Positions 1 to 64,000 of a stretch of 64,000 nucleotides of DNA are shown piece after piece. The notes under the pieces were generated by a model. That model had not been told where the DNA came from. It saw nothing but the letters and a program-made list of their open reading frames with translations, and searched no databases. The translations under genes were made by a program, and so were the position numbers. The stretch spans positions 930,001-994,000 of the forward strand of contig NC_013165.1 in assembly GCF_000023885.1 (NCBI RefSeq). The letters are read 5' to 3'. The stretch's first letter is position 1. Each line of letters begins with the position of its first letter. Source of the DNA: Slackia heliotrinireducens DSM 20476. GTDB lineage: Bacteria; Actinomycetota; Coriobacteriia; Coriobacteriales; Eggerthellaceae.

Positions 1-735
1 AAACCCAAGAAGGTACGACTGGACGACCTGCTGGTCGAGCAGGGTCTGTTCGTCGACCGCGGCGAGGCGCTGCGCGCCGTGCTGGCCCATGAGGTCAAGG
101 TGGACGACGTGTACGCGACGAGTGCGGCCGTGCTCGTGCGTCCCGACGCGGATATCCAGGTCAAAGGGCGGAAACGCTACGTATCCCGCGGAGGCTACAA
201 GCTGGAAGGCGCCCTTAAGCACTTCGGGCAGGATGTCACGGGGCTGCGCTGCATCGATATCGGCAGTTCGACGGGAGGGTTCACCGATTGCCTTCTCAAA
301 TCAGGTGCCGCCGAAGTGACCTGCGTTGATGTGAACTACAGCGAGCTTGCGTGGAGCCTGCGAAGCGATGAGCGCGTCCGCGTGTTCGAGCGCACCAACA
401 TCCGCACCGCCGACCCCGTGGCGTTGGGCGCGCCCTTCGACCTTCTGGTCGCGGATCTTTCCTTCATCGGCTTGGCCGGCCTTGCCCAGGTGTTCGCCTC
501 GCTCTGCCGTCCGGGCAGCGTGTTCATTGCCCTGGTGAAACCCCAGTTCGAAAGCTTGCATGAGGAAACCGACCGCGGCATCGTACGAGACGAGAACGTG
601 CGCCTACGCACTGTGTCCGAAGTGGAGGCGGCCCTGTCTGATGCAGGGTTCGCTGTCGAAGGGTTCGTCGAGAGCCAGATTACCGGCACGAAGGGCAATG
701 TGGAGTATCTGCTGCGCGCCGTATTCGAAGGTTAG
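1..735 (+). CDS. tlyA: TlyA family rRNA (cytidine-2'-O)-methyltransferase, 5' partial
   Basis: The reading frame is open from the first base, so the start lies outside the window. The visible N-terminus (RLDDLLVEQGL, DRGEALRAV) is the S4 RNA-binding domain, followed by an FtsJ/RrmJ-like Rossmann methyltransferase with the SAM motif DIGSSTGGFTD. The family's K-D-K-E catalytic set is visible as SRGGYKL, VADLSF, LVKPQFE and KGNVEYL. TlyA proteins 2'-O-methylate cytidines in 16S and/or 23S rRNA. The older hemolysin name is misleading. It converges on elp3 with 12 bp between stops and no clear terminator. Confidence 0.93.
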   Translation, partial: KPKKVRLDDLLVEQGLFVDRGEALRAVLAHEVKVDDVYATSAAVLVRPDADIQVKGRKRYVSRGGYKLEGALKHFGQDVTGLRCIDIGSSTGGFTDCLLKSGAAEVTCVDVNYSELAWSLRSDERVRVFERTNIRTADPVALGAPFDLLVADLSFIGLAGLAQVFASLCRPGSVFIALVKPQFESLHEETDRGIVRDENVRLRTVSEVEAALSDAGFAVEGFVESQITGTKGNVEYLLRAVFEG

Positions 736-747
736 CGCCCGCGGCAG

Positions 748-2559
748 CTACAGCGCCTTGGTGAGGTACAGACCGTTGTCGGAAAACCCCTGCTTGCGGT
801 AGTATTCCCGCGTGCCTACCGCGCTGATCACGTTGATGGCGGAAAAGCCTGCATCGGAGGCGATGTCGCACGCTCGGGCCACCAGCTTCTTGCCGAGGCC
901 CCTGTGCTGGGCCGCTGTGCCTGCGGTTCCGATGCCTGACACCTTTCCGTACACGTGCACTTCGCGGATCATAGCTTCGCCAGGCAACACGGCAAGCTCA
1001 TCGGCGTGTTCTTGCACGTACTCGGCATGCGGCAGCGACAGCCGCAGGAACCCCGCAATAGCTCCTGACGGGGTGACCCATTGCAGGAAGTGTTCGTCGG
1101 AAACTCTGGTCGTGTACGCCACGTCTTCCAGATGCACGGTGTCGTCGTCCATGTCTGCATTGTTGATTTCACGGTAGCGGATCTCATGCACCGGCTCTCC
1201 GGTCTTGGCCACCATCTGCTCCACAAGCTGCCTCAGGTTGCCGTGCTTGTTGCCCGCCATGATGTCATGGGCCGAGATGTCCCTGATCATGCGCGAGATG
1301 CGGGTGTAGGGCGGGGTGGCAAGCGTGTCTTGGACCAGCACGTCCAGCAGCTCTTCGTCCGAATAGGGCGCCCAGCTGCCATTCAGGTAATGCTTCTTCA
1401 GCCCCGTGCCGTCCACCAGCATGCAGGGGTACAGCTTCACCTCGTCGGGCTTATACGCTTCGTCCCGCGTGAAGGCAAGGTATTCGTGTTTGTCCTGCTC
1501 AGGCGAGGACCCGTAAAGGTTTACCATGATGTGGGCGTGGATTTTGAACCCGTAGAGGCGCACCAGCTCGAAGGCGTGGCGGGTGTCCGTGGCGCTGCTG
1601 ACCCGCAGATTCTTGCGCAGGATGTCCCCGTCTAGGCTCTGGATGCCCATTTGGATTTTCGTGGCGCCCATGCGGCGGATAAGCCGAAGGCTTTCCGGAG
1701 TGATGGTATCGGGTCGCGTCTCCACCACCAGGCCCACCACACGGTGCGCCGCATTCTCGTTGATGCGGTGCTGGCGCTCCAGCTCTTCCATGGACGCCTT
1801 CTGCATCGAGGCGATGCGCTGCCATGCGGGGTTTTCGTCATACAGTTTATGAAATGCCTGGTTGAAGGTAAGCCTGCCATCGTTCACCTGTTCCTGCAAA
1901 GGCGCGGCGATGCTTTTCAGGCGATCCCGGTCGTTGGAAAGCCCGGTCGAGCGGTACCAGGCGCGGCGCTCTTTGGCATGCGCCTCCGCGGCGTCGCCGT
2001 CGTTGAGGGCGCGGAACAGCTCGCAGACGAACCAGGTCTGGTACTCCTGCGGGTAGTCGCACCAGGTGCCTCCCAGGATGATGACCTCCACCTTGTCGGT
2101 GACGTGTCCCATGCCGGTGAGCGCCCGGATGCGGGACGTCATCTGCAGGTACGGGTCGAACCAGCTGCGCTCGGCACGCTGGCATACCGGTTCGTCGGAC
2201 AGATAGCTCTTCGGCATCTTCAGGTCATTGGGGCAGTACAGGCAGTTGCTGGAGCAGGGCCAAGGCTTCGCCATGACGGTGACGGTGGCCACGCCGGAGG
2301 CGGTGCGCCGCGGTTTCAGGCGCAGCGTACGTTCCAGCCTGTCTTCAAGGGCGGGGTCGATGTTCCAAGACGCCCAGCGGTCCGGGTCGTTGGCCTTCGT
2401 CTTCCGATAGAACGCCAGGACCTTCTTCTTGGAAAAATGGTCCTCGTTGCGCTTGATGTTCTGGTTGTGCTTGCGGATGAAACGTTCCAACTCCTCTGAG
2501 CTGAGCGGTTCGTCGCACAGGCGCAATGTTTCCAATATGTCCAACAGCAGTGCTTCCAT
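748..2559 (-). CDS. elp3: Elp3-type tRNA U34 carboxymethyltransferase (radical SAM + GNAT)
   Basis: 603 aa. An N-terminal helical region is followed by a radical SAM core with the cluster motif CSSNCLYC (Cys 102, 106, 109) and the strand IILGGTW, and a C-terminal GNAT acetyltransferase domain (VHVYGKVSGIG, QHRGLGKKLV, YYRKQGF). This is the Elp3 architecture that makes 5-carboxymethyluridine at tRNA wobble U34 from acetyl-CoA and SAM. The frame stays open upstream to 3210 but that part is antisense to the divergent methyltransferase, so I start at the ATG just before the conserved N-terminus. The ribosome-binding site is weak. Its start is 39 bp from the start of a Trm9-like methyltransferase on the other strand. 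Confidence 0.93.
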   Translation of the reverse strand: MEALLLDILETLRLCDEPLSSEELERFIRKHNQNIKRNEDHFSKKKVLAFYRKTKANDPDRWASWNIDPALEDRLERTLRLKPRRTASGVATVTVMAKPWPCSSNCLYCPNDLKMPKSYLSDEPVCQRAERSWFDPYLQMTSRIRALTGMGHVTDKVEVIILGGTWCDYPQEYQTWFVCELFRALNDGDAAEAHAKERRAWYRSTGLSNDRDRLKSIAAPLQEQVNDGRLTFNQAFHKLYDENPAWQRIASMQKASMEELERQHRINENAAHRVVGLVVETRPDTITPESLRLIRRMGATKIQMGIQSLDGDILRKNLRVSSATDTRHAFELVRLYGFKIHAHIMVNLYGSSPEQDKHEYLAFTRDEAYKPDEVKLYPCMLVDGTGLKKHYLNGSWAPYSDEELLDVLVQDTLATPPYTRISRMIRDISAHDIMAGNKHGNLRQLVEQMVAKTGEPVHEIRYREINNADMDDDTVHLEDVAYTTRVSDEHFLQWVTPSGAIAGFLRLSLPHAEYVQEHADELAVLPGEAMIREVHVYGKVSGIGTAGTAAQHRGLGKKLVARACDIASDAGFSAINVISAVGTREYYRKQGFSDNGLYLTKAL

Positions 2560-2598
2560 AAACTGGCATGGTACAGGATATAATGACCCAGATGCCTT

Positions 2599-3336
2599 AT
2601 GGATAAACGAACTGCTGAAATACTCTGCGAGCTCAACAACGGGTTCTACCGCGCGAATGCTGCGTCCTTCGCTGAAACCCGCAATCACCCTTGGCCGGGC
2701 TGGGCACGCTGCATGGACGTCATGGGCAAGCCCGATACGGTGCTTGACCTGGCATGCGGTAGCCTGCGCTTCGAACGGTTCCTGCCCGATGCAATCGCCT
2801 ATGCGGTCGATGCCTGCGACCCTCTTGTGGAGGAGGCGGGAGGGGCCGGGCCGAATGTTCGGTTCCAGAAGCTGGACATCATCCGCATCCTTCTGGACGG
2901 CGGGGATCTGACGGAAGCCATCGAGGCGCCGATGTGCGATGCAGCGGTGTGCTTCGGGTTCATGCATCATGTGCCGGGGTTCGACCGGCGGGTTGCCGTG
3001 CTTAAGGCGCTTGTCGACTGCGTGCGGCCCGGGGGACATGTCTGCGTGTCCTTCTGGCAGTTCATGAACAACGGCAAGCTGGCTGAGAAGGCAAGGTGCA
3101 CTACTGAAGCAGCATGCGCCGAAATCGGACTTGACCAGGATGTTCTTGAAGAGAACGATTACCTCATCGGTTGGCAGAACGCTGTGGGGGCGTACAGGTA
3201 CTGCCATCATTTCACGAATGGGGAAGTGGAGCAGCTTGCTCAGGCCGTATCGGACGGCGCCTGCGCCGTCGAGTTCTTCAACGCTGACGGTCGGACAGGG
3301 GATATGAACCGGTATTGCGTGCTCAGGCGGTTGTAG
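2599..3336 (+). CDS. Trm9/ALKBH8-like SAM-dependent methyltransferase
   Basis: 245 aa, class I methyltransferase. The N-terminus (FY..NAASFAETR..PWPGW) matches the signature of the eukaryotic Trm9/ALKBH8 methyltransferase domain, where the yeast protein has VYNEIAPHFSQTRYKPWP. Motif I is VLDLACGSLRFE. The stretch CFGFMHHV...DRRVAVLKALVDCVRPGG parallels the Trm9 VVHHWST..RRVEVI segment. Trm9 methylates the carboxymethyl group made by Elongator/Elp3, giving mcm5U34. Placement head-to-head with elp3 supports that role here, but the substrate is inferred. A generic small-molecule methyltransferase remains possible. Confidence 0.75.
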   Translation: MDKRTAEILCELNNGFYRANAASFAETRNHPWPGWARCMDVMGKPDTVLDLACGSLRFERFLPDAIAYAVDACDPLVEEAGGAGPNVRFQKLDIIRILLDGGDLTEAIEAPMCDAAVCFGFMHHVPGFDRRVAVLKALVDCVRPGGHVCVSFWQFMNNGKLAEKARCTTEAACAEIGLDQDVLEENDYLIGWQNAVGAYRYCHHFTNGEVEQLAQAVSDGACAVEFFNADGRTGDMNRYCVLRRL

Positions 3337-3351
3337 GCTGCCGTATGCCGC

Positions 3352-4935
3352 CTACTGTTTGATGCTCAGGGGCAGCGACTGCAGCTTGATGCGGATGATG
3401 CGGCGCACGGATTCGTTGATGCGCTCTTCGTCCAGGGGTCCGTGGGCCACGGCGTCGAGCACCTGGTTGTACGAGGATTCGAAATCCGCCGGGCAGAAGA
3501 TCATGTCGCAACCGGCACGCAGGGCGTCGACAGCTGCTCCCTTGTGCGTTGCCATGATATCGTTATCCAGGCGGTCGGTCATGATGATACCTTCGAATCC
3601 CAACTCGTCACGGAGCAGGTCGGTTACGACCGATGCGGACAGGCATGCGGGCGTTTCTCCTGCCACACAGGGGATGGACGCGTTGCTTACCATGATAGCC
3701 GGCACGCCGGCGTCGATGGCTGCCGTAAACGGCAACATGTTCTTGTCGCGCAGCGCGGCGTCGGTGGCCAGCGAGTACATGACGGACCCGTCTTGAGGGC
3801 AGGCGATGCCCGGGAAATGCTTGACAATCGTCATGACCGATGATTTCGTGTAGCTCTCGATTTCCGCCGAGACCATCGCGGAGACTACGGCGGGGTCGTT
3901 GGAGAAAGAACGCGAGCTCATCAGCTCGCCGGGCGAGATGTCGAGCTTGTCGTATATGGTTTGGTCCTCGTCGCTTTCGGCTTCTTCGGAGGTCACGTTC
4001 TTCCTGCCGGAGGTCTTGTTGTCCTGGCCGGTTTCGGCATCAGGTTTTTTCTCGGGGGAAGAATCGGCTTCGGGTTCCGAGGCGTCGGTCCGTTCGGCTC
4101 CAACATCGGATTCAGCCTCGGCTTCAGCGCTGGTCTCGGTTCCAGCTTCGGGTTCAACTTCGGCTTCGGCTTCGGTGCCAGCACCGGTCTCAGGCGCAGT
4201 TTCGCTTTCGACCTCGGTGGCCTCGACCGCCTCGGCGTTCTCTTCGGAAGCCGCTTCCTCGGCATCTTCGGCAGGGCTGCTTTCCACAGGGGCGTACTCG
4301 GAACACATGTCGCATACCAGGCCGATATTCGTGTTCAGGCCGATGGCAGAAAGATAGTTTGCAATGCTGTGCGCGCGGTCGCCCGCCTTTTGCGTGTCGC
4401 CGTCGTTTCCGACCTCGCGGGCCGATGGCTGCGCGATCGCGCCGAGCGCGTCGTTGTCGGCGACGGTGTTGAGATACCCGCCTTCCTCGTTAACAGCAAG
4501 CATGAGCGGCAACCCGTTCACGTTGTATCCGTGGAGGAACGCGTTGGTGGTCATGGTGGCGGCCTGGTCGGAGCTTGTGAAGTTGGCTGCGGAGTACAGG
4601 AATCCGCCGACGGGGTAGTGCTGCAGCGCCTCTAGCGTAGCCTCGCTGGCTGCCACGACGGTTTTCACGAAGGTGATGGATTCGGGCGGCACGAAGAAAA
4701 GCTGCGCTACCTTCTGCTCCATAGACATGCGCCGCATTGCCTGCTTGACCTGCTTGTCAAGTTCCTCTTCGGGAGATCCCTCGGAATCGGCTTCGGCGTT
4801 GCTGGACGGGGTGCCGTCGGATTTGCCGTCGGTGCAACCCCAGGCGCCCAGTGCAAACAACGAGGCAGCCCAGCCCATTCCGATGGCGAATGTCCGACGC
4901 GGGATTGCGGGATATGACGGCTTGTTCGTTTCCAT
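3352..4935 (-). CDS. Glycoside hydrolase family 3 (NagZ-like) lipoprotein with acidic insert
   Basis: 527 aa from the chosen ATG. The N-terminus PRRTFAIGMGWAASLFALGAWGC gives a signal peptide with a weak lipobox at Cys34, so probably a surface lipoprotein. GH3 features are the NEEGG segment (149-153), RSFS (342-345), KHFPG (372-376) and the nucleophile region IIMTDRLDND (Asp454). The normal GHG after KHFPG is absent and replaced by IACPQDGS, so the acid/base loop is atypical. A Glu/Ala/Ser-rich stretch of about 115 residues (215-330) interrupts the barrel just before RSFS. Likely beta-N-acetylhexosaminidase ancestry with uncertain activity. The longer frame start (5019) lacks a signal peptide in place. 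Confidence 0.82.
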   Translation of the reverse strand: METNKPSYPAIPRRTFAIGMGWAASLFALGAWGCTDGKSDGTPSSNAEADSEGSPEEELDKQVKQAMRRMSMEQKVAQLFFVPPESITFVKTVVAASEATLEALQHYPVGGFLYSAANFTSSDQAATMTTNAFLHGYNVNGLPLMLAVNEEGGYLNTVADNDALGAIAQPSAREVGNDGDTQKAGDRAHSIANYLSAIGLNTNIGLVCDMCSEYAPVESSPAEDAEEAASEENAEAVEATEVESETAPETGAGTEAEAEVEPEAGTETSAEAEAESDVGAERTDASEPEADSSPEKKPDAETGQDNKTSGRKNVTSEEAESDEDQTIYDKLDISPGELMSSRSFSNDPAVVSAMVSAEIESYTKSSVMTIVKHFPGIACPQDGSVMYSLATDAALRDKNMLPFTAAIDAGVPAIMVSNASIPCVAGETPACLSASVVTDLLRDELGFEGIIMTDRLDNDIMATHKGAAVDALRAGCDMIFCPADFESSYNQVLDAVAHGPLDEERINESVRRIIRIKLQSLPLSIKQ

Positions 4936-5116
4936 AACTAAGACATTGAACACCAACTGCAGAAGAAACGCCATACCTAACCTGCAAAAAGGCCCGAGAA
5001 AGCACGTCTCGCCAGTCATGACGCCCGTTTGTTCTCATTGGTTGAATTTGGGGCACAGCGGCGCGCATCGCGGTATCCTTCCTCTGTCCGTTCCCTTAGA
5101 GAAAGACATTCGGCCC

Positions 5117-6346
5117 GTGTCGTCCTACGTTGCATCCATCAGTTTTTCGGTGTTCAGCTTCCCGCTGGTCGCAGCTTTGTGCACGTTGCCGTACATGGTG
5201 TATCAGTACCGCCGCTACGGTCGCGTGCCGGTGTGGAAGTCCTTCGTCGTATTCTTGTTCATATTCTATATAACCACGGCGTATTACCTGGTCATCATGC
5301 CGCTGCCGGAAAGCCGCGATGCCGTGGTGGCGGGGGCACGCATCCCGAACCTCGAATTGTTCCGGTTCGTGCGCCGCATAGCCGCCCAAGCCGGATTCAG
5401 CATGACAGACCCATCTTCATGGGTTGCGACGCTGATGATCCCCGATGTGTACGAGGCCCTGTTCAACGTGTTTTTGACGGTGCCTTTCGGCATCTTCATG
5501 AAATACTTCTTCGGCTGCCGCTGGTGGCAGGCGCTCGTGTCGGGCTTGGCCTTGTCGCTGTTTTTCGAAACGTCCCAGTTGACAGGCCTATGGGGATGGT
5601 ATGCGCACCCGTACAGGCTTTTCGACGTGGACGACCTGCTGATCAACACCACAGGGGCCATGCTGGGCTTCTGGCTGGCGTTTCCTCTGACGTGGCACCT
5701 GCCCGACATCGACGACATGAACGAGGAGTCGCTGCGCCAAAGCGCGTCGTTTACTACGTTCACGCGCCGACTCTGGGCGTTTGCCATCGATGTTGCGCTT
5801 TGCTCCGGGGCCTTCGCCGTTTGGACCGTGGCGAAACCGACGGTGCCGAACCCCGAGGCTGGCGATCTTGCCGCTCTGCTGGTCATAACAGGAATCGTCT
5901 TCGTGCTGGCTCCGGCTTTGGCCGATCATGCGACGTTTGGGCAGCGTCTGCTGGAGCTGCGCATTGTGGGGCCCGATGGCGGCCGCACCCGATGGTATCG
6001 TGCTTGCGGACGCTACATCCTGCTCATCTGGGTGTTTCTCATGCTGCCTGCCTGGGCGTTCGTCCTTCTGCCACGCACCATCGAAGGCGTGCCCGTCAAT
6101 TCCTCTTTGGTTGCATCGGTCTTGGCGACGGTGTATGGAACGTGGCTGCTGACGGTGGCGGTGCGGGCGATCCGCTCGGCGAGGCGCCATCCTTTCGTCA
6201 TGCTCAACGGCATCCTGACAGACACGCGCATCATGTCGCTCGAGCAGATCAGCGCATTGCGTGGGGCGGACGCGGCTGGCTATTTCGTCAGCAACGATGC
6301 GAGTACGTCGGAAACCTCGGCGAACGAGACGGCGGATTCTGAGTAG
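5117..6346 (+). CDS. VanZ-RDD fusion membrane protein
   Basis: 409 aa if started at GTG 5117, the codon just before the first membrane segment (SSYVASISFSVFSFPLVAAL). The first half is a VanZ-like domain with several membrane spans (FFETSQLTGLWGW, DVDDLLINTTGAMLGFWL). The second half is an RDD domain (RRLWAFAIDVALCSGAF, TFGQRLLELRIVGPDGGRTRWYRACGRYILL). VanZ-like proteins are linked to teicoplanin tolerance or envelope stress, RDD proteins to ion exchange, and the function of the fusion is not known. A frame running back to 4673 is antisense to the GH3 gene and was not used. Its 3' end overlaps the TlpA-like gene on the other strand by 67 bp. Confidence 0.75.
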   Translation: MSSYVASISFSVFSFPLVAALCTLPYMVYQYRRYGRVPVWKSFVVFLFIFYITTAYYLVIMPLPESRDAVVAGARIPNLELFRFVRRIAAQAGFSMTDPSSWVATLMIPDVYEALFNVFLTVPFGIFMKYFFGCRWWQALVSGLALSLFFETSQLTGLWGWYAHPYRLFDVDDLLINTTGAMLGFWLAFPLTWHLPDIDDMNEESLRQSASFTTFTRRLWAFAIDVALCSGAFAVWTVAKPTVPNPEAGDLAALLVITGIVFVLAPALADHATFGQRLLELRIVGPDGGRTRWYRACGRYILLIWVFLMLPAWAFVLLPRTIEGVPVNSSLVASVLATVYGTWLLTVAVRAIRSARRHPFVMLNGILTDTRIMSLEQISALRGADAAGYFVSNDASTSETSANETADSE

Positions 6347-6852
6347 ACGACCACTTTGCCTTCGGCATCCAGAATGAACGTAGTAGGAAGATAATACACC
6401 GAGCCCGCATAAGCGGCGTCTCCTGTAAGGTCGTAATACACGGGGTAGGTGTAGCCCTGCTCCTCGATCCAGGCGGACCCGCTTTCCACGGTTTCCTGCT
6501 CGCCGTCTACCAGGTCGATCATCATGAAGTTGACGTTTTCCCCGTAGGTTTCGTACAGGGCTTGGATGGCAGGGGCCTCATCAACGCAGTAGGGGCACCA
6601 GGTGGCCCAGTAGCCGATGACGACGGGCTTGCCTTTCATGTCCGACAGCGAAACCAGTTCGCCGTCGACGGTCTGAACGGTGAAATCCGGGAAGATGGCG
6701 GCACCGGCTTCTTCCTTTTCCTCACCTGCGGCGGCAACATCGGGAGCAGCGTCGCGCTCCGTCACGTTCACGACTGCGAAGGCGATGCCCGATGCGGCAA
6801 GCACCAGCACAAGGACGATGGCCAAAACGATGGGTTTCTTAACGGGTGACAT
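6280..6852 (-). CDS. TlpA/ResA-like membrane-anchored thioredoxin
   Basis: 190 aa. One N-terminal membrane anchor (KKPIVLAIVLVLVLAASGIAFAVV) is followed by a thioredoxin fold with active site WATWCPYC (CPYC), and PTTFILD holding the conserved cis-proline. This is an extracytoplasmic thiol-disulfide oxidoreductase, of the type that keeps cytochrome c apo-proteins reduced or handles secreted disulfides. The nearby multihaem nrfA fits a role in cytochrome maturation, but that link is inferred. The start is set by an AAGGGGAGG site 8 nt upstream of ATG 6852. The last 22 codons overlap the end of the VanZ-RDD gene. Confidence 0.88.
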   Translation of the reverse strand: MSPVKKPIVLAIVLVLVLAASGIAFAVVNVTERDAAPDVAAAGEEKEEAGAAIFPDFTVQTVDGELVSLSDMKGKPVVIGYWATWCPYCVDEAPAIQALYETYGENVNFMMIDLVDGEQETVESGSAWIEEQGYTYPVYYDLTGDAAYAGSVYYLPTTFILDAEGKVVVYSESAVSFAEVSDVLASLLTK

Positions 6853-6927
6853 GGCGGGCCCTCCCCTTGGGTGCAGCGTGACGAAGCCGTGGCTTGGGTT
6901 GTGCTGTGCCGCTGACGGCACCGAATC

Positions 6928-8355
6928 CTATCCGAACCAGGCCTCTGTCAGCAAACGGATTCCTGGCTCGATGCTTTCGAGCGGTATGGCGGAACAACCG
7001 ACGAGAACGAAGTTCCAGCCGCGCGGCGTGCCGTCTGCCCAGTATATATCGGTTGGATACACGGCGATGCCGTATTCGGCGGCGCTGGCGATAAGCTCGT
7101 CCGCCGAACGACCGTCCTTTGTCCGGACGAGCACATGTAGACCGGCGTTTCCGTCCATGACGTCTATCTTGCCGGCCATGTACGTTTGCAGGCAGCGGAC
7201 CAGCTGTTTGCGCTTTTCCGAATACGACGAATGCAGTTTCTGCAGATGGTTCTGCCAGAAGCCGTTCGCCATATATGAAGAGAGGGCGGCTTGGGTCTGC
7301 CAAGGCACCTGGGCGTGGTAGCCCCTGTTCTTCTCGATCCATTCGATCATGAGTTTCGGTGGCAGCACGGCATAGCTAATGCACAGGGACGGCGAAAGCG
7401 AGCGGGAAAACGAGCCGATTGTGATGATGCGGCCGTTGGCATCCATCGACTGCAGCGACGGGGAGCGACGTATTCCTGCCTGAAATTCCTGGCCGTAGGT
7501 GTCCACAATCACGTATGAGTCGGTCTCTTCAGCCCAAGCGAGCAGCTGCTTCCGTTGCTCCGTGTTGAGCACGGCTGTGGTGGGGAACTGGCACGAGGGC
7601 GTGATGAACAGCACCAGCTGCCTGCCGTCTTTCGGCTGGGGCAACGTGAGGCTGGTGGGGGAGAACGCTGGGTAGCTGCTTACCTTCATGCCCAGGTTCG
7701 CAAATCCTGCGTGAACCTCGTTGAATCCGGGGTTTTCGACGCAGACTTCCGTCGTCGTCCTGTCGAAAAGCGATGCGACGGTGCTAATGATCGCGCGGGT
7801 GTTCGAGAGAACGATGATCTGCTCTGGGATGGCGCGCGTGTTGTCCTCATGGGCCAGATGACGGGCGATTTGCTTGCGCAGCGAGAACAGTCCTTGGGGG
7901 TCGCTGTATCGGGCCGCACTGGGGGCGTGTTTGGAGAAAAGGACGTTGCGGGTCACGCGGGCCCATGTGGTATAGGGGAACGAATCAGGCTCCAGGTTGT
8001 CGTACCTGAAGTCGTATCGTACGTCCGACTCCTCGGTGGCCGGTGCGCATATCGCCTTAAGCCGTTCGATGTCGGCTTGGTACTCTTTCGAGAAGACAAA
8101 GCTGTCGTGGTCGCGTTTCGGCTGCTTGTTGACGAAATAGCCGCTGCCCGGTTTCGTCAGCACCAGGTCTTCCTGAACCGCAAGGCGATAGGCCTGTTCG
8201 ATGGTGTTGGTGGACACGTGCAGGTCGCGGGCGCAGGCTCGAATAGAGGGAAGGCGGGACCCTTCGGGATAGGTTCCATCGTGGATGCCTTCGACAATCT
8301 GCTGATAGAGCTGTTGATAAAACGGTTCATTGCTAGTGCTATCAAGGTAAAGCAC
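6928..8355 (-). CDS. MocR/GabR-like GntR regulator with aminotransferase-fold domain, PLP lysine lost
   Basis: 475 aa. Residues 1-75 are a GntR winged helix (GSRLPSIRACARDLHVSTNTIEQAY). The rest is a fold-type I aminotransferase-like domain. The pyridine-binding Asp is present (VDTYGQEF, Asp285), but the Schiff-base lysine, normally in GTFSKSL, is arginine here: GSFSRSL (Arg318, codon cgc). It therefore cannot hold PLP as the usual internal aldimine. GTG start with GGAGG 9 nt upstream. It is divergent from nrfA across 530 bp containing repeated octamers, so nrfA is a reasonable target. Confidence 0.88.
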   Translation of the reverse strand: MLYLDSTSNEPFYQQLYQQIVEGIHDGTYPEGSRLPSIRACARDLHVSTNTIEQAYRLAVQEDLVLTKPGSGYFVNKQPKRDHDSFVFSKEYQADIERLKAICAPATEESDVRYDFRYDNLEPDSFPYTTWARVTRNVLFSKHAPSAARYSDPQGLFSLRKQIARHLAHEDNTRAIPEQIIVLSNTRAIISTVASLFDRTTTEVCVENPGFNEVHAGFANLGMKVSSYPAFSPTSLTLPQPKDGRQLVLFITPSCQFPTTAVLNTEQRKQLLAWAEETDSYVIVDTYGQEFQAGIRRSPSLQSMDANGRIITIGSFSRSLSPSLCISYAVLPPKLMIEWIEKNRGYHAQVPWQTQAALSSYMANGFWQNHLQKLHSSYSEKRKQLVRCLQTYMAGKIDVMDGNAGLHVLVRTKDGRSADELIASAAEYGIAVYPTDIYWADGTPRGWNFVLVGCSAIPLESIEPGIRLLTEAWFG

Positions 8356-8886
8356 GGATTGACGCCTCCATTGGTACCCGTATGAGGGGGTTCTCCATTC
8401 TTCACTGAATACGACTGCGAGCCCTTCAATTTTATTCGTAGGCCAATGGGCAAACTGTCAGTTTCGGATAATGACGGTTTGGCGGCTGCAAGAGAGCAGG
8501 ACAATAAGGAAAGTTTATCCTTCCTGAAACCAGATGGGGAGCTGGGAGCCCATAAGTAATGAAACTGTTTATCGGGGGGCGTGCGTGCGGGCGGACGGCG
8601 GCTACTCGGGCATCATCTACGTCGACCGTCCAGAGTCGCCGACGCCTGTTTGCAAATAGGCAGGGGAGGTTCTTCCGTGTTGCGAAGAATCGTTTTGGCC
8701 CATCAAACACGTTAGGTAGTAAAGGATGCTTTCAACAGGCGTTTTGATGATAACCTAGCAACTGTTACCAGGACAGTTGCACCAGAAAAAACTTGCAACT
8801 GTACCTTTACCTCAAACCCTTCCACATCATATCTTTTCCATAGTGCAAGAGAAGCAACTTGGCTTTCAATTGGAAGGGGGTTAGCC
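8356..8886. other. Long divergent intergenic region between MocR-like gene and nrfA
   Basis: 531 bp with no credible gene. Short frames here (for example 8559-8747) have biased, non-protein-like composition. The half next to nrfA holds the GCAACTGT repeats and an AAGGGGG ribosome-binding site. A weak -35/-10 pair (TTTACC, 18 bp, TATCTT, about 8806-8835) may be the nrfA promoter. Confidence 0.6.
8758..8802. promoter_or_regulatory. Triple GCAACTGT operator upstream of nrfA
   Basis: GCAACTGT occurs at 8758-8765 and 8795-8802, and its reverse complement ACAGTTGC at 8773-8780. The first two form an inverted repeat with a 7-nt spacer. All three lie upstream of the best candidate -35, where an activator would bind. 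Confidence 0.55.
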
Positions 8887-10344
8887 ATGTTGAAAACATC
8901 CGCTTGGAAAAAGGGGTTGGCGTGGGTTTGCGCTGGAGCGTTCGTCGTTTCGCTCGCAGCTGCAACGGCCTGCGCACCTACCGCGACTTCTGAACCTACA
9001 GAAGCCGAAGAGGCTGGCGATGCTGCTCAAACCGTTACCTACGAGACGCCCGAACCTGATGAGTACGGAGTCGTCACGGCAGAGCAGTGGAAGGATATCT
9101 ATCCCAACCAGTACGCCACCTATGTAAAGAACAAGGAGAATCAGCCCGTCGACTACGCTGAGGAAAACGGTCCTACCGAGGATACGACCACCATCGCTGA
9201 CGAGGGCTACGATGCTGCCGAAGCCGAAGCGAACGCAGCCGAGAAGGTCAGCTACCTCGACACCAATCCGGAAATCAAGATCCTGGGTTTGGGCTACGGC
9301 TATGCGAAGTACTACACCGAGCCTGCCGGCCATGTCTACTCTCTGTGGACCGTCACCCATAACGGCCGCATCAGCGAGAAGAGCGGCGCCGGCTGCTGGG
9401 CCTGCAAGACTCCTCAGTTCTCCAACTATGTTGACGAGAACGGCAACGAAGTCTTCAAAGAGAAGTTCCTGAGCATGGACGGTTGGTTCACGGAGGGCAT
9501 CTCCTGCGCCAGCTGCCATGCAAACGATCCTACGGGCTTCGAGATCGACCGCGCACAGTGGAAAGACGCCATGGGTGCCGATGTCGATACCGTCCCGATG
9601 GAATCCGTAGTCTGCGGCCAGTGCCACTGCGACTACTCCATGGCTCCTGAGACCGGCATCCCGACCAGCCCTTACACGGGTGGTCTGGAATCCATGAGCC
9701 CCGAAAACGCCCTTAAGTTCTACGATGACAACAACTTCGTCGACTGGACCTACGAGTCCACGGGCGCCCAGATGCTCGCCATCCGTCATGCGGAGTTCGA
9801 GTTCAACTACGCCAACGGCGGAAGCCCCATGATCAACATGATCAACCAGGCTACGGGCGAGAACTACACCTGCAACGACTGCCATATGGGCAAGGCGACG
9901 GCCGAGGACGGCACCGAGTACACCAATCACCAGTGGACCGTTCCTACCGAGAATGAAGAACTGATCGCCGAGAACTGCAGCATGTGCCACAAGGACCTGG
10001 CTGGCGAGATCAAAGCCATTCAGGACGAAATTATGGCAAGCGAACATGAGGTCGGACTGCGTGCCTGCCTGTTCATCTTCAACTTCGAAGATGCCATCGA
10101 GGCCGGTACCCTCACTGACGACCAGATCGCCGAACTGCAGTACATCCAGCGCGCCGCCTGCTACTACTGGAACCTTGAAGCTGCCGAGAACAGCGAAGGC
10201 GCCCATAACCCCGACTTCTCCAGGGAGCTTATCGCTTCCGCCAACGAGTGGCTGGACAAGGGTGACGAGATCCTCGGCGTTTCCTCCGTGGTCGACGATG
10301 TCGCTGCCGCCGAGCAGACCGTAATGGAACACACTGCCGCATAA
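8887..10344 (+). CDS. nrfA: Ammonia-forming pentahaem cytochrome c nitrite reductase, lipoprotein type
   Basis: 485 aa. Five haem motifs: CWACK (170-174, the Lys-ligated catalytic haem typical of NrfA), CASCH (207), CGQCH (243), CNDCH (329) and CSMCH (364). Active-site residues by comparison with the E. coli enzyme: Arg161, Tyr250 and His301. The signal peptide ends in ATAC (Cys29), suggesting a lipid anchor. The NrfH quinol-oxidising partner that normally sits beside nrfA is absent on both sides. The histidine in the usual GIHG segment just before haem motif 4 is not seen. Instead there is GGSPMINMIN. Reduces nitrite to ammonium outside the membrane if canonical. A paralogue with another substrate is possible. 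AAGGGGG precedes the ATG. Confidence 0.88.
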   Translation: MLKTSAWKKGLAWVCAGAFVVSLAAATACAPTATSEPTEAEEAGDAAQTVTYETPEPDEYGVVTAEQWKDIYPNQYATYVKNKENQPVDYAEENGPTEDTTTIADEGYDAAEAEANAAEKVSYLDTNPEIKILGLGYGYAKYYTEPAGHVYSLWTVTHNGRISEKSGAGCWACKTPQFSNYVDENGNEVFKEKFLSMDGWFTEGISCASCHANDPTGFEIDRAQWKDAMGADVDTVPMESVVCGQCHCDYSMAPETGIPTSPYTGGLESMSPENALKFYDDNNFVDWTYESTGAQMLAIRHAEFEFNYANGGSPMINMINQATGENYTCNDCHMGKATAEDGTEYTNHQWTVPTENEELIAENCSMCHKDLAGEIKAIQDEIMASEHEVGLRACLFIFNFEDAIEAGTLTDDQIAELQYIQRAACYYWNLEAAENSEGAHNPDFSRELIASANEWLDKGDEILGVSSVVDDVAAAEQTVMEHTAA

Positions 10345-10380
10345 GCGTACGCTTTCGCAACGGCTTCTTGCACTCACACA

Positions 10381-10408
10381 AGGACCCCGGTTTCCGGGGT
10401 CCTTTGCC
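10381..10408 (+). terminator. Terminator after nrfA
   Basis: AGGACCCC and GGGGTCCT form a strong stem around GGTTTCC. The T-run is short. It isolates nrfA as a single-gene unit. Confidence 0.7.
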
Positions 10409-10526
10409 ATTCACGTCGGTATTCAAATACGGTTAGGAAACGAAGCGGGTTTTCTCGATCGGACACATCAGCATCGGGGTAATATGGGATTCAACACATA
10501 CGGAGTCGTCCCGTTAAGGAGGATGT

Positions 10527-11744
10527 ATGAGCGATCAGACCAAAGAGTCCGTCGAAGCTGCCGTCGAGGAGGCTGCCGTCCAGACCGAAGCCGAGGTTGC
10601 CGAAGCTGCCGAAGAGGCTGTCGTCGAGGTTGCCGATCAGGTCGAATCCGAGGTTGTAGAGGTCGTCGAAGATGCCGCCCGGGTTGTCGAGGCCGAACAA
10701 GCCGTTTCGGAGGAGCCGGTTGTGGAAGTCGTCGAAGAGCCGGTTACTGAATATGTTGCCACGCCTGTGGTGGAGCCCGCCACCGATTATGTCGCAGCAG
10801 CGGCTGCCAAACTCGGTGATGCTGGCGCCGCCGCCCGCGCTGCTGCACCGAAGGTAGTAGCAGCCGTCGTGGCCGCAGGTCAGCGCGGCGTCGACGTCGC
10901 AAAGGCTACGGCTCCGCAGGCTGTTGAGGTTGCCAAGGCTGTCAACGCAAAGGTGGCCGAAAACGTCGTCACGGCAGGCGCCAAGGCCGCCGAGGTGGCA
11001 AAGGTGGCTCGCGAGAAGGCCTCGGTTACCGCCAAAGAGGCCAATGTCAAGGCCGCCGAGGTCGCTAAGGTCGCTAACGAGAACGCTGTCGCCACGGCCA
11101 AAGTTGCCCGCGAGAAGGCCGCCGAAGCCGCTAAAACCGCTAACGTCCGCAGCGCCGAGGCCGCATCTGCCGCCCAGGATGCGCTCAAGGACGCTTCCGA
11201 AAAGAACAAGCGCAAGAAGGCTGTTCGCGCAGCGCTGCGCGGGGCAAGCAAGTGCATCTCCGCTGAGAAGTTCGAAGAGGAATGGCTCGACGCCAAGACC
11301 ATGAAACAGATCGGCAACTTGGGCTATCTGTCCACACCTGGCTGCTACGTCATCGCCACACTCGATCGCGCACCGCGTAAGAAGGCTCCCAACTCCACGC
11401 GCGACGTCTTCGTGGGGCACGCCTCCGACATCGGCCAAGCCGTTCACGAACAGCTTAACGGCTTGGGCAACATCGACGTCTACGCCGACTACAAGTACTG
11501 CCAGCCGGTCTACATCTTCTTCTATCCTTCGGTTGAGGAAGACATCGCCGAAAACGAAGGCATCCTTATCGACGTGCTGCGAGCCGACGAATCCTACAAC
11601 GCCCAACGCGTCCTCCCCGAGGACCTTCTGGCCGAAATCACGCTGGACGACATCGAAGAGGTCGAGGAGCAGCAGGCCGCCGAGTCTGAAGCGCAGGCCG
11701 AACCTGAGGCCGAGGCCGTGGCCGAAGAAAATACGGAGGAATAG
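10527..11744 (+). CDS. Ala/Val/Glu-rich coiled-coil protein with degenerate GIY-YIG-like domain
   Basis: 405 aa. Residues 1-90 are acidic (Val/Glu/Ala). Residues 90-230 are Ala/Lys repeats of the type AKVAREKA and AEVAKVAN, like phasins or histone H1-like tails and probably helical. Residues 268-352 resemble a GIY-YIG nuclease fold: PGCYVI (GIY strand), DVFVG (YIG strand), DIGQAVHEQLNG, and NEGILID holding the usual Glu (Glu344). The catalytic Arg expected in the helix (I..RL..H) is Ala305, so nuclease activity is doubtful. The C-terminus is acidic again. No signal peptide. AAGGAGG precedes the ATG. Function unknown. A nucleoid or DNA-binding role is a guess. Confidence 0.7.
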   Translation: MSDQTKESVEAAVEEAAVQTEAEVAEAAEEAVVEVADQVESEVVEVVEDAARVVEAEQAVSEEPVVEVVEEPVTEYVATPVVEPATDYVAAAAAKLGDAGAAARAAAPKVVAAVVAAGQRGVDVAKATAPQAVEVAKAVNAKVAENVVTAGAKAAEVAKVAREKASVTAKEANVKAAEVAKVANENAVATAKVAREKAAEAAKTANVRSAEAASAAQDALKDASEKNKRKKAVRAALRGASKCISAEKFEEEWLDAKTMKQIGNLGYLSTPGCYVIATLDRAPRKKAPNSTRDVFVGHASDIGQAVHEQLNGLGNIDVYADYKYCQPVYIFFYPSVEEDIAENEGILIDVLRADESYNAQRVLPEDLLAEITLDDIEEVEEQQAAESEAQAEPEAEAVAEENTEE

Positions 11745-11786
11745 CGAAGATTTTCTCCGCAAGTCATAGCGATTTATTTTGGAGTG

Positions 11787-11818
11787 GCAGCCCTGTTTGC
11801 AGGGCTGCTATTCTTTTG
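11787..11818 (+). terminator. Rho-independent terminator
   Basis: GCAGCCCTG (11787-11795) pairs with CAGGGCTGC (11800-11808) around TTTG, followed by a T-rich tract. It ends the 10527-11744 gene. Confidence 0.85.
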
Positions 11819-11853
11819 TGCCACTGTGAAGGCAAAGGGAGGATTGGGTCGCG

Positions 11854-12888
11854 ATGATTCGGTATAACAACGATTACAGCTATGGGGCGCATCCCCGGAT
11901 ACTAAGCGCGTTGACCAGCATCAATGAGAACAGCTATGGCGGATACGGCTTGGACCCGTGGTGCGACATGGCTGCGGACACCATCCGCACGCATTGCGAC
12001 CGCAGCGATGCCGAAGTTCACTTCATCGTGGGCGGAACCCAGGCGAACTTCACCGTGATCGATGCTGCGCTGCGTCCGCATCAGGCGGTCGTTTGCGCCG
12101 ATAGCGGCCATATCAACGTGCATGAAACAGGTGCGGTCGAGCATACGGGTCACAAGATTCTGGGCCTGGCGAGTCCTGACGGCAAGATAACGGCTGATCA
12201 GATCGCGTCGGTCGGCGAAGACTACCGGACGAGCCCCGTTTGGGAGCACGTGGTCCAGCCGAAGATGGTGTACTTGTCGTTCCCGACGGAATTCGGCACG
12301 GTCTACACCCTCGACGAGCTTACCGCCATTCGGTCGGTCTGCGACGAATACATGATGTACCTATATATCGATGGAGCCAGAATGTCTTACGGCCTCGCGT
12401 CGTCCGAAACCGATGTGACGTTGCCCGACATAGCGCGCCTTGCCGATGCCTTCTATATCGGCGGTACGAAGTGCGGCGCCTTGTTCGGCGAAGCCATCGT
12501 GCTGTGCCATGACGACCTGAAGCCGTATTTCCGTGCAGCCATCAAGCAGAACGCAGGGCTTCTGGCCAAAGGCTGGCTGATGGGCATCCAGTTCGAGATC
12601 CTCTTCCGCAAAGGCTTGTATTTCGAACTCGGCGAAAGAGCGGTGCGCTACGCGATGCGCATCCGCAAGGCGTTTGAAAACGCAGGAATTCCCGCATACA
12701 TCGAAAGCTCGACGAACCAGCAGTTCGTGGTCGTCAGCGACGAAGTGGCCGACAAGCTGGCCAAGGATTTCGTGTATGAAGACGAAGGTCGTGCGGACGA
12801 AGGACACCGCATCATCCGCTTCTGCACAAGCTGGGCAACGACCGAAGAGGATGTGGATGTCCTGGTAAGGGCCATCCAGGGTCTTTAA
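11854..12888 (+). CDS. Low-specificity L-threonine aldolase family protein
   Basis: 344 aa, fold-type I PLP enzyme of the beta-eliminating lyase/threonine aldolase group. The N-terminal FNNDY-like segment reads RYNNDYSYGAHP. PLP-contacting parts are IVGGTQAN, YIDGAR (Asp173) and YIGGTKCG with the Schiff-base Lys206. These enzymes cleave L-threonine or allo-threonine to glycine and acetaldehyde in the cytoplasm. GGGAGG lies upstream of the ATG. Flanking terminators on both sides make it a single-gene unit. Confidence 0.88.
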   Translation: MIRYNNDYSYGAHPRILSALTSINENSYGGYGLDPWCDMAADTIRTHCDRSDAEVHFIVGGTQANFTVIDAALRPHQAVVCADSGHINVHETGAVEHTGHKILGLASPDGKITADQIASVGEDYRTSPVWEHVVQPKMVYLSFPTEFGTVYTLDELTAIRSVCDEYMMYLYIDGARMSYGLASSETDVTLPDIARLADAFYIGGTKCGALFGEAIVLCHDDLKPYFRAAIKQNAGLLAKGWLMGIQFEILFRKGLYFELGERAVRYAMRIRKAFENAGIPAYIESSTNQQFVVVSDEVADKLAKDFVYEDEGRADEGHRIIRFCTSWATTEEDVDVLVRAIQGL

Positions 12889-12900
12889 ACGGGCATAGGG

Positions 12901-12934
12901 CGGGCCGATATCCTTGCGAGGTCCGGCCCGTTTT
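12901..12934 (+). terminator. Terminator after threonine aldolase
   Basis: CGGGCCG (12901-12907) pairs with CGGCCCG (12924-12930), followed by TTTTA. Confidence 0.75.
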
Positions 12935-13072
12935 AGTGAACCAGGCATGCCCTTTGCACTGGCGACCAGACGGTTCCTGCTCAGTTTCAAAACCGACGTT
13001 CCGTCGGGAAGCCTTCTTTCTGGCTTGCTCCTTCGTGGTCCGGCGTTCGTTTGTGGAGCATCCGCGCAGGCG

Positions 13073-13112
13073 GCAAACGTTTGCTTGCAACCGCCGATAG
13101 GGGCGGTATAAT
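13073..13112 (+). promoter_or_regulatory. Probable rpsB promoter with overlapping palindrome
   Basis: TTGCAA (13085-13090), 16 bp, TATAAT (13107-13112). A perfect 12-bp palindrome GCAAACGTTTGC (13073-13084) abuts the -35 and could be an operator. The transcript would carry a leader of roughly 110 nt before rpsB. Confidence 0.65.
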
Positions 13113-13227
13113 GCACGAGTTTCTATATTTCACATGTCCAAGCGACTTCGATGCGCGAGTGGCCACCCGAAAAAGGCTGCGCAAACAAGGATGACCTTGG
13201 GCAGAGGCTTAACGAATGGAGAGTGCA

Positions 13228-13980
13228 ATGGCGAAAGTCAGCATCAAGAGCCTGCTCGAAGCAGGCGCACACTTCGGGCATCAGACCCGTCGTTGGAACC
13301 CCAAGATGAAGCCGTACATCTTCGGCAGCCGTGGGGACATCTACATCATCGACCTCAAGCAGACCCTCATCGGACTCGACCAGGCGTATTCCTTCGTCGC
13401 CGAGACCGCTGCCAAGGGCGGCACCGTGCTGTTCGTCGGCACCAAGAAGCAGGCCCAGGAAGCCGTCGCCACCCAGGCTGACCGCTGCGGCATGCCTTAC
13501 GTCAACGCTCGTTGGCTCGGCGGCATGCTCACCAACTTCGTCACCATCCGCTCCCGCGTGAAGCGTATGGAAGAGCTGGAAGCCATGCAGGCCGACGGCC
13601 GCATGGAAGTCCTGCCCAAGAAGGAGCAGATCCTGCTGAACAAGGAGCTCGCAAAGCTGCAGACCAACCTCAACGGCATCCGCAACATGACCAAGCTCCC
13701 CGACGCCGTCTTCGTCGTCGACACCAACCGCGAGCAGCTGGCCATCCATGAGGCCAAGCGCCTCGGCATCCCCGTGGTCGGCACCCTGGATACCAACTGC
13801 GACCCCGACGATGTCGATTTCGGCATTCCCGCCAACGACGACGCCATCCGTTCCGTCAACCTGCTCGCCACTTTCGTGGCCGACGCTGTCATTGACGCAA
13901 CCGGCGTTTCCGCTGTCGAGGAAGAGATCATTGCTTCCGCCGAGGAGGCCGAAGAGGCCGCCGCTCCTGCTGCTGAATAA
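13228..13980 (+). CDS. rpsB: 30S ribosomal protein S2
   Basis: 250 aa. Opens with [31 protein letters not shown], the S2 signature, and contains GTKKQAQ and RWLGGMLTN. Start placed at 13228, four codons inside the longest frame, because GGAGAG lies 8 nt upstream and the MAKVS start is conserved. The C-terminal tail is acidic ([14 protein letters not shown]). Followed by tsf, as in most bacteria. Confidence 0.98.
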
Positions 13981-14002
13981 CAGCTGATCGGACTTTGAAT
14001 GC

Positions 14003-14049
14003 GCGGCGGGTTCTGCATCTTCGGATAAAGGTGCTGCCCGCCGTTTTTT
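14003..14049 (+). terminator. Hairpin/terminator between rpsB and tsf
   Basis: The arms GGCGGG and CCCGCC enclose a structured loop and are followed by six T. It probably reduces rather than abolishes read-through into tsf. Confidence 0.75.
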
Positions 14050-14107
14050 ACAACAACGTTGATGCACGGGCGCATTGCCCGCGCTTCCTTTGAGAAAGGA
14101 ATGAGAT

Positions 14108-14974
14108 ATGGCTCAGATCACCGCTGCCATGGTCAAGGAACTCCGCGAAATGACCGACGCCGGCATGATGGAGTGCAAGAAGGCGCTCGTCGAAGCTGAC
14201 GGCGATATGGAGAAGGCCGTCGACGTCCTGCGTACCCGCGGCCTTGCCGCAGTCGCCAAGAAGGCCGGCCGTGCCACCAACGAAGGTACCATCGCCGCCG
14301 TTGTCTCCGAGGATGCCAAGTCCGGCGTTCTTGTCGAGCTGAACTGCGAAACCGACTTCGTGAGCAGCAACGACAAGTTCAAGGGCTACGCACAGCGCAT
14401 CGCCCAGGCCGCTCTCGCCGCCAAGCCTGCCGACCTCGATGCCCTGAAGGCCGTTGAATTCGAAGGCGAAACCGTCGAAGAGACCCTCACCGACTGCATC
14501 CATAAGATCGGCGAGAACACTCAGCTCGCCCGCTTCACCGTGGTCGAGGGCGACGCTGTCGTTCCTTACATCCACATGGGCGGCAAGATGGGCGTTCTGG
14601 TCACCTTCGCCGTCGAGGGCATCGACCCCACCACCGACGCGTTTGTGGCTGCCGGCCGTGACGTTGCCATGCAGGTCGCCGCGATGAACCCCATCGCCGC
14701 CACCCGCGAGGATGTCCCTGCCGACGTCGTCGAGCATGAGAAGACCATCTACAAGACCCAGGCCGCCGAGTCCGGCAAGCCCGAGCACATCCAGGAGAAG
14801 ATGGCCGAAGGCCGCCTGAACAAGTTCTTCCAGGAGCAGTGCCTCACCGAGCAGACCTTCGTCAAGAACGGCGACCAGACCGTCGGCGAGTACGTCGACG
14901 CCGTCGCCAAGGAGCTGGGCGGCACCATCAAAGTGACCGGCTTCAAGCGCTTCCAGCTGGGAGAAACCGCGTAA
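14108..14974 (+). CDS. tsf: Translation elongation factor Ts
   Basis: 288 aa. The N-terminal UBA-like domain includes VKELREMTDAGMMECKKAL, and the core has the TDFVSSND motif (here CETDFVSSND) that contacts EF-Tu. It is the GDP/GTP exchange factor for EF-Tu. AAAGGA lies upstream of the ATG. It follows rpsB with a 127-bp gap containing a hairpin. Confidence 0.98.
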   Translation: MAQITAAMVKELREMTDAGMMECKKALVEADGDMEKAVDVLRTRGLAAVAKKAGRATNEGTIAAVVSEDAKSGVLVELNCETDFVSSNDKFKGYAQRIAQAALAAKPADLDALKAVEFEGETVEETLTDCIHKIGENTQLARFTVVEGDAVVPYIHMGGKMGVLVTFAVEGIDPTTDAFVAAGRDVAMQVAAMNPIAATREDVPADVVEHEKTIYKTQAAESGKPEHIQEKMAEGRLNKFFQEQCLTEQTFVKNGDQTVGEYVDAVAKELGGTIKVTGFKRFQLGETA

Positions 14975-14996
14975 GTCTGCCTTTCGCACCTTCGAG

Positions 14997-15025
14997 CCCG
15001 CCGCGATTTGCGGCGGGTTTTTTTT
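14997..15025 (+). terminator. Terminator after tsf
   Basis: CCCGCCGC (14997-15004) pairs with GCGGCGGG (15010-15017), followed by eight T. Confidence 0.92.
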
Positions 15026-15055
15026 GTTTTCAGGTGCCCATGGCGGGCTGTTCCG

Positions 15056-15916
15056 TCATGCCGGAGGCCCCGTTGCGAACACCAGGGTCCGCTCGTTGCG
15101 GTAAGTGCTGTATGAGCAGGTGCAGAATACGTAGAGCGTGCCCCGGTCCCAAGCCGCTCCGTCAAGTACCATGTTCGCGCGGGACAGCAGCAGCCCTCGG
15201 TAGTCCGTGAGGTCGGCTTCGCTTTCGAATGCCGTGCGGTTAAGCGGGCTTGTCCCTTCCACCACTGCAGCACCCCACACGGTTAGCTCCCTTGTTTCAT
15301 CCTGCGTCTGCAAGACCATTCGCGCGTGCTTGCGGGCGTAATCCTCATCCACATACTGTGCGAAATCGGCGAACATGGTTTCCGGCTCGCCCGTTAGGTT
15401 GTGTCCGTAGATCAGCACGCACGGAGAATCCACGCCTTTCGGGCAAGAGGCATCCACATAGGGGCATCCTGCGTAGTTCCAGGTGCCGAAGATATCGTGG
15501 CGCAGATAGAATTCGGGGTTGTCGGCGGGAGCCTGTACCACGGGGCAGTCTATGTCGGTTCCAGGCACAGTGAGCCATGCAACAATCTGCGGATTCTCGT
15601 CAAGCCAGTAGTCCCAATCCACCTCGGGCCGCTCTTCCAGGGCGGTGTCGCGGCGCGCTTCGTCTTTCGGGTCGGCATCCATGTCCGGGTCGGCATGCAC
15701 GTCTGCAGCGCGCTGCTGCATACCCACCACTCCGACGGACGTCGCTATCAGCAGTCCTGCGCCGAGCGCGGCGACTGTGAATCCGGCTTTCGCGAAAGCG
15801 GAAGCTTTCGGACGGGCGCGCTTTGGCCGACGGGTTATGCCCGCGGCAAGTATTCGATGCGAACGGAAGGGGAGGAGGCGAGCAAACCTCCTCCTCCACA
15901 AACGAAGCCGATACAT
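15056..15916 (-). CDS. Class B sortase
   Basis: 286 aa. A basic N-terminus and one membrane anchor (AGFTVAALGAGLLIATSVGVVG) precede a sortase domain. The class B signs are NPQIVAWLTVPGTDIDCPVVQ, the catalytic His in LIYGHN, the Cys in FCTCSYST and the Arg in NERTLVFA. It lies 3 bp downstream of the 1195-aa NlpC/P60-SpaA-VaFE protein on the same strand, so it is almost certainly dedicated to anchoring or polymerising that protein. Confidence 0.92.
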   Translation of the reverse strand: MYRLRLWRRRFARLLPFRSHRILAAGITRRPKRARPKASAFAKAGFTVAALGAGLLIATSVGVVGMQQRAADVHADPDMDADPKDEARRDTALEERPEVDWDYWLDENPQIVAWLTVPGTDIDCPVVQAPADNPEFYLRHDIFGTWNYAGCPYVDASCPKGVDSPCVLIYGHNLTGEPETMFADFAQYVDEDYARKHARMVLQTQDETRELTVWGAAVVEGTSPLNRTAFESEADLTDYRGLLLSRANMVLDGAAWDRGTLYVFCTCSYSTYRNERTLVFATGPPA

Positions 15917-15919
15917 GTC

Positions 15920-18900
15920 CTACGACGTTTCCCCGCGACGGCTGCGTCGGATGCTCCAGACGCCCAGCGACGCTGCGGCGACGGTCACGCCGGCCAAAGC
16001 TGCCGCCAACCACCGGTATTCCCTCAGCATGCTTCCGGTTTTGGAGAATCCTCTGCCTTTCTCCTGCTTGTGGGGCTGATCGGGCTGGTCAACCCGCACG
16101 GTCTGGTCGGCGTCTTCCAAATCCGCATGCACGGCCAGTTCAACGTCCTTCTGATACAGGGTCTCGAAGACGACGATTGAGCTCGATCCGTAGGACGTGG
16201 CATCGAACACGAATGTCACGTCGACGCTCCCCGACGGCTTATCAGGCGTGAACACGGCGTCGGAGGTCAGTTCTTTCCCGTCCACTTTCACGTGCTCGCC
16301 CGTCGAGACGTCCACCAGCGTGCCGCTTACGCGGTACTCCTGCCCAGGCACCAGCCCCTGGTACGTCACGGTGTCCACGATCTTTTGGCCCTTGGCAGCC
16401 GAAATCGCCTTGTCTCGGTCCGAACCGTCGACGGCGGTCGTCCGAATGCTCGGCTTCTCAACCGTGACCGTCTGGGCCTCATCCTCTATGTCGGCATGGA
16501 CGGCAACTTCCCGATCGCCCCTCAGAAGCGTCTCAAACACAACGATGCTTGTTTCCGTATAGTTGCAACTCGAGAACTCAAACACCACCTCAACGGAGCC
16601 CTCAGCGGCTTCTGGAGTGAATTCCGCGGAGCTTGTAATGGCTTGGTCGTCCTGCAGCAATGGCTCGCCGCTTCCCTTGTCCATGAGGACGCCGGTCACC
16701 GTGTAGGTCTTGCCGGGTGTGAGCCCCTTGTACGCCACCGTGTCCACAATCGTTGATGACATACTCGCCGATACCGTTTTGTCCCCGTCGCTTCCATCTG
16801 CGGCCGTCGTGCCTATTTCGGGTTTGACGACGGTAACGGTCTGGTCTTTGTCCTCGAGGTCCTTATGTTCGGTCACGACGTTGCCCTGAGCGTCCAGCAG
16901 CGTTTCGAAAACGACCAGAGGGCCGGTCTGTTCCAGAGCCAAAGCATCGAAGGTAATCGGCACCTCCACGGAGTCGTTGGGGGTCTTGGCTGCGAACTGG
17001 ACGTCGGCGCATACGGGCTCGCCTGCTTCTAGGACGGGTTCGCCTGCCGAGGCGTCCATGAGCTCGGCATGCAGGGTGTAGTCCGCGCCGCGCTGCAACC
17101 CGACGTAGCGAACCGTGTCGACGATGGTCGCCTCGGTATCGGCCGCGACCACTTGGTCGCCGTCGGAGGCATCCTGAGCCTGGGTGGCCATGTAAAGATC
17201 CAGGTTGTCGATGGTGCCCAGATCGACGGTCCTCATGTCGCGGTGGACTACCACGTGCTCCTGCTTCACCAACGACTTGTCGGCGTTGGCCTCGCATGCC
17301 AGTTCTTCGATGGTATAGGTGTCGTATGGAAGCGCTCCGAGCGCATCGTTGACGGGTGCCTGCACGCCGCTTTCGGTTACGCCGAACCACACCCCGATTT
17401 CCCAGGCGGGCTCAGCGGCGCCGTCGTTTCCGTTGGTCTGCGAGCTGTGGGGCACCTGGTCGGACGAGGTTGAGGCGTAGCCGTTCTCGTCGGTCACGAT
17501 GACATGGCTTTCGCCCGTGGTTTCGGAGGTTATGCGGAAGGGGATGCCCGCCAAGGCCGTAGAGCTCGATTCGTCCTTCTTCTTGAATTCGATATCGCCC
17601 CGTTTCACCTGGTTTTCGGCGGCCTCATCCACCTGCGACACCTTGCCCTGCTCGCCGACGAACGCCTCGGAGGCGAAGCCGTCGTTCTGCAGCAGGTATC
17701 CCCGTGGCGCGACGGTTTCGGCTACAAGGTAGCGTCCGTATGGAAGGGCGTCCTCTGCGGTCTGGGCAAATCCTTCACTGTCGGTGGTCAGCGTCAGGAT
17801 CGTCTCGCCTGGCTGGTAGGTGACGCCGCCGACAACCACCGGGTTGTCGTTGCCGTTGCTGACGGCGAACTGCGCCCCTTCGAGCGTCGCTTCTCCCAAA
17901 GGCTCGTTACCGTCGGTTTCCGCATCCAGCTTCTGGACGGACAGTCCGCCGCGGATGACGGATTCGGGGGCGGCGGCCGTCTGATAGACGGGGGAGTGTT
18001 CGGTGCTGCCTTGGGCGTTGACGGTTATGGTGCGCACAGTATCGTCGAGCAGATATCCGGCAGGAGCCGCCGTCTCCTGGATGGAATAGGTTCCTAACGG
18101 CAAGGCCGGGTTGCCGGCGCTGTCGGTATACAGGGCATCTCCCGATACCAGATGTTTGGCGTCCAGGGTTAGGGAACCATGCTCGTCGGTTGCGAACACC
18201 CAGGTGCGCAGGGGGCCTTTCGATGCGTCGTCGGTAGCAAAATGCTTCACGGTGAACTCTGCGCCCGCCAGGGATGCGCCACCCTGCGGAACGTTTCCGC
18301 TCGTGTCGCTGTTTTGGGCTCTGTTTCCGAAATCCGCGTCGTGCTTTGCGACGAGAAGGCCCGCCTGGGCGCTTTGCGGCGTTTCCTTAACGGCAAGCTT
18401 CGTCGTCTTGCTGGCTTTGACCGTCACGGTGTAGACCGCCGTGTCCGTGGCGTAGCCATGGGGCGCTGCCGTTTCCTGGATGTAGTACGTCCCTGCCGCC
18501 ACATCAATGGTCGCGGTTCCGGACGCGTTCGTTTTCAGCGTGCCGACCTTCTTCTTGAGGGCCTTGTCGGAGTAAACCGTGTAGCAGCTGCCGTTCAGCG
18601 AGTACTGCCCGTTCGAAGCGGTCATGTCCGGGTTGTTCGACGTCTTGGTCAGCTCGATGGACCCTTCATGCTGCACGGGCAGCAGAAAGAATTTGTCCGA
18701 TTGCGCCTTGGGAACGATTTTGGAAATCTGGTTGGAGTACTTGAGGGATTCGCCTCCGTCGATTCCGTTGACGGGGTGGGAGGAGTGCCAGTATTTATTG
18801 TCGGATGGGCTGTCGCCCCAGAAGAATCCGATGTGCCAGTCGGCGTAGTTGCCGTACTTATCGACGCCTGCAGACCACACGCTACTGGTGCAAAGCATGA

Positions 18901-19507
18901 GGATGATGTCGCCTTTCTGGGCCTTGCCGTCCTTCAGCAGCGCATCGACGCTGTCGTATTCGTATCCGACGACGTCCTGTTCTTCCAGCAGGCGCAGCCA
19001 GTTTCCCGTGTTGCACCAGCTGCCGATGCCGGTGTGCGGAATCTTGCCCGGCACGTCGGCGCCGAGTTTCATGAACACGGCCGTGACGAATCCCGTGCAG
19101 TTCATGCCGGGGTCGTTGCTGCCCACTTCACCTTTGGGCCTGCGGCAATGGGCGATTTCCGATTCGGTAAGCTCGCCGCTGTTCCAACCGTCGTATTCCG
19201 TTCCGAGGTAGTAGTCGTCATGCTCGTGGGATTCCAGCCACGGCTGCACCTTTCCTGCGATACCGAAATACTCGTCGACGGTTTGCGACCCGTTGGGGTT
19301 CGGTTTCACGTCGTAGACGGAGGCCGATACTGCATATGCGGATGTCGGGGCTGCGATCACCATGGTGAAGGCGAGGCAAAGCGCCAGAAGCACCGAGCAG
19401 GCGGCGTTCAGCCGCTGTGTGCGTGCAGGGCGGTGGATTCCGGATTCGGTTCCAGCGAACCCTCCCGAGTTTCGGAGGTGCCGGCTGAAGATGGTGGGTC
19501 GGTTCAT
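15920..19507 (-). CDS. Sortase-anchored surface protein: NlpC/P60-like + SpaA + three VaFE repeats
   Basis: 1195 aa. A signal peptide at about residues 32-60 (ends PTSAYA) is followed by an NlpC/P60-like papain-fold domain at about 70-270, with nucleophile Cys137 in GMNCTGFV and His225 in DWHIGFFWG. Next come several SpaA/Cna-B prealbumin-like domains with YYIQETAAPHGY-type motifs, typical of intramolecular isopeptide stalks, then three VaFE/thioester-ester repeats (VVFETL...DLEDKDQTV). It ends with GRGFSKTG, a hydrophobic span and an Arg-rich tail, a non-canonical sorting signal. It is a cell-wall hydrolase or amidase displayed on a stiff stalk, or an adhesin. Start at ATG 19507 with AGGAGA upstream. 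Confidence 0.88.
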   Translation of the reverse strand: MNRPTIFSRHLRNSGGFAGTESGIHRPARTQRLNAACSVLLALCLAFTMVIAAPTSAYAVSASVYDVKPNPNGSQTVDEYFGIAGKVQPWLESHEHDDYYLGTEYDGWNSGELTESEIAHCRRPKGEVGSNDPGMNCTGFVTAVFMKLGADVPGKIPHTGIGSWCNTGNWLRLLEEQDVVGYEYDSVDALLKDGKAQKGDIILMLCTSSVWSAGVDKYGNYADWHIGFFWGDSPSDNKYWHSSHPVNGIDGGESLKYSNQISKIVPKAQSDKFFLLPVQHEGSIELTKTSNNPDMTASNGQYSLNGSCYTVYSDKALKKKVGTLKTNASGTATIDVAAGTYYIQETAAPHGYATDTAVYTVTVKASKTTKLAVKETPQSAQAGLLVAKHDADFGNRAQNSDTSGNVPQGGASLAGAEFTVKHFATDDASKGPLRTWVFATDEHGSLTLDAKHLVSGDALYTDSAGNPALPLGTYSIQETAAPAGYLLDDTVRTITVNAQGSTEHSPVYQTAAAPESVIRGGLSVQKLDAETDGNEPLGEATLEGAQFAVSNGNDNPVVVGGVTYQPGETILTLTTDSEGFAQTAEDALPYGRYLVAETVAPRGYLLQNDGFASEAFVGEQGKVSQVDEAAENQVKRGDIEFKKKDESSSTALAGIPFRITSETTGESHVIVTDENGYASTSSDQVPHSSQTNGNDGAAEPAWEIGVWFGVTESGVQAPVNDALGALPYDTYTIEELACEANADKSLVKQEHVVVHRDMRTVDLGTIDNLDLYMATQAQDASDGDQVVAADTEATIVDTVRYVGLQRGADYTLHAELMDASAGEPVLEAGEPVCADVQFAAKTPNDSVEVPITFDALALEQTGPLVVFETLLDAQGNVVTEHKDLEDKDQTVTVVKPEIGTTAADGSDGDKTVSASMSSTIVDTVAYKGLTPGKTYTVTGVLMDKGSGEPLLQDDQAITSSAEFTPEAAEGSVEVVFEFSSCNYTETSIVVFETLLRGDREVAVHADIEDEAQTVTVEKPSIRTTAVDGSDRDKAISAAKGQKIVDTVTYQGLVPGQEYRVSGTLVDVSTGEHVKVDGKELTSDAVFTPDKPSGSVDVTFVFDATSYGSSSIVVFETLYQKDVELAVHADLEDADQTVRVDQPDQPHKQEKGRGFSKTGSMLREYRWLAAALAGVTVAAASLGVWSIRRSRRGETS

Positions 19508-20004
19508 ATGATCTCCTATCGACGTAACTGCGATACGAGCGTACGGCACCGACCTTGCCGAACTGTATGTGAAACCTGAGCCTGGCCTGATGCAGATTCC
19601 ATCGCCGTCTGAACGAGTTTCGACGGATTCTCGAGCCCAGTCTGACGTATTCCTGAATTCGGTCTTGTCGCGCTTCCCTGACCAGGCGCTCAGGAAATCT
19701 CAGGTTTTGTTCAAAAAGGTTTTTCAGGTCTTACGCCTCGCGCCATCCCCCTGTTCCCGTTGGATTTCCGAAGCAGGCGTTCGAGCGAATGCTCCGCTCC
19801 CTGTGGGTGATCGTGACGGGAGGACAAGTGCTTGAAGTACGGACGGAATCTGGCCGAACCGGCGTGGTTCCACGGAGCGGTTCTGTCCCGCCGAGAAACG
19901 CGGTCGGCGAGCATGGTGGGGAAGGGGGAGGACGGTCTTGGGGTAGCGAGGTCGTTGCGGGGCCTCTGGGCAAAAAAAATACCCGCCGATTGGCGGGTAT
20001 CAGA
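19508..20004. other. Intergenic region upstream of the surface-protein gene
   Basis: About 500 bp with no credible gene. It presumably holds the promoter of the sortase/surface-protein operon. At its far end is the original terminator of the tRNA-Ala gene, now separated from it by the integrated element. Confidence 0.5.
19972..20000 (-). terminator. Displaced host terminator of tRNA-Ala
   Basis: On the minus strand ATACCCGCC and GGCGGGTAT form a stem followed by a long T-run (the A-run at 19972-19979). It lies directly beyond the 3' tRNA fragment at the left att site, so it was the tRNA terminator before integration. Confidence 0.85.
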
Positions 20005-20054
20005 GTTAATGGTGGAGCCTAGGGGGATCGAACCCCTGACCTCATGGCTGCCAG
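20005..20054 (-). repeat. attL: 3' tRNA-Ala fragment (50-bp direct repeat)
   Basis: Identical to 33118-33167. It contains the tRNA-Ala 3' half from the anticodon region through the encoded CCA, truncated at the anticodon stem, so it is not a functional tRNA. Confidence 0.95.
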
Positions 20055-20149
20055 AATATAACCCCAGGTCACAGGCGGGGTTTCGTGGGTACTCAACCTG
20101 GGCGAACGCCCCTCCCGATACCAGTCGATACCCCAAGGGGACTAGCCAA

Positions 20150-20170
20150 AGTCCCGTAAAAAGTCCCGTA
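20150..20170 (+). repeat. Putative integrase arm sites, left end
   Basis: AGTCCCGTA occurs twice (20150-20158, 20162-20170) with 12-bp period. The same doublet with the same period lies at 33048-33068 near the other att site. Confidence 0.65.
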
Positions 20171-20222
20171 TTTTTCAAACTCTCGAACGGGCGAAGCGTC
20201 GATAGCGAAAGGAGCGCAAACC

Positions 20223-20474
20223 ATGACAAGAGACGAAATCAACGAGGTTCGCGAAAGGCGACTTGCCGCCTGCATCAACATGGTAAAAGAAGCCTACCAG
20301 GTTGACGGCTACGGAGTTGCAGAGCTGATAGGAATAAGCAAGAGCACTTGGACGCGCTACGAGCGTGCGCCATGGGGCAAGAAGGGGTTCGGCTTGTTCG
20401 TCGGGCTTTCGGAACTCACCACCGTTAAGCTGTCTTGGTTGATGGCGGAAGACCTAGATCCCGACCTTGATTAG
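20223..20474 (+). CDS. Small HTH (XRE-like) protein at the left end of the element
   Basis: 83 aa. Contains a likely helix-turn-helix (YGVAELIGISKSTWTRYERAPWGKKG), close to Cro/CI-type proteins, and an acidic C-terminus. AAAGGAG precedes the ATG. It is the only gene in the left part of the element on the plus strand and converges on the packaging operon across a shared terminator. Regulator or host-interaction cargo. The exact role is unknown. Confidence 0.7.
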   Translation: MTRDEINEVRERRLAACINMVKEAYQVDGYGVAELIGISKSTWTRYERAPWGKKGFGLFVGLSELTTVKLSWLMAEDLDPDLD

Positions 20475-20506
20475 TCAGGACGGCGCATAGGCGACAGCCG
20501 AACGCC

Positions 20507-20541
20507 AGCGCCCGCCTCGTCGGTTGAGGCGGGCGCTTCTC
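20507..20541. terminator. Strong hairpin between convergent transcripts
   Basis: A 12-bp perfect stem: AGCGCCCGCCTC (20507-20518) with GAGGCGGGCGCT (20526-20537). It lies just past the end of the packaging operon and the small HTH gene and could terminate both. Confidence 0.75.
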
Positions 20542-20903
20542 TATTGCCCTGCATCTGCGAATTGAGATTGCTGGTTCGTGTCGTATTGCACCGTTACCTT
20601 AACGTCGCTGTGCGGGTGTCCCGTGAGGTCGTTAATTGCCTTGATTTCGTAGTAACCGCCGTCGTGGTAAACGTAGTCGTGCAGCCTGATTTCGAAGTCG
20701 GGGCGCGTGAAGGTCGCAACGAAGACGGGTTCAGCCCAAACGGCATGTGCGGCGTAGTATTCTTCGAACGACTCGCCCTTAAAGTTAGCCCAAAGGTCGG
20801 CGACTTTGTAGGGCGCTCCCTCGTGCGGCACTCCCATGCTGTCCACGTATCCCTCGCCTATCTTCCAGTATCCAATCTTGGTGTCTTTCAGGTGCTTTGG
20901 CAT
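20541..20903 (-). CDS. Probable phage head-tail adaptor / head-closure protein
   Basis: 120 aa. The pattern (ATFTRPDFEIRLHDYVYHDGGYYEIKAINDLTGHPHSDVKVTVQ) fits the small beta-barrel head-closure proteins of HK97/SPP1-type phages, a family known mostly by structure. Last gene of the packaging operon, 13 bp after TerL. AAGGAGG precedes the ATG. A head-completion protein in a tailless element would form the docking site for a helper tail. Confidence 0.65.
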   Translation of the reverse strand: MPKHLKDTKIGYWKIGEGYVDSMGVPHEGAPYKVADLWANFKGESFEEYYAAHAVWAEPVFVATFTRPDFEIRLHDYVYHDGGYYEIKAINDLTGHPHSDVKVTVQYDTNQQSQFADAGQ

Positions 20904-20916
20904 CGTTCTAGCCTCC

Positions 20917-22557
20917 TTACAGGTCGCAAAACTCGTTGTAGTGGTCGTTTAGGCCGACATACGCATCCAGCAGGCTCGCCAGCCCGTCGATTCGCTGCCG
21001 GGGCTTCTGGTTCTTCACGGGTACGATGTTCCCGTTGCGGTCGGTTTCGATGGCCGTGTTGCTAATGCACCATTTGAGAATCGGGCTGTTGTTGTAGTTG
21101 ATCCGCTTGGCTTGCAGGTCAGCCCCTAGCCGCTGCATCGGCAACGAAAGCGTTTTGGCTCCTTGTATGGTGCGCTCCATCCTGAAACCGTGGCGCTGCA
21201 TCTCGTCTACCCAGTAGCGGGCGCTATAGCTGTCGTAGTAGATCCAGGCGGGCGTGATGCCGAACTCGACCATTTCCAAGAACCATGCTGTAACATCGCC
21301 GTAGTCAATCGTGTTACCGTGGCACAGGCGCAGAAGCCCACGTTCGCGCCACTTGTCATAGGGTATCTTGTCATCCCTTACCCGCTTCTCAAGGTTCGCT
21401 TCGGGTATCCAGTACATCTGGGTGACGTAGAAAAGCCCGTCGCGGTGCATGAGCAGCGTTGCCGCCGTCAGGTCGGTTGTGATCGACAGGTCAGCGCCGC
21501 CGATAGCCCAGCAGCCTTTGAAGTCGGATAGGTCGAAGGTGGCCGTATTGTTCAGGTCATCGAAGGTCAGCCACGCGCCCGCGCTCGTGTTGCGAACGTT
21601 GAAGTCCTTGCACAAGATACCGTTAAGGTCGTTGGGTGAGTTCTTCGCACGCTCGACCTTTGCGCGTAGGTCGTCCAGCTTTTTGACCGTCCCAAGCGAC
21701 GGGTTGGCCTTGTACCAGGCTTTTTCGTCCTTCCATTCCTCGACCGTATCCAGTTCGTACACGACGGCAAGGAAACGTTCGTCTTCGATAACCCCGTTGA
21801 GAACCTTCTCGGCGTACTCGTACATGTCATCAAAGATGCATTCGCGGACGAAACCCGCCGTCGTGGTCATCAGCAAGAGCGGTTGCCGCCTCGTGCTCAT
21901 GGACTGTTTCATTACCTCGTACAAGTTGCGATCTGTGATGCCGTGCAGCTCGTCGATGCAGACGGCGCTAGCGTTCAGGCCGTCAAGCGTGTTGGAGTTC
22001 TTGCCCAACGGCTGCATTTTCGACATTTGACCAGCAAAGTAGAGGTCGGTACGGCGCTTCTTTATCCGCTTCGCGAGTGTCGGCGACTGCTCGACCATAT
22101 GCGCGGCCTCGTCGAATATCAGCTTGGCTTGGTCAAGCTTGGTGGCCACGGTGTACACCTCCGCGCCCGGTTCGCCGTCAGCGGTCAGCAGATAGAGAAG
22201 GATGCCGGCGGCAAGCGTACTTTTGCCCCCCTTGCGTGAAATGCACAGAAGCGCCTCGTTAAAGCGCCGCTCGCCCGTGTCCTTGTCAACGAAGCCGAAC
22301 AGGGCGCACACGAAAGCCTTCTGCCACAGCTCCAACTCAAGGGGCTTGCCCGCCCACTCGCCTTTAGAGTGGCGGCAGAAACGGCGCATAAACTCAATCG
22401 GGCGGTTGCCCTTCTCCACGTCGAAAACCCAGCGCCCGCGCCCGTTCTCGACCTCGTAGGCCAGCCGTTCGTAAGCCTTGCGGGTCTTCTCGCATACCGT
22501 GACCGCGCCCGACTCTATGGCGTGCCAGTATTCGGTGATGTAATCGCGGGCGCTCAT
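20917..22557 (-). CDS. terL: Phage terminase large subunit
   Basis: 546 aa. ATPase part: Walker A-like SRKGGKST (107-114), Walker B VCIDE (199-203), and the coupling region LLMTTTAGF. The C-terminal RNase H-like nuclease has its first Asp in WAIGGADLSITTDLTA. Full length for the HK97-type family. It powers DNA packaging into the prohead and cuts the concatemer. The start is 6 bp after the terS stop. Confidence 0.95.
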   Translation of the reverse strand: MSARDYITEYWHAIESGAVTVCEKTRKAYERLAYEVENGRGRWVFDVEKGNRPIEFMRRFCRHSKGEWAGKPLELELWQKAFVCALFGFVDKDTGERRFNEALLCISRKGGKSTLAAGILLYLLTADGEPGAEVYTVATKLDQAKLIFDEAAHMVEQSPTLAKRIKKRRTDLYFAGQMSKMQPLGKNSNTLDGLNASAVCIDELHGITDRNLYEVMKQSMSTRRQPLLLMTTTAGFVRECIFDDMYEYAEKVLNGVIEDERFLAVVYELDTVEEWKDEKAWYKANPSLGTVKKLDDLRAKVERAKNSPNDLNGILCKDFNVRNTSAGAWLTFDDLNNTATFDLSDFKGCWAIGGADLSITTDLTAATLLMHRDGLFYVTQMYWIPEANLEKRVRDDKIPYDKWRERGLLRLCHGNTIDYGDVTAWFLEMVEFGITPAWIYYDSYSARYWVDEMQRHGFRMERTIQGAKTLSLPMQRLGADLQAKRINYNNSPILKWCISNTAIETDRNGNIVPVKNQKPRQRIDGLASLLDAYVGLNDHYNEFCDL

Positions 22558-22563
22558 TCGGCC

Positions 22564-22869
22564 TTACGCCCCTTTGATGAACTCGTCGAACTCGTCGCCC
22601 TGCTCGGGTTCCCCATCGGGCAGCAGGTCGGTTAGCTGCTTATAGAGGGTGGAGTAGCGCGAAACGGTCAGGTTGTAGGATTTCAGCGCGGGCGTTTCCC
22701 TCGTGAACTCCTGCTTGCCGTTCTTGAACTCCTCGACAACGCCGTTCGCCTCGATCTCGGCGCGTAGCTTCTCAAGGGTCGATTGCATGAACTCAAGTTC
22801 TGTGATGAGTTGACGCGCAATCGGTCTTTTGTTACTGTCTATCTGCGGTAACAAGTCCATGAGTTCCAT
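22564..22869 (-). CDS. terS: Phage terminase small subunit, P27 family
   Basis: 101 aa, with the P27-type core ETPALKSYNLTVSRYSTLYKQLTDLLPD. An AGGAGGT site precedes the ATG. TerS recognises the packaging site of its own genome, so a dedicated copy would let the element package itself selectively. Confidence 0.85.
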   Translation of the reverse strand: MELMDLLPQIDSNKRPIARQLITELEFMQSTLEKLRAEIEANGVVEEFKNGKQEFTRETPALKSYNLTVSRYSTLYKQLTDLLPDGEPEQGDEFDEFIKGA

Positions 22870-23536
22870 TTTTGTACCTCCTAAAAGTCAGCCCCCAGCA
22901 AATGGGGGCTTTCTCGTTTTAGCCCCCTCCCATATGGAGGCCGCGCGGTTAAAGAAGACTCCCGCCGCCGTTCCCTGGTGGTATAGAGAACATGCGTTCG
23001 GGGGGGGGGTGGTTCCGTCGCGTCTGCGGGGTCTGGAAACGTCGTAGCAGGTCGCTTTTTGCCGTTGCGGTACTTGTGTAGAGGTCGTGCGTGTCCGACG
23101 TTCTACAGCCCTCTAGATTGCTTTATTCGGGTCGTTCCGCACGTGCTTACAGCGGGTAGGTTAGGGATTGCGGGCGCTCGCCGTGCCGTCAGTGTCGGCT
23201 CGCGTCGTTGGCTCGCGCTCGGCGAAAGGAGGTGCCGCCCTCGCCTGGTACAACCTCAATGGACAAAGGCTTTCGAGCGGGTTGCCAGCTGTCCGCCCTA
23301 GTGCCAGGCTCGCAAGGCTCGCGGCTTACGTCCGCGCTTCTGGTCGGCTCGCGTAGTACCCGCTCCGCTCGCGTCCCTTCCGCGCTGCCGTGTCCGGGGT
23401 CGCTCCGCCCCGCTTGCGATTGCGCCGGGTTCCAACCTCGCGCTTGCCCTATCGCTCGCCCGCGTGTGAGATAAGCGAGAAACCCGAAAGCAGCTTCACG
23501 CGTTGAACCTTCCAGCACGGCAAGCGTCCGCAATCC
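22870..23536. other. Non-coding region between terS and HNH gene; candidate packaging site
   Basis: 667 bp with no credible gene. The 114-aa minus frame at 23189-23533 is low-complexity Arg/Ala/Gly and has no family features. The region contains a run of ten G (23000-23009) and many copies of GGCTCGC or CTCGC between about 23160 and 23470. A large silent gap beside terS in an otherwise tightly packed operon suggests cis-acting sequence, such as cos. Confidence 0.55.
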
Positions 23537-23830
23537 CTATACCGTTTTCAAGTCCCCGTTCTCGTCGAAATACAAGCCGGGTTCGCAGCTCCGCCCCTCG
23601 AAGTGCTCCTTGTTGTGGCAGTCCCTGCAAAGAGCCTCTAGGTTCTCGAAATCAAGCGTCACTCCTGGGTCGTGCAGGTTGTCCGCTGTGACGTACCTCT
23701 TGTGATGCACTATCACGGCGGGTCGCCCGCACCGTTCGCAAATTCGGTTCACCGTTTCCAGGTAGGCCGCTCGCGTCCGTTTCCAGGCTCGCGACTTGTA
23801 GAACGCCGTGCGCTCGGGGTCGCGCTGCAT
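23537..23830 (-). CDS. HNH endonuclease of the packaging module
   Basis: 97 aa. HNH core with zinc-binding pairs CERCGRP and CRDCHN, and the catalytic HHK (VIVHHKRY). Small HNH proteins next to terminase genes work with TerL in cos cleavage in HK97-type phages. The start lies 2 bp after the connector gene stop, so translation is probably coupled. Confidence 0.9.
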   Translation of the reverse strand: MQRDPERTAFYKSRAWKRTRAAYLETVNRICERCGRPAVIVHHKRYVTADNLHDPGVTLDFENLEALCRDCHNKEHFEGRSCEPGLYFDENGDLKTV

Positions 23831-23832
23831 GG

Positions 23833-24153
23833 CTAGCCGTTGGCGGGCAGGTATCCGACACCCACGAGCGCCTTGACGCTCTTTGCCAGCGATCCGACAA
23901 CGCGGCTCAACGCCTGCGAGTCGGTGCCGTCAGGGTTGAACCACAGTTGCAGCACGAAGCGCGAGAGCTGCTTGACCAGCTCGTGACAATCGTCGCCCGC
24001 CGTGTATTCCGCCGGATAGCCCGTCATTACCTCTACGTAGGACGGGACGGAGGCGGCTAGCTGCTCGATGAGCGGCAGGTTGTCCGAACTCACGCGCAAG
24101 AGGTCTAGCGCCTCGCCAGTCTCCATCCATTCAAGCCCGTTGATAGCCGCCAT
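23833..24153 (-). CDS. Probable phage head-tail connector (gp6-like)
   Basis: 106 aa. An all-helical protein with the gp6-type pattern LPLIEQLAASVPSYVEVMTGY near the start. Sits directly downstream of the major capsid gene, as connectors do. ATG 24153 is preferred over the GTG at 24162 because AGG at 24164-24168 is better spaced for the ATG. Confidence 0.65.
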   Translation of the reverse strand: MAAINGLEWMETGEALDLLRVSSDNLPLIEQLAASVPSYVEVMTGYPAEYTAGDDCHELVKQLSRFVLQLWFNPDGTDSQALSRVVGSLAKSVKALVGVGYLPANG

Positions 24154-24172
24154 TCTGCTCACTACCTAACGC

Positions 24173-25384
24173 TTAGGCCGTCGCCTTGGTGACGTAAACG
24201 AAAGCATCGGCGACGATGGGCTTGCAGTCCGCGATTGCCAGGGCGCGGTAGTCGATAAGCCCCTTGGTGAACGAGCTGTCGCGGGAAACGTCAAGCGCGA
24301 TTCCCTCGGGCATGTTCCAGCCGTTGTAACGGAAGTCGCCGAACAGAATGTCGTGGTCTTCCATGTAATCGTCAATCACGACGGGGAAACCGAGAATGCG
24401 CCCCTTGCCCTTCTCCACGGGGTCAGCAACGAAGATAGGCCGCTTGTTCTCGTCGACCAGGCCGTAAACGTCCGTGTAAAGGGTCGTGTTGTTCATGACA
24501 AATCGGGCGTTCTGCGAGTAGCCGCGATGCAGCAGGGCAATTGCATTGACGATGTCGGCGTATGCAAGCGACTTGTTGGCGGCAACCGTTACCTTGTTGG
24601 TGCCGTCAGTCCAGGTGATGCCGGAGACGATGCCCGTACCCTGCCCGCTGCCCGTGCCGTCAACCATGGCGTTACCAAGGCAAGCCATGACGGAGGCGGT
24701 CAGCTCGTCGGCAAGGTAGCTCTCGAACGCGCCGATAGACATGGTGCGCACAGCCGCCGAAATGGAGAGAATGCGCATGATCTCGTAAGCGCCGAACGTG
24801 ACGGGGACGGGAGAAACCTTCTCGGTTTCGACGGCAGCGCCCTCGACGTGCCAGGACGCAGCCGCGCCCGGTGTCGCAACGGGAATGCTGATGTTCGCGG
24901 GCATGTGGAAGCCGCGGGAAATGCTCATGATGCCGCCCATGTCACGCGCCTTGACGATGATCTCGTTAAGCGTGTGGGTCGGAATAACAGCCGCCGTGTC
25001 GGACAGCTTGTTAAATGCGTTGGCTCGCGCCTCGGCGTTAACGTTGTCGAACGCGGCCTGCTCGGCCTGGGTGAGTTTGTTGCCTTGCAGGTGCTTGAAG
25101 AATGCGGAGCGGTAGACCTTCGAGGCCGCGCCCTCGCCGTCCTTCTCGCCCTTGGCGGTGTTGGCGACCTCGGCGGGCGCGTTCGCGCTGGTGGCGGGCT
25201 GTGCGCCTCGCTTCTCCGCGATGGCCTGCTCCAACGCCTCGGCCTCGATTGCGTAGCCCGCAACGTCGGCGTTCGGGTCTTCTGCAATGTCCTTCTCGAT
25301 GGCCTTGGCGCGTGCCTCCATGACGGCGACGCTAGAGTTCTTCCAGAAACCGTAAGCCTCGGCAACGGTGTTGTACTTAGTCAT
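24173..25384 (-). CDS. HK97-family major capsid protein
   Basis: 403 aa. The N-terminal Ala/Glu-rich helical delta-domain (about 1-100) is the scaffold removed by the prohead protease. The HK97 fold follows: KLSDTAAVIPTHTLNEIIVKARDMGGIMSISR, then the E-loop and P-domain, GTGSGQGTGIVSGI and ILGFPVVIDDYM. Overlaps the protease gene by 8 bp. Shell protein of the head. Confidence 0.93.
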   Translation of the reverse strand: MTKYNTVAEAYGFWKNSSVAVMEARAKAIEKDIAEDPNADVAGYAIEAEALEQAIAEKRGAQPATSANAPAEVANTAKGEKDGEGAASKVYRSAFFKHLQGNKLTQAEQAAFDNVNAEARANAFNKLSDTAAVIPTHTLNEIIVKARDMGGIMSISRGFHMPANISIPVATPGAAASWHVEGAAVETEKVSPVPVTFGAYEIMRILSISAAVRTMSIGAFESYLADELTASVMACLGNAMVDGTGSGQGTGIVSGITWTDGTNKVTVAANKSLAYADIVNAIALLHRGYSQNARFVMNNTTLYTDVYGLVDENKRPIFVADPVEKGKGRILGFPVVIDDYMEDHDILFGDFRYNGWNMPEGIALDVSRDSSFTKGLIDYRALAIADCKPIVADAFVYVTKATA

Positions 25385-25949
25385 TGACGATTCTCCTTAA
25401 GCGGATAAGTGTTGTTACCTTCAAAGCCTCGCGCCGCGCCGCCTCGTCGCGTGCTGTCTGCATCGCGCCCCGCGCCTCTACCGAGGTCTGCGGGTAGGCG
25501 GGAAACGGCACTACGGAAACCTCGTACACTTTCGCAATGCGCGTGATCGTGCGCGTGTTCGTCGCGGGGTCGTAAGAGCTGCCGCCCTCCGGCACCGTGA
25601 AAGCGAACGACATACCCGACAAGTCGCCGCGTTTCACGGCTGAATAGACCTCGCGGGCGGTCTGGTTGTCGCCTGCCAGCGATGCAACCATGGACAAGCC
25701 GCGTTCGGTTACCGTGAACGTCATAGTCTTGGGGGTACGTGCTAGTGGCACTCGGTTTTCGTCGTGGTTGTAAATCAGTGTTGAGTCGTGCAGGTCGCAG
25801 GAGTCCAGCGCCCCGCTCTTGATAACCTCGGTGTATGTGCGCCCGTCAGGGTCGTTGATCGTGGTCGGTACGTCGAACACGATAGGCCAGCCCGTCAGGG
25901 TCATTTCGCCCTGGGTTGTTTCCAGGTTGGCGGTTCTGATTTCCTTCAT
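25377..25949 (-). CDS. HK97-family prohead protease
   Basis: 190 aa. The herpesvirus-like serine protease fold has its catalytic His in LIYNHDEN and Ser in LSGMSFAF. It cleaves the capsid delta-domain during maturation. AGGAGG upstream. Positioned between portal and capsid as in HK97-type phages. Confidence 0.92.
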   Translation of the reverse strand: MKEIRTANLETTQGEMTLTGWPIVFDVPTTINDPDGRTYTEVIKSGALDSCDLHDSTLIYNHDENRVPLARTPKTMTFTVTERGLSMVASLAGDNQTAREVYSAVKRGDLSGMSFAFTVPEGGSSYDPATNTRTITRIAKVYEVSVVPFPAYPQTSVEARGAMQTARDEAARREALKVTTLIRLRRIVND

Positions 25950-25957
25950 TCCGCCTC

Positions 25958-27208
25958 CTAAGCCGTGGGGTCGTTCTCGGTGCCGTCATCGTCGGGCGCT
26001 CCCGCGAAGTCGCCAGACATGCTGTGAACCGCGCCGTTGCCAGCCTTGAAAAGCTGGTATTGGTCTACCAGCTCGGCGCTCGCGTAGTTGAGCGACTGAA
26101 TACGCCGGTCTTCCGCGATGGGCGGTAAGCCCATAAGGTCTAGCGCCTGGTTGATGGTGATAACGCCCATAGGTACGGCGCTGTTCAGCAATTCGACCTT
26201 GCGGGCGTTGTTGATGAAGTGCAGGCGCGAAGTGCTGCAATCAATCTTGCGCCCGCCTGCGATCTGCTCGGGCGTGTAAATCTTTCGCGTGTATTCGAGT
26301 TCGGTCTGTAAGGCCAGCGCCTCGATAACCGCCTCGTCGAACGCGCCGAACTCGTCATCTGTGAAGGTCGAATTTACGATGCTCTCGCCGATGCCGAGGT
26401 AGTTGTAAATCTTGGCCTTGGTCGCGTCCTGGTCTTCCTTGCTGATGGTCAGCGGCTTTTGCTCGATGGGCGTGTACTCCATGGACTGGTCAACAGCCGC
26501 AATGCCGCCGCTGTTCTCCAAGGACAGGTAGTCTTTTACGAACGCCTCCTTCTGCTCCTTCAGCTTGTCGGCGCTCATTATCTGGGTGAAATGGACGATT
26601 CCGCGAATGCTGCCAGCGGTCTTGATTGCGTTCCGTATGCCCTGGTTCTGAACGTCGGCCAGCTCCACGCCCGCCGCTATAGCGTCGTTGGGGTCGCCCT
26701 CCACGTCGGCGCTGTTGAAGTGCCTACGGAGGTGGATAACGTCGCGGTAGGGCAGCGTGTAGGCTCGACCGTTCGCAAAGGTGAACTCGCAATAGACGTT
26801 GCCCGCCTGGTCTTGCGTGTAGTCGCAATGAGAGACGTGAACCGGGTAGAGGCCGACAACACGCCCGCCCTCGCGATGCACGTAAACATAGCTGTTGTTG
26901 TGCAGATAGAGGTGGGTGTATTGCATGTAAAGCAAATCGTAGGCCGTCATGAGCGGGTTCGGCTCCACTTGCAACAGGCGTGCAAGCCTGTCGTCGCCCT
27001 GGGCGCTCGTTCCGTCGGAGAAGCGCACGACAGGGGTCAGCAGGAACTTGGCCGCGAGGCGTGCAATCGCGTCAACGCCGGCGCGGAAAACGTCGTTGCT
27101 GTATGGGTCGCCGGAAAAGGCCGTGAACGTCGCGGGTCGCCCCGTCACTTCGAGGCGCTCGGTGCGCCTGCCGTCACGGCGTTTGAAAAGGTCGGTAAGT
27201 CTAGCCAA
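25958..27208 (-). CDS. Phage portal protein, HK97 family
   Basis: 416 aa. Recognised from NDVFRAGVDAIARLAAKF, RLLQVEPNPLMTAYDLLYM, YRDVIHLRRHFNSADVEGD and the C-terminal LLNSAVPMGVITINQALDLMGLPPI. It forms the dodecameric DNA channel of the head. TTG start with AAGGAG 9 nt upstream. First gene of the packaging operon. Confidence 0.92.
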   Translation of the reverse strand: MARLTDLFKRRDGRRTERLEVTGRPATFTAFSGDPYSNDVFRAGVDAIARLAAKFLLTPVVRFSDGTSAQGDDRLARLLQVEPNPLMTAYDLLYMQYTHLYLHNNSYVYVHREGGRVVGLYPVHVSHCDYTQDQAGNVYCEFTFANGRAYTLPYRDVIHLRRHFNSADVEGDPNDAIAAGVELADVQNQGIRNAIKTAGSIRGIVHFTQIMSADKLKEQKEAFVKDYLSLENSGGIAAVDQSMEYTPIEQKPLTISKEDQDATKAKIYNYLGIGESIVNSTFTDDEFGAFDEAVIEALALQTELEYTRKIYTPEQIAGGRKIDCSTSRLHFINNARKVELLNSAVPMGVITINQALDLMGLPPIAEDRRIQSLNYASAELVDQYQLFKAGNGAVHSMSGDFAGAPDDDGTENDPTA

Positions 27209-27243
27209 TTTCGATAGCTCCTTAGTCGGCGGGTAATCGACTA

Positions 27244-27273
27244 AGCGGGCGCGATGGCTCCCTCGCGCCCGCT
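27244..27273. other. Perfect 11-bp hairpin in the packaging-operon leader
   Basis: AGCGGGCGCGA (27244-27254) and TCGCGCCCGCT (27263-27273). It lies between the promoter -10 and the portal start, so it would be at the very 5' end of the packaging mRNA. There is no T-run, so stabilising or regulatory rather than a classical terminator. Confidence 0.6.
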
Positions 27274-27275
27274 CG

Positions 27276-27315
27276 ATTATATTGTCCCACGAATGAGACA
27301 GTCAATCTAGATTGA
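27276..27315 (-). promoter_or_regulatory. Promoter of the packaging operon with overlapping palindromes
   Basis: On the minus strand TTGACT (27300-27305), 18 bp, TATAAT (27276-27281). A perfect 14-bp palindrome TCAATCTAGATTGA (27302-27315) overlaps the -35. An imperfect repeat, TGTCCCA and TGAGACA separated by 4 nt, fills the spacer (27283-27300). Two candidate operators thus control capsid and packaging genes. Confidence 0.75.
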
Positions 27316-27329
27316 TAAAGTAACCCCAG

Positions 27330-27578
27330 CTAGTCGCGGTACGCGCCAATGTCGAAGTCGAAGACCGTGCATGTCCCGAAGGTATAGCCGTCCTCGCGAT
27401 ACGCTACGTCCTCGTCGGTTCCCCTGAACGCGGTGGTCGTGCGCCTCTCCTTGAAGCACGCGCATTTGCTGTGGCAGTTGCGCGTGGTCAGCGGGCAGAA
27501 GAGCGGGAATACCTCGCCGTTGTACGCGTCCCAAGGGTCGCCGCTGATAATGTCCGTGAAGCTGTCTGTTTTAGCCAT
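27330..27578 (-). CDS. Small hypothetical protein with Cys cluster
   Basis: 82 aa. Residues FCPLTTRNCHSKCACFKE contain four closely spaced Cys (C, CHSKCAC), suggesting metal binding. No family recognised. GGAGG is well placed before the ATG. Sits between the replication genes and the packaging promoter. Confidence 0.6.
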   Translation of the reverse strand: MAKTDSFTDIISGDPWDAYNGEVFPLFCPLTTRNCHSKCACFKERRTTTAFRGTDEDVAYREDGYTFGTCTVFDFDIGAYRD

Positions 27579-27676
27579 TTCGATACCTCCGTATCATCTT
27601 GTTGCTCGCCGCGAAAAAACGTCAGCGGTCGGGCGGGTAGTAAAGGAAAGTCGGTCAGTTTGTCGGTTGCACGGTG

Positions 27677-27705
27677 GCAAGTAGCCCGCCCACGGGGCTA
27701 CTTGC
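27677..27705. other. Inverted repeat between helicase and small-protein genes
   Basis: GCAAGTAGCCC (27677-27687) pairs with GGGCTACTTGC (27695-27705). No T-run follows. It lies in the 190-bp gap downstream of the small Cys protein gene and upstream of the end of the helicase gene. Could be an attenuator or a replication-origin element. Confidence 0.4.
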
Positions 27706-27771
27706 ACAGTGACAACCACTAGCGAAGCGAATTAGTAGCAGCAGCTAGCTTTTATAAGCAGCTGCTTGCAG

Positions 27772-28974
27772 CTATTCGCCGTCCAGGGGCATTTGCTCTT
27801 GCTCGGGCGATGCTCTCGGTGGGTTCTTCGGCCTCACGTAGCGTTTGCGTTGCGTTACCTGAACGAGTTCCATGTACTCGCAATCTTCCAGCGCATCGGC
27901 CACGGCTCGCGGGTCTTCTCCCGCAACTTCGGCGGCTTCTTTCATAATCAACCCCTCTTCTCCTACCTGCTCGGCGTAGAAGTGCGCCAGCAGCGCGGCA
28001 ACGATGCGGGCGTTCTTAGCCGCCTTTTGCGCGGTCTTGATTTCTCCCGTCGCCTTGCCGCCGTTGCGCCTCGCCTCGTCAGACGAGCTACGGGGTCGCC
28101 AGCCGTCCGTGATGCCCTCCGTGTCTACACGGTGGCACGGGTACTTGAAGATGAGCGGCACAGGCTCCATGCGCCCGAACGAGCGAAGCCCGCCAGATTC
28201 GAGCAGGCACGCGGTTTCGCCGTCTTCCAGGTAGTCGGAGGGGTCGCCGTCCTTGGGGAACGTCTCGACCAGGGTTAGAATCGCGTCCGGGCAGTCGGTC
28301 CAGGCGCTAGAACCCCTTGCGCGGTCTGCCGGGTCGCGGTCGCCGTCCTTGGCCTTGCCGAAGTGCACCACGAACAGGACGGTTGCGCCCGTGGCCTCGA
28401 CGATCCGAAGAACGACGTTGTAAAACGACCTGATGGTGATAGAGGCGTTCTCGTCCCCTTCGAGCAGCGCCGCGCAGCTATCGAGAACAACCAAATCGAA
28501 GTCGCCGGGTTTGCAGCGTGTCTCGATGTCGTGCGCAACGTCGGATATGGTGGCGGGCTTGCCCTCGGGCGTGGTCGCCCCGCGAAGAGTCCACTTGACC
28601 ACGCCAGCGTCGACCTTGGCCTTGTCCGCGCCCATAGCATCGCAAACGACGCTGAAACGCTTGTGCAGCTCGGCGGGGTGAATCTCGGGGTCGACGTAGA
28701 GGCAGCGCCCGCCGCCCTGAATCTCGCGCCCGCAGAAGTCGCCGCCGCACACGACGCGAACGGCCAGCCCGATCGCGAACATGGACTTTCCCACCTTGGC
28801 CTTGCCGCCGACCTCGATGGTGTAGCCACGGCGAACGATGCCGGGGATGAGCGGAGGGTTGAGCGGGGGCGGGTCTGATGCACGCACAGCGTCCCAGGGC
28901 GGCAGCAAAAGCGTTTCGCCCGCCTCGGCCTCGGCCTCGCTCATGCTCTCGTTGAGGTCTTCCCACACGCCCAT
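27772..28974 (-). CDS. RepA-like hexameric helicase (RecA/DnaB-fold AAA ATPase)
   Basis: 400 aa. Walker A VGGKAKVGKSMFA and Walker B LVVLDSCAAL. The motif-3-like VLFVVHFGKAKDGD and the region RARGSSAW are typical of RepA-type replicative helicases. The C-terminal about 120 residues look like a winged-helix DNA-binding part. Start at ATG 28974, 2 bp after the primase stop. The longer frame would overlap the primase. With the primase it forms the element's replication module. Confidence 0.83.
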   Translation of the reverse strand: MGVWEDLNESMSEAEAEAGETLLLPPWDAVRASDPPPLNPPLIPGIVRRGYTIEVGGKAKVGKSMFAIGLAVRVVCGGDFCGREIQGGGRCLYVDPEIHPAELHKRFSVVCDAMGADKAKVDAGVVKWTLRGATTPEGKPATISDVAHDIETRCKPGDFDLVVLDSCAALLEGDENASITIRSFYNVVLRIVEATGATVLFVVHFGKAKDGDRDPADRARGSSAWTDCPDAILTLVETFPKDGDPSDYLEDGETACLLESGGLRSFGRMEPVPLIFKYPCHRVDTEGITDGWRPRSSSDEARRNGGKATGEIKTAQKAAKNARIVAALLAHFYAEQVGEEGLIMKEAAEVAGEDPRAVADALEDCEYMELVQVTQRKRYVRPKNPPRASPEQEQMPLDGE

Positions 28975-28976
28975 GG

Positions 28977-29984
28977 CTAGGCACCCTTCGAGGCCAGCAC
29001 GTCGCAAGCGTCCTTGCACCCGTCAGGCCAGCTCATGAGCGAGTAGGGAACGCCAATTTTCTTCAAGTCGGCGGCTATGGTCTTCGCGGCCTTGTCGCCC
29101 GCCTCGTCCTCGTCCATGGCGACAACCACCTTGCGGGGGCGCAGCTCGGCGGGCGTGTAGCAGAGCACTTGACCTATCCGCTTCTTGAGGCCAGTACCGC
29201 CCAAGGCCACGACGGAGACGGGGCGCGTGCTCACGCGCTCCAGAGCGATCGCGTCTAGAAGACCCTCGACCAGGTAGACCACGGGCAACCCCTCGGCAAG
29301 CAGGTATTCGCGGAAAAGGGGCGACTTCTTGCCAGTCGGCCTGATCTCCTTGTGCTCGGGCGGCTGCTCGGCGGGTACGGCGCGCAACATGCAGTAGCGC
29401 ACCTGCGAGAACCCCCTATCGTGCGGGTAGGGAATGCAAACGTAGCCGTTGACCTTCACGCGCTCGCGGAGCGTGAAACACCTGTTCAAGTCGCTAGGCT
29501 TGGCGACGTAGCCGAGGCCGCAGCGCACAATGTCAGCGTCGCTGAAGCCGCGTCCATAGAGATAACCAAGGGCGGGTTTCCCCTCGGGTTCGTAGAGGTC
29601 GCACAGGCATTTCTCGACGGTTTCGAGGACGTTGACCTTGAACCCGGTCTTGGCGGGCGGCTCGAACGGCGGGCGCTCGGCCTTGGCCTTGGGCGCGTAG
29701 TCGGCGCACTCGTCCAAATCGTGGCCGACGATTTGCGACACAATGCGCACCTGGTCTGCGAACCCAGAAACGCCCTCGACCTTGCCGACGAGTCCGAACA
29801 CGTCCACGGTAACACCTTCGCCGTAATCCGTAACAAGGTTGGAATCGGCGTAGAACCTGCAAGAAGGGTCGCGGTCTTCGCGCCACAAGCTACAGAAATT
29901 GCGCCCAAGGTTCGCGACCCCGTAGTGGTGCAGCACGTCGGGCATTGCGGCTTTCAGGGTGGCGATGTTCTCGGCGCTAATCAT
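28977..29984 (-). CDS. DnaG-like primase with Toprim domain
   Basis: 335 aa. N-terminal zinc-binding-like segment (HHYGVANLGRNFCSLWREDRDPSCRFY), then a Toprim fold with the Glu in VYLVEGLLDAIAL and the Asp pair in VVVAMDEDEAGDKAA. Makes primers for element replication. Start at ATG 29984 with AGGTGG upstream. A GTG three codons earlier has no usable site. Primase plus RepA-like helicase is the common replication pair of satellites. Confidence 0.85.
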   Translation of the reverse strand: MISAENIATLKAAMPDVLHHYGVANLGRNFCSLWREDRDPSCRFYADSNLVTDYGEGVTVDVFGLVGKVEGVSGFADQVRIVSQIVGHDLDECADYAPKAKAERPPFEPPAKTGFKVNVLETVEKCLCDLYEPEGKPALGYLYGRGFSDADIVRCGLGYVAKPSDLNRCFTLRERVKVNGYVCIPYPHDRGFSQVRYCMLRAVPAEQPPEHKEIRPTGKKSPLFREYLLAEGLPVVYLVEGLLDAIALERVSTRPVSVVALGGTGLKKRIGQVLCYTPAELRPRKVVVAMDEDEAGDKAAKTIAADLKKIGVPYSLMSWPDGCKDACDVLASKGA

Positions 29985-30104
29985 GCCTACCACCTGTTAA
30001 AATGAACTCGTGAGAATGAACGCAGCTCGCGCGCTCGTCCTCCGCCTCCAGCCCGCCGCGCTGCTCGTCGCCAAACAAACCAGCGTGGCGGGTGTCCGTT
30101 CCAA

Positions 30105-30344
30105 CTAGATACACGATTCCGCCCCCTTTACGTATTCGATAAGCGCCTCGCGGGTGAAGCGCAGATTGCGCCCCACATGGAAACACTTCAAGTTGCCGCG
30201 CTGAACCTCGCGGCTGATGGTTTTCACGTCCACGCCCAACAGCTCGGCGCATTTGTTGCGGTCGAAGACGTGCGGAACGTCATCGAACAGCGAATAGCCG
30301 GGTTCGGCGGGTACTTCCGACAGATAAACGACGCGCCCCTCCAT
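30105..30344 (-). CDS. Excisionase/AlpA-like HTH DNA-binding protein
   Basis: 79 aa from ATG 30344. The winged-helix motif FDRNKCAELLGVDVKTISREVQRGNLKCFHVGRNLRFTREALIEYV is the helix_turn_helix_17/excisionase type. Its ATG overlaps the stop codon of the preceding HTH gene by one base, so translation is coupled. Could be the excision factor or the activator of the replication genes. Confidence 0.82.
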   Translation of the reverse strand: MEGRVVYLSEVPAEPGYSLFDDVPHVFDRNKCAELLGVDVKTISREVQRGNLKCFHVGRNLRFTREALIEYVKGAESCI

Positions 30345-30553
30345 TACGGCACCTCGATTTCGATTGGTTCGAACAGCTCGGCGGGGTCGCCCTCCCAACC
30401 GAGAGCGTCGGCAATGCGCTTGCCGCGATTAGGCCAGGGCGGTTCTTGGCCGTTAACAATCCTGCTCACGGCCTGGGGTTTAAGCTTGGTCTTTGCGGCT
30501 AAATCGACCTGCTTCAATCCCCGTTTGTCTAACTCATACTTGATTCGCAGCAT
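30344..30553 (-). CDS. XRE-family repressor-like protein
   Basis: 69 aa, almost only a helix-turn-helix of Cro/CI type: LKQVDLAAKTKLKPQAVSRIVNGQEPPWPNRGKRIADALG. First gene of the leftward regulatory/replication operon, and divergent from the 326-aa gene and integrase. The palindrome between them is the natural candidate for its operator. Confidence 0.85.
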   Translation of the reverse strand: MLRIKYELDKRGLKQVDLAAKTKLKPQAVSRIVNGQEPPWPNRGKRIADALGWEGDPAELFEPIEIEVP

Positions 30554-30666
30554 AAAAACCTCCGTTCGTCGTGCTGCATTCGGTTATCTCGGATTGACAA
30601 CTCAATCCGACAATGCAATACTAATGGTACGTTAGTAGGGTCATACACACGCGAACGGAGGTTTTT
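30554..30666. repeat. 15-bp perfect inverted repeats flanking the divergent promoter region
   Basis: AAAAACCTCCGTTCG (30554-30568) and CGAACGGAGGTTTTT (30652-30666). Each arm carries the ribosome-binding site of the gene it borders. Either mirrored leaders or the ends of an invertible segment. Confidence 0.7.
30589..30622 (+). promoter_or_regulatory. Promoter of the 326-aa gene/integrase with overlapping operator
   Basis: TCGGATTGA (30589-30597) and TCAATCCGA (30602-30610) form a palindrome with a 4-nt spacer. It overlaps a -35 TTGACA (30594-30599) with AATACT 17 bp downstream. Binding here would block rightward transcription. Confidence 0.68.
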
Positions 30667-30672
30667 CTTAAT

Positions 30673-31653
30673 ATGGTTAATGGCTTGACAAAAGCGCAAG
30701 AGGCACAAGACGCAGCTTTCATGTGCTACGCAACTGACGAGTTCATAAAGCCGCTCTATGACGAGATAACGGCGCTCAATCCAGATTACGCTACTTATAC
30801 GCTCGCGGATATGTTCGCCTACCTCGTCCAGCTCGACAACGAACTCATGCTTGACGACGAACGCGAGACGATCGGCGACGAACTCATGCTTGATTTCGGT
30901 AACAACATGTGGGCAAACGTCCATGCAGGCGCAGACCTTGGAAGTTGGGAGAAAATAAAGACCGACAAGGGTTTAGAGGCCGTTTACTACGCGCCCCGGT
31001 TCGTCGCAGACCTCCATCACAACAGGCACCCGATTTTTCCCGGTTACGACCGTGGTAACGTTGCCGTGTTCCTCGCAGAAGAACGAGAGGCATACGAAGC
31101 CCTACCCGTACCTTATAAAGTAGCCCTCCTATCGCTCTACGTTGCGCAGAACATCGTCACAAGCCTTGAATGGGCGACACACAGGGTTGCTGCCTGCGGT
31201 AAGTATCTTAAATCGTCGGGTAGGTTGTCCCCTGGTGCCAGGGTTACGGCTCGTTATTGGCTCGGCGGTGACGGTCGTTACAAAGGCTGGGAATTGCGCA
31301 TAAGGGACACAAAACCGCCCAAGGAGTGGTTCATAGACCTCTCACGCTACCTGCGGGAGAACACGACGGCTATTGATGATTGCTACGGCGAAAACGCGAT
31401 GACCAACAAGCCCGCGAAGGAGAAGAAGCCCAGGAGCAACCAGGGGCGCACGGATACGCTCGTTGCATTCGTCCACGATATTCTACCCGCACGGGGAAAG
31501 CGTCCAGGCAAAGACGGCTATACCTGGGAAATGGCGCGTAACGACTTCTGGGATGAGTATCCAGAATATCAAGACTTCTACGGCACTGACAAGAAGGGCA
31601 TAGCGTTTTCAAAAGCATATAGAGAAGCGTTAAAACGCAGGGAGGGGCGGTAA
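30673..31653 (+). CDS. Hypothetical protein encoded upstream of the integrase
   Basis: 326 aa. No family recognised. The first 200 residues are helical and acidic to neutral (ADMFAYLVQLDNELMLDD, YKVALLSLYVAQNIVTSLEWATHRV). The last 110 residues are basic (KPAKEKKPRSNQGRTD, RPGKDGYTWEMARNDFWDEYPEYQDFYGTDKKGIAFSKAY), a pattern seen in DNA-binding tails of mobile-element regulators. No signal peptide or membrane span. Its stop is 2 bp before the integrase ATG, so the two are one operon. Regulator or defence cargo are both possible. Confidence 0.65.
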   Translation: MVNGLTKAQEAQDAAFMCYATDEFIKPLYDEITALNPDYATYTLADMFAYLVQLDNELMLDDERETIGDELMLDFGNNMWANVHAGADLGSWEKIKTDKGLEAVYYAPRFVADLHHNRHPIFPGYDRGNVAVFLAEEREAYEALPVPYKVALLSLYVAQNIVTSLEWATHRVAACGKYLKSSGRLSPGARVTARYWLGGDGRYKGWELRIRDTKPPKEWFIDLSRYLRENTTAIDDCYGENAMTNKPAKEKKPRSNQGRTDTLVAFVHDILPARGKRPGKDGYTWEMARNDFWDEYPEYQDFYGTDKKGIAFSKAYREALKRREGR

Positions 31654-31655
31654 TC

Positions 31656-33038
31656 ATGGCAAAACCCAAGCAGCGAGAGAACTACGGAAACGGCAGCATC
31701 ACGCCCGAACTCGACAAGGACGGCAACCAGAAGAAGAACCGCAAAGGCCAGCTCGTTTGGCGCGTGTGCCTCTCGTTCGGATACGAAACAGTCATCGACG
31801 GGAACGGCAACAAGAGGCGCAAGCGGAACAAGGTGCAGCGCATGTGCTACGGCTCGCTCGGCGACGCTCGCAAGTTCTGCAAGCAGCTACAGGCCGAATA
31901 CGAGAACATCGACCAGCAGGCGGCTCAAGGCTCGTTCAGGTGGGCGTGCGACAAGTGGCTTTCGTGGATGCGGGCGAAAGGTGGCGCATCCCAGGCCGTC
32001 TTGAGGCAATACACCACATGGCTCGGCTACATGTCAGACGTTCTCGGGGATAAGAAGCTGGTGGAGGTTAAGAAGTCGGACGTTGAGGCCGCAATGGTTG
32101 CGGTGAAGACCTCCCGCGACCTCTCGAATACGACGATGAACAAGATGTTCGCTGTCACGAAAAGGCTGTTCGAGTATTGCGTAGACTCCGATTGGATTAC
32201 CCGCAACCCATGCCGCAACATCGAAGCGCCCGCGAAAGACCGGGTAACGTCACGCCACAGCCTGACCGACGAGGAAAGCGCCGTTCTCCGCAAAAGGCTC
32301 GACCTCGCAGAGGCCGACGCGATCAGCGGCTACCTCGAAAAAGAGAACAGGCAATCCGACCACAACAACCTGTTCGGCCGCTCGTGCGTGCGCGGCTTGT
32401 CGCATATAAGCGGCATAATCGCTATCCGAATCATGCTCGCAACGGGTATGCGCAGGGGGGAGGTTTGCGGCCTCACGTGGGGCGCGGTCGATTTCGACAA
32501 CAGCCAGATTTACGTCAGGCAATCGCTCACGGCCTCGGTGGAGGTGAAAGACCCCAAGACCTACTCCGGCAGGCGTTCGCTGTTCGTTGAGCAGAACACC
32601 ATGCGGCACCTCAAGGAGTGGAAGACGTTCCAGGCGAAAGCCCTCCATATGGTCATGCCGGACGGCACGGCGCTCACGCAGACCGACGAAACGCCCGTAT
32701 GCTGCTCGGACGTGGGCGGGTGGCTCGACCCCACTAACCTTAGTCGTTGGTGGGGCGGCAACAAGAACAAGGGGCGCGAAGGCTTCCGCGACTCCCTGGG
32801 GTTCCCCGAACTCAACATGCACGAGCTAAGGCACACCCAGGCGACGATGCTTCTCGGCAACGGCATAGACGTTAAGAGCGTGCAGACGCGACTCGGGCAT
32901 TCCCGCGCATCGGTCACGCTCGACCAGTACGCCCACGCGATACCAGCCAACGACAAGGCCGCTGCCGACCTTATGGGCGAGATTATGAACAAGAGCGTCC
33001 CCGAAACGCCCGTCGTGCGGATAGGGGAGAGTGCCTAG
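31656..33038 (+). CDS. int: Tyrosine site-specific integrase
   Basis: 460 aa. An N-terminal arm-binding and AP2-like region, a core-binding SAM-like domain (about 90-185), and a catalytic domain with Arg266 (TGMRRGE), His389-x-x-Arg392 (HELRHTQA), His415 (LGHSRAS) and nucleophile Tyr425 (LDQYAHAI). All catalytic residues are present. A GGGAGGGG site overlaps the end of the upstream gene. It ends 79 bp from the att core in tRNA-Ala, its evident target. Confidence 0.96.
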   Translation: MAKPKQRENYGNGSITPELDKDGNQKKNRKGQLVWRVCLSFGYETVIDGNGNKRRKRNKVQRMCYGSLGDARKFCKQLQAEYENIDQQAAQGSFRWACDKWLSWMRAKGGASQAVLRQYTTWLGYMSDVLGDKKLVEVKKSDVEAAMVAVKTSRDLSNTTMNKMFAVTKRLFEYCVDSDWITRNPCRNIEAPAKDRVTSRHSLTDEESAVLRKRLDLAEADAISGYLEKENRQSDHNNLFGRSCVRGLSHISGIIAIRIMLATGMRRGEVCGLTWGAVDFDNSQIYVRQSLTASVEVKDPKTYSGRRSLFVEQNTMRHLKEWKTFQAKALHMVMPDGTALTQTDETPVCCSDVGGWLDPTNLSRWWGGNKNKGREGFRDSLGFPELNMHELRHTQATMLLGNGIDVKSVQTRLGHSRASVTLDQYAHAIPANDKAAADLMGEIMNKSVPETPVVRIGESA

Positions 33039-33047
33039 CCGTGAAGA

Positions 33048-33068
33048 AGTCCCGTAACAAGTCCCGTA
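33048..33068 (+). repeat. Putative integrase arm sites, right end
   Basis: AGTCCCGTA at 33048-33056 and 33060-33068, 12-bp period, same orientation as the left-end pair. Confidence 0.65.
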
Positions 33069-33083
33069 GCAGCCCCAGGAAAG

Positions 33084-33113
33084 AAAAAAGGCCAGAAGCT
33101 TGTGCTTCTGACC
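33084..33113 (-). terminator. Element-supplied terminator for tRNA-Ala
   Basis: On the minus strand GGTCAGAAGC and GCTTCTGGCC pair around ACAA and are followed by TTTTTTC. It lies 10 bp beyond the tRNA CCA end, inside the element, and replaces the host terminator left at 19972-20000. Confidence 0.85.
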
Positions 33114-33117
33114 TGGT

Positions 33118-33167
33118 GTTAATGGTGGAGCCTAGGGGGATCGAACCCCTGACCTCATGGCTGCCAG
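33118..33167 (-). repeat. attR: 50-bp direct repeat within intact tRNA-Ala
   Basis: Identical to 20005-20054. It overlaps the 3' half of the tRNA gene, so the element restores a complete tRNA on integration. Confidence 0.95.
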
Positions 33168-33198
33168 CCATGCGCTCTCCCAGCTGAGCTAAGGCCCC
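33123..33198 (-). tRNA. tRNA-Ala(GGC)
   Basis: Cloverleaf with acceptor GGGGCCT/AGGCTCC, anticodon loop CTGGCAG (anticodon GGC) and an encoded CCA. The G3-U70 wobble pair, the alanine identity element, is present. Integration site of the satellite. Confidence 0.96.
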
Positions 33199-33216
33199 TT
33201 AAAAAGTGCGTGGTCT

Positions 33217-33244
33217 ATTATAATCGTACGAGTTTCTCCGTCAA
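33217..33244 (-). promoter_or_regulatory. Promoter of tRNA-Ala
   Basis: Minus strand: TTGACG (33239-33244), 16 bp, TATAAT (33217-33222). The 15 bases GAATTTGTGCTTGAC around the -35 are identical to those of the rRNA promoter at 40859. Confidence 0.85.
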
Positions 33245-33318
33245 GCACAAATTCAAACTTTTTTAAAATACGTGTTTGAACTGGTATAACGCAAAAATAA
33301 TTGTGAAGATTGGTCTGA

Positions 33319-33350
33319 AGGCGCCTTCTCGGTCGCTTCCGAGGCGCCTT
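33319..33350. other. Orphan hairpin in the gap between tRNA-Ala and mrp
   Basis: AAGGCGCC (33319-33326) and GGCGCCTT (33343-33350). No gene ends here on either strand. It may end a small transcript reading rightward from a TATAAC box at about 33285. The transcript is speculative. Confidence 0.35.
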
Positions 33351-33410
33351 TCCTGTCATCGGTTCGCGTACAAATCGACGGGTGCTTCAAAGCGGGCCCT
33401 GCACCATAAG

Positions 33411-33440
33411 AAAAGGCCCGGCGCAATGGCCGGACCTTTG
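33411..33440 (-). terminator. Terminator after mrp
   Basis: AAGGTCCGGC and GCCGGGCCTTTT on the minus strand, ending in TTTTC, 24 bp after the mrp stop. Confidence 0.85.
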
Positions 33441-33464
33441 CAGAGCGCTCGTTTGAGGTTCAGA

Positions 33465-34295
33465 CTAGATGGCCTCGATGACGGTGTCCAGGGCGCCGTT
33501 CAGTTCAATGTCGTACACCTTGCCTGCGTCCACCATGGCTGCGAAGGACGGATTGATGGGCAGCGTGGCGGTGTGGGGGATGTCATAGTGCTTGGCGATC
33601 TCCTCCACCTGCGTCTCGCCAAAGATGGAGTGACGCTTGCCGCAGTCGGGGCACTCGAAGTAAGACATGTTCTCCACCAGGCCGACGACGGGAACATCGA
33701 GGTCCTTGGCCAGGTTGATGGCCTTGCCGACAATCATGCCGACCAAGCCTTGCGGAGCGGACACGCTGATGATGCCGTCAACGGGCAGCGTCTGCATGAC
33801 GGTCAGGAAGGCGTCGCTGGTTCCCGGAGGCATGTCGACCAGCAGGTAGTCGAGCTTGCCCCAGTTCACCTCGTTGAAGAACTGACGGATGATGCCGGTC
33901 AGAACCGGGCCGCGCCAAGCGACGGCGTCGTCTTCGCGGGGGAGCAGCAGGTTGGTGGAGATGATGCTGATGTCCTGGGTGGTGATGGCAGGGTTGATGC
34001 CCGTCTCGGTGCCGCGCAGGGGACCCTTGACGCCGAATGCCTTCGGGATGGAAGGACCGGTGACGTCGGCGTCCAGGATGCCGACGCTATAGCCGCGCTT
34101 GCGCAGTTCGGAAGCCAGCATACAGGTGACAAGCGTCTTGCCGACGCCGCCCTTGCCGCTGACCACGCCGATGACATGGTTGATGGTTGAAACGCTGTTG
34201 GGCGTAAGCTTTGCGGGAGCCGTGCGTTCGGAGCAGTCGCTGGAGCATCCGCCGCAGTTGTGGCCGCATGTAGCAGGGCTCTGTTGTTCAGGCAT
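33465..34295 (-). CDS. mrp: Mrp/Nbp35-family Fe-S cluster carrier ATPase
   Basis: 276 aa. The deviant Walker A is SGKGGVGKT, switch LLVDMPPGTSD, and the Fe-S CXXC motif is FECPDCGKRH. The N-terminus has a four-Cys cluster CGHNCGGCSSDC (CX3CX2CX3C), absent from the classical E. coli Mrp and reminiscent of the N-terminal ferredoxin-like cluster of Nbp35. Delivers [4Fe-4S] clusters to apo-proteins. The Fe-S-rich aconitase and pyruvate:ferredoxin oxidoreductase in this window are typical clients. AAGGGGG before the ATG. Confidence 0.93.
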   Translation of the reverse strand: MPEQQSPATCGHNCGGCSSDCSERTAPAKLTPNSVSTINHVIGVVSGKGGVGKTLVTCMLASELRKRGYSVGILDADVTGPSIPKAFGVKGPLRGTETGINPAITTQDISIISTNLLLPREDDAVAWRGPVLTGIIRQFFNEVNWGKLDYLLVDMPPGTSDAFLTVMQTLPVDGIISVSAPQGLVGMIVGKAINLAKDLDVPVVGLVENMSYFECPDCGKRHSIFGETQVEEIAKHYDIPHTATLPINPSFAAMVDAGKVYDIELNGALDTVIEAI

Positions 34296-34392
34296 GAAAT
34301 CCCCCTTCGTGTCATAACTCGTTTATATCCTTACGAATAATACCACTGTTTTCCAAAGTGAAAAGGAGCGTGCTTCTATTGATGTCGGTATG

Positions 34393-34421
34393 AAAAAAGA
34401 ACCCGACTTGCGGTCGGGTTC
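34393..34421 (-). terminator. Terminator after the class A PBP gene
   Basis: GAACCCGAC and GTCGGGTTC stem followed by TTTTTTC on the minus strand, 10 bp after the stop. Confidence 0.9.
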
Positions 34422-34430
34422 ATAGGATTG

Positions 34431-36602
34431 CTATTCGCCGGGTTCGGGTTCAGGCTCCGGTTCGGGCTCTGGCTCTGGTTCGGGCTCGGGCTCGGGCTCA
34501 GGCTCGGGCTCAGGCTCGGGCTCGGGCTCAGGCACCACGGCTGTGCCCGAGTCGTCGGACATGCCGGAGTCGGTTGACGTACCCGAGTCGTCGGATGTAT
34601 TGGAATCGGTGGACGTGGAGCTGTCCGTCTCGGTGGTTTCTTCTACTACCTCGTCGTAGTCCTCATCGTAATCCGTGTAGCTCGCCGACGAACGGTACGT
34701 GCTGTCGTATTCCGGATCGGGGGCGTAGGGGAAGTCTTCGATGTCATAGCCATCCAGGGCTGCAGACATGAAGTTGCGCCAAACGTCCTGCGCCCAAGTT
34801 GCCGAATGCTGGTCGCCGTTGTCGCGCTGGCCCACCCACACAGCGGTGGAAAGCTGAGGCGTGTAGCCGCAGAACCAGATGTCGCGAGCGTCTTCGGAGG
34901 TGCCGGTCTTGCCTGCCGCCACCTGGCCGCTCGGCAGCGCGGCGGCGTTGGCCGTGCCGATCGACTTGGTGATGACGCCTTCGAGCACCCTGGTGACCGC
35001 ATATGCGACGGATTCGGAAATGACCTGCTCGCCTTCGGAGCCTTCGCTCAGATCCTCGATCACGTTGCCGTTGGCGTCGGTAATCGTCACGATGGCGACG
35101 GGCTCGTGATGGACGCCGCCAGCCGCCAATGTGCCGTAGGCGCTAGCCATCTGCGTGGTGTTCACACCGAAAACGCCCAGCGTGATGGTGGGGTAGGGCT
35201 GCAGCGAATCCTCGTTGAGTCCCATGCGGTTTGCTATCTCGATGACGGAGGACGGCGAGACGCCACCTTCGTCGGTTACCAGACGAATGAAGCCGGTGTT
35301 CGACGAGACGGCGATCATGTCGGCGATACTCTTGACGCCGTAGTCATGCCTCATGAAGTTGTTGAACGTGGTTCCCTGGTAGACGTAGGGCGTGCTGCAG
35401 TCCATGTACGTGGTGTTGGGGTTGATGCCCTGTTCGACCGCGGCGGTTAGCGTGAACGTCTTGAACGACGAACCCGCCTGGCGTCCCTCGGCGGACGTGG
35501 CGATGTTGAACTGGTCTGCACCGTAGCTGCGGCCGCCGATCATGGCCTTGATGAATCCGGTGTGGGGATCGATGCAGGTCATGGCGATTTCCGCATCGTC
35601 ATACATGGTGCCCAGATCGTATTCCTCGTCGACCGCGGCCTGCGCGTACTCCTGCATTTCGGGATCGATACTGGTGACGACCGTCAAACCGCCCTTGAAC
35701 ACCACATCGCTGCTGTACTCGCTGACCAGGGTGTCGCGAACGTAACTGGTGAACCAGGGGTACATGTAGATGCCGTCGTCGGAGTCGCGGACCTGCACGT
35801 CAAGGTTCAGATCCTCGGCCTTGGACGCATCGTATTCCTCCTGCGTGATCACGTGGTTGGAGAGCATACGGGAAAGAACCAGGTTGCGGCGGGAAAGCGC
35901 GTTGTCCGGGTTGAGCACCGGATTGTACAGCGTGGGGGAGTTGGGGATGCCGATGAGCGTTGCCGCCTGGGCGATGGTCAGGTCGGCGGCAGTGGTGTTG
36001 AAGTAGTGCTCGGCGGCGGCTTCGATACCGTAGCAGCCGTCGCCGTAGTTGATGGTGTTGAGGTACATCATCAAGATGGTGTCTTTGTCGTAAATCTTCT
36101 CGAGCTGGATGGCCAGTTCCATCTCGCGGACCTTACGCTTGAACGTAATGTCGTTCATCTCGTCGGAAATCAGCGTGTTACGCACGAACTGCTGCGTGAT
36201 GGTGGAGGCGCCTTCTTGGCCACCGGTCATGTTCACGTAGATGGCGCGGATGATGCCCTGGGGGTCGATGCCCTGGTGCTCGTAGAAGCGTTCGTCCTCT
36301 GTCGCCACCGTACCGTCGATGACATAGGGGCTCACCTGGTCGATGGTGACGGGGATGCGGTCTTCCAGATACAGCTCGGCGAGGACCGTGGTGCCGTCGT
36401 TCGCGAGAATCGTGGTTTTCTGGGCCAGCTCGAAAGCGCTTGCGTCGTTGACGTCGGGCAGGTCGGCCGTCCAGTTGTCATACAGGGACCAGGCTGCCTG
36501 GTAAACGCCGTAGCAAACTGCGGCGATCGAAACGATGATGAACGTCAGCGTGATGAGTCCTGGACGGACATGTGCTTCGCGTTGCTTTCTTCTTGATTTC
36601 AA
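34431..36602 (-). CDS. Class A penicillin-binding protein (PBP1A-like) with (Pro-Glu)n tail
   Basis: 723 aa from TTG 36602, chosen because AGAGGTG lies 8 nt upstream and it leaves a short basic cytoplasmic tail before the membrane anchor (GLITLTFIIVSIAAVCYGVY). An ATG 37 codons earlier is an alternative. GT51 transglycosylase: ATEDERFYEHQGID, GASTITQQFVRN. Transpeptidase: SSFK (AGSSFKTF), SSN (AVSSNTGF) and KTGT (AAGKTGTSEDARD). After the enzyme core comes an Asp/Ser/Thr linker and a C-terminal run of about 17 Pro-Glu pairs. Polymerises and cross-links peptidoglycan on the outer face of the membrane. Confidence 0.92.
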   Translation of the reverse strand: MKSRRKQREAHVRPGLITLTFIIVSIAAVCYGVYQAAWSLYDNWTADLPDVNDASAFELAQKTTILANDGTTVLAELYLEDRIPVTIDQVSPYVIDGTVATEDERFYEHQGIDPQGIIRAIYVNMTGGQEGASTITQQFVRNTLISDEMNDITFKRKVREMELAIQLEKIYDKDTILMMYLNTINYGDGCYGIEAAAEHYFNTTAADLTIAQAATLIGIPNSPTLYNPVLNPDNALSRRNLVLSRMLSNHVITQEEYDASKAEDLNLDVQVRDSDDGIYMYPWFTSYVRDTLVSEYSSDVVFKGGLTVVTSIDPEMQEYAQAAVDEEYDLGTMYDDAEIAMTCIDPHTGFIKAMIGGRSYGADQFNIATSAEGRQAGSSFKTFTLTAAVEQGINPNTTYMDCSTPYVYQGTTFNNFMRHDYGVKSIADMIAVSSNTGFIRLVTDEGGVSPSSVIEIANRMGLNEDSLQPYPTITLGVFGVNTTQMASAYGTLAAGGVHHEPVAIVTITDANGNVIEDLSEGSEGEQVISESVAYAVTRVLEGVITKSIGTANAAALPSGQVAAGKTGTSEDARDIWFCGYTPQLSTAVWVGQRDNGDQHSATWAQDVWRNFMSAALDGYDIEDFPYAPDPEYDSTYRSSASYTDYDEDYDEVVEETTETDSSTSTDSNTSDDSGTSTDSGMSDDSGTAVVPEPEPEPEPEPEPEPEPEPEPEPEPEPEPEPGE

Positions 36603-36772
36603 AACAAACACCTCTAACGATTGGCCAAATAGTAGTTGCAGGTCAATGTGCTGGTCGATCGGACAGCGAGCTTTGCCGAAAAGCCATGCTGTATTCTTGT
36701 TTTTATCTGTCACACAATACCAGAAGCGGTAATATGCGCAAAAGCTGCAAGGCCTTTCGTTAGGAAAATTTC

Positions 36773-39250
36773 ATGGTCAATCCGTACCGCTCGCTCGAGC
36801 TTTTGGCCCCTGCAGGCGATATGACGTGCTTGCACGCTGCCGTGTTGGCAGGCGCGCAAGCGGTATATCTTGGTCTGGGGGAGTTCAACGCACGACGCGG
36901 AGCAGACAATTTCACATTGGAGAATCTGGGGGAAGCGTGTGATTTCGCGCATCTCCATGGCACGCGCGTCTTTTTGACGGTGAATGTCGTCATCCTTCCT
37001 GATGAGACGGAACGTGCGTTGGACCTGGTCCGTCAGGCCTGGCTGCGCGGTATCGACGCGGTCATCGTGCAGGATCTGGGCCTGGCGTCGGAAATCGGCC
37101 GCACCATGCCGGAGGTGGAGATGCATCTCTCGACGCAGGCCAACACACATGACGAAGACGGCGTGCGGGCGGCGTGGGCTCTGGGCATGAGCCGCGTCAC
37201 CTTCGCCCGCGAACTGACGCTTTCGGAGATCTCTGACCTGTCCGATATTGCCCATGAGTTGGGCATGACCACCGAATCCTTCGGGCACGGCGCACTGTGC
37301 GTGTGCTATTCCGGGCAGTGTTTCATGAGCTCCATGATCGGCGGGCGCTCTGCAAATCGGGGCATGTGCGCCCAGGCGTGCCGTCTGCCGTATACGCTCG
37401 AAAACGAGGCGGGCGAAGAACTTCCTTCCGACGGCGAGCATCTGCTGTCGCCGAAGGACCTGGCCACCATCGATATGCTGCCGGAAATCGCCGTTACCGG
37501 TGTGGACAGCCTCAAGATCGAAGGCCGCATGAAGTCGCCCGAATACGTCTGGACCGTCGTGGGCCTGTATCGACGGGTTCTGGACAGGCTGGCGCAGGAC
37601 TTCGACGAGCGGTTTCCTGGCGGGGAGTGCTCAATCGAAGATGTGCTTGCCGCCGGGCACGGCGAAGGCGTCGTCCCGACCGCCGATGAGCTGCGCATGC
37701 TGGCGGAGGCGTTCACTCGCGGGTTCACCCATGCATATATGGAACGCGCGCGCGACAACGGCATTATGAGTTACACCAGGCCCAACAACCGCGGCGTGTT
37801 CGTCGGCCGCGTGGCCGATGTGCGTGATGGCGAAGTCGTGGTTGCGTCTGATATCGAGCTGCACGCAGGCGACCTAGTTGAATTTTGGACGAACAAGGGC
37901 CGATTCGCCGTTTCCGTGTCCGAGCAGAGTTTCCTGGGCGGTGGCGAATACCTGCTTCCGGTGGAAGATCGCGTCCACAAGGGGGATCGCGTGTTCCGTG
38001 TTCGCAGCGCCGAGCTGGCGTTCGTGGACGATTCTGATGCCGGGCTGGTGCCTGTCGAAGGCACGGTCCGCCTCCGCATAGGCGAGCCTCTTACTATCGA
38101 ATTTGCTTGCCAGGGTGTCGACGTCCGGTTCGAAGGCGCCGTTGTCGAGGCGGCCCGGACCAAGGCCGTTTCTGCCGAAGAGGTGTACGACCATATCGAC
38201 CGGTTCGGAAACACGTCGTTCTACTTGGACGCCCTCCACATCGACCTGGATGACGGCGTAGGCATCGGCTTCTCGGCTCTGCACAAGGCCCGCACGAAAG
38301 CCCTTAACCAGTTGAAAGATGCCCTGCTGGCGTCCTATCGCATGCGCTCGCTGCCCAAGCCCGAACCTCGCGACAAGAAACGCCGTCCCGCTGTTTCGGA
38401 CATCACCGTTGCAGCCATCGCGACCAATCCTGCGTGCGCACGGGCCGCTAAGCGAGCGGGTGCGGATGCGGTTTACGTGCCCGTCCTGAACGTGAAGCGG
38501 GGCACGGCCACGCTCAAGGGCGTGCTGACCGATTCGCCTGAGCAGGCCGGATACCCCGGGCGTCGCACCACGGTCATGCCCGTGGTGGACAAAGACCCGC
38601 TCAATCGCGACGAGGCCGTGGACTACTGGTCGTACGCCAAAGAGGATAAGCCGCTTTACGTGGAGAACCTCGGCCAGCTGCTGAAGGCCCCTGAGGTCGG
38701 GGCGGTTCCCGAGGTGGGGCCGCATATCCCCATCACGAATGCTTGGTCTTTGGACGTCGCGTCGTTGCTGGGCGCCCGACGCGTGTGGCTCTCGCCTGAG
38801 CTGACCCTGCGCCAGATAGCCGATCTGAGCACGAATTCCCCCGTGGAACTGGGCCTTACTGTCTACGGATATCAGGAGCTCATGACCACCGAGCATTGCC
38901 TGCTCATGAGCCAGGGCCCCTGCAATCAGAAGTGCGGCGAATGCCCCCGCCGGCGTGAGGCTCGCTACTTCAAGGACCGCAAGGGGTACCGCTTCCCGAT
39001 TGTCACAGACGCTTGCGGGCGAAGCCACCTGTACAATGCTGTAGCCTTGGATGCGGCGCACCTGCTTCCGGAGCTAATCGAGGCGGGGGTAACCAGTTTC
39101 ATGGTCGATGCGACGCTTCTGGATGCCGACGAGACGGCGGAGGCCGTCGCCCGCGTGTGCCGAGCGCGTTCTCTGGCTCTCAACGGCGGCCAGAAGGTCG
39201 ACAAGCTTCGTGGAAAAACGACGGGGCACCTGTTCCGAGCCGTTCAATAG
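36773..39250 (+). CDS. U32 peptidase family protein (RlhA/TrhP-like) with DUF3656-type C-terminus
   Basis: 825 aa. The N-terminal U32 domain has ELLAPAGDMTCLHAAVLAGAQAVYLGL and the Cys-rich motif GALCVCYSGQCFMSS...NRGMCAQACR. The long C-terminal region ends in SQGPCNQKCGECPRR. Members RlhA and TrhP hydroxylate cytidine in 23S rRNA and uridine 34 in tRNA using prephenate. Others are annotated as collagenase-like peptidases. RNA hydroxylation is the better-supported role for the long, Cys-rich type. Divergent from the PBP gene. The exact RNA target cannot be told from sequence alone. Confidence 0.85.
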   Translation: MVNPYRSLELLAPAGDMTCLHAAVLAGAQAVYLGLGEFNARRGADNFTLENLGEACDFAHLHGTRVFLTVNVVILPDETERALDLVRQAWLRGIDAVIVQDLGLASEIGRTMPEVEMHLSTQANTHDEDGVRAAWALGMSRVTFARELTLSEISDLSDIAHELGMTTESFGHGALCVCYSGQCFMSSMIGGRSANRGMCAQACRLPYTLENEAGEELPSDGEHLLSPKDLATIDMLPEIAVTGVDSLKIEGRMKSPEYVWTVVGLYRRVLDRLAQDFDERFPGGECSIEDVLAAGHGEGVVPTADELRMLAEAFTRGFTHAYMERARDNGIMSYTRPNNRGVFVGRVADVRDGEVVVASDIELHAGDLVEFWTNKGRFAVSVSEQSFLGGGEYLLPVEDRVHKGDRVFRVRSAELAFVDDSDAGLVPVEGTVRLRIGEPLTIEFACQGVDVRFEGAVVEAARTKAVSAEEVYDHIDRFGNTSFYLDALHIDLDDGVGIGFSALHKARTKALNQLKDALLASYRMRSLPKPEPRDKKRRPAVSDITVAAIATNPACARAAKRAGADAVYVPVLNVKRGTATLKGVLTDSPEQAGYPGRRTTVMPVVDKDPLNRDEAVDYWSYAKEDKPLYVENLGQLLKAPEVGAVPEVGPHIPITNAWSLDVASLLGARRVWLSPELTLRQIADLSTNSPVELGLTVYGYQELMTTEHCLLMSQGPCNQKCGECPRRREARYFKDRKGYRFPIVTDACGRSHLYNAVALDAAHLLPELIEAGVTSFMVDATLLDADETAEAVARVCRARSLALNGGQKVDKLRGKTTGHLFRAVQ

Positions 39251-39326
39251 CGGTCAGAACCGTTCGGATGTGTTACCATAACCCGCACAAATTCGGCTTT
39301 TGCCAAGCGAATGTTCGATAAAGGAG

Positions 39327-40544
39327 ATGAGTCCGATAACCCCAGAAGAGCAACTCTACATCATCAAATCCGGCATTGATGCGGTTATTCCTGAAGATGC
39401 GCTGCTTGAAAAGCTCAAGCGCGGCAAGCCGCTTAACATCAAGCTCGGCGTCGATCCTACGGCCCCCGACATCCATCTGGGTCATGCAGTGCCGCTTCGT
39501 AAGCTGCGCCAGTTCCAGGATCTGGGCCATCGGGTCACGCTCATCATCGGAGATGGCACGGCGCTCATCGGCGACCCGTCCGGACGCAACAGCACCCGCC
39601 CGCAGCTTACCAAGGAGCAGGTTGCCGCGAACGCCCAGACCTATGTTGACCAAGCGTTCAAGATTCTCGATCCCGAGAAAACCGAGCTGAAGCATAATGC
39701 GGACTGGATTCTCGATTTGGACATGGCCAAGCTGCTCAGCCTTTTGAGCAACTTCACGGTCGCCCGCATTCTCGAACGCGACGACTTCCATAAGCGCTAT
39801 ACGGGTGGTCTTCCCATCGCGCTGCACGAGTTCCTTTATCCCGTTATGCAGGCATACGACTCCGTTGTCATCAATGCGGATGTGGAAATCGGCGGTTCCG
39901 ACCAGCTTTTCAACCTGCTTGCAGGACGCGAACTCATGGAGAAGCTCGGCATGGAGCCTCAGGTCGCATTGACCCTCCCCCTGCTGGAGGGCACCGACGG
40001 CGTGCGGAAGATGTCCAAGAGCTACGGCAACTACATCGGGTTGACCGATGAACCAAACGACATGTTCGGCAAGATCATGAGCATCCCCGACGAGCTCATG
40101 ATTAAGTACTACCGCCTCGCTTCCACGGTCGAAGTTGCACAGATCGACGAGATAGAGGCCGGCCTTGCCAACGACGAGCTGCATCCGAACAAGGTGAAGC
40201 GTGCTCTAGCCCGCAATATTGTTGAGGCGTATTACGACGAAGCTGCCGCGCAGGCCGCCGAGTCCGACTTCGACCTCAAGTTCAAGGAACATGGCTTCCC
40301 CGAGGACGCTCCCGTCGTTGAAGCCGATCTGACGCCCGGCGAAGACGGCACGGTTTACTTCGCGAAAATCATCGTAGAGGCCAAGGCCGCCCAATCCGTT
40401 TCGGAGGCGCGTCGTCTCATCGATGGTGGCGGCGTGAAGGTCAACGGAACCGCTCTCCCCGCGAAGTCCTATTACGTGACGCCCGAAACGGTAGCGCATG
40501 CCCAGGTTCAAGTGGGGAAGAAGAAATTCTTCAAGCTCGCTTAG
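39327..40544 (+). CDS. tyrS: Tyrosyl-tRNA synthetase
   Basis: 405 aa. HIGH motif as HLGH (DIHLGHAVPLRKL), KMSKS as RKMSKSYGNY, and a C-terminal S4 domain (SVSEARRLIDGGGVKVNG). The start is not well defined: the AAAGGAG at 39320 directly abuts ATG 39327, a spacing too short for normal initiation, but no better codon is visible nearby. The TTG at 39300 is the alternative in frame. Charges tRNA-Tyr. Confidence 0.95.
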   Translation: MSPITPEEQLYIIKSGIDAVIPEDALLEKLKRGKPLNIKLGVDPTAPDIHLGHAVPLRKLRQFQDLGHRVTLIIGDGTALIGDPSGRNSTRPQLTKEQVAANAQTYVDQAFKILDPEKTELKHNADWILDLDMAKLLSLLSNFTVARILERDDFHKRYTGGLPIALHEFLYPVMQAYDSVVINADVEIGGSDQLFNLLAGRELMEKLGMEPQVALTLPLLEGTDGVRKMSKSYGNYIGLTDEPNDMFGKIMSIPDELMIKYYRLASTVEVAQIDEIEAGLANDELHPNKVKRALARNIVEAYYDEAAAQAAESDFDLKFKEHGFPEDAPVVEADLTPGEDGTVYFAKIIVEAKAAQSVSEARRLIDGGGVKVNGTALPAKSYYVTPETVAHAQVQVGKKKFFKLA

Positions 40545-40568
40545 CCGCAATTCCCATAAGCCTGATGG

Positions 40569-40604
40569 AGCCCCGCAGTGCACATACGCTGCGGGGCTTC
40601 TTGT
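40569..40604 (+). terminator. Terminator after tyrS
   Basis: AGCCCCGCAG and CTGCGGGGCT stem (40569-40578, 40589-40598) followed by TCTTGT. Confidence 0.85.
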
Positions 40605-40858
40605 ATAACTAGCCGAAAAGCATTTCGATGCATACTATATATAGATAGAGCAGTTCCACATATAGTTAGGAAAACAAGTTGCTATCGACAATGCCGATAC
40701 CCTTCGACATCGCGTAAAGCAGCGCCAGAACTTGGTTCAAAATGCTTGATTTCACGAATATGTAGGAAATATGAACGATTGTTAGAGCGTCAATTAACCA
40801 GCTCATCAGGGATTTTAAAACAGGTAAGAAAAATTCTCATCTAAAAACGAATTTGTGC
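40605..40858. other. AT-rich region upstream of the rRNA promoter
   Basis: No gene seen. Clearly richer in A and T than its surroundings, with A/T tracts up to the -35, as expected for UP-element and Fis-like activation regions of rRNA promoters. Confidence 0.5.
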
Positions 40859-40887
40859 TTGACTCGGGCGGGGGAGGCGCGTAATAT
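40859..40887 (+). promoter_or_regulatory. rRNA operon promoter
   Basis: TTGACT (40859-40864), 17 bp, TAATAT (40882-40887), followed by a GC-rich discriminator as in stringently controlled promoters. Confidence 0.88.
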
Positions 40888-40930
40888 GTTCACTCGCGCC
40901 GCGGGGCGGTACGACCGCCGCGGGCGACGC

Positions 40931-40966
40931 CGGGGCCGAAAGGCCCGGGGGCACCTTGAAAACCGG
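40931..40966 (+). promoter_or_regulatory. Hairpin plus boxA-like antitermination signal in the rRNA leader
   Basis: A GGGCC...GGCCC hairpin is followed by GCACCTTGAAAACC (40951-40964). The same core GCACCTTGAAA recurs at 42776-42786 in the 16S-23S spacer, again after a hairpin. Placement in leader and spacer is that of boxB-boxA antitermination sites. Confidence 0.55.
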
Positions 40967-41122
40967 ATACTGTGACGCAAGCGAATTCAAGCGAATCTTT
41001 GATCAATTTTGTACAGACTAACAACCTAGTCTTTCCTTTGGAACAAGCAAACGAAGACAGGCCAGTCGAACGGAGAACCGAACAGAACGAAGGGCGGGGC
41101 CCGAAGGCCCCGCCTCAACATT

Positions 41123-42635
<1,513 letters not shown>

Positions 42636-42982
42636 CTAGGGAGAGCCCAAGCTCGAACATAGAGAGCGATTCCGCGCGCCGGAGGGGATGCGTTTCTCCG
42701 TGCCCCCGGCCGGCACCCGCTTGGATGCGCCTTGCGCGCAGCGTCCGGTTTTCAGGGTCGCCCCCGAGAAGGCGGGCACCTTGAAAGTCGCATAGCGTTG
42801 ATTTTTCCGAAAATCATGCGAAACATCATCAGTTCTTGACTGCAAAGTATAAGGACCTGCGGATGTTCGCATCTTTCAGAAGCGAATCTAGATCAATTTT
42901 CCGATCGAAACGAACAACTTGTTCTATCCGTAACACATTGAATCGTTACATGCGTGCGGGCCGGGGCCATGCGGCCCCGGCG
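42636..42982 (+). other. 16S-23S internal spacer without tRNA
   Basis: About 347 nt. No tRNA-Ile or tRNA-Ala is present. Contains the second boxA-like GCACCTTGAAA and inverted sequences near both ends that would form the 23S processing stem. Confidence 0.8.
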
Positions 42983-45961
<2,979 letters not shown>

Positions 45962-46064
45962 GGACCCCGCGAGGGGGCCCGCACGGCATGTGATGCGAAC
46001 AGGTTGGAAGGATTCGGAGCGACGCTATGCGGCCCTCAGGGCGCCTGTCTCGAAGAGCGCCCCT

Positions 46065-46182
46065 CGCGAGCGCGGCCACGGAGGCGGGGATCACCCGACC
46101 CCATTCCGAACTCGGCAGTTAAGCCCGCCATCGCCGAAAGTACTGCGGAGGAAGTCCGTGGGAGGATAGGACGCCGCGCTCG
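46065..46182 (+). rRNA. 5S ribosomal RNA
   Basis: Core CCCATTCCGAACTCGGCAGT and GTGGGAGGATAGGACGCCGC. The terminal sequences CGCGAGCGCGG and CCGCGCTCGCG pair to form helix I and the processing stem. Ends approximate. Confidence 0.93.
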
Positions 46183-46204
46183 CGAGGGGCACTTTTGCCT
46201 TTGA

Positions 46205-46240
46205 AGGGGGATTCCCGAAACGGGGTCCCCCCTTCTGTTT
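46205..46240 (+). terminator. Terminator of the rRNA operon
   Basis: AAGGGGG and CCCCCTT arms with inner pairing ATTCCCG/CGGGGT around AAA, then a T-rich CTGTTTTAG. Confidence 0.85.
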
Positions 46241-46463
46241 TAGGGCCCGTGCCGCCGCCTGGTTTTACGCCGGGCGTTTTCTTTTTTGACCTATAAATGT
46301 ATGTTGCCGCAGTCGCAAACAGAATGTGCATTTTATTCCGAGGGATTGTTTTGGTACAACGTTGGATGATGTTTCGGTGTCATCTATCTGCGTATTTAGG
46401 TCTATCCATATTGTCTGTGTATAATACTTAACGTAAAACGATGCTAAACATAGAGGACTGATT

Positions 46464-47066
46464 ATGACTGAACCTACTGGGGATAAGCATGCTGTTGCCC
46501 TTGCGGCTATGGGCGATCCCAATCTTCTGAGCGAGCTCGTATCCAATCTCGGAAGCTCATCTCGGCGATTACGCCAGAATTCTGCTTCGGCTATTACGGA
46601 AGTTGCGAATGCTGATGCAAATTTGCTCGCGGATCACATTTCCAGCATTGCTGCTGCACTGAGTCGCCATGAAGCTCAGACGCGCTGGGAATGCCTCGAT
46701 GCCCTGACGCTTCTTGTGGACGTGGATTCCCGAGCCTGTGAAAAGGCTATTGTCGGCGCTGATGCGGCCTTGTTTGACGAAGGACCTGGCACGTTGCATC
46801 TTTCCGCAATGCGTTTCCTCTGCAAACTGGGTGCTACAACGCAAAAACGTAGCGAAAAGACCTGGGATTACATCGACGAGGCCATCCAGTGCTACCACGG
46901 CGACCCGGAGTTTTACGAAATGCTGAACGCCGTCATCGGCTTCTCGAAAGGAGCTTTGGCGCCCTCCGTTAAGCGAGGTCTGAAAGAACGCATGGTCTTC
47001 GATGCCGAAAACGCTAAAGGCCTGCTCCAGCGCCGCGCGCAGGAAATCATCGATAATCTTGCATAG
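46464..47066 (+). CDS. HEAT/ARM-repeat-like hypothetical protein
   Basis: 200 aa, all helical. Helix pairs such as LLSELVSNLGSSSRRLRQNSASAITEVA and LADHISSIAAALSRHEAQTRWECLDALTLLVDVD resemble HEAT repeats, which usually mediate protein or nucleic-acid contacts. Cytoplasmic, with no catalytic motif. A TATAAT box (46420-46425) lies upstream, GAGG precedes the ATG, and a terminator follows, so it is a single-gene unit. Function unknown. Confidence 0.75.
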   Translation: MTEPTGDKHAVALAAMGDPNLLSELVSNLGSSSRRLRQNSASAITEVANADANLLADHISSIAAALSRHEAQTRWECLDALTLLVDVDSRACEKAIVGADAALFDEGPGTLHLSAMRFLCKLGATTQKRSEKTWDYIDEAIQCYHGDPEFYEMLNAVIGFSKGALAPSVKRGLKERMVFDAENAKGLLQRRAQEIIDNLA

Positions 47067-47070
47067 ATTC

Positions 47071-47097
47071 AGCCGGTTCGCCGGCTTTCTTTTTTTT
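47071..47097 (+). terminator. Terminator after the HEAT-like gene
   Basis: AGCCGG, loop TTCG, CCGGCT, then a long T-run. Confidence 0.92.
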
Positions 47098-47234
47098 GGT
47101 AACGCTATGAACCCATTTACCAGAATGCAACAAACGCAGACTATCACCTGTGGTTTGATAGAATATAGTGTCATTCACTGCGGGTTCAGGGGAGTCTGCA
47201 GCAAGGTGCATTTGTGGTTATAGGAGGTAGGGGC

Positions 47235-49889
47235 TTGTCTAGGACAGATACGTTGAAATACGCAGGAAAGACCTGTGAGATTTATCCTGTCGGCTCGGTT
47301 GAGAACGCTGAGAGGATGCCGTATACCCTGCGCATCCTGATCGAGAACGTGCTTCGCGAGGCGGACACGTCTGAAGATGCGATGCTGTATGCGAACCGTA
47401 TCGTTGAAGCCGGGCTTTCGGGAGTCCAGGGTGGCGAAATCGAGTACATGCCCGCCCGCGTTCTGCTGCAGGACTTCACCGGCGTTCCTGTGTTCGTCGA
47501 CCTTGCGGCCATGCGCCAGTCCGCAGCCGATTTGGGTGGCGATCCCAACGCGATTAACCCCCAGATTCCTCTGGATCTGGTTATCGACCATTCCGTCATC
47601 GCCGATTCGGCCGGGTCGGAAGATTCCTTCCGCTGCAACATGGCTATGGAATTCAAGCGCAATGCGGAGCGCTATCGCTTCTTGAAGTGGTCCCAGCAGT
47701 CCTTCGAAAACGTGCGCATCGTGCCTCCTGGAGTCGGCATCTGCCATCAAATAAACGTCGAGCGTTTTGCGCAGGGTGTTATGACCAGGCAGCAGGACGG
47801 CGGCGAGGTCGCGTATTTCGACACGGTCGTCGGCACCGATAGCCATACTACGACCGCTAACGGCATCGCCGTGTTGTCCTGGGGCGTAGGCGGCATCGAG
47901 GCCGAAGCCGCATGCCTCGGCCAACCCATTACGACGCTGGTTCCCAAGGTCATCGGCATCCATCTTACAGGTAAGCTCTCCGAAGGCGTGAGCGCTATGG
48001 ACGTCGCACTCACCTTTGCGAAGATCCTGCGTGCCAAGGGTGTTGTCGGTTGCTTCGTCGAGTGCTTCGGCGACGGTGTTGCCACGCTTTCCGCAACGCA
48101 GCGCGCCTGCATCGCCAATATGACGCCGGAATACGGCAGCACCTGCACGTTCTTCCCGGTTGACGAACAGACGCTCGACTACCTCAGGCTCACGGGACGC
48201 AGCGACGAGCAGATCGAGCTCGTCGAGGCGTACGCCAAGGCCCAGGGTCTGTGGAGCACGGATGCAAATCGCGTGTACAGCGACGTCATCGAGCTCGACC
48301 TGGGTACGGTGACCCGTTCGCTGGCAGGCCCCAGTCGTCCTCACGACCAGATTCCTTTCGCAGGTGCCCGCGATGCATTCAACCAAATCTGCGAAGCGCG
48401 CAACCTGGATATGGGCAAGACCGTAACCGTGGATGCCGATGGGGAACAAGTCGAGCTTACTCATGGAGCCATCGCCATTGCTGCGGTGACCAGCTGCACG
48501 ACGGCCACCGACCCCGCCATGATGGTGGCGTGCGGTCTTATCGCCAAAAAGGCGGCCGATTGCGGCCTGGCTGCAAAACCCTGGGTGAAGCGCGTGCTTG
48601 CGCCTGGCAGCCATGCGACGCAGATGCTGCTGGAGCGTGCCGGACTGGCCGAAGGCCTGGGTGCCCTCGGTTTCAACCTGTGCGGATTCGGATGCATGAG
48701 CTGCATCGGCAACTCCGGCCCCGTTTGGCCCTACATGCACGACATCGCCAACGACATCGAACTGACCAGCGTGCTTTCCGGCAACCGCAACTTTGAAGGA
48801 CGCATCTCTCCGGACGTTTCGCAGAACTTCCTCTGCGCGCCTGCCGGCGTTGTAGCGTATGCCTTGACGGGTACGATGGACTTCGATTTCGAAACCCAGC
48901 CTCTGGGTACGGATGCCCAAGGCGGGGAGGTGTATCTGCGCGACATTTGGCCGACCGACGCTGAGGTCCAGGCCGTGCTCGACGAGTATCTTACCGCCGA
49001 GCTTTTTGAGGAAGCGGCGGAGGGCCTGTACGAAGGCACGCCGGCCTGGCAGGAATTGGACGTGGAGCCCAGCGATTTGTTCGCTTGGGATGAAGATTCC
49101 ACATACGTCCGTCGGGCCCCCTACTTCGACGGCATGACCATGGGTCTGGATGAGGCGAAGGCCATCACGGGCGCCCGCGTTCTGGTGAACGTCCGCGATT
49201 TCATAACCACCGACCACATTTCGCCTGCGGGCAGCATCGCAGCCAACAGCCCTGCAGCCGCATATCTTTCCGAGCGCGGCATCGAGCCTGAGATGTTCAA
49301 CACGTACGGTTCGCGTCGCGGCAACCATGAGGTCATGGCCCGCGGTGGCTTCGGCAACGTCAAGCTGCGCAACCTTATGGCCGAAGGCACCAGCGGCGGC
49401 TGGACGCGCGATCTGACGGACGGCGAGGTCAAGAGCATTTACGAGGCCGCATGCAACTACATGGACGCAGGCATCCCTACGGTTGTGCTTGCCGGCAAGA
49501 TGTACGGTAGCGGATCGTCCCGCGACTGGGCCGCCAAGGCTCCGTTGCTGCTGGGCGTGAAGGCCGTCTTCGCAGAAAGCTTCGAGCGCATCCATCGTTC
49601 GAATCTGATCGGCATGGGCATCCTGCCTCTGCAGTTCATAGAGGGGGAGAGCGTTGACTCCCTGGGCTTGACCGGCGAGGAGACCTTCGCCATTGAATTT
49701 GTTGATTACGGAACCGGGATGCCGACGCTTCCCGAGCCCCGTATTGTCCACGTGACAGCCGAAAAAGAAGACGGCTCCGTCGTCGAGTTCCAAGCGACGG
49801 TTCGCGTGGATACGCCCACTGAAGGCGCCTATATGGCCCACGGTGGCATTCTCCAATATGTGCTGCGCAATTTAGTCGCAGCCGAATAA
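47235..49889 (+). CDS. acnA: Aconitate hydratase
   Basis: 884 aa, close to full-length AcnA/IRP-type. Cluster cysteines are visible in TSCTTATDPAM and GFGCMSCIGNSGP. Substrate residues in GTDSHTTTANGIAVLSWGVGG, SRRGNHEVMARGGF and KMYGSGSSRDWAAK. TTG start with AGGAGG 7 nt upstream. The in-frame start at 47214 would place the ribosome-binding site inside the gene. Interconverts citrate and isocitrate through a [4Fe-4S] cluster. In an anaerobe it probably feeds glutamate synthesis. Confidence 0.96.
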   Translation: MSRTDTLKYAGKTCEIYPVGSVENAERMPYTLRILIENVLREADTSEDAMLYANRIVEAGLSGVQGGEIEYMPARVLLQDFTGVPVFVDLAAMRQSAADLGGDPNAINPQIPLDLVIDHSVIADSAGSEDSFRCNMAMEFKRNAERYRFLKWSQQSFENVRIVPPGVGICHQINVERFAQGVMTRQQDGGEVAYFDTVVGTDSHTTTANGIAVLSWGVGGIEAEAACLGQPITTLVPKVIGIHLTGKLSEGVSAMDVALTFAKILRAKGVVGCFVECFGDGVATLSATQRACIANMTPEYGSTCTFFPVDEQTLDYLRLTGRSDEQIELVEAYAKAQGLWSTDANRVYSDVIELDLGTVTRSLAGPSRPHDQIPFAGARDAFNQICEARNLDMGKTVTVDADGEQVELTHGAIAIAAVTSCTTATDPAMMVACGLIAKKAADCGLAAKPWVKRVLAPGSHATQMLLERAGLAEGLGALGFNLCGFGCMSCIGNSGPVWPYMHDIANDIELTSVLSGNRNFEGRISPDVSQNFLCAPAGVVAYALTGTMDFDFETQPLGTDAQGGEVYLRDIWPTDAEVQAVLDEYLTAELFEEAAEGLYEGTPAWQELDVEPSDLFAWDEDSTYVRRAPYFDGMTMGLDEAKAITGARVLVNVRDFITTDHISPAGSIAANSPAAAYLSERGIEPEMFNTYGSRRGNHEVMARGGFGNVKLRNLMAEGTSGGWTRDLTDGEVKSIYEAACNYMDAGIPTVVLAGKMYGSGSSRDWAAKAPLLLGVKAVFAESFERIHRSNLIGMGILPLQFIEGESVDSLGLTGEETFAIEFVDYGTGMPTLPEPRIVHVTAEKEDGSVVEFQATVRVDTPTEGAYMAHGGILQYVLRNLVAAE

Positions 49890-49902
49890 GAAAGGATTTC
49901 GC

Positions 49903-51810
49903 ATGCCGAGTAACAACAACCCGTTTGCGAGTATCTTCGGTGCCATGTTCGGAAACCCCTTCGGGGGAGCCGGCAATCCGTTCGCCGCAGGTCAGGACGA
50001 CACCATTCCCGAGGTCGAGTTCACGTCTGCGTCGGACGGCGTCAACAACGTGAAGGAGCGCATCGCCAGCATGACCAAGAAAGGCAAGGTCATCGCCATC
50101 ATCGTGCTTCTGCTCGTGCTTGCCGGCGGATACTGGTGGTTCCATCCCGCGCTGAGCATCAACAACATCGACCTGTGGGTCGTCGTGGGCGCCATCATGG
50201 TGGCCGTGTTCATGCTGCTGCGCGGCGTGCAGCTCAGCTACGACAAGGGCATCGGCGGAAAAGAGAAGGACGCAGCGAAAGCGAAGCGGTTCAAAGTCAT
50301 CTCGTATCTGCCGCTGATCGTGGTGGCCATCGGCGTCATCGGCCTGCTTCTGTCCATGTCATTCTTCCCGGGCAACGCCAAGAAGTACGCGAACATCCTG
50401 CAAACCGAGAACATGGAATTCACCCAGGACATCGAAGAGGTCAACTACAGCGAGATTCCCGTAATCGACCGCAGCTCCGCCGTCCTTTTGGGCAACCGTA
50501 CCATGGGTACGATGTCCGACCTGGTCAGCCAGTTCGAGATCTCCACGCTGTACAGCCAGATCAACTACAATGACACGCCTGTCCGCGTTAGCCCTCTGGG
50601 ATATGCCGACCTGTTCAAATGGCTGCAGAACCGCTCGAACGGCATTCCCGCTTACGCAATCGTGGACATGACGTCTCAGGATGCCCAGATCGTGCGTCTT
50701 GAGGGCGACCAGACCATCAAATACTCTCAGAGCGAGCCTTTGGCCCGCAACATCGACCGCTACGTGCAGCTGAAGTACCCCTTCTACATGTTCGGTGAGA
50801 AGTCCTTCGAAATCGACGAGGACGGCCACGCATGGTGGATCTGCCCGGTCCGTTCGTTCACCATCGGCCTGTTCGGCGGTGAGACCGTCAAGCGCGCCGT
50901 CCTGGTGGATGCGTCCACCGGTGAGACCCAGGACCTGGCGGTCGAAGACATCCCCGAATGGGTGGACCGCGTGTACCCCTCCGAGCTGCTTATCCAGCAG
51001 TACAACTGGAAGGGCGCCTACACGAACGGTTGGATCAACAGCTGGTTGGGCCAGAACGGCGTGGTTCAGACCACTCCCGGCACCGACAACTCCCTCGGAT
51101 ACAACTACATCGCCATCGATGATGACGTGTGGATGTACACCGGCGTCACCTCTGCCACGGCCGACAACTCCATCGTCGGATTCGTGTTGGTGAACCAGCG
51201 TACGGCCGAGAGCCACTTCTATTCGGTGGCCGGTGCGACCGAAGAATCCGCCATGGGCTCCGCCGAAGGCCAGGTTCAGAACCTTCGTTACGAAGCCACC
51301 TTCCCCATCTTGATCAACGTGGCTGACACGCCCACCTACTTTATGGCACTTAAGGACGGTGCAGGCCTGGTCAAGAAGTATGCCATGGTCGACATCGAAC
51401 GCTATCAGAACGTTGCGGTGGGCGACACGGTTGGCGAAACCCAGAAGACCTACGTGGCACTTCTGGCCACCAATGGCGCCATCGGCGGCGACACGGCTCC
51501 GGATAGCATCGCAAACACCTCCGGCGTCATCGAGACGGTGGCGACGGCGGTCATCGACGGCAACTCCCATTTCTACCTCACCCTCGAAGGCGATGACCAC
51601 ATCTACGACTTCGCCCTGCCTGGACTGGTGGAAATCGTCGCGTATGTCCCTGGCGACAGGATCTCGTTCGATTACATCCCCGGCGATACGCTGTGCGTTG
51701 CCCAAAGCGTCAGTGGCAGCAAAGCGTCGACCGACTCGATCGCCGTTACGGAGGAGGCTCCGGAAGAAGGGGCGGGCGAAGAGCCGGCTACCCAAGGTGC
51801 AGCTGCGTAG
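49903..51810 (+). CDS. Large membrane protein of unknown function
   Basis: 635 aa. A Phe/Gly/Asn-Pro-rich start (NNPFASIFGAMFGNPFGG), then three membrane spans: KVIAIIVLLLVLAGGYWW, LWVVVGAIMVAVFMLL and VISYLPLIVVAIGVIGLLLSM. After these lies an extracytoplasmic part of about 450 residues containing repeated beta-rich units and many Trp/Tyr (AWWICPVRSFTIGLFGGE, TNGWINSWLGQNG). Starts 13 bp after the aconitase stop, so probably co-transcribed. I do not recognise the family. It looks like a conserved envelope protein rather than a transporter. Confidence 0.7.
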   Translation: MPSNNNPFASIFGAMFGNPFGGAGNPFAAGQDDTIPEVEFTSASDGVNNVKERIASMTKKGKVIAIIVLLLVLAGGYWWFHPALSINNIDLWVVVGAIMVAVFMLLRGVQLSYDKGIGGKEKDAAKAKRFKVISYLPLIVVAIGVIGLLLSMSFFPGNAKKYANILQTENMEFTQDIEEVNYSEIPVIDRSSAVLLGNRTMGTMSDLVSQFEISTLYSQINYNDTPVRVSPLGYADLFKWLQNRSNGIPAYAIVDMTSQDAQIVRLEGDQTIKYSQSEPLARNIDRYVQLKYPFYMFGEKSFEIDEDGHAWWICPVRSFTIGLFGGETVKRAVLVDASTGETQDLAVEDIPEWVDRVYPSELLIQQYNWKGAYTNGWINSWLGQNGVVQTTPGTDNSLGYNYIAIDDDVWMYTGVTSATADNSIVGFVLVNQRTAESHFYSVAGATEESAMGSAEGQVQNLRYEATFPILINVADTPTYFMALKDGAGLVKKYAMVDIERYQNVAVGDTVGETQKTYVALLATNGAIGGDTAPDSIANTSGVIETVATAVIDGNSHFYLTLEGDDHIYDFALPGLVEIVAYVPGDRISFDYIPGDTLCVAQSVSGSKASTDSIAVTEEAPEEGAGEEPATQGAAA

Positions 51811-51845
51811 TTTTGTGACGTGGTTGTGTTGACCTGCAGATTAAC

Positions 51846-51874
51846 TTGACGCAGGTCTCCATGCTCGATAATAT
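51846..51874 (+). promoter_or_regulatory. Promoter of the rplJ-rplL operon
   Basis: TTGACG (51846-51851), 17 bp, TAATAT (51869-51874). The -10 is identical to that of the rRNA operon. Confidence 0.85.
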
Positions 51875-51879
51875 GTCCA

Positions 51880-52105
51880 CTTGCGTTCGAAAGAATGCAA
51901 GTGGACAATTTAGTTCCGCTGCCGAAGACAGCAGGCACCCGATTGGGTTCAATTGCGAAAGCAGCCAGCCGAGGTGGTAAGCAAATGGAATTTTGCGGCC
52001 CCTGAGTCTTCATGGCACGGGGGCCGTTTTCTTTTCGTTTTGCAAACCGGTCCCACCCACTGATGTGGCGGAACGTGGATGTGAAACGAAAAGGAGGTGA
52101 AATAC
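51880..52105 (+). promoter_or_regulatory. Ribosomal L10 leader with attenuator
   Basis: A structured leader with the stems CTTGCGTTC/GAATGCAAG and CTGC/GCAG around GAAGA, as in L10 leaders that bind the L10(L12)4 complex. It ends in a terminator-like hairpin CGGCCCC (51996-52002) with GGGGCCG (52020-52026) followed by TTTTCTTTTC, 80 bp before rplJ. Autoregulation by premature termination is expected. Confidence 0.75.
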
Positions 52106-52627
52106 ATGCCGAACAAGAACAACATCGCTTCCGTCGAGAAGATCACCGAAGAGCTGAAGGCAGCCAACGCCATGTGGGTTGTTGACTACCGTGGTCTGAC
52201 CGTGAAGGAGGCTGAGGTCCTGCGTCGCGCTGTCCGTGAGGCAGGCGGCCACATGAACGTGCACAAGAACACGCTGGTCAAGCTGGCGCTCAAGGGTCTC
52301 GATCAACCCACTCTGGATGATATCCTGGCTGGTCCTTCCGCATTCATCTTTGCCGATGGCGACCCCGTTGCCGCCGCAAAGGTCGTCAAGGAGTATGCGA
52401 AGGACAACGAAAAGATGGTTATCAAGGGCGGCGTCATGGAGGGCAGCGCCCTCACTGCAGACGACGTCGAGGCCATCGCTTCTCTGCCTTCGCGCGAGCA
52501 GCTGTACGGTCAGATCGCCGGCGCTATCTCTGGTATGGCTCGCGGTCTGGCGGTCGCCCTCAGCGGCCTGCCCCGCGGTCTGGCAGTGGCTACCGCCGCT
52601 GTCGCCGAACAGAAGGATGCTGCATAG
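52106..52627 (+). CDS. rplJ: 50S ribosomal protein L10
   Basis: 173 aa. MPNKNNIASVEKITEELKAANAMWVVDYRGLTV and VHKNTLVKLAL are L10 signatures. The C-terminal helix (AGAISGMARGLAVALSGLPRGLAV) binds L12 dimers. ATG 52106 is chosen over the GTG at 52097 because AGGAGG sits 8 nt before it. Base of the ribosomal stalk. Confidence 0.97.
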   Translation: MPNKNNIASVEKITEELKAANAMWVVDYRGLTVKEAEVLRRAVREAGGHMNVHKNTLVKLALKGLDQPTLDDILAGPSAFIFADGDPVAAAKVVKEYAKDNEKMVIKGGVMEGSALTADDVEAIASLPSREQLYGQIAGAISGMARGLAVALSGLPRGLAVATAAVAEQKDAA

Positions 52628-52756
52628 CATTCGCCCATGCGGCCTAGCCGCATAACACTGCAGCGTTCTTCGTTGCGAAACGTAAAGTAAGCGCCTAAAG
52701 GAACGGCGCACATTTGGACAGATCGCATACCGCGGTCATTTTGAAAGGATACTATC

Positions 52757-53131
52757 ATGGCTCTGACCAATGAAGAGATCATCGAGGCATTGAAAGAGAT
52801 GACCCTGCTCCAGGCTTCCGAACTCGTTAAGGCTATCGAGGAGACCTTCGGCGTTTCCGCCGCTGCTCCCGCTGCCGTTGCTGTCGCTCCCGCTGGCGAC
52901 GCTCCTGCTGCTGCTGAGCAGACCGAGTTCGACGTCATCCTCGAGGGCTTCGGCGACAACAAGATCGCCGTCATCAAGGCCGTCCGTGAGATCACGGGCC
53001 TGGGCCTGAAGGAAGCCAAGGCTGCTGTCGAGTCTGCTCCTGCTCCCATCAAGGAGAAGGTTGCCAAGGAAGAGGCCGAGGACCTCAAGGCCAAGCTCGA
53101 GGCTGCTGGCGCTGCTGTCACCGTCAAGTAA
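52757..53131 (+). CDS. rplL: 50S ribosomal protein L7/L12
   Basis: 124 aa. An N-terminal dimerisation domain, an Ala/Pro hinge and the C-terminal factor-binding domain ([35 protein letters not shown]). Recruits translation GTPases. 129 bp after rplJ. AAAGGA precedes the ATG. Confidence 0.98.
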
Positions 53132-53153
53132 CTTCGATTCCTTCAAGGAATTC

Positions 53154-53177
53154 GGGGCGGGGGATGCGAGTCTCCCG
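53154..53177 (+). terminator. Terminator after rplL
   Basis: GGGCGGG...GA with TCTCCCGCCC, then TTTTT. Confidence 0.88.
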
Positions 53178-53317
53178 CCCTTTTTCTATTCGCAGGTCGA
53201 ATGCGTTTGAAGCTCGGGCGGTGCGCCGAGCCGACGGGGAGGGCCGTCGGCGCTTCACAATAGCCAGGTGCTGGCTTAGAATGCGAAGGCGACCGAACTG
53301 ACAAGAAGGGAAGGGCC

Positions 53318-53803
53318 ATGGCTGCCGACAAGTCGAAAGACAAGACCAATGCGATGCGCATGCTGGATGCTGCGAAGGTCGAATACCGGGTGGAACACTA
53401 CGACCCCGACCTGCCTTTGTCTGGAACGGAAATCGCGAATCTGTTAGGCCAGGATACCGACCAAGTGTTTAAAACCCTGGTCACGGTGGGCAAGAGCGGA
53501 GATCATTACGTGTTCATGGTGCCCGTCGAGGCGGAGCTCGACCTGAAGAAGGCCGCCCAGGTAGCGGGTGAGAAGAGCATCGCCATGATTAAATCGAAGG
53601 AGCTGCTTCCTCTGACCGGCTACGTCCACGGCGGCTGCAGCCCCCTGGGCATGAAGAAGCTCTTCCCCACGTTCATCGACGAGACAGTTACACTGTTCGA
53701 CGTGTTCATGTGCTCTGCGGGCAGGCGAGGTTGCCAGATTCAACTCACGTTGGAGGACCTTTTGAAGGTGATTCCTGTTGAGGTTGTGGATGTAACTGCA
53801 TAA
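53318..53803 (+). CDS. ybaK: Cys-tRNA(Pro)/Cys-tRNA(Cys) deacylase YbaK
   Basis: 161 aa, the usual length. DQVFKTLVTVGKSGDHYVFMVPVEAELDLKKAA holds the catalytic Lys, with GYVHGGCSPLGMKK and CSAGRRGCQIQL following. Removes Cys mischarged on tRNA-Pro. Stand-alone gene between rplL and tRNA-Glu. Confidence 0.95.
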   Translation: MAADKSKDKTNAMRMLDAAKVEYRVEHYDPDLPLSGTEIANLLGQDTDQVFKTLVTVGKSGDHYVFMVPVEAELDLKKAAQVAGEKSIAMIKSKELLPLTGYVHGGCSPLGMKKLFPTFIDETVTLFDVFMCSAGRRGCQIQLTLEDLLKVIPVEVVDVTA

Positions 53804-53817
53804 CTTGAAAATTTTAC

Positions 53818-53846
53818 TTGCATCATTTCGGCAGCCTTGCGATAAT
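53818..53846 (+). promoter_or_regulatory. Promoter of tRNA-Glu
   Basis: TTGCAT (53818-53823), 17 bp, GATAAT (53841-53846), 20 bp before the tRNA 5' end. Confidence 0.75.
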
Positions 53847-53866
53847 ACACGGGCTGCAAAAAGCAT

Positions 53867-53941
53867 GTCCCCATAGTCTAGAGGTCAGGACGCGGCCCTT
53901 TCAAGGCTGAGACACGAGTTCGATTCTCGTTGGGGGCACCA
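53867..53941 (+). tRNA. tRNA-Glu(TTC)
   Basis: Acceptor GTCCCCA/TGGGGGC, anticodon loop CTTTCAA (anticodon TTC), T-loop TTCGATT, encoded CCA. Confidence 0.96.
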
Positions 53942-53951
53942 CCAAAATCTC

Positions 53952-53975
53952 CCCGCTTTCGAGCGGGTTTTTTCT
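53952..53975 (+). terminator. Terminator after tRNA-Glu
   Basis: CCCGCT, loop TTCG, AGCGGG, then TTTTTTCTTTT. Confidence 0.93.
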
Positions 53976-54066
53976 TTTCTAGGGCATTGTCGGTCGATGC
54001 ACGCTCCTTGGGACACCTCGGCAACTCAGGTGGAGTACAATGAGCCAATTGTAGATAGGGGTGTTT

Positions 54067-56736
54067 GTGAACCAGATTGTGTTGCTTCCGTCATACGCGC
54101 AGGCCCAAGAGCACCGAAAGGCTCTGGCCGACGTCGGCAGTCCGACGGCTTTGGGTGTCCAGGTGACCACGCAGGATGCGTGGCTGGATGAGCTGTGGTC
54201 TCTTTTCGGGGACGGACGGGCCATCGTGGATTCCATGACACGGGACATGCTGCTGGCGTATGCCATGCGCTCCACCGGCGATTTCCCCGTCACGCCCGGC
54301 ACCCTCATGCTCATATCCCGCATGGTGAAGGAGGGCATGGGCCTGCCTGCTTTCATGAACGCCATGAAGGGGTCTGTACCTGTTACCATCACCCGGACCG
54401 AACGTGCGTTGCTAGGCTGTGCTTCCGAATACCATGTCGTGCTTTCCCGTGCGGGGCTTGTTGAGCCGGGTGAGGTCATGGCTGCGTTGCCTGGCTGCGT
54501 GCCCAATCGCTATGACTTGACCGTCAAAGGATTCGGCCTGCTGCATCCCGGTCAGCGGGCGTTCTTCGAGGCCATGGGGGGCGGTTCGTTTGCCGAGGAG
54601 CCGGCAAGCGACCGCGTGCACGCCCTGGATCAAAGCATCGAAGCGTCTTTTCTGTTCCCGGGCGGCGCCTATGCGCGTCCGTCTTTGGTGGCGGACCAAA
54701 TTGCGGCATCATGCGCGGAGGGTGCTACGGCCTTTGTGGCCTGCAAGAAACCGCTGGACGTGTACGAAGCGTGCGCTCCTCTTTTGGCAGCCCAGGGCAT
54801 CACCTGCGGGGTTCGGGCCCGCAAGCGGTTCTTCGACACGGCCTTCGGACGGGCGATCGTATCGCTGTACGAATTCAAATCCGCAGACGAATGCCGTCCA
54901 GCGCTGCTGACCGATTTCCTTACGTCTCCGTTTTCGGGGGTGGGCCGAAGGACCGCTTTCGATTTGGACGCCCGCATGCGCGGCAACCGTCTCATCACGA
55001 AGGAGGAGTGCCTCGCCCGGGTTCTGGGCGAAAGTGAGCAGGCTCGCTATTGCGACGAGATAGTTTCCGACCTCGATGCCAGCATCCTCATTGGAAGCCT
55101 CATCGGGTCTATGCAGGGCAGAAGCGACTGGAGCGATGCCTGCCGTGTCGAGCAGATTGCGGCGGCGTTCGCGCTGCGTCGGGTCATGGAGACCGCTCGC
55201 GCATGCGGGCTGGATCTGCCATGCGCCATGATGTTCCTCGAGTTCATGTACGTGAACGTGTCCCAGGCCACGGCCGAGCCGCCCCAGGTGCTGTTCGCCA
55301 CGCAACAGGAGGCCTCGAACTACCGTCCAGGGTCTTTCGATGTGGTGGTTGCCACCGAGCTGGACAGCGTGTCCTACGCCGTGAAGAACCGGACTGACTC
55401 GGTCACGACGTTGTTCGAGAAGCTTGGCATCGATTCCAAAGATGACGCGCTGGCCCGCGTACGTCGCAATTTCGTGGCAACGGAGAATTTGGCCCGCGTT
55501 CAGTTCGTCTGCGAGCGCGCCATGAACGACGAGGATGCCAACCCGACATACCCCTGCATCCCGTTGCAGGAATTCATAGATTGCTACCGCGAGAACCCAT
55601 CGGCCACCGATGACGTGGACGAGACTTACGGCTTGCCGCAGGAGCTTTTGGCCACCGTCAGGTCGAAAGGCGAGGAGGCGCTGTACGAGAATGCGGCGCA
55701 CGACCTGCAGCCCCAGCAGCCGCAGGTTGTGGTCGACCGTCCGGTTGCAGGGCAGGTGAGCGATGGGTCGAGACATCTCGTGGTGCTGCCCCGCATCGAC
55801 CGCACGTGCGTCGTGGAGACGCCTTGCCTGTCGCCCAGCCAGATTGAAAGCTATCTGGAATGCCCGCACAAGTGGTTCGCCCATCGCAGGCTGAGGCTCG
55901 AAGGCATCGACGAAGGATTCGGGGCCGTCGAGATGGGCGATTTCGCGCATGCGGTGCTGAACGACTTCTACACGGTGTTCATGGAGGAGGGTCATGCCCG
56001 CGTGACGGCCGACAACCGAGACCGCGCGGTGGAGGTGCTTGCCGCATGCTTCGACGGGCGCCGAGCCATCCAGGCCGAACCTGCGCACGGAAGGCAGCGG
56101 CGCAACCGCTTGGTCGCAACGACCTCGGTGGAGGAGCTGCAGATCGACGCGCTTAAGGACAAGCTGGTTCGGTTCGTCTTGCGAGAAGCGAATATGCTGC
56201 CCGATTTCCATCCCCATCTGCTGGAATATGAGATTCCTATCGCGCAAGCCGTGGATTACGCCGGCGTGAAGGTGTTCGGACGGGTGGACCGCGTGGACAT
56301 AGACGAGGCAGGACGAGCCGTCGTTATCGACTACAAGGGTTCGGTCAGCGAGCGCTACGCTGCGTTCGGAGAAGGCGGCGTGCTTGCAAACGGCAAGGTG
56401 CAGGCCCTGATTTACGCTCAGCTGCTCAGGCGTCATCTGGGGTTGGACGTGCGCGGTGCGCTGTATATCTCTTACGGGAAGACGCCTGTCATTCGCGGCG
56501 CCTACGACGGCAGCCTGATGGGCAAACTCGACCTGCCCGGATGCAAGGTTGCCACCTGCGAGTTCCACCCCGTCGACGGACGGGATTTCGGCTCGGTGCT
56601 GGATGAGACCGAGGAGCGGGTTGCCGAGCATATCAAACATCTTCTCGAGGGTATCATCGAACCGGCTCCGGCCTATGCAACGGTGTGCGACTGGTGCCCC
56701 GTCAAATCCTGTCCGAAGCGAGGCGCAGATGAATAA
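54067..56736 (+). CDS. addB: AddB-type ATP-dependent nuclease subunit
   Basis: 889 aa. The middle is an inactivated helicase-like region without an obvious Walker A. The C-terminal PD-(D/E)XK nuclease has GRVDRVDID...AVVIDYKGS and a four-Cys Fe-S cluster formed by SYLECPHKWF and CDWCPVKSC. GTG 54067 is preferred over GTG 54061 because AGGGG lies 5 nt before it. Acts with AddA to resect DNA ends and load RecA. Overlaps addA by 8 bp. Confidence 0.88.
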   Translation: MNQIVLLPSYAQAQEHRKALADVGSPTALGVQVTTQDAWLDELWSLFGDGRAIVDSMTRDMLLAYAMRSTGDFPVTPGTLMLISRMVKEGMGLPAFMNAMKGSVPVTITRTERALLGCASEYHVVLSRAGLVEPGEVMAALPGCVPNRYDLTVKGFGLLHPGQRAFFEAMGGGSFAEEPASDRVHALDQSIEASFLFPGGAYARPSLVADQIAASCAEGATAFVACKKPLDVYEACAPLLAAQGITCGVRARKRFFDTAFGRAIVSLYEFKSADECRPALLTDFLTSPFSGVGRRTAFDLDARMRGNRLITKEECLARVLGESEQARYCDEIVSDLDASILIGSLIGSMQGRSDWSDACRVEQIAAAFALRRVMETARACGLDLPCAMMFLEFMYVNVSQATAEPPQVLFATQQEASNYRPGSFDVVVATELDSVSYAVKNRTDSVTTLFEKLGIDSKDDALARVRRNFVATENLARVQFVCERAMNDEDANPTYPCIPLQEFIDCYRENPSATDDVDETYGLPQELLATVRSKGEEALYENAAHDLQPQQPQVVVDRPVAGQVSDGSRHLVVLPRIDRTCVVETPCLSPSQIESYLECPHKWFAHRRLRLEGIDEGFGAVEMGDFAHAVLNDFYTVFMEEGHARVTADNRDRAVEVLAACFDGRRAIQAEPAHGRQRRNRLVATTSVEELQIDALKDKLVRFVLREANMLPDFHPHLLEYEIPIAQAVDYAGVKVFGRVDRVDIDEAGRAVVIDYKGSVSERYAAFGEGGVLANGKVQALIYAQLLRRHLGLDVRGALYISYGKTPVIRGAYDGSLMGKLDLPGCKVATCEFHPVDGRDFGSVLDETEERVAEHIKHLLEGIIEPAPAYATVCDWCPVKSCPKRGADE

Positions 56737-59700
56737 AGAAACGCTCACACCTCCTCAGAGGGCAAGCGTCGAAACTTTGGACCGGCCGCTTGTCATTTCT
56801 GCAGGTGCCGGCAGCGGCAAAACGTTCACGTTGACGCAGCGAATCGCCTGGGCTTTGCTTCCCGGCTCGGGCGAGGGGGGCGATCCTTTCGTCGACAGCA
56901 TCGATGAGGTCATGGCCATTACGTTCACCACCAAGGCGGCCCAGGAGATCAAGGCGCGTGTGAAGAGTACCCTACGGGCGGAAGGCATGGTGGAGGAGTC
57001 GCTGAAGGTCGATTCCGCGTGGATCTCCACCATCCACGGGATGTGTTCGCGCATCCTGCGGGAACATGCGTTGGAAATCGGCATCGACCCGGCGTTCACG
57101 GTGTTGAACGAAGCGGACGCGACCGACATGATGGAGCGTGCCATCCAGACCGTGCTCTCCCAGGCCGATGAGCTGATGTCTCCCGAAGGCATGGACGGGC
57201 TGTTCGCCGAGTACTCCATCAGACCCAACGCTTTCGGCGGCGAATCCATCGAGCGCATGATTCGCTCTTTGGCAAATGCGGCGGCCTCGTCGCCTGCGGG
57301 ATTCGATGCCCTGCGCGTGCCGCCAGAAGGGCGCGGTTGGACAGACCTGCTTCGTGCAGCGTGGCAGACCTGGGAAGACATGGGCGGGGTGGTGCGCAAC
57401 CTGAAGGCCAGCGCCACCAGGGATGCCCTGCTTGCCAAGGGGGATGACGCCGCCGAGGCGGTGCAGGCCTTGCTTATGTCAGGGGAGGAGCCTACTCCTG
57501 AGGCGTGCCTGGAGATTCTTTCCCAGTTCCCCGATCCGAACGGCCGTATCGGACGCAGCGACGAGGCGTATTGCGAAGGCAAACCGAGGTGGAAGCAGAT
57601 GTGGTCGCTTTTGGCGGGAGAGGCTTTGTGCAAGCTGTCTCGCCCGTTCGTCAACGATCTGATCACCTTGTCCAAACGGGTGCTTAAGGAATACGAGGCC
57701 CTGAAATCGGCGGCGTACGCACTGGACAACACCGACCTTCTGGTACTGGCGTTCAGGGCGTTCGACCAGCATCCCGAAATAGCCGACCAATACGCGCGAA
57801 CATTCAAGCTGGTCATGATCGACGAGTTCCAAGACACCGACCAGCTGCAGATAGACATGATCTCCCACATGGCGGGCGAAGGTTTGGAGCGGCTGTGCAC
57901 GGTGGGCGACGCCCAGCAGAGCATCTACCGTTTCCGCGGGGCGGACGTGGACGTGTACCGCCGGCATGTGGAGCGGATGCAGAAGCGCGACGATGCGGTG
58001 TATGTGGAGCTGCACGATAACTTCCGCAGCCATGCAGACGTGCTGTCGTTCGTGGACTGCCTGTTCGGCCGAAGCTGGATGTTCGGCGATGCCTTCATGT
58101 CGTTGGCGCCTGGCCGAAACGAAGCCAAGGTGAAGCGGCCGTACCGCAGCGACACACCTCGCATCCAGCTGCAACTGGTGGAACGGGAGCAGCGCGACAC
58201 CGCCGCCGAGAGGGCGACTGGAGCCGACGCCTGCCGCATCGAGGCGCTGGGCATCGCGAAGCGGTTCTCCGAGCTGCGCCGGGCCGGCCATCCGTCGTCC
58301 GACATGGTGGTGCTGCTGGGGCGTATGACCAATGCAGACGTGTACGCCCAGGTCCTGCGCGATGCGGGTTTCGAGTGCGTCATAGCGGGCGGCTCCCTGT
58401 TCGGCAAGATGCCCGAAACTCTTGTGGTGCTGCGCCTTCTGCAGGTCGCAGCCGACCCCAACGATGCACCGGCGCTTTTCGAAGTGCTGACCAGCGATAT
58501 GTTCGCCCTGTCCGCCGACGACCTATTAGAGCTCGCCACGGACCGCACGGCGAAGGAAGGCCTTCGCAAGCGGGACATCTCCAAGGGGCTGTTCCGCCTG
58601 CATGCCGATATGGAAGAGGGGATGCCGGCAAGCCCGGCGCTCAGGCATGCGGTGGAGGTGCTTCGGGACATGTGCTTCCGGGCGGGCAGCGATGCGCCTG
58701 ATCGGATTTTGACTGAGGCGCTGGTGCGCTCCGGATGGCTTTCCCGCCTGCAGGAGCAAGGGGCCCAGGGCATGGCCGTCGCCGGCAACGTTCTCAAAGC
58801 CGTGCGCATGGCAGGCGACATCTGCCAAGAGAACGTGTGCGGCGTTGCCGCTGCGGCCCGGGAGATGGCGGCCCGGCTCGAAAGCTGCAAAGAGGCGCCG
58901 GGTGCCCTGTCGGCGGAGGCGGGCGACTTCGTGCGCATCATGACCATCCACGCCAGCAAGGGCCTTGAGTTCCCGATCGTCGCTGTGGCCGATTTCGCGA
59001 AGGAACGCCGCTCGTCCGCAGGAAAATTCATGTGCGAAACCATCCGCGGCACAACCTATATATCCCTCATGCCTGGCAACTCCGCCTCCGATCTCGAGGT
59101 GCTTACCAAGCGTGCGAAGGCCTATGCATCCGTCGACCCCGAAAAAGATGACGTTGACCTGATAGGGGCCATCGAAAGTGCGGCGTCCCAAACGGAGCTG
59201 CGCAGCCTGTTGACCGCTTACGGGATTCAGCAGGAAAAGGAGGAATCCCAGCGTCTGCTGTACGTGGCGTTGACCCGCGCCAGCGAGTCGCTGTTCGTAT
59301 CGATGCACGTGAAACGGACCAAGCAGCCGGCGGTCTACATCGACACGATGTCCGACATCCGTGCAGGCCTGATGGCCGCGCAAGGTAATGCCGAAGGCGA
59401 TTTTCCTGATCAGGCCGGCGTGCCGGTGCCGCTTGAGTACGGCGGTTCCGCTCCGGCGCTGTTCACCCGGCTTCCCATCTCACGTGACGTATCGGGCGGC
59501 CTGTCCTATCCCGATGCGCTGCAGGGGTTTGCGGCTACGCTTGTGCCCACACAGGCGAGTTCCACCGTGACGTTGCCTGATCCCGGGCGGGGCATCGTGG
59601 CCGTGGACGGTGCGCCCAGCGTGTTCGACCGGGGCAACGTGCGTAGCTACTCGTCGTTGGAGGAAGCGCTGCCGGCGGGCTTTCTAGAGGGCGAGACCGA

Positions 59701-60484
59701 TGCGTTGGGGACTGCATCCCCGTCGCCTTTCGGTGCGGTTTCGCTGTCCTACGAAACCGAAGACTCCCGAGCCGCCTACGGATCGTCTCAGGATGTGCTG
59801 GACGACCCCTTCGCCGATGACGACGCGTTCTGGGATGAGCTTGCGGCCGACTTGTCGTCCGACACGGACAAGGCGACGGATGTGGGATCGGCGTTCCACG
59901 CGCTGGCCCAATGGTCGGTCGAAATGGCGAACGGGCAGGTGGAAGGCGAGGGCCATGCGGTTCCTCTTCCTGTTCCCGACGCGCAGCGCATCGCTGCGGT
60001 CATGAAGGTCAACGGAGTGGATGCGGCTAGCCATGTCCGCCTTGAGGAAGCGTTGCTCCGCTGGTACGGAAGTGACGCATGCGCCCGAGCGCTGGCCTGT
60101 AAGAACCTTCAGGCCGAAGCCCCGTTCTTCGTGACGGTCCCGGATGATGGCGGCACGGAGCTGTATCTGGAGGGCTCCATCGACCTGCTGGCTTCCGATG
60201 GAGGCTTCGATCAGGCTTACATCGTCGACTACAAGACCGGCGGGCACGAGGACGAAACGTCTGAGAAGCTGCAGACCAAGCACCTTCTGCAGGCAACATG
60301 CTATGCGTATGCGCTGTTCACGCAGGGATATGGTCGGGTCGACCTTTCTTTCGTCCGCGTCGAGCAGGAAGACGCCGATGCCCCAGGCCAGCCCCAGTGC
60401 GTGAACTACTCCTTCACGCTCGAGGACGCCCCCGTCTTGGCGAAGCGCATCCTGTCGGCCTACAAGGCAGGCGGGCGGTCATGA
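56729..60484 (+). CDS. addA: AddA-type helicase-nuclease
   Basis: 1251 aa. SF1 helicase motifs: I ISAGAGSGKTFTLTQR, II VMIDEFQDTD, III VGDAQQSIYRFRGAD, and later MTIHASKGLEFPIV and LLYVALTRA. The C-terminal RecB-type nuclease has GSAFHALAQW, EGSIDLL and IVDYKTGG. The start ATG overlaps the addB stop and the end overlaps the vsr start, so the three genes are translationally coupled. Double-strand-break repair and degradation of foreign linear DNA. Confidence 0.94.
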   Translation: MNKETLTPPQRASVETLDRPLVISAGAGSGKTFTLTQRIAWALLPGSGEGGDPFVDSIDEVMAITFTTKAAQEIKARVKSTLRAEGMVEESLKVDSAWISTIHGMCSRILREHALEIGIDPAFTVLNEADATDMMERAIQTVLSQADELMSPEGMDGLFAEYSIRPNAFGGESIERMIRSLANAAASSPAGFDALRVPPEGRGWTDLLRAAWQTWEDMGGVVRNLKASATRDALLAKGDDAAEAVQALLMSGEEPTPEACLEILSQFPDPNGRIGRSDEAYCEGKPRWKQMWSLLAGEALCKLSRPFVNDLITLSKRVLKEYEALKSAAYALDNTDLLVLAFRAFDQHPEIADQYARTFKLVMIDEFQDTDQLQIDMISHMAGEGLERLCTVGDAQQSIYRFRGADVDVYRRHVERMQKRDDAVYVELHDNFRSHADVLSFVDCLFGRSWMFGDAFMSLAPGRNEAKVKRPYRSDTPRIQLQLVEREQRDTAAERATGADACRIEALGIAKRFSELRRAGHPSSDMVVLLGRMTNADVYAQVLRDAGFECVIAGGSLFGKMPETLVVLRLLQVAADPNDAPALFEVLTSDMFALSADDLLELATDRTAKEGLRKRDISKGLFRLHADMEEGMPASPALRHAVEVLRDMCFRAGSDAPDRILTEALVRSGWLSRLQEQGAQGMAVAGNVLKAVRMAGDICQENVCGVAAAAREMAARLESCKEAPGALSAEAGDFVRIMTIHASKGLEFPIVAVADFAKERRSSAGKFMCETIRGTTYISLMPGNSASDLEVLTKRAKAYASVDPEKDDVDLIGAIESAASQTELRSLLTAYGIQQEKEESQRLLYVALTRASESLFVSMHVKRTKQPAVYIDTMSDIRAGLMAAQGNAEGDFPDQAGVPVPLEYGGSAPALFTRLPISRDVSGGLSYPDALQGFAATLVPTQASSTVTLPDPGRGIVAVDGAPSVFDRGNVRSYSSLEEALPAGFLEGETDALGTASPSPFGAVSLSYETEDSRAAYGSSQDVLDDPFADDDAFWDELAADLSSDTDKATDVGSAFHALAQWSVEMANGQVEGEGHAVPLPVPDAQRIAAVMKVNGVDAASHVRLEEALLRWYGSDACARALACKNLQAEAPFFVTVPDDGGTELYLEGSIDLLASDGGFDQAYIVDYKTGGHEDETSEKLQTKHLLQATCYAYALFTQGYGRVDLSFVRVEQEDADAPGQPQCVNYSFTLEDAPVLAKRILSAYKAGGRS

Positions 60485-60921
60485 CGAGCAAGGCTCCCCA
60501 TTTCGAGAACGTGTCTCCGGCCGTACACAAGAGCATGACGTCGAACAAGGGCAAGAACACCAAGCCTGAACTGCTGGTGCGCAAACGACTTCGCGAAGAC
60601 GGGCTTCTGGGGTACCGCGTGCACTGGAAGGTGCCGGGGCACCCCGATGTGGCATGGCCTGGCAAGAAGGTCGCGATCTTCGTCCACGGCTGCTTCTGGC
60701 ACCGTTGCCCGCACTGCCAGCTTCCCGTGCCGAAGACGAATCAGGAATACTGGATCCCTAAGTTCGAGCGCAATGTCGAGCGGGACCGAGAGAACATTGC
60801 CAAGCTGGAATCCGACGGTTGGCGCGTGCATGTCATTTGGGAATGCGAGTTGAAAAAGAAGAACGTCGAGGCCACGTTCGACACGCTTCTGCCCGAACTC
60901 CATAAGGAATTGGGCAAGTAG
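60481..60921 (+). CDS. vsr: Very short patch repair endonuclease (Vsr)
   Basis: 146 aa. KSMTSNKGKNTKPELLVRKRL, HPDVAWPGKKVAIFVHGCFWHRCPHC with the catalytic Asp and zinc ligands, and the PKTNQEYWIPKFERNVERDREN signature. Nicks 5' of T in G:T mismatches arising from deaminated 5-methylcytosine. ATGA overlap with addA. No cytosine methyltransferase gene is adjacent, unlike the classic dcm-vsr pair. Confidence 0.93.
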   Translation: MTSKAPHFENVSPAVHKSMTSNKGKNTKPELLVRKRLREDGLLGYRVHWKVPGHPDVAWPGKKVAIFVHGCFWHRCPHCQLPVPKTNQEYWIPKFERNVERDRENIAKLESDGWRVHVIWECELKKKNVEATFDTLLPELHKELGK

Positions 60922-61293
60922 CGGACACGCTCCGTCGCCGTAGCTTATCATGCGGGTGAGCGGCGGTCCTCATTCGATAAGAGCCGTTTGCCCCTCGTAT
61001 CGCCCCGATGCTTCCGCATCGTTTTGCCGAACCTCGCATTTTCGAGAGGGGTTCTCCACGGAGCCGACACATTTTAATCCGCTTGCCGACAAGAGCGGCG
61101 TCACTTGCCGTTGAACACCGAAATCGTTCAGGAACGCGCGGTTCGCACTGATATAGTTACGACGTATTTGTGCGTTCTGTCGAAGGTCCAAAGGGTGGGC
61201 TGCAGGCGCATGGCTTTAATCTCGAGGGCGCTCCTTCGACTAGCGCCTTCCACGGACCTTTAGGCTGAGCTCTGACCTTCAAAGGGGGAAGAC
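60922..61293 (+). promoter_or_regulatory. Long structured leader upstream of nifJ
   Basis: 372 bp without a gene. A weak promoter is possible (TTCAGG 61127-61132, TATAGT 61152-61157). Downstream, AAGGTCC (61183-61189) can pair with GGACCTT (61254-61260) around an inner hairpin GGCGCT/AGCGCC (61227-61232, 61242-61247). AAAGGGGG follows just before the ATG. Confidence 0.45.
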
Positions 61294-64000
61294 ATGACAC
61301 GAAAATTCAAGTCGATGGATGGCAACAACGCCGCGGCGTACGTATCCTATGCGTTCACCGAGGTTGCCGGTATCTATCCGATTACGCCGTCGAGCCCGAT
61401 GGCAGACCTGGTGGACCAGTGGTCTGCTCAGGGTCGGAAGAACATCTTCGGCACCACCGTCAAGGTGTGCGAGATGCAGAGCGAAGGCGGCGCCGCCGGC
61501 ACCGTGCATGGCTCGCTGACCGCGGGCGCGTTGACCACCACCTACACCGCTTCCCAGGGCCTGCTGCTCATGATCCCGAACATGTACAAGATCGCCGCCG
61601 AGCAGCTGCCGGCCGTCTTCCATGTGAGCGCGCGTACCGTGGCAACCCACGCGCTGAACATCTTCGGTGACCACTCCGACGTCATGGCATGCCGTCAGAC
61701 CGGCTTCGCCATGCTGGCCGAAAGCAACGTCCAGGAGATCATGGACCTGTCTGCCGTGGCTCATCTGGCCGCCATCAAGGGCCGCGTTCCGTTCCTGAAC
61801 TTCTTCGACGGCTTCCGCACCTCCCATGAGATTCAGAAGGTCGCCGTTTGGGATTACGCCGACCTCGCCGAAATGTGCGACTTCGACGCTGTGAACGCAT
61901 TCCGCGACCACTGCCTGAATCCCGAGCATCCCGCCATGCGCGGCAGCCATGAGAACGGCGACGTGTTCTTCCAGCACCGCGAGGCCTGCAACAGCGTGTA
62001 CGACGCACTGCCGGCCGTGGTTGAGGATTACATGCACCAGGTCAACGCCAAGCTGGGCACCAACTACGAGCTGTTCAACTATTACGGCGCCGAAGACGCC
62101 GACCGCGTGATCGTGGCCATGGGCAGCTTCTGCGACGTTGCCGAAGAGGTCATCGACTACCTGAACGCCCACGGCGAGAAGGTGGGTTTGATCAAGGTTC
62201 GCCTGTACCGTCCGTTCGTGTCTGCGAAGTTCGCGGCGGCGCTGCCGAAGACCTGCACCAAGCTGGCTGTTCTGGACCGCACCAAGGAGCCGGGTTCGCT
62301 GGGCGAACCTCTGTACCTGGATGTCGTCAGCGCTCTGGCTCATGAGGGCATCACCGGAATCACGGTGTGCGGCGGCCGTTACGGCTTGGGTTCGAAGGAC
62401 ACCCCGCCCGCATCCGTGTTCGCCATCTTCAAGGAGCTCGAGAAGGACGACCCGAAGCGCGAGTTCACCATCGGCATCGTCGACGACGTGACGAACCTGT
62501 CCCTCGAAGAGGATCCGAACTGCCCGAACACCGCTTCCGAAGGCACCATCGAGTGCAAGTTCTGGGGTCTGGGCGGCGACGGCACCGTCGGCGCGAACAA
62601 GAACTCGATCAAGATCATCGGCGACCATACCGACAAGTACGTGCAGGCTTACTTCCAGTACGACTCCAAGAAGACCGGCGGCATCACCGTCAGCCACCTG
62701 CGTTTCGGCGACACGTTCATCCGCAGCCCGTACTATGTGAACAAGGCCGACTTCGTTGCGTGCCACATGCCTGCATACATCACCAAGGGCTTCCCGATCG
62801 TCCGCGACGTCAAGCCGGGCGGCACGCTGCTCATCAACTGCCAGTGGGATCTGGAAGAGCTCGAGCATCATTTGTCCGCCGAAGCCAAGCGTTACATCGC
62901 GGCAAATGATATCAACCTGTACACCATCAACGCCATCGACCTGGCCATCGAAATCGGCATGGGCAAGCGTACCAACACCATCCTTCAGTCCGCATTCTTC
63001 GCGCTGGCCAATGTTTTGCCTGCCGAAGAGGCCATCCAGTACATGAAGGATGCCGCCACGAAGAGCTACATGAAGAAGGGCCAGGACGTGGTGGACAAGA
63101 ACCATCGCGCCATCGAGGTGGGCGCAACCGCCTTCGTCAAGGTCGACGTGCCCGCATCCTGGGCCGACGCCGTTGACGAGACCGTGGTTGAAGAGCTTGA
63201 GGGACGCCCCGAGCTGGTCAAACAGGTCCAGGGCATCATGCGGCCGATCGGTCTGATGAACGGCGACAGCCTGCCTGTTTCCGCCTTCATGGATCACGTG
63301 GACGGCCAGTTCGAATTGGGCGCCGCCGCATACGAGAAGCGCGGCGTTGCCGTGAGCGTCCCTGCTTGGAACGCCGAGAAGTGCATCCAGTGCAACCAGT
63401 GCTCTTTCGCCTGCCCCCATGCCACCATCCGTCCGTTCGCTCTGGACGCCGACGAAGCCGCCGCTGCGCCTGAGAACACCGTGCTGCTGCCGATGAAGGG
63501 CAAGGCCAAGGACCTGTATCAGTACACGCTGGCCGTCTCGCCGATGGACTGCATGGGCTGCGGCGTTTGCGTTGACGTGTGCGCGGGCAACCAGTCAATC
63601 CTGAGGAAGAACCCTGAAGCCAAGCCCGAAGAGCTGGTGCTGCACATGGTTCCGTTGGAGAACCGACTGGACGACCAGAAGGTGTTCGACTACTGCGTGG
63701 CCAACGTGGCCGAAAAACCCGAAATCCAGGGCAATACCGTGAAGGACAGCCAGTTCAAGCAGCCGATGCTCGAGTTCTCCGGCGCCTGCGCAGGCTGCGC
63801 CGAGACCAGCTACGCACGCCTGGTGACCCAGCTGTTCGGCGAGCGCATGTACGTGGCCAACGCCACGGGCTGCAGCTCCATTTGGGGCAACCCGGCTGCG
63901 ACCAGCCCTTACACCACCAACAAGCAGGGCTTCGGTCCCGCATGGAACAACTCCCTGTTCGAGGACAACGCCGAACACGGCCTGGGCATGCTGCTCGGCT
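61294..64000 (+). CDS. nifJ: Pyruvate:ferredoxin (flavodoxin) oxidoreductase, 3' partial
   Basis: 902 codons are visible and the frame runs out of the window. Domains in order: pyrimidine-binding domain I (MDGNNAAAYVSYAFTEVAGIYPITPSSPMADLVD), transketolase-C-like domain, gamma domain, an EKR-type linker, and a 2[4Fe-4S] ferredoxin domain (CIQCNQCSFACPH and CMGCGVCVDVCAGN). Last is the start of the TPP domain with its own cluster ligands (GACAGCAETSYARL, NATGCSSIWGN). Single-chain homodimeric type. Oxidises pyruvate to acetyl-CoA and CO2, reducing ferredoxin or flavodoxin. Confidence 0.97.
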   Translation, partial: MTRKFKSMDGNNAAAYVSYAFTEVAGIYPITPSSPMADLVDQWSAQGRKNIFGTTVKVCEMQSEGGAAGTVHGSLTAGALTTTYTASQGLLLMIPNMYKIAAEQLPAVFHVSARTVATHALNIFGDHSDVMACRQTGFAMLAESNVQEIMDLSAVAHLAAIKGRVPFLNFFDGFRTSHEIQKVAVWDYADLAEMCDFDAVNAFRDHCLNPEHPAMRGSHENGDVFFQHREACNSVYDALPAVVEDYMHQVNAKLGTNYELFNYYGAEDADRVIVAMGSFCDVAEEVIDYLNAHGEKVGLIKVRLYRPFVSAKFAAALPKTCTKLAVLDRTKEPGSLGEPLYLDVVSALAHEGITGITVCGGRYGLGSKDTPPASVFAIFKELEKDDPKREFTIGIVDDVTNLSLEEDPNCPNTASEGTIECKFWGLGGDGTVGANKNSIKIIGDHTDKYVQAYFQYDSKKTGGITVSHLRFGDTFIRSPYYVNKADFVACHMPAYITKGFPIVRDVKPGGTLLINCQWDLEELEHHLSAEAKRYIAANDINLYTINAIDLAIEIGMGKRTNTILQSAFFALANVLPAEEAIQYMKDAATKSYMKKGQDVVDKNHRAIEVGATAFVKVDVPASWADAVDETVVEELEGRPELVKQVQGIMRPIGLMNGDSLPVSAFMDHVDGQFELGAAAYEKRGVAVSVPAWNAEKCIQCNQCSFACPHATIRPFALDADEAAAAPENTVLLPMKGKAKDLYQYTLAVSPMDCMGCGVCVDVCAGNQSILRKNPEAKPEELVLHMVPLENRLDDQKVFDYCVANVAEKPEIQGNTVKDSQFKQPMLEFSGACAGCAETSYARLVTQLFGERMYVANATGCSSIWGNPAATSPYTTNKQGFGPAWNNSLFEDNAEHGLGMLLG

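Follow-up and report, generated by a model that had tools for sequence, protein, structure and literature searches.

A tailless, capsid-encoding element at a tRNA-Ala gene of Slackia heliotrinireducens is probably an intact phage satellite

Results

An integrated 13.2 kb unit with head, packaging and replication genes

Within the window, by which we mean the whole 64,000-nt stretch of DNA analysed, a unit of 13,163 bp is bounded by perfect 50-bp direct repeats at 20005-20054 and 33118-33167 (spacing 13,113). Because a tRNA-Ala(ggc) gene spans 33123-33198 on the minus strand (tRNA call; cmscan match 33126-33198) and overlaps the right repeat, this repeat corresponds to the tRNA-Ala 3' end, the insertion site of the 13.2 kb element in this rumen bacterium, and the left repeat is a copy of it. 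Presumed integrase arm sites lie inside both ends on the plus strand, as a pair of AAGTCCCGTA repeats 12 bp apart at 20149-20170 and a second pair at 33047-33068; the motif has four matches in the 64 kb vs. 0.06 expected, and a pair also occurs in the relative L006. In the same end regions, cmscan at E ≤ 1 returned a sub-threshold tmRNA match (20010-20134) and a permuted-tmRNA match (33064-33150).

The head and packaging genes, all on the minus strand, follow the order portal-protease-major capsid protein (MCP)-connector-HNH-small terminase (TerS)-large terminase (TerL)-stopper. Family matches identify the portal protein (25958-27208, 1e-48), the S78 prohead protease (25377-25949, 1.5e-29), the MCP of HK97 fold (24173-25384, PF05065, 5.6e-44), an HNH endonuclease of the packaging module (23537-23830, Pfam/PHROGs, 1.2e-9), TerS (22564-22869, with phrog_1066, an unnamed family, as the better match at 2e-30 and phrog_2343 at 3.6e-5) and TerL (20917-22557, PF20441 7.9e-41, phrog_9 4.5e-168), which is 94% identical to that of L006. 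The protein at 23833-24162 had neither a Pfam/PHROGs family match nor a profile match among PDB sequences; its structure model (pLDDT 93.8) resembled HK97 gp6-like head-tail connectors in Foldseek (3jvo, probability 0.99, E only 0.058). Of 68 connector rows, 41 were used. The gene at 20541-20903 encodes a putative SPP1 gp16-like stopper, or head completion protein (phrog_25 3.5e-4; 2kz4 0.0027), the model of which, of moderate confidence (pLDDT 75), matched 7z4w and 9l0e (SPP1 gp16/T1 stopper) at probability 1.00. An earlier note on this DNA had left both neck proteins unnamed. As predicted from these matches, the head and packaging module runs as far as the neck, with portal, gp6-like connector and gp16-like stopper.

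Outside the head and packaging module, the element encodes on the minus strand an 82-aa conserved protein (27330-27578; 62% in L005), an AAA_25 (RepA/DnaB-like) helicase (27772-29019, scanned as 27775-28974, 3e-29), a Toprim primase (28977-29993, 4.6e-17) and, by Pfam/PHROGs, an excisionase-like HTH_17 protein (30105-30398) and a Cro/C1-type regulator (30344-30553). On the plus strand lie an 83-aa HTH protein that may be a regulator (20223-20474; HTH_31 0.001, below its cut-off; phrog_2328 5.2e-4), a 326-aa protein (30673-31653) in an accessory slot that holds a different, 331-aa gene in L007, and a tyrosine integrase (31656-33038, 2.1e-19). For the primase and integrase, a search that detects nothing but close relatives gave L005/L007 and the L007 contig, and the three element ORFs without assignment had no PADLOC defence match at E ≤ 0.01. 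The clean att repeats claimed by the earlier note are thus the perfect 50-nt pair with one copy within tRNA-Ala, and the intact integrase, primase, helicase, regulators and HK97-type head/packaging set that it listed are present as ORFs with Pfam/PHROGs matches. Its guess of a coriobacterial host was also correct.

Tail and lysis families are not matched in the element

The same note had proposed that the element has no tail or lysis gene and no room for one. The first part held in the profile search that it had suggested: among the 19 translated element ORFs scanned against Pfam and PHROGs, no tail, tape-measure, holin or endolysin family was matched at E ≤ 0.01, nor was any fibre or adsorption family. 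As to the second part, no gene-free stretch exceeds the 667 nt of 22870-23536; this is a conserved block with no family match, and a 114-aa frame inside it matched nothing in Pfam/PHROGs. Within the clade of relatives, tail-like matches do occur. A 430-aa ORF of the Cohnella relative L034 resembles 'tail protein' families weakly (9e-5 and 1e-3), one neck gene of the G325 element is similar to a tail terminator (among the 25 commonest of 27 families), and a tail gene lies to the left of the L035 element (among the 25 commonest families, of 175). LysM was hit by 2 of the 117 flank ORFs used, out of 135 listed (among the 25 commonest families, of 127). A rare tail match could sit beyond the 25 commonest of the 175, 127, 30 and 27 families in these scans.

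A conserved interval between HNH and terS contains a candidate RNA

The 667-nt interval contains, on the minus strand, a conserved non-coding block upstream of terS (22876-22975), with 87% identity over 100 nt to L006 and 83% over 48 nt to L059, which may represent the cos/pac site. Directly after the HNH stop codon follows a domain of about 370 nt (23165-23536, minus strand) closed by a 22-bp stem, the sequence of which varies among relatives with the pairing kept. The stem test started from 104 sequences; HNH and TerL lay in line in 90 of them, and 67 had a gap of 150 nt or more. There were 20 mononucleotide shuffles for each. We consider the domain a candidate structured RNA because pairing is kept despite sequence change; minimum-free-energy folding (z -1.23) is unconvincing by itself. 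A known RNA family was considered and discarded, as cmscan at E ≤ 1 gave no Rfam match in the gap. By DNA similarity the domain had no match in phages and, among 296 genomes of the class, was found only in its own genome, apart from two chance-like matches of 29-34 nt; an exact 25-mer occurred only in contigs that were known already. This conserved, stem-closed domain is an unexpected feature and gives the study of the packaging module a concrete target.

The element is under purifying selection and has relatives of similar build

The 14 genes shared with a metagenomic relative are under purifying selection, with dN/dS values of 0.03-0.33 at dS 0.38-1.0 (computed over 341 of 460 aa for the integrase). 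With no broken gene seen, this agrees with the earlier statement that the gene frames are intact and argues against decay. It bears directly on the possibility that the locus is the decaying remnant of a full prophage whose tail and lysis genes were deleted, an explanation compatible with the roughly 24-53% identity of the head proteins to homologues in full phages and with the failure to match a helper in the host genome (see below). The signs sought for such a history, namely gene decay, relaxed selection and a full-length sister prophage, were all missing; moreover, the phage relatives are ordered differently, with TerL directly before the portal gene.

In a careful TerL tree, 27 rows with the head order of the element split from 17 phage-order rows with support of 93/96, just under the program's mark, and the split was present in 92% of 200 bootstrap trees. 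This tree comprised 44 of the 120 rows of a quick tree; it left out the unclassified rows except L059, the very long branches L021, L057, L028 and L030, and satellite-order rows more than 80% identical to one kept, and it placed L059 in the satellite group though its contig lacks a portal gene. In the quick tree (rows with at least 88% TerL cover, 20 duplicate or partial loci having been dropped beforehand), the fork with the same-order rows (98) also held the phage-order L048, L049 and L158, its branching being unresolved.

Further, the same build recurs in independent settings. In a coriobacterial genome of another family, L157 is a complete unit of 14.1 kb inserted at tRNA-Val and flanked by perfect repeats of 45 bp; it has the same head order but a different primase. 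Among Bacillota, repeat-bounded elements measure 13.2 kb (L038), 15.0 kb (L040) and 13.0 kb (L047), and L037 is 13.2 kb with a repeat of just 14 nt; among the others of the 15 loci searched for repeats, a convincing pair was confined to L034, L046 and L157. In the relative L006, the element closes with the stopper gene, a single accessory gene, arm sites and finally a tRNA-like 3' end. Seven contigs of 13.5-14.2 kb are circular: six of the 82 viral loci, many of which are cut stretches unable to show this, have identical ends of 123-127 nt, and L046 has identical ends of 55 nt. Same-order relatives with readable ends are therefore 13-15 kb units, integrated or circular, with no full prophage among them, the opposite of what the earlier note had named as counting against its reading. 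A same-order unit of similar size occupies a different tRNA in an independent coriobacterial genome; together with the repeat-bounded Bacillota elements and circles, this renders a deletion-derived prophage highly improbable.

L059 and the seven circles carry ParA and iterons and thus represent a plasmid form; ParA had no match in the S. heliotrinireducens element itself. For six circles, 57 of 113 ORFs were used, and ten (from three of the six) were then scanned singly; 16 ORFs without assignment were taken from L154/L157, L038, L040 and L047. A 616-aa protein of L059 had no Pfam match and gave E 0.17 and no alignment with its positional counterpart in L095, and we infer that it is a 'Rep' from the adjoining ParA and iterons. 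MCP relatives number 31 records among plasmids and 220 among phages, and every one is below 60%.

At E ≤ 1e-10 the MCP was not found in any of 11 further genomes from the genus, so it is not inherited vertically there. A domesticated particle maker kept for the host, whether resembling a gene transfer agent or producing defensive capsids, is compatible with purifying selection alone. We regard it as scarcely credible and reject it, as the element keeps its integrase, excisionase-like protein, att and arm sites, primase and helicase and its MCP was not found in those 11 genomes.

Discussion

Cumulatively, these findings suggest, with a probability of roughly 0.88, that the element is an intact, integrated, capsid-forming phage satellite working like a capsid-forming phage-inducible chromosomal island (cf-PICI). 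A satellite using helper tails is the most likely reading since head genes occur without tail genes and several relatives are built alike; the 13.2 kb tRNA-bound unit with its own head and packaging genes and no tail or lysis match supports the cf-PICI-like interpretation given earlier. In the complete 3.165 Mb host genome there was no second PF03354 terminase and no match to PF03237, PF04466, PF10145, PF20155 or PF04630, six profiles that an unusual resident prophage could escape. As no helper was matched with these profiles, the helper probably comes from outside the strain.

Helper dependence, excision, particle formation and transfer are deduced from gene content. Upon infection by a helper siphophage, or induction of one, the element would excise and replicate by its own primase and helicase. 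Its own HNH, TerS and TerL would package its DNA, with a cos site upstream of terS as the probable start, and the heads that receive it would consist of the element's own protein. Closed by the stopper, these heads would dock tails made by the helper, and the particles would leave through the helper's lysis. Spread without tails or by another route, e.g. through adsorption to a helper as in MiniFlayer (precedent in the available part of PMC10690885), is conceivable, and the plasmid-like relatives could persist without infection. Yet the module ends with a connector and a stopper, proteins that serve tail docking, and fibre and adsorption families are not matched in the element; we therefore judge such spread very unlikely compared with a satellite on borrowed tails.

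This analysis adds a coriobacterial lineage, plasmid-form relatives with ParA and iterons, and the candidate RNA domain. Coriobacteriia are common in gut and rumen, and the findings place capsid-making, probably helper-tail-dependent satellites among them, as a type shared with Bacillota that occurs as 13-15 kb integrated islands and circular plasmid-like elements. More speculatively, and in our view rather doubtfully, the lineage may belong to a large Bacillota-Coriobacteriia satellite clade of islands and iteron plasmids with a dedicated RNA of about 370 nt for packaging or discrimination against helper DNA; if true, this would mean a packaging RNA in HK97-type, HNH/TerL-driven packaging. 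Induction is directly testable in S. heliotrinireducens RHS1, a type strain whose genome is complete and whose element is intact in sequence.

Comparison with known satellites and phages

No description of satellites in Coriobacteriia, Eggerthella or Slackia was found in a literature search that lay mostly outside subscription journals. The earlier suggestion that the element extends its class stands for its placement in Coriobacteriia and not for the phylum, as homologues of known satellites occur in Actinomycetota and capsid-encoding satellites belonging to a different family are published for Streptomyces, according to the portion of PMC10690885 available. The same portion describes MulchRoom and MiniFlayer as Streptomyces phage satellites with their own capsid, portal and terminase genes, with direct terminal repeats and no recognisable primase, and with a helper tail presumed for MulchRoom. 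They resemble our element in these genes and in their Actinomycetota hosts; the element differs, by description only, in having a Toprim primase and a helicase. The capsid-forming satellite plasmids of Vibrio (cf-PISP; PMC13230959, in part) share the head and packaging set without tails. L059 and the seven circles, with their ParA and iterons, are like them in plasmid form, unlike the element, which is integrated and has an integrase, att repeats and no ParA match.

Among HK97-type siphophages, Caldibacillus CBP1 and Lactobacillus PLE2, together with Ruminococcus bicirculans L048, have homologous head and packaging genes (TerL 47-53%). In all three, unlike the element, TerL lies directly upstream of the portal gene, and CBP1 and PLE2 have annotated tail genes.

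As reference cf-PICI we used the island of E. coli EDL933, which we take to be EcCIEDL933. It shares with our element MCP, protease, portal, head closure, connector, HNH, TerS, TerL and integrase, the absence of tail and lysis genes, and the position of the head genes ahead of HNH-TerS-TerL. It differs in host class and in gene order (MCP-protease-portal-closure-connector-HNH-TerS-TerL), and its HNH-TerS interval holds an annotated 60-codon ORF plus 123 bp, in contrast to the 667-nt gap with the stem-closed domain. Sequence similarity is distant (TerL 28%, protease 33%, HNH 35%, portal 19%, no MCP match at E 1e-3), and its TerL, from the sole cf-PICI compared by sequence, forms a long branch in the quick tree. 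Three separate radiations of cf-PICIs are reported in the accessible text of PMC11389934. Available sections of two further sources give an average size of 14 kb (PMC10803314), against 13.2 kb here, and list MCP, protease, portal and head-tail connectors as element-encoded (PMC10690885). The S. heliotrinireducens element has all of these, as well as its own TerS, TerL and HNH, in a chromosomal island with integrase, att repeats, regulators and primase; it thus adds to a kind of satellite that is already known.

Boundaries, gene content and integrity of the element

The tailless, capsid-encoding element is real. It lies at 20005-33167 of the window, in a complete host genome of one contig (3,165,038 bp), and is flanked by the att repeats that the earlier note had claimed, a perfect 50-bp pair whose right copy forms the 3' end of tRNA-Ala(ggc); Slackia heliotrinireducens RHS1 is reported to come from sheep rumen. 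Just inside both ends are AAGTCCCGTA pairs with 12-bp spacing (4 matches in the 64 kb vs 0.06 expected), presumed to be integrase arm sites, and such a pair also lies inside the end of L006, a metagenomic contig of a close relative. Read from the integrase side, the element encodes an integrase, a 326-aa protein, a Cro-like regulator, an excisionase-like HTH protein, a Toprim primase, an AAA_25 helicase, an 82-aa protein, portal, S78 protease, MCP, a 109-aa protein and HNH, followed after a 667-nt gap by TerS, TerL, a head-closure protein and an HTH protein; every class of gene that had been proposed, from integrase, primase, helicase and regulators to the head and packaging set, is thus present. 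The 109-aa protein had no family match, and its model (41 aligned sequences, pLDDT 93.8) best matched HK97 gp6 with a probability of up to 0.99 and top TM of 0.62/0.69, yet with Foldseek E of 0.058-0.19. The head-closure protein had a weak family match; its model (13 sequences, pLDDT 75) matched the T1 stopper, SPP1 gp16 and 2kz4, each at probability 1.0, and its profile hit 2kz4, which is annotated as 'putative head-tail adaptor', with an E of 0.0027. Together, the connector and stopper-like matches indicate that the element builds a head up to the stopper. As had been claimed, tail, tape-measure, holin and endolysin families gave no match at E<=0.01 among the 19 ORFs scanned, and every unassigned stretch is too short for a tape measure.

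The IMG/VR contigs L005, L006, L007 and L058 are fragments of a single near-identical relative (99.6-100% across 3.6-7.5 kb overlaps), which is colinear with the window element (MCP 85%, TerL 94%). Across the 14 shared genes compared, dN/dS was 0.03-0.33 at dS 0.38-1.0 and no internal stop was found, in agreement with the proposal that the genes are intact. Beyond its stopper gene, L006 runs through one accessory gene and an arm-site pair to a tRNA-like 3' end, recognised by eye at a place where ARAGORN reports no full tRNA, so that this relative, too, shows no tail module on that side. Between integrase and regulator, the window (30673-31653, 326 aa) and L007 (1035-2030, 331 aa) carry unlike genes, and after the stopper L006 carries a gene (6257-7279) whose 340-aa product weakly matches a zinc ribbon; both places are likely accessory-gene slots. 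PADLOC gave no match for the 326-aa or 331-aa protein and a marginal one (9e-4) for the 340-aa protein.

A stem-closed domain between HNH and terS

The 667-nt gap between HNH and terS holds no recognised gene. Compared with L006, it has accumulated 0.14 changes per site in columns 100-380 and 0.52 in the first 100 columns, together 0.22, vs a dS of ~0.65 in the flanking genes. It contains a stem-closed domain of 372 nt at window 23165-23536 (minus strand), with counterparts at L006 3211-3581 (371 nt), at 5803-6151 of a further relative locus, L060 (349 nt), and at L157 16147-16475 (~329 nt) in G325, a coriobacterial genome of another family. The ends of the window and L006 domains form 22 pairs, all paired in both, and 5 of these show double changes; when the partner was shifted by 1-3 columns, 32-44% stayed paired, and 16/500 shuffles reached the observed pairing, a weak control with two distinct sequences only. 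In neither of the more distant loci, L060 and G325, did blastn or nhmmer detect significant similarity of the gap; both have a ~25-bp stem of unrelated sequence. In all four loci the domain begins no more than a few bases from the HNH stop codon, and its closing stem of ~22-26 bp varies in sequence and keeps its pairing. When the 67 loci whose gap is 150 nt or longer were compared, the strongest stems (z of -5.9 to -4.2 against mononucleotide shuffles) were those of the window, L060, G325, L087 and L006, that of L087 being a short hairpin outside the window's subclade; most other loci had no such stem. Rfam gave no match for the window copy. An insertion bounded by inverted repeats is a possible alternative explanation of such a stem, but a core that evolves slowly and a constant position favour a retained structure. 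We consider the domain a candidate structured RNA of the packaging module, its place suggesting a role in packaging.

Gene order and relatives of TerL

Relatives were sought with TerL, which yielded 24 loci in GTDB genomes and 153 in IMG/VR, 80 of the latter being kept. The satellite order (portal-protease-MCP-(connector)-HNH-(TerS)-TerL) was found in 18/24 GTDB loci and the phage order, with TerL adjoining portal, in two (L048, L049); four were partial or broken. In a first tree of 120 rows (86 of satellite order, 20 of phage order, 14 unclassed), the fork holding the satellite rows included the phage-order rows L048, L049 and L158, with unresolved branching. In a careful tree of 44 rows, one branch splits the two orders (support 93/96; 92% of 200 bootstrap trees), and the window, L006, L059 and G325 elements cluster at 100/100. 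Phage-order rows include annotated phages carrying tail genes. At E<=1e-100, TerL occurs in 13/396 genomes of the class searched; among the 12 besides the host's own, only G325 has the satellite order, portal adjoins TerL in 10, and G097 has protease and MCP downstream of TerL.

G325 holds a complete 14.1 kb element (L157 5645-19754), bounded by perfect 45-bp repeats at tRNA-Val. It carries an integrase, a primase unlike the window's, the head block, a stopper and, between portal and protease, a tail-terminator-like neck gene (phrog_78, 7.4e-5) with no counterpart there in the window. Repeat-bounded elements in Bacillota measure 13.2 kb (L038, tRNA-Leu), 15.0 kb (L040) and 13.0 kb (L047); in L037 (13.2 kb) the repeat is just 14 nt. 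Scans of the relatives outside the head block, in which the pooled tables cover the 25 commonest families, showed integrase and recombinase, primase and helicase, regulators, ParA, methyltransferase and a head-closure family. LysM matched 2/117 pooled flank ORFs.

Left of the satellite-order element in L035 is a siphovirus tail protein gene (94-1659), which perhaps belongs to a neighbouring prophage; the two elements may lie side by side or one inside the other. The Cohnella locus L034 has a 430-aa ORF with weak tail-protein matches. Large proteins with LysM/endolysin-type N-terminal matches are encoded beside the Cohnella relatives L033 (14317-17067) and L034 (14882-17113); in L034 the gene lies outside a 16-bp repeat pair (14.7 kb spacing), and in L033 a search for a repeat pair found none.

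Apparent plasmid-form relatives

L059, whose TerL is 77% identical to the window's and falls in the same subclade, is presented here as a putative plasmid-form capsid satellite: past its stopper gene it encodes an HTH protein, ParA, a 119-aa protein and a 616-aa protein, presumed to be Rep, and has four 22-bp iterons, the plasmid-type region spanning 2609-6027. Identical ends, which indicate assembled circles, were found in 6/82 viral loci (123-127 nt; lengths 13,517-14,171) and in L046 (55 nt; 13.7 kb). ParA accounted for 6/57 pooled circle ORFs and, with the L059 protein as query, was matched in all seven circles (L095, L096, L100, L113, L120, L124 and L046). In each circle, an ORF of 457-602 aa is followed immediately by 2.9-4.0 tandem iteron units of 21-23 bp. 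Related ParA genes occur in 28/163 loci searched (EDL933 excluded) and were not found in the window element. The circles (13.5-14.2 kb) carry head genes and showed no tail family among the commonest 25 families listed. PMC13230959 describes capsid-forming satellite plasmids (cf-PISP) from Vibrio and reports none beyond that genus; the seven circles look like such plasmids outside Vibrio, and since L046 is a Lachnospiraceae bin, their hosts include Clostridia.

Helper and comparison with known satellites

A profile search of the host genome found no second PF03354 terminase, and Terminase_6N, Terminase_3, PhageMin_Tail, TMP_3 and Phage_TTP_1, each positive in 1 to 7 of 14 control genomes, had no match there at E<=0.01. 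The helper is therefore probably from outside the strain. The E. coli EDL933 island, our reference capsid-forming phage-inducible chromosomal island (cf-PICI), which we take to be EcCIEDL933, has the same plan as the window element, but differs in portal/MCP order and is distant from it (TerL 28%). According to PMC11389934, EcCIEDL933 is mobilised by phages foreign to its strain, so the missing resident helper is no objection.

As described in PMC10690885 and PMC10803314, respectively, cf-PICIs encode their own MCP, protease, portal, connectors, TerS, TerL and HNH, the helper supplying tails only, and have a mean size of 14 kb. The window element has every cf-PICI feature readable from sequence, and its interpretation as a cf-PICI-like satellite, as first suggested, is well supported. 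The review PMC11389934 distinguishes three separate radiations of cf-PICI capsids; we file the element as cf-PICI-like by gene content and claim no descent from published cf-PICIs. To this already known class our observations add a coriobacterial lineage represented by two complete integrated elements (in the window and in G325), a cross-phylum clade with apparent plasmid members, and a candidate RNA of the packaging module.
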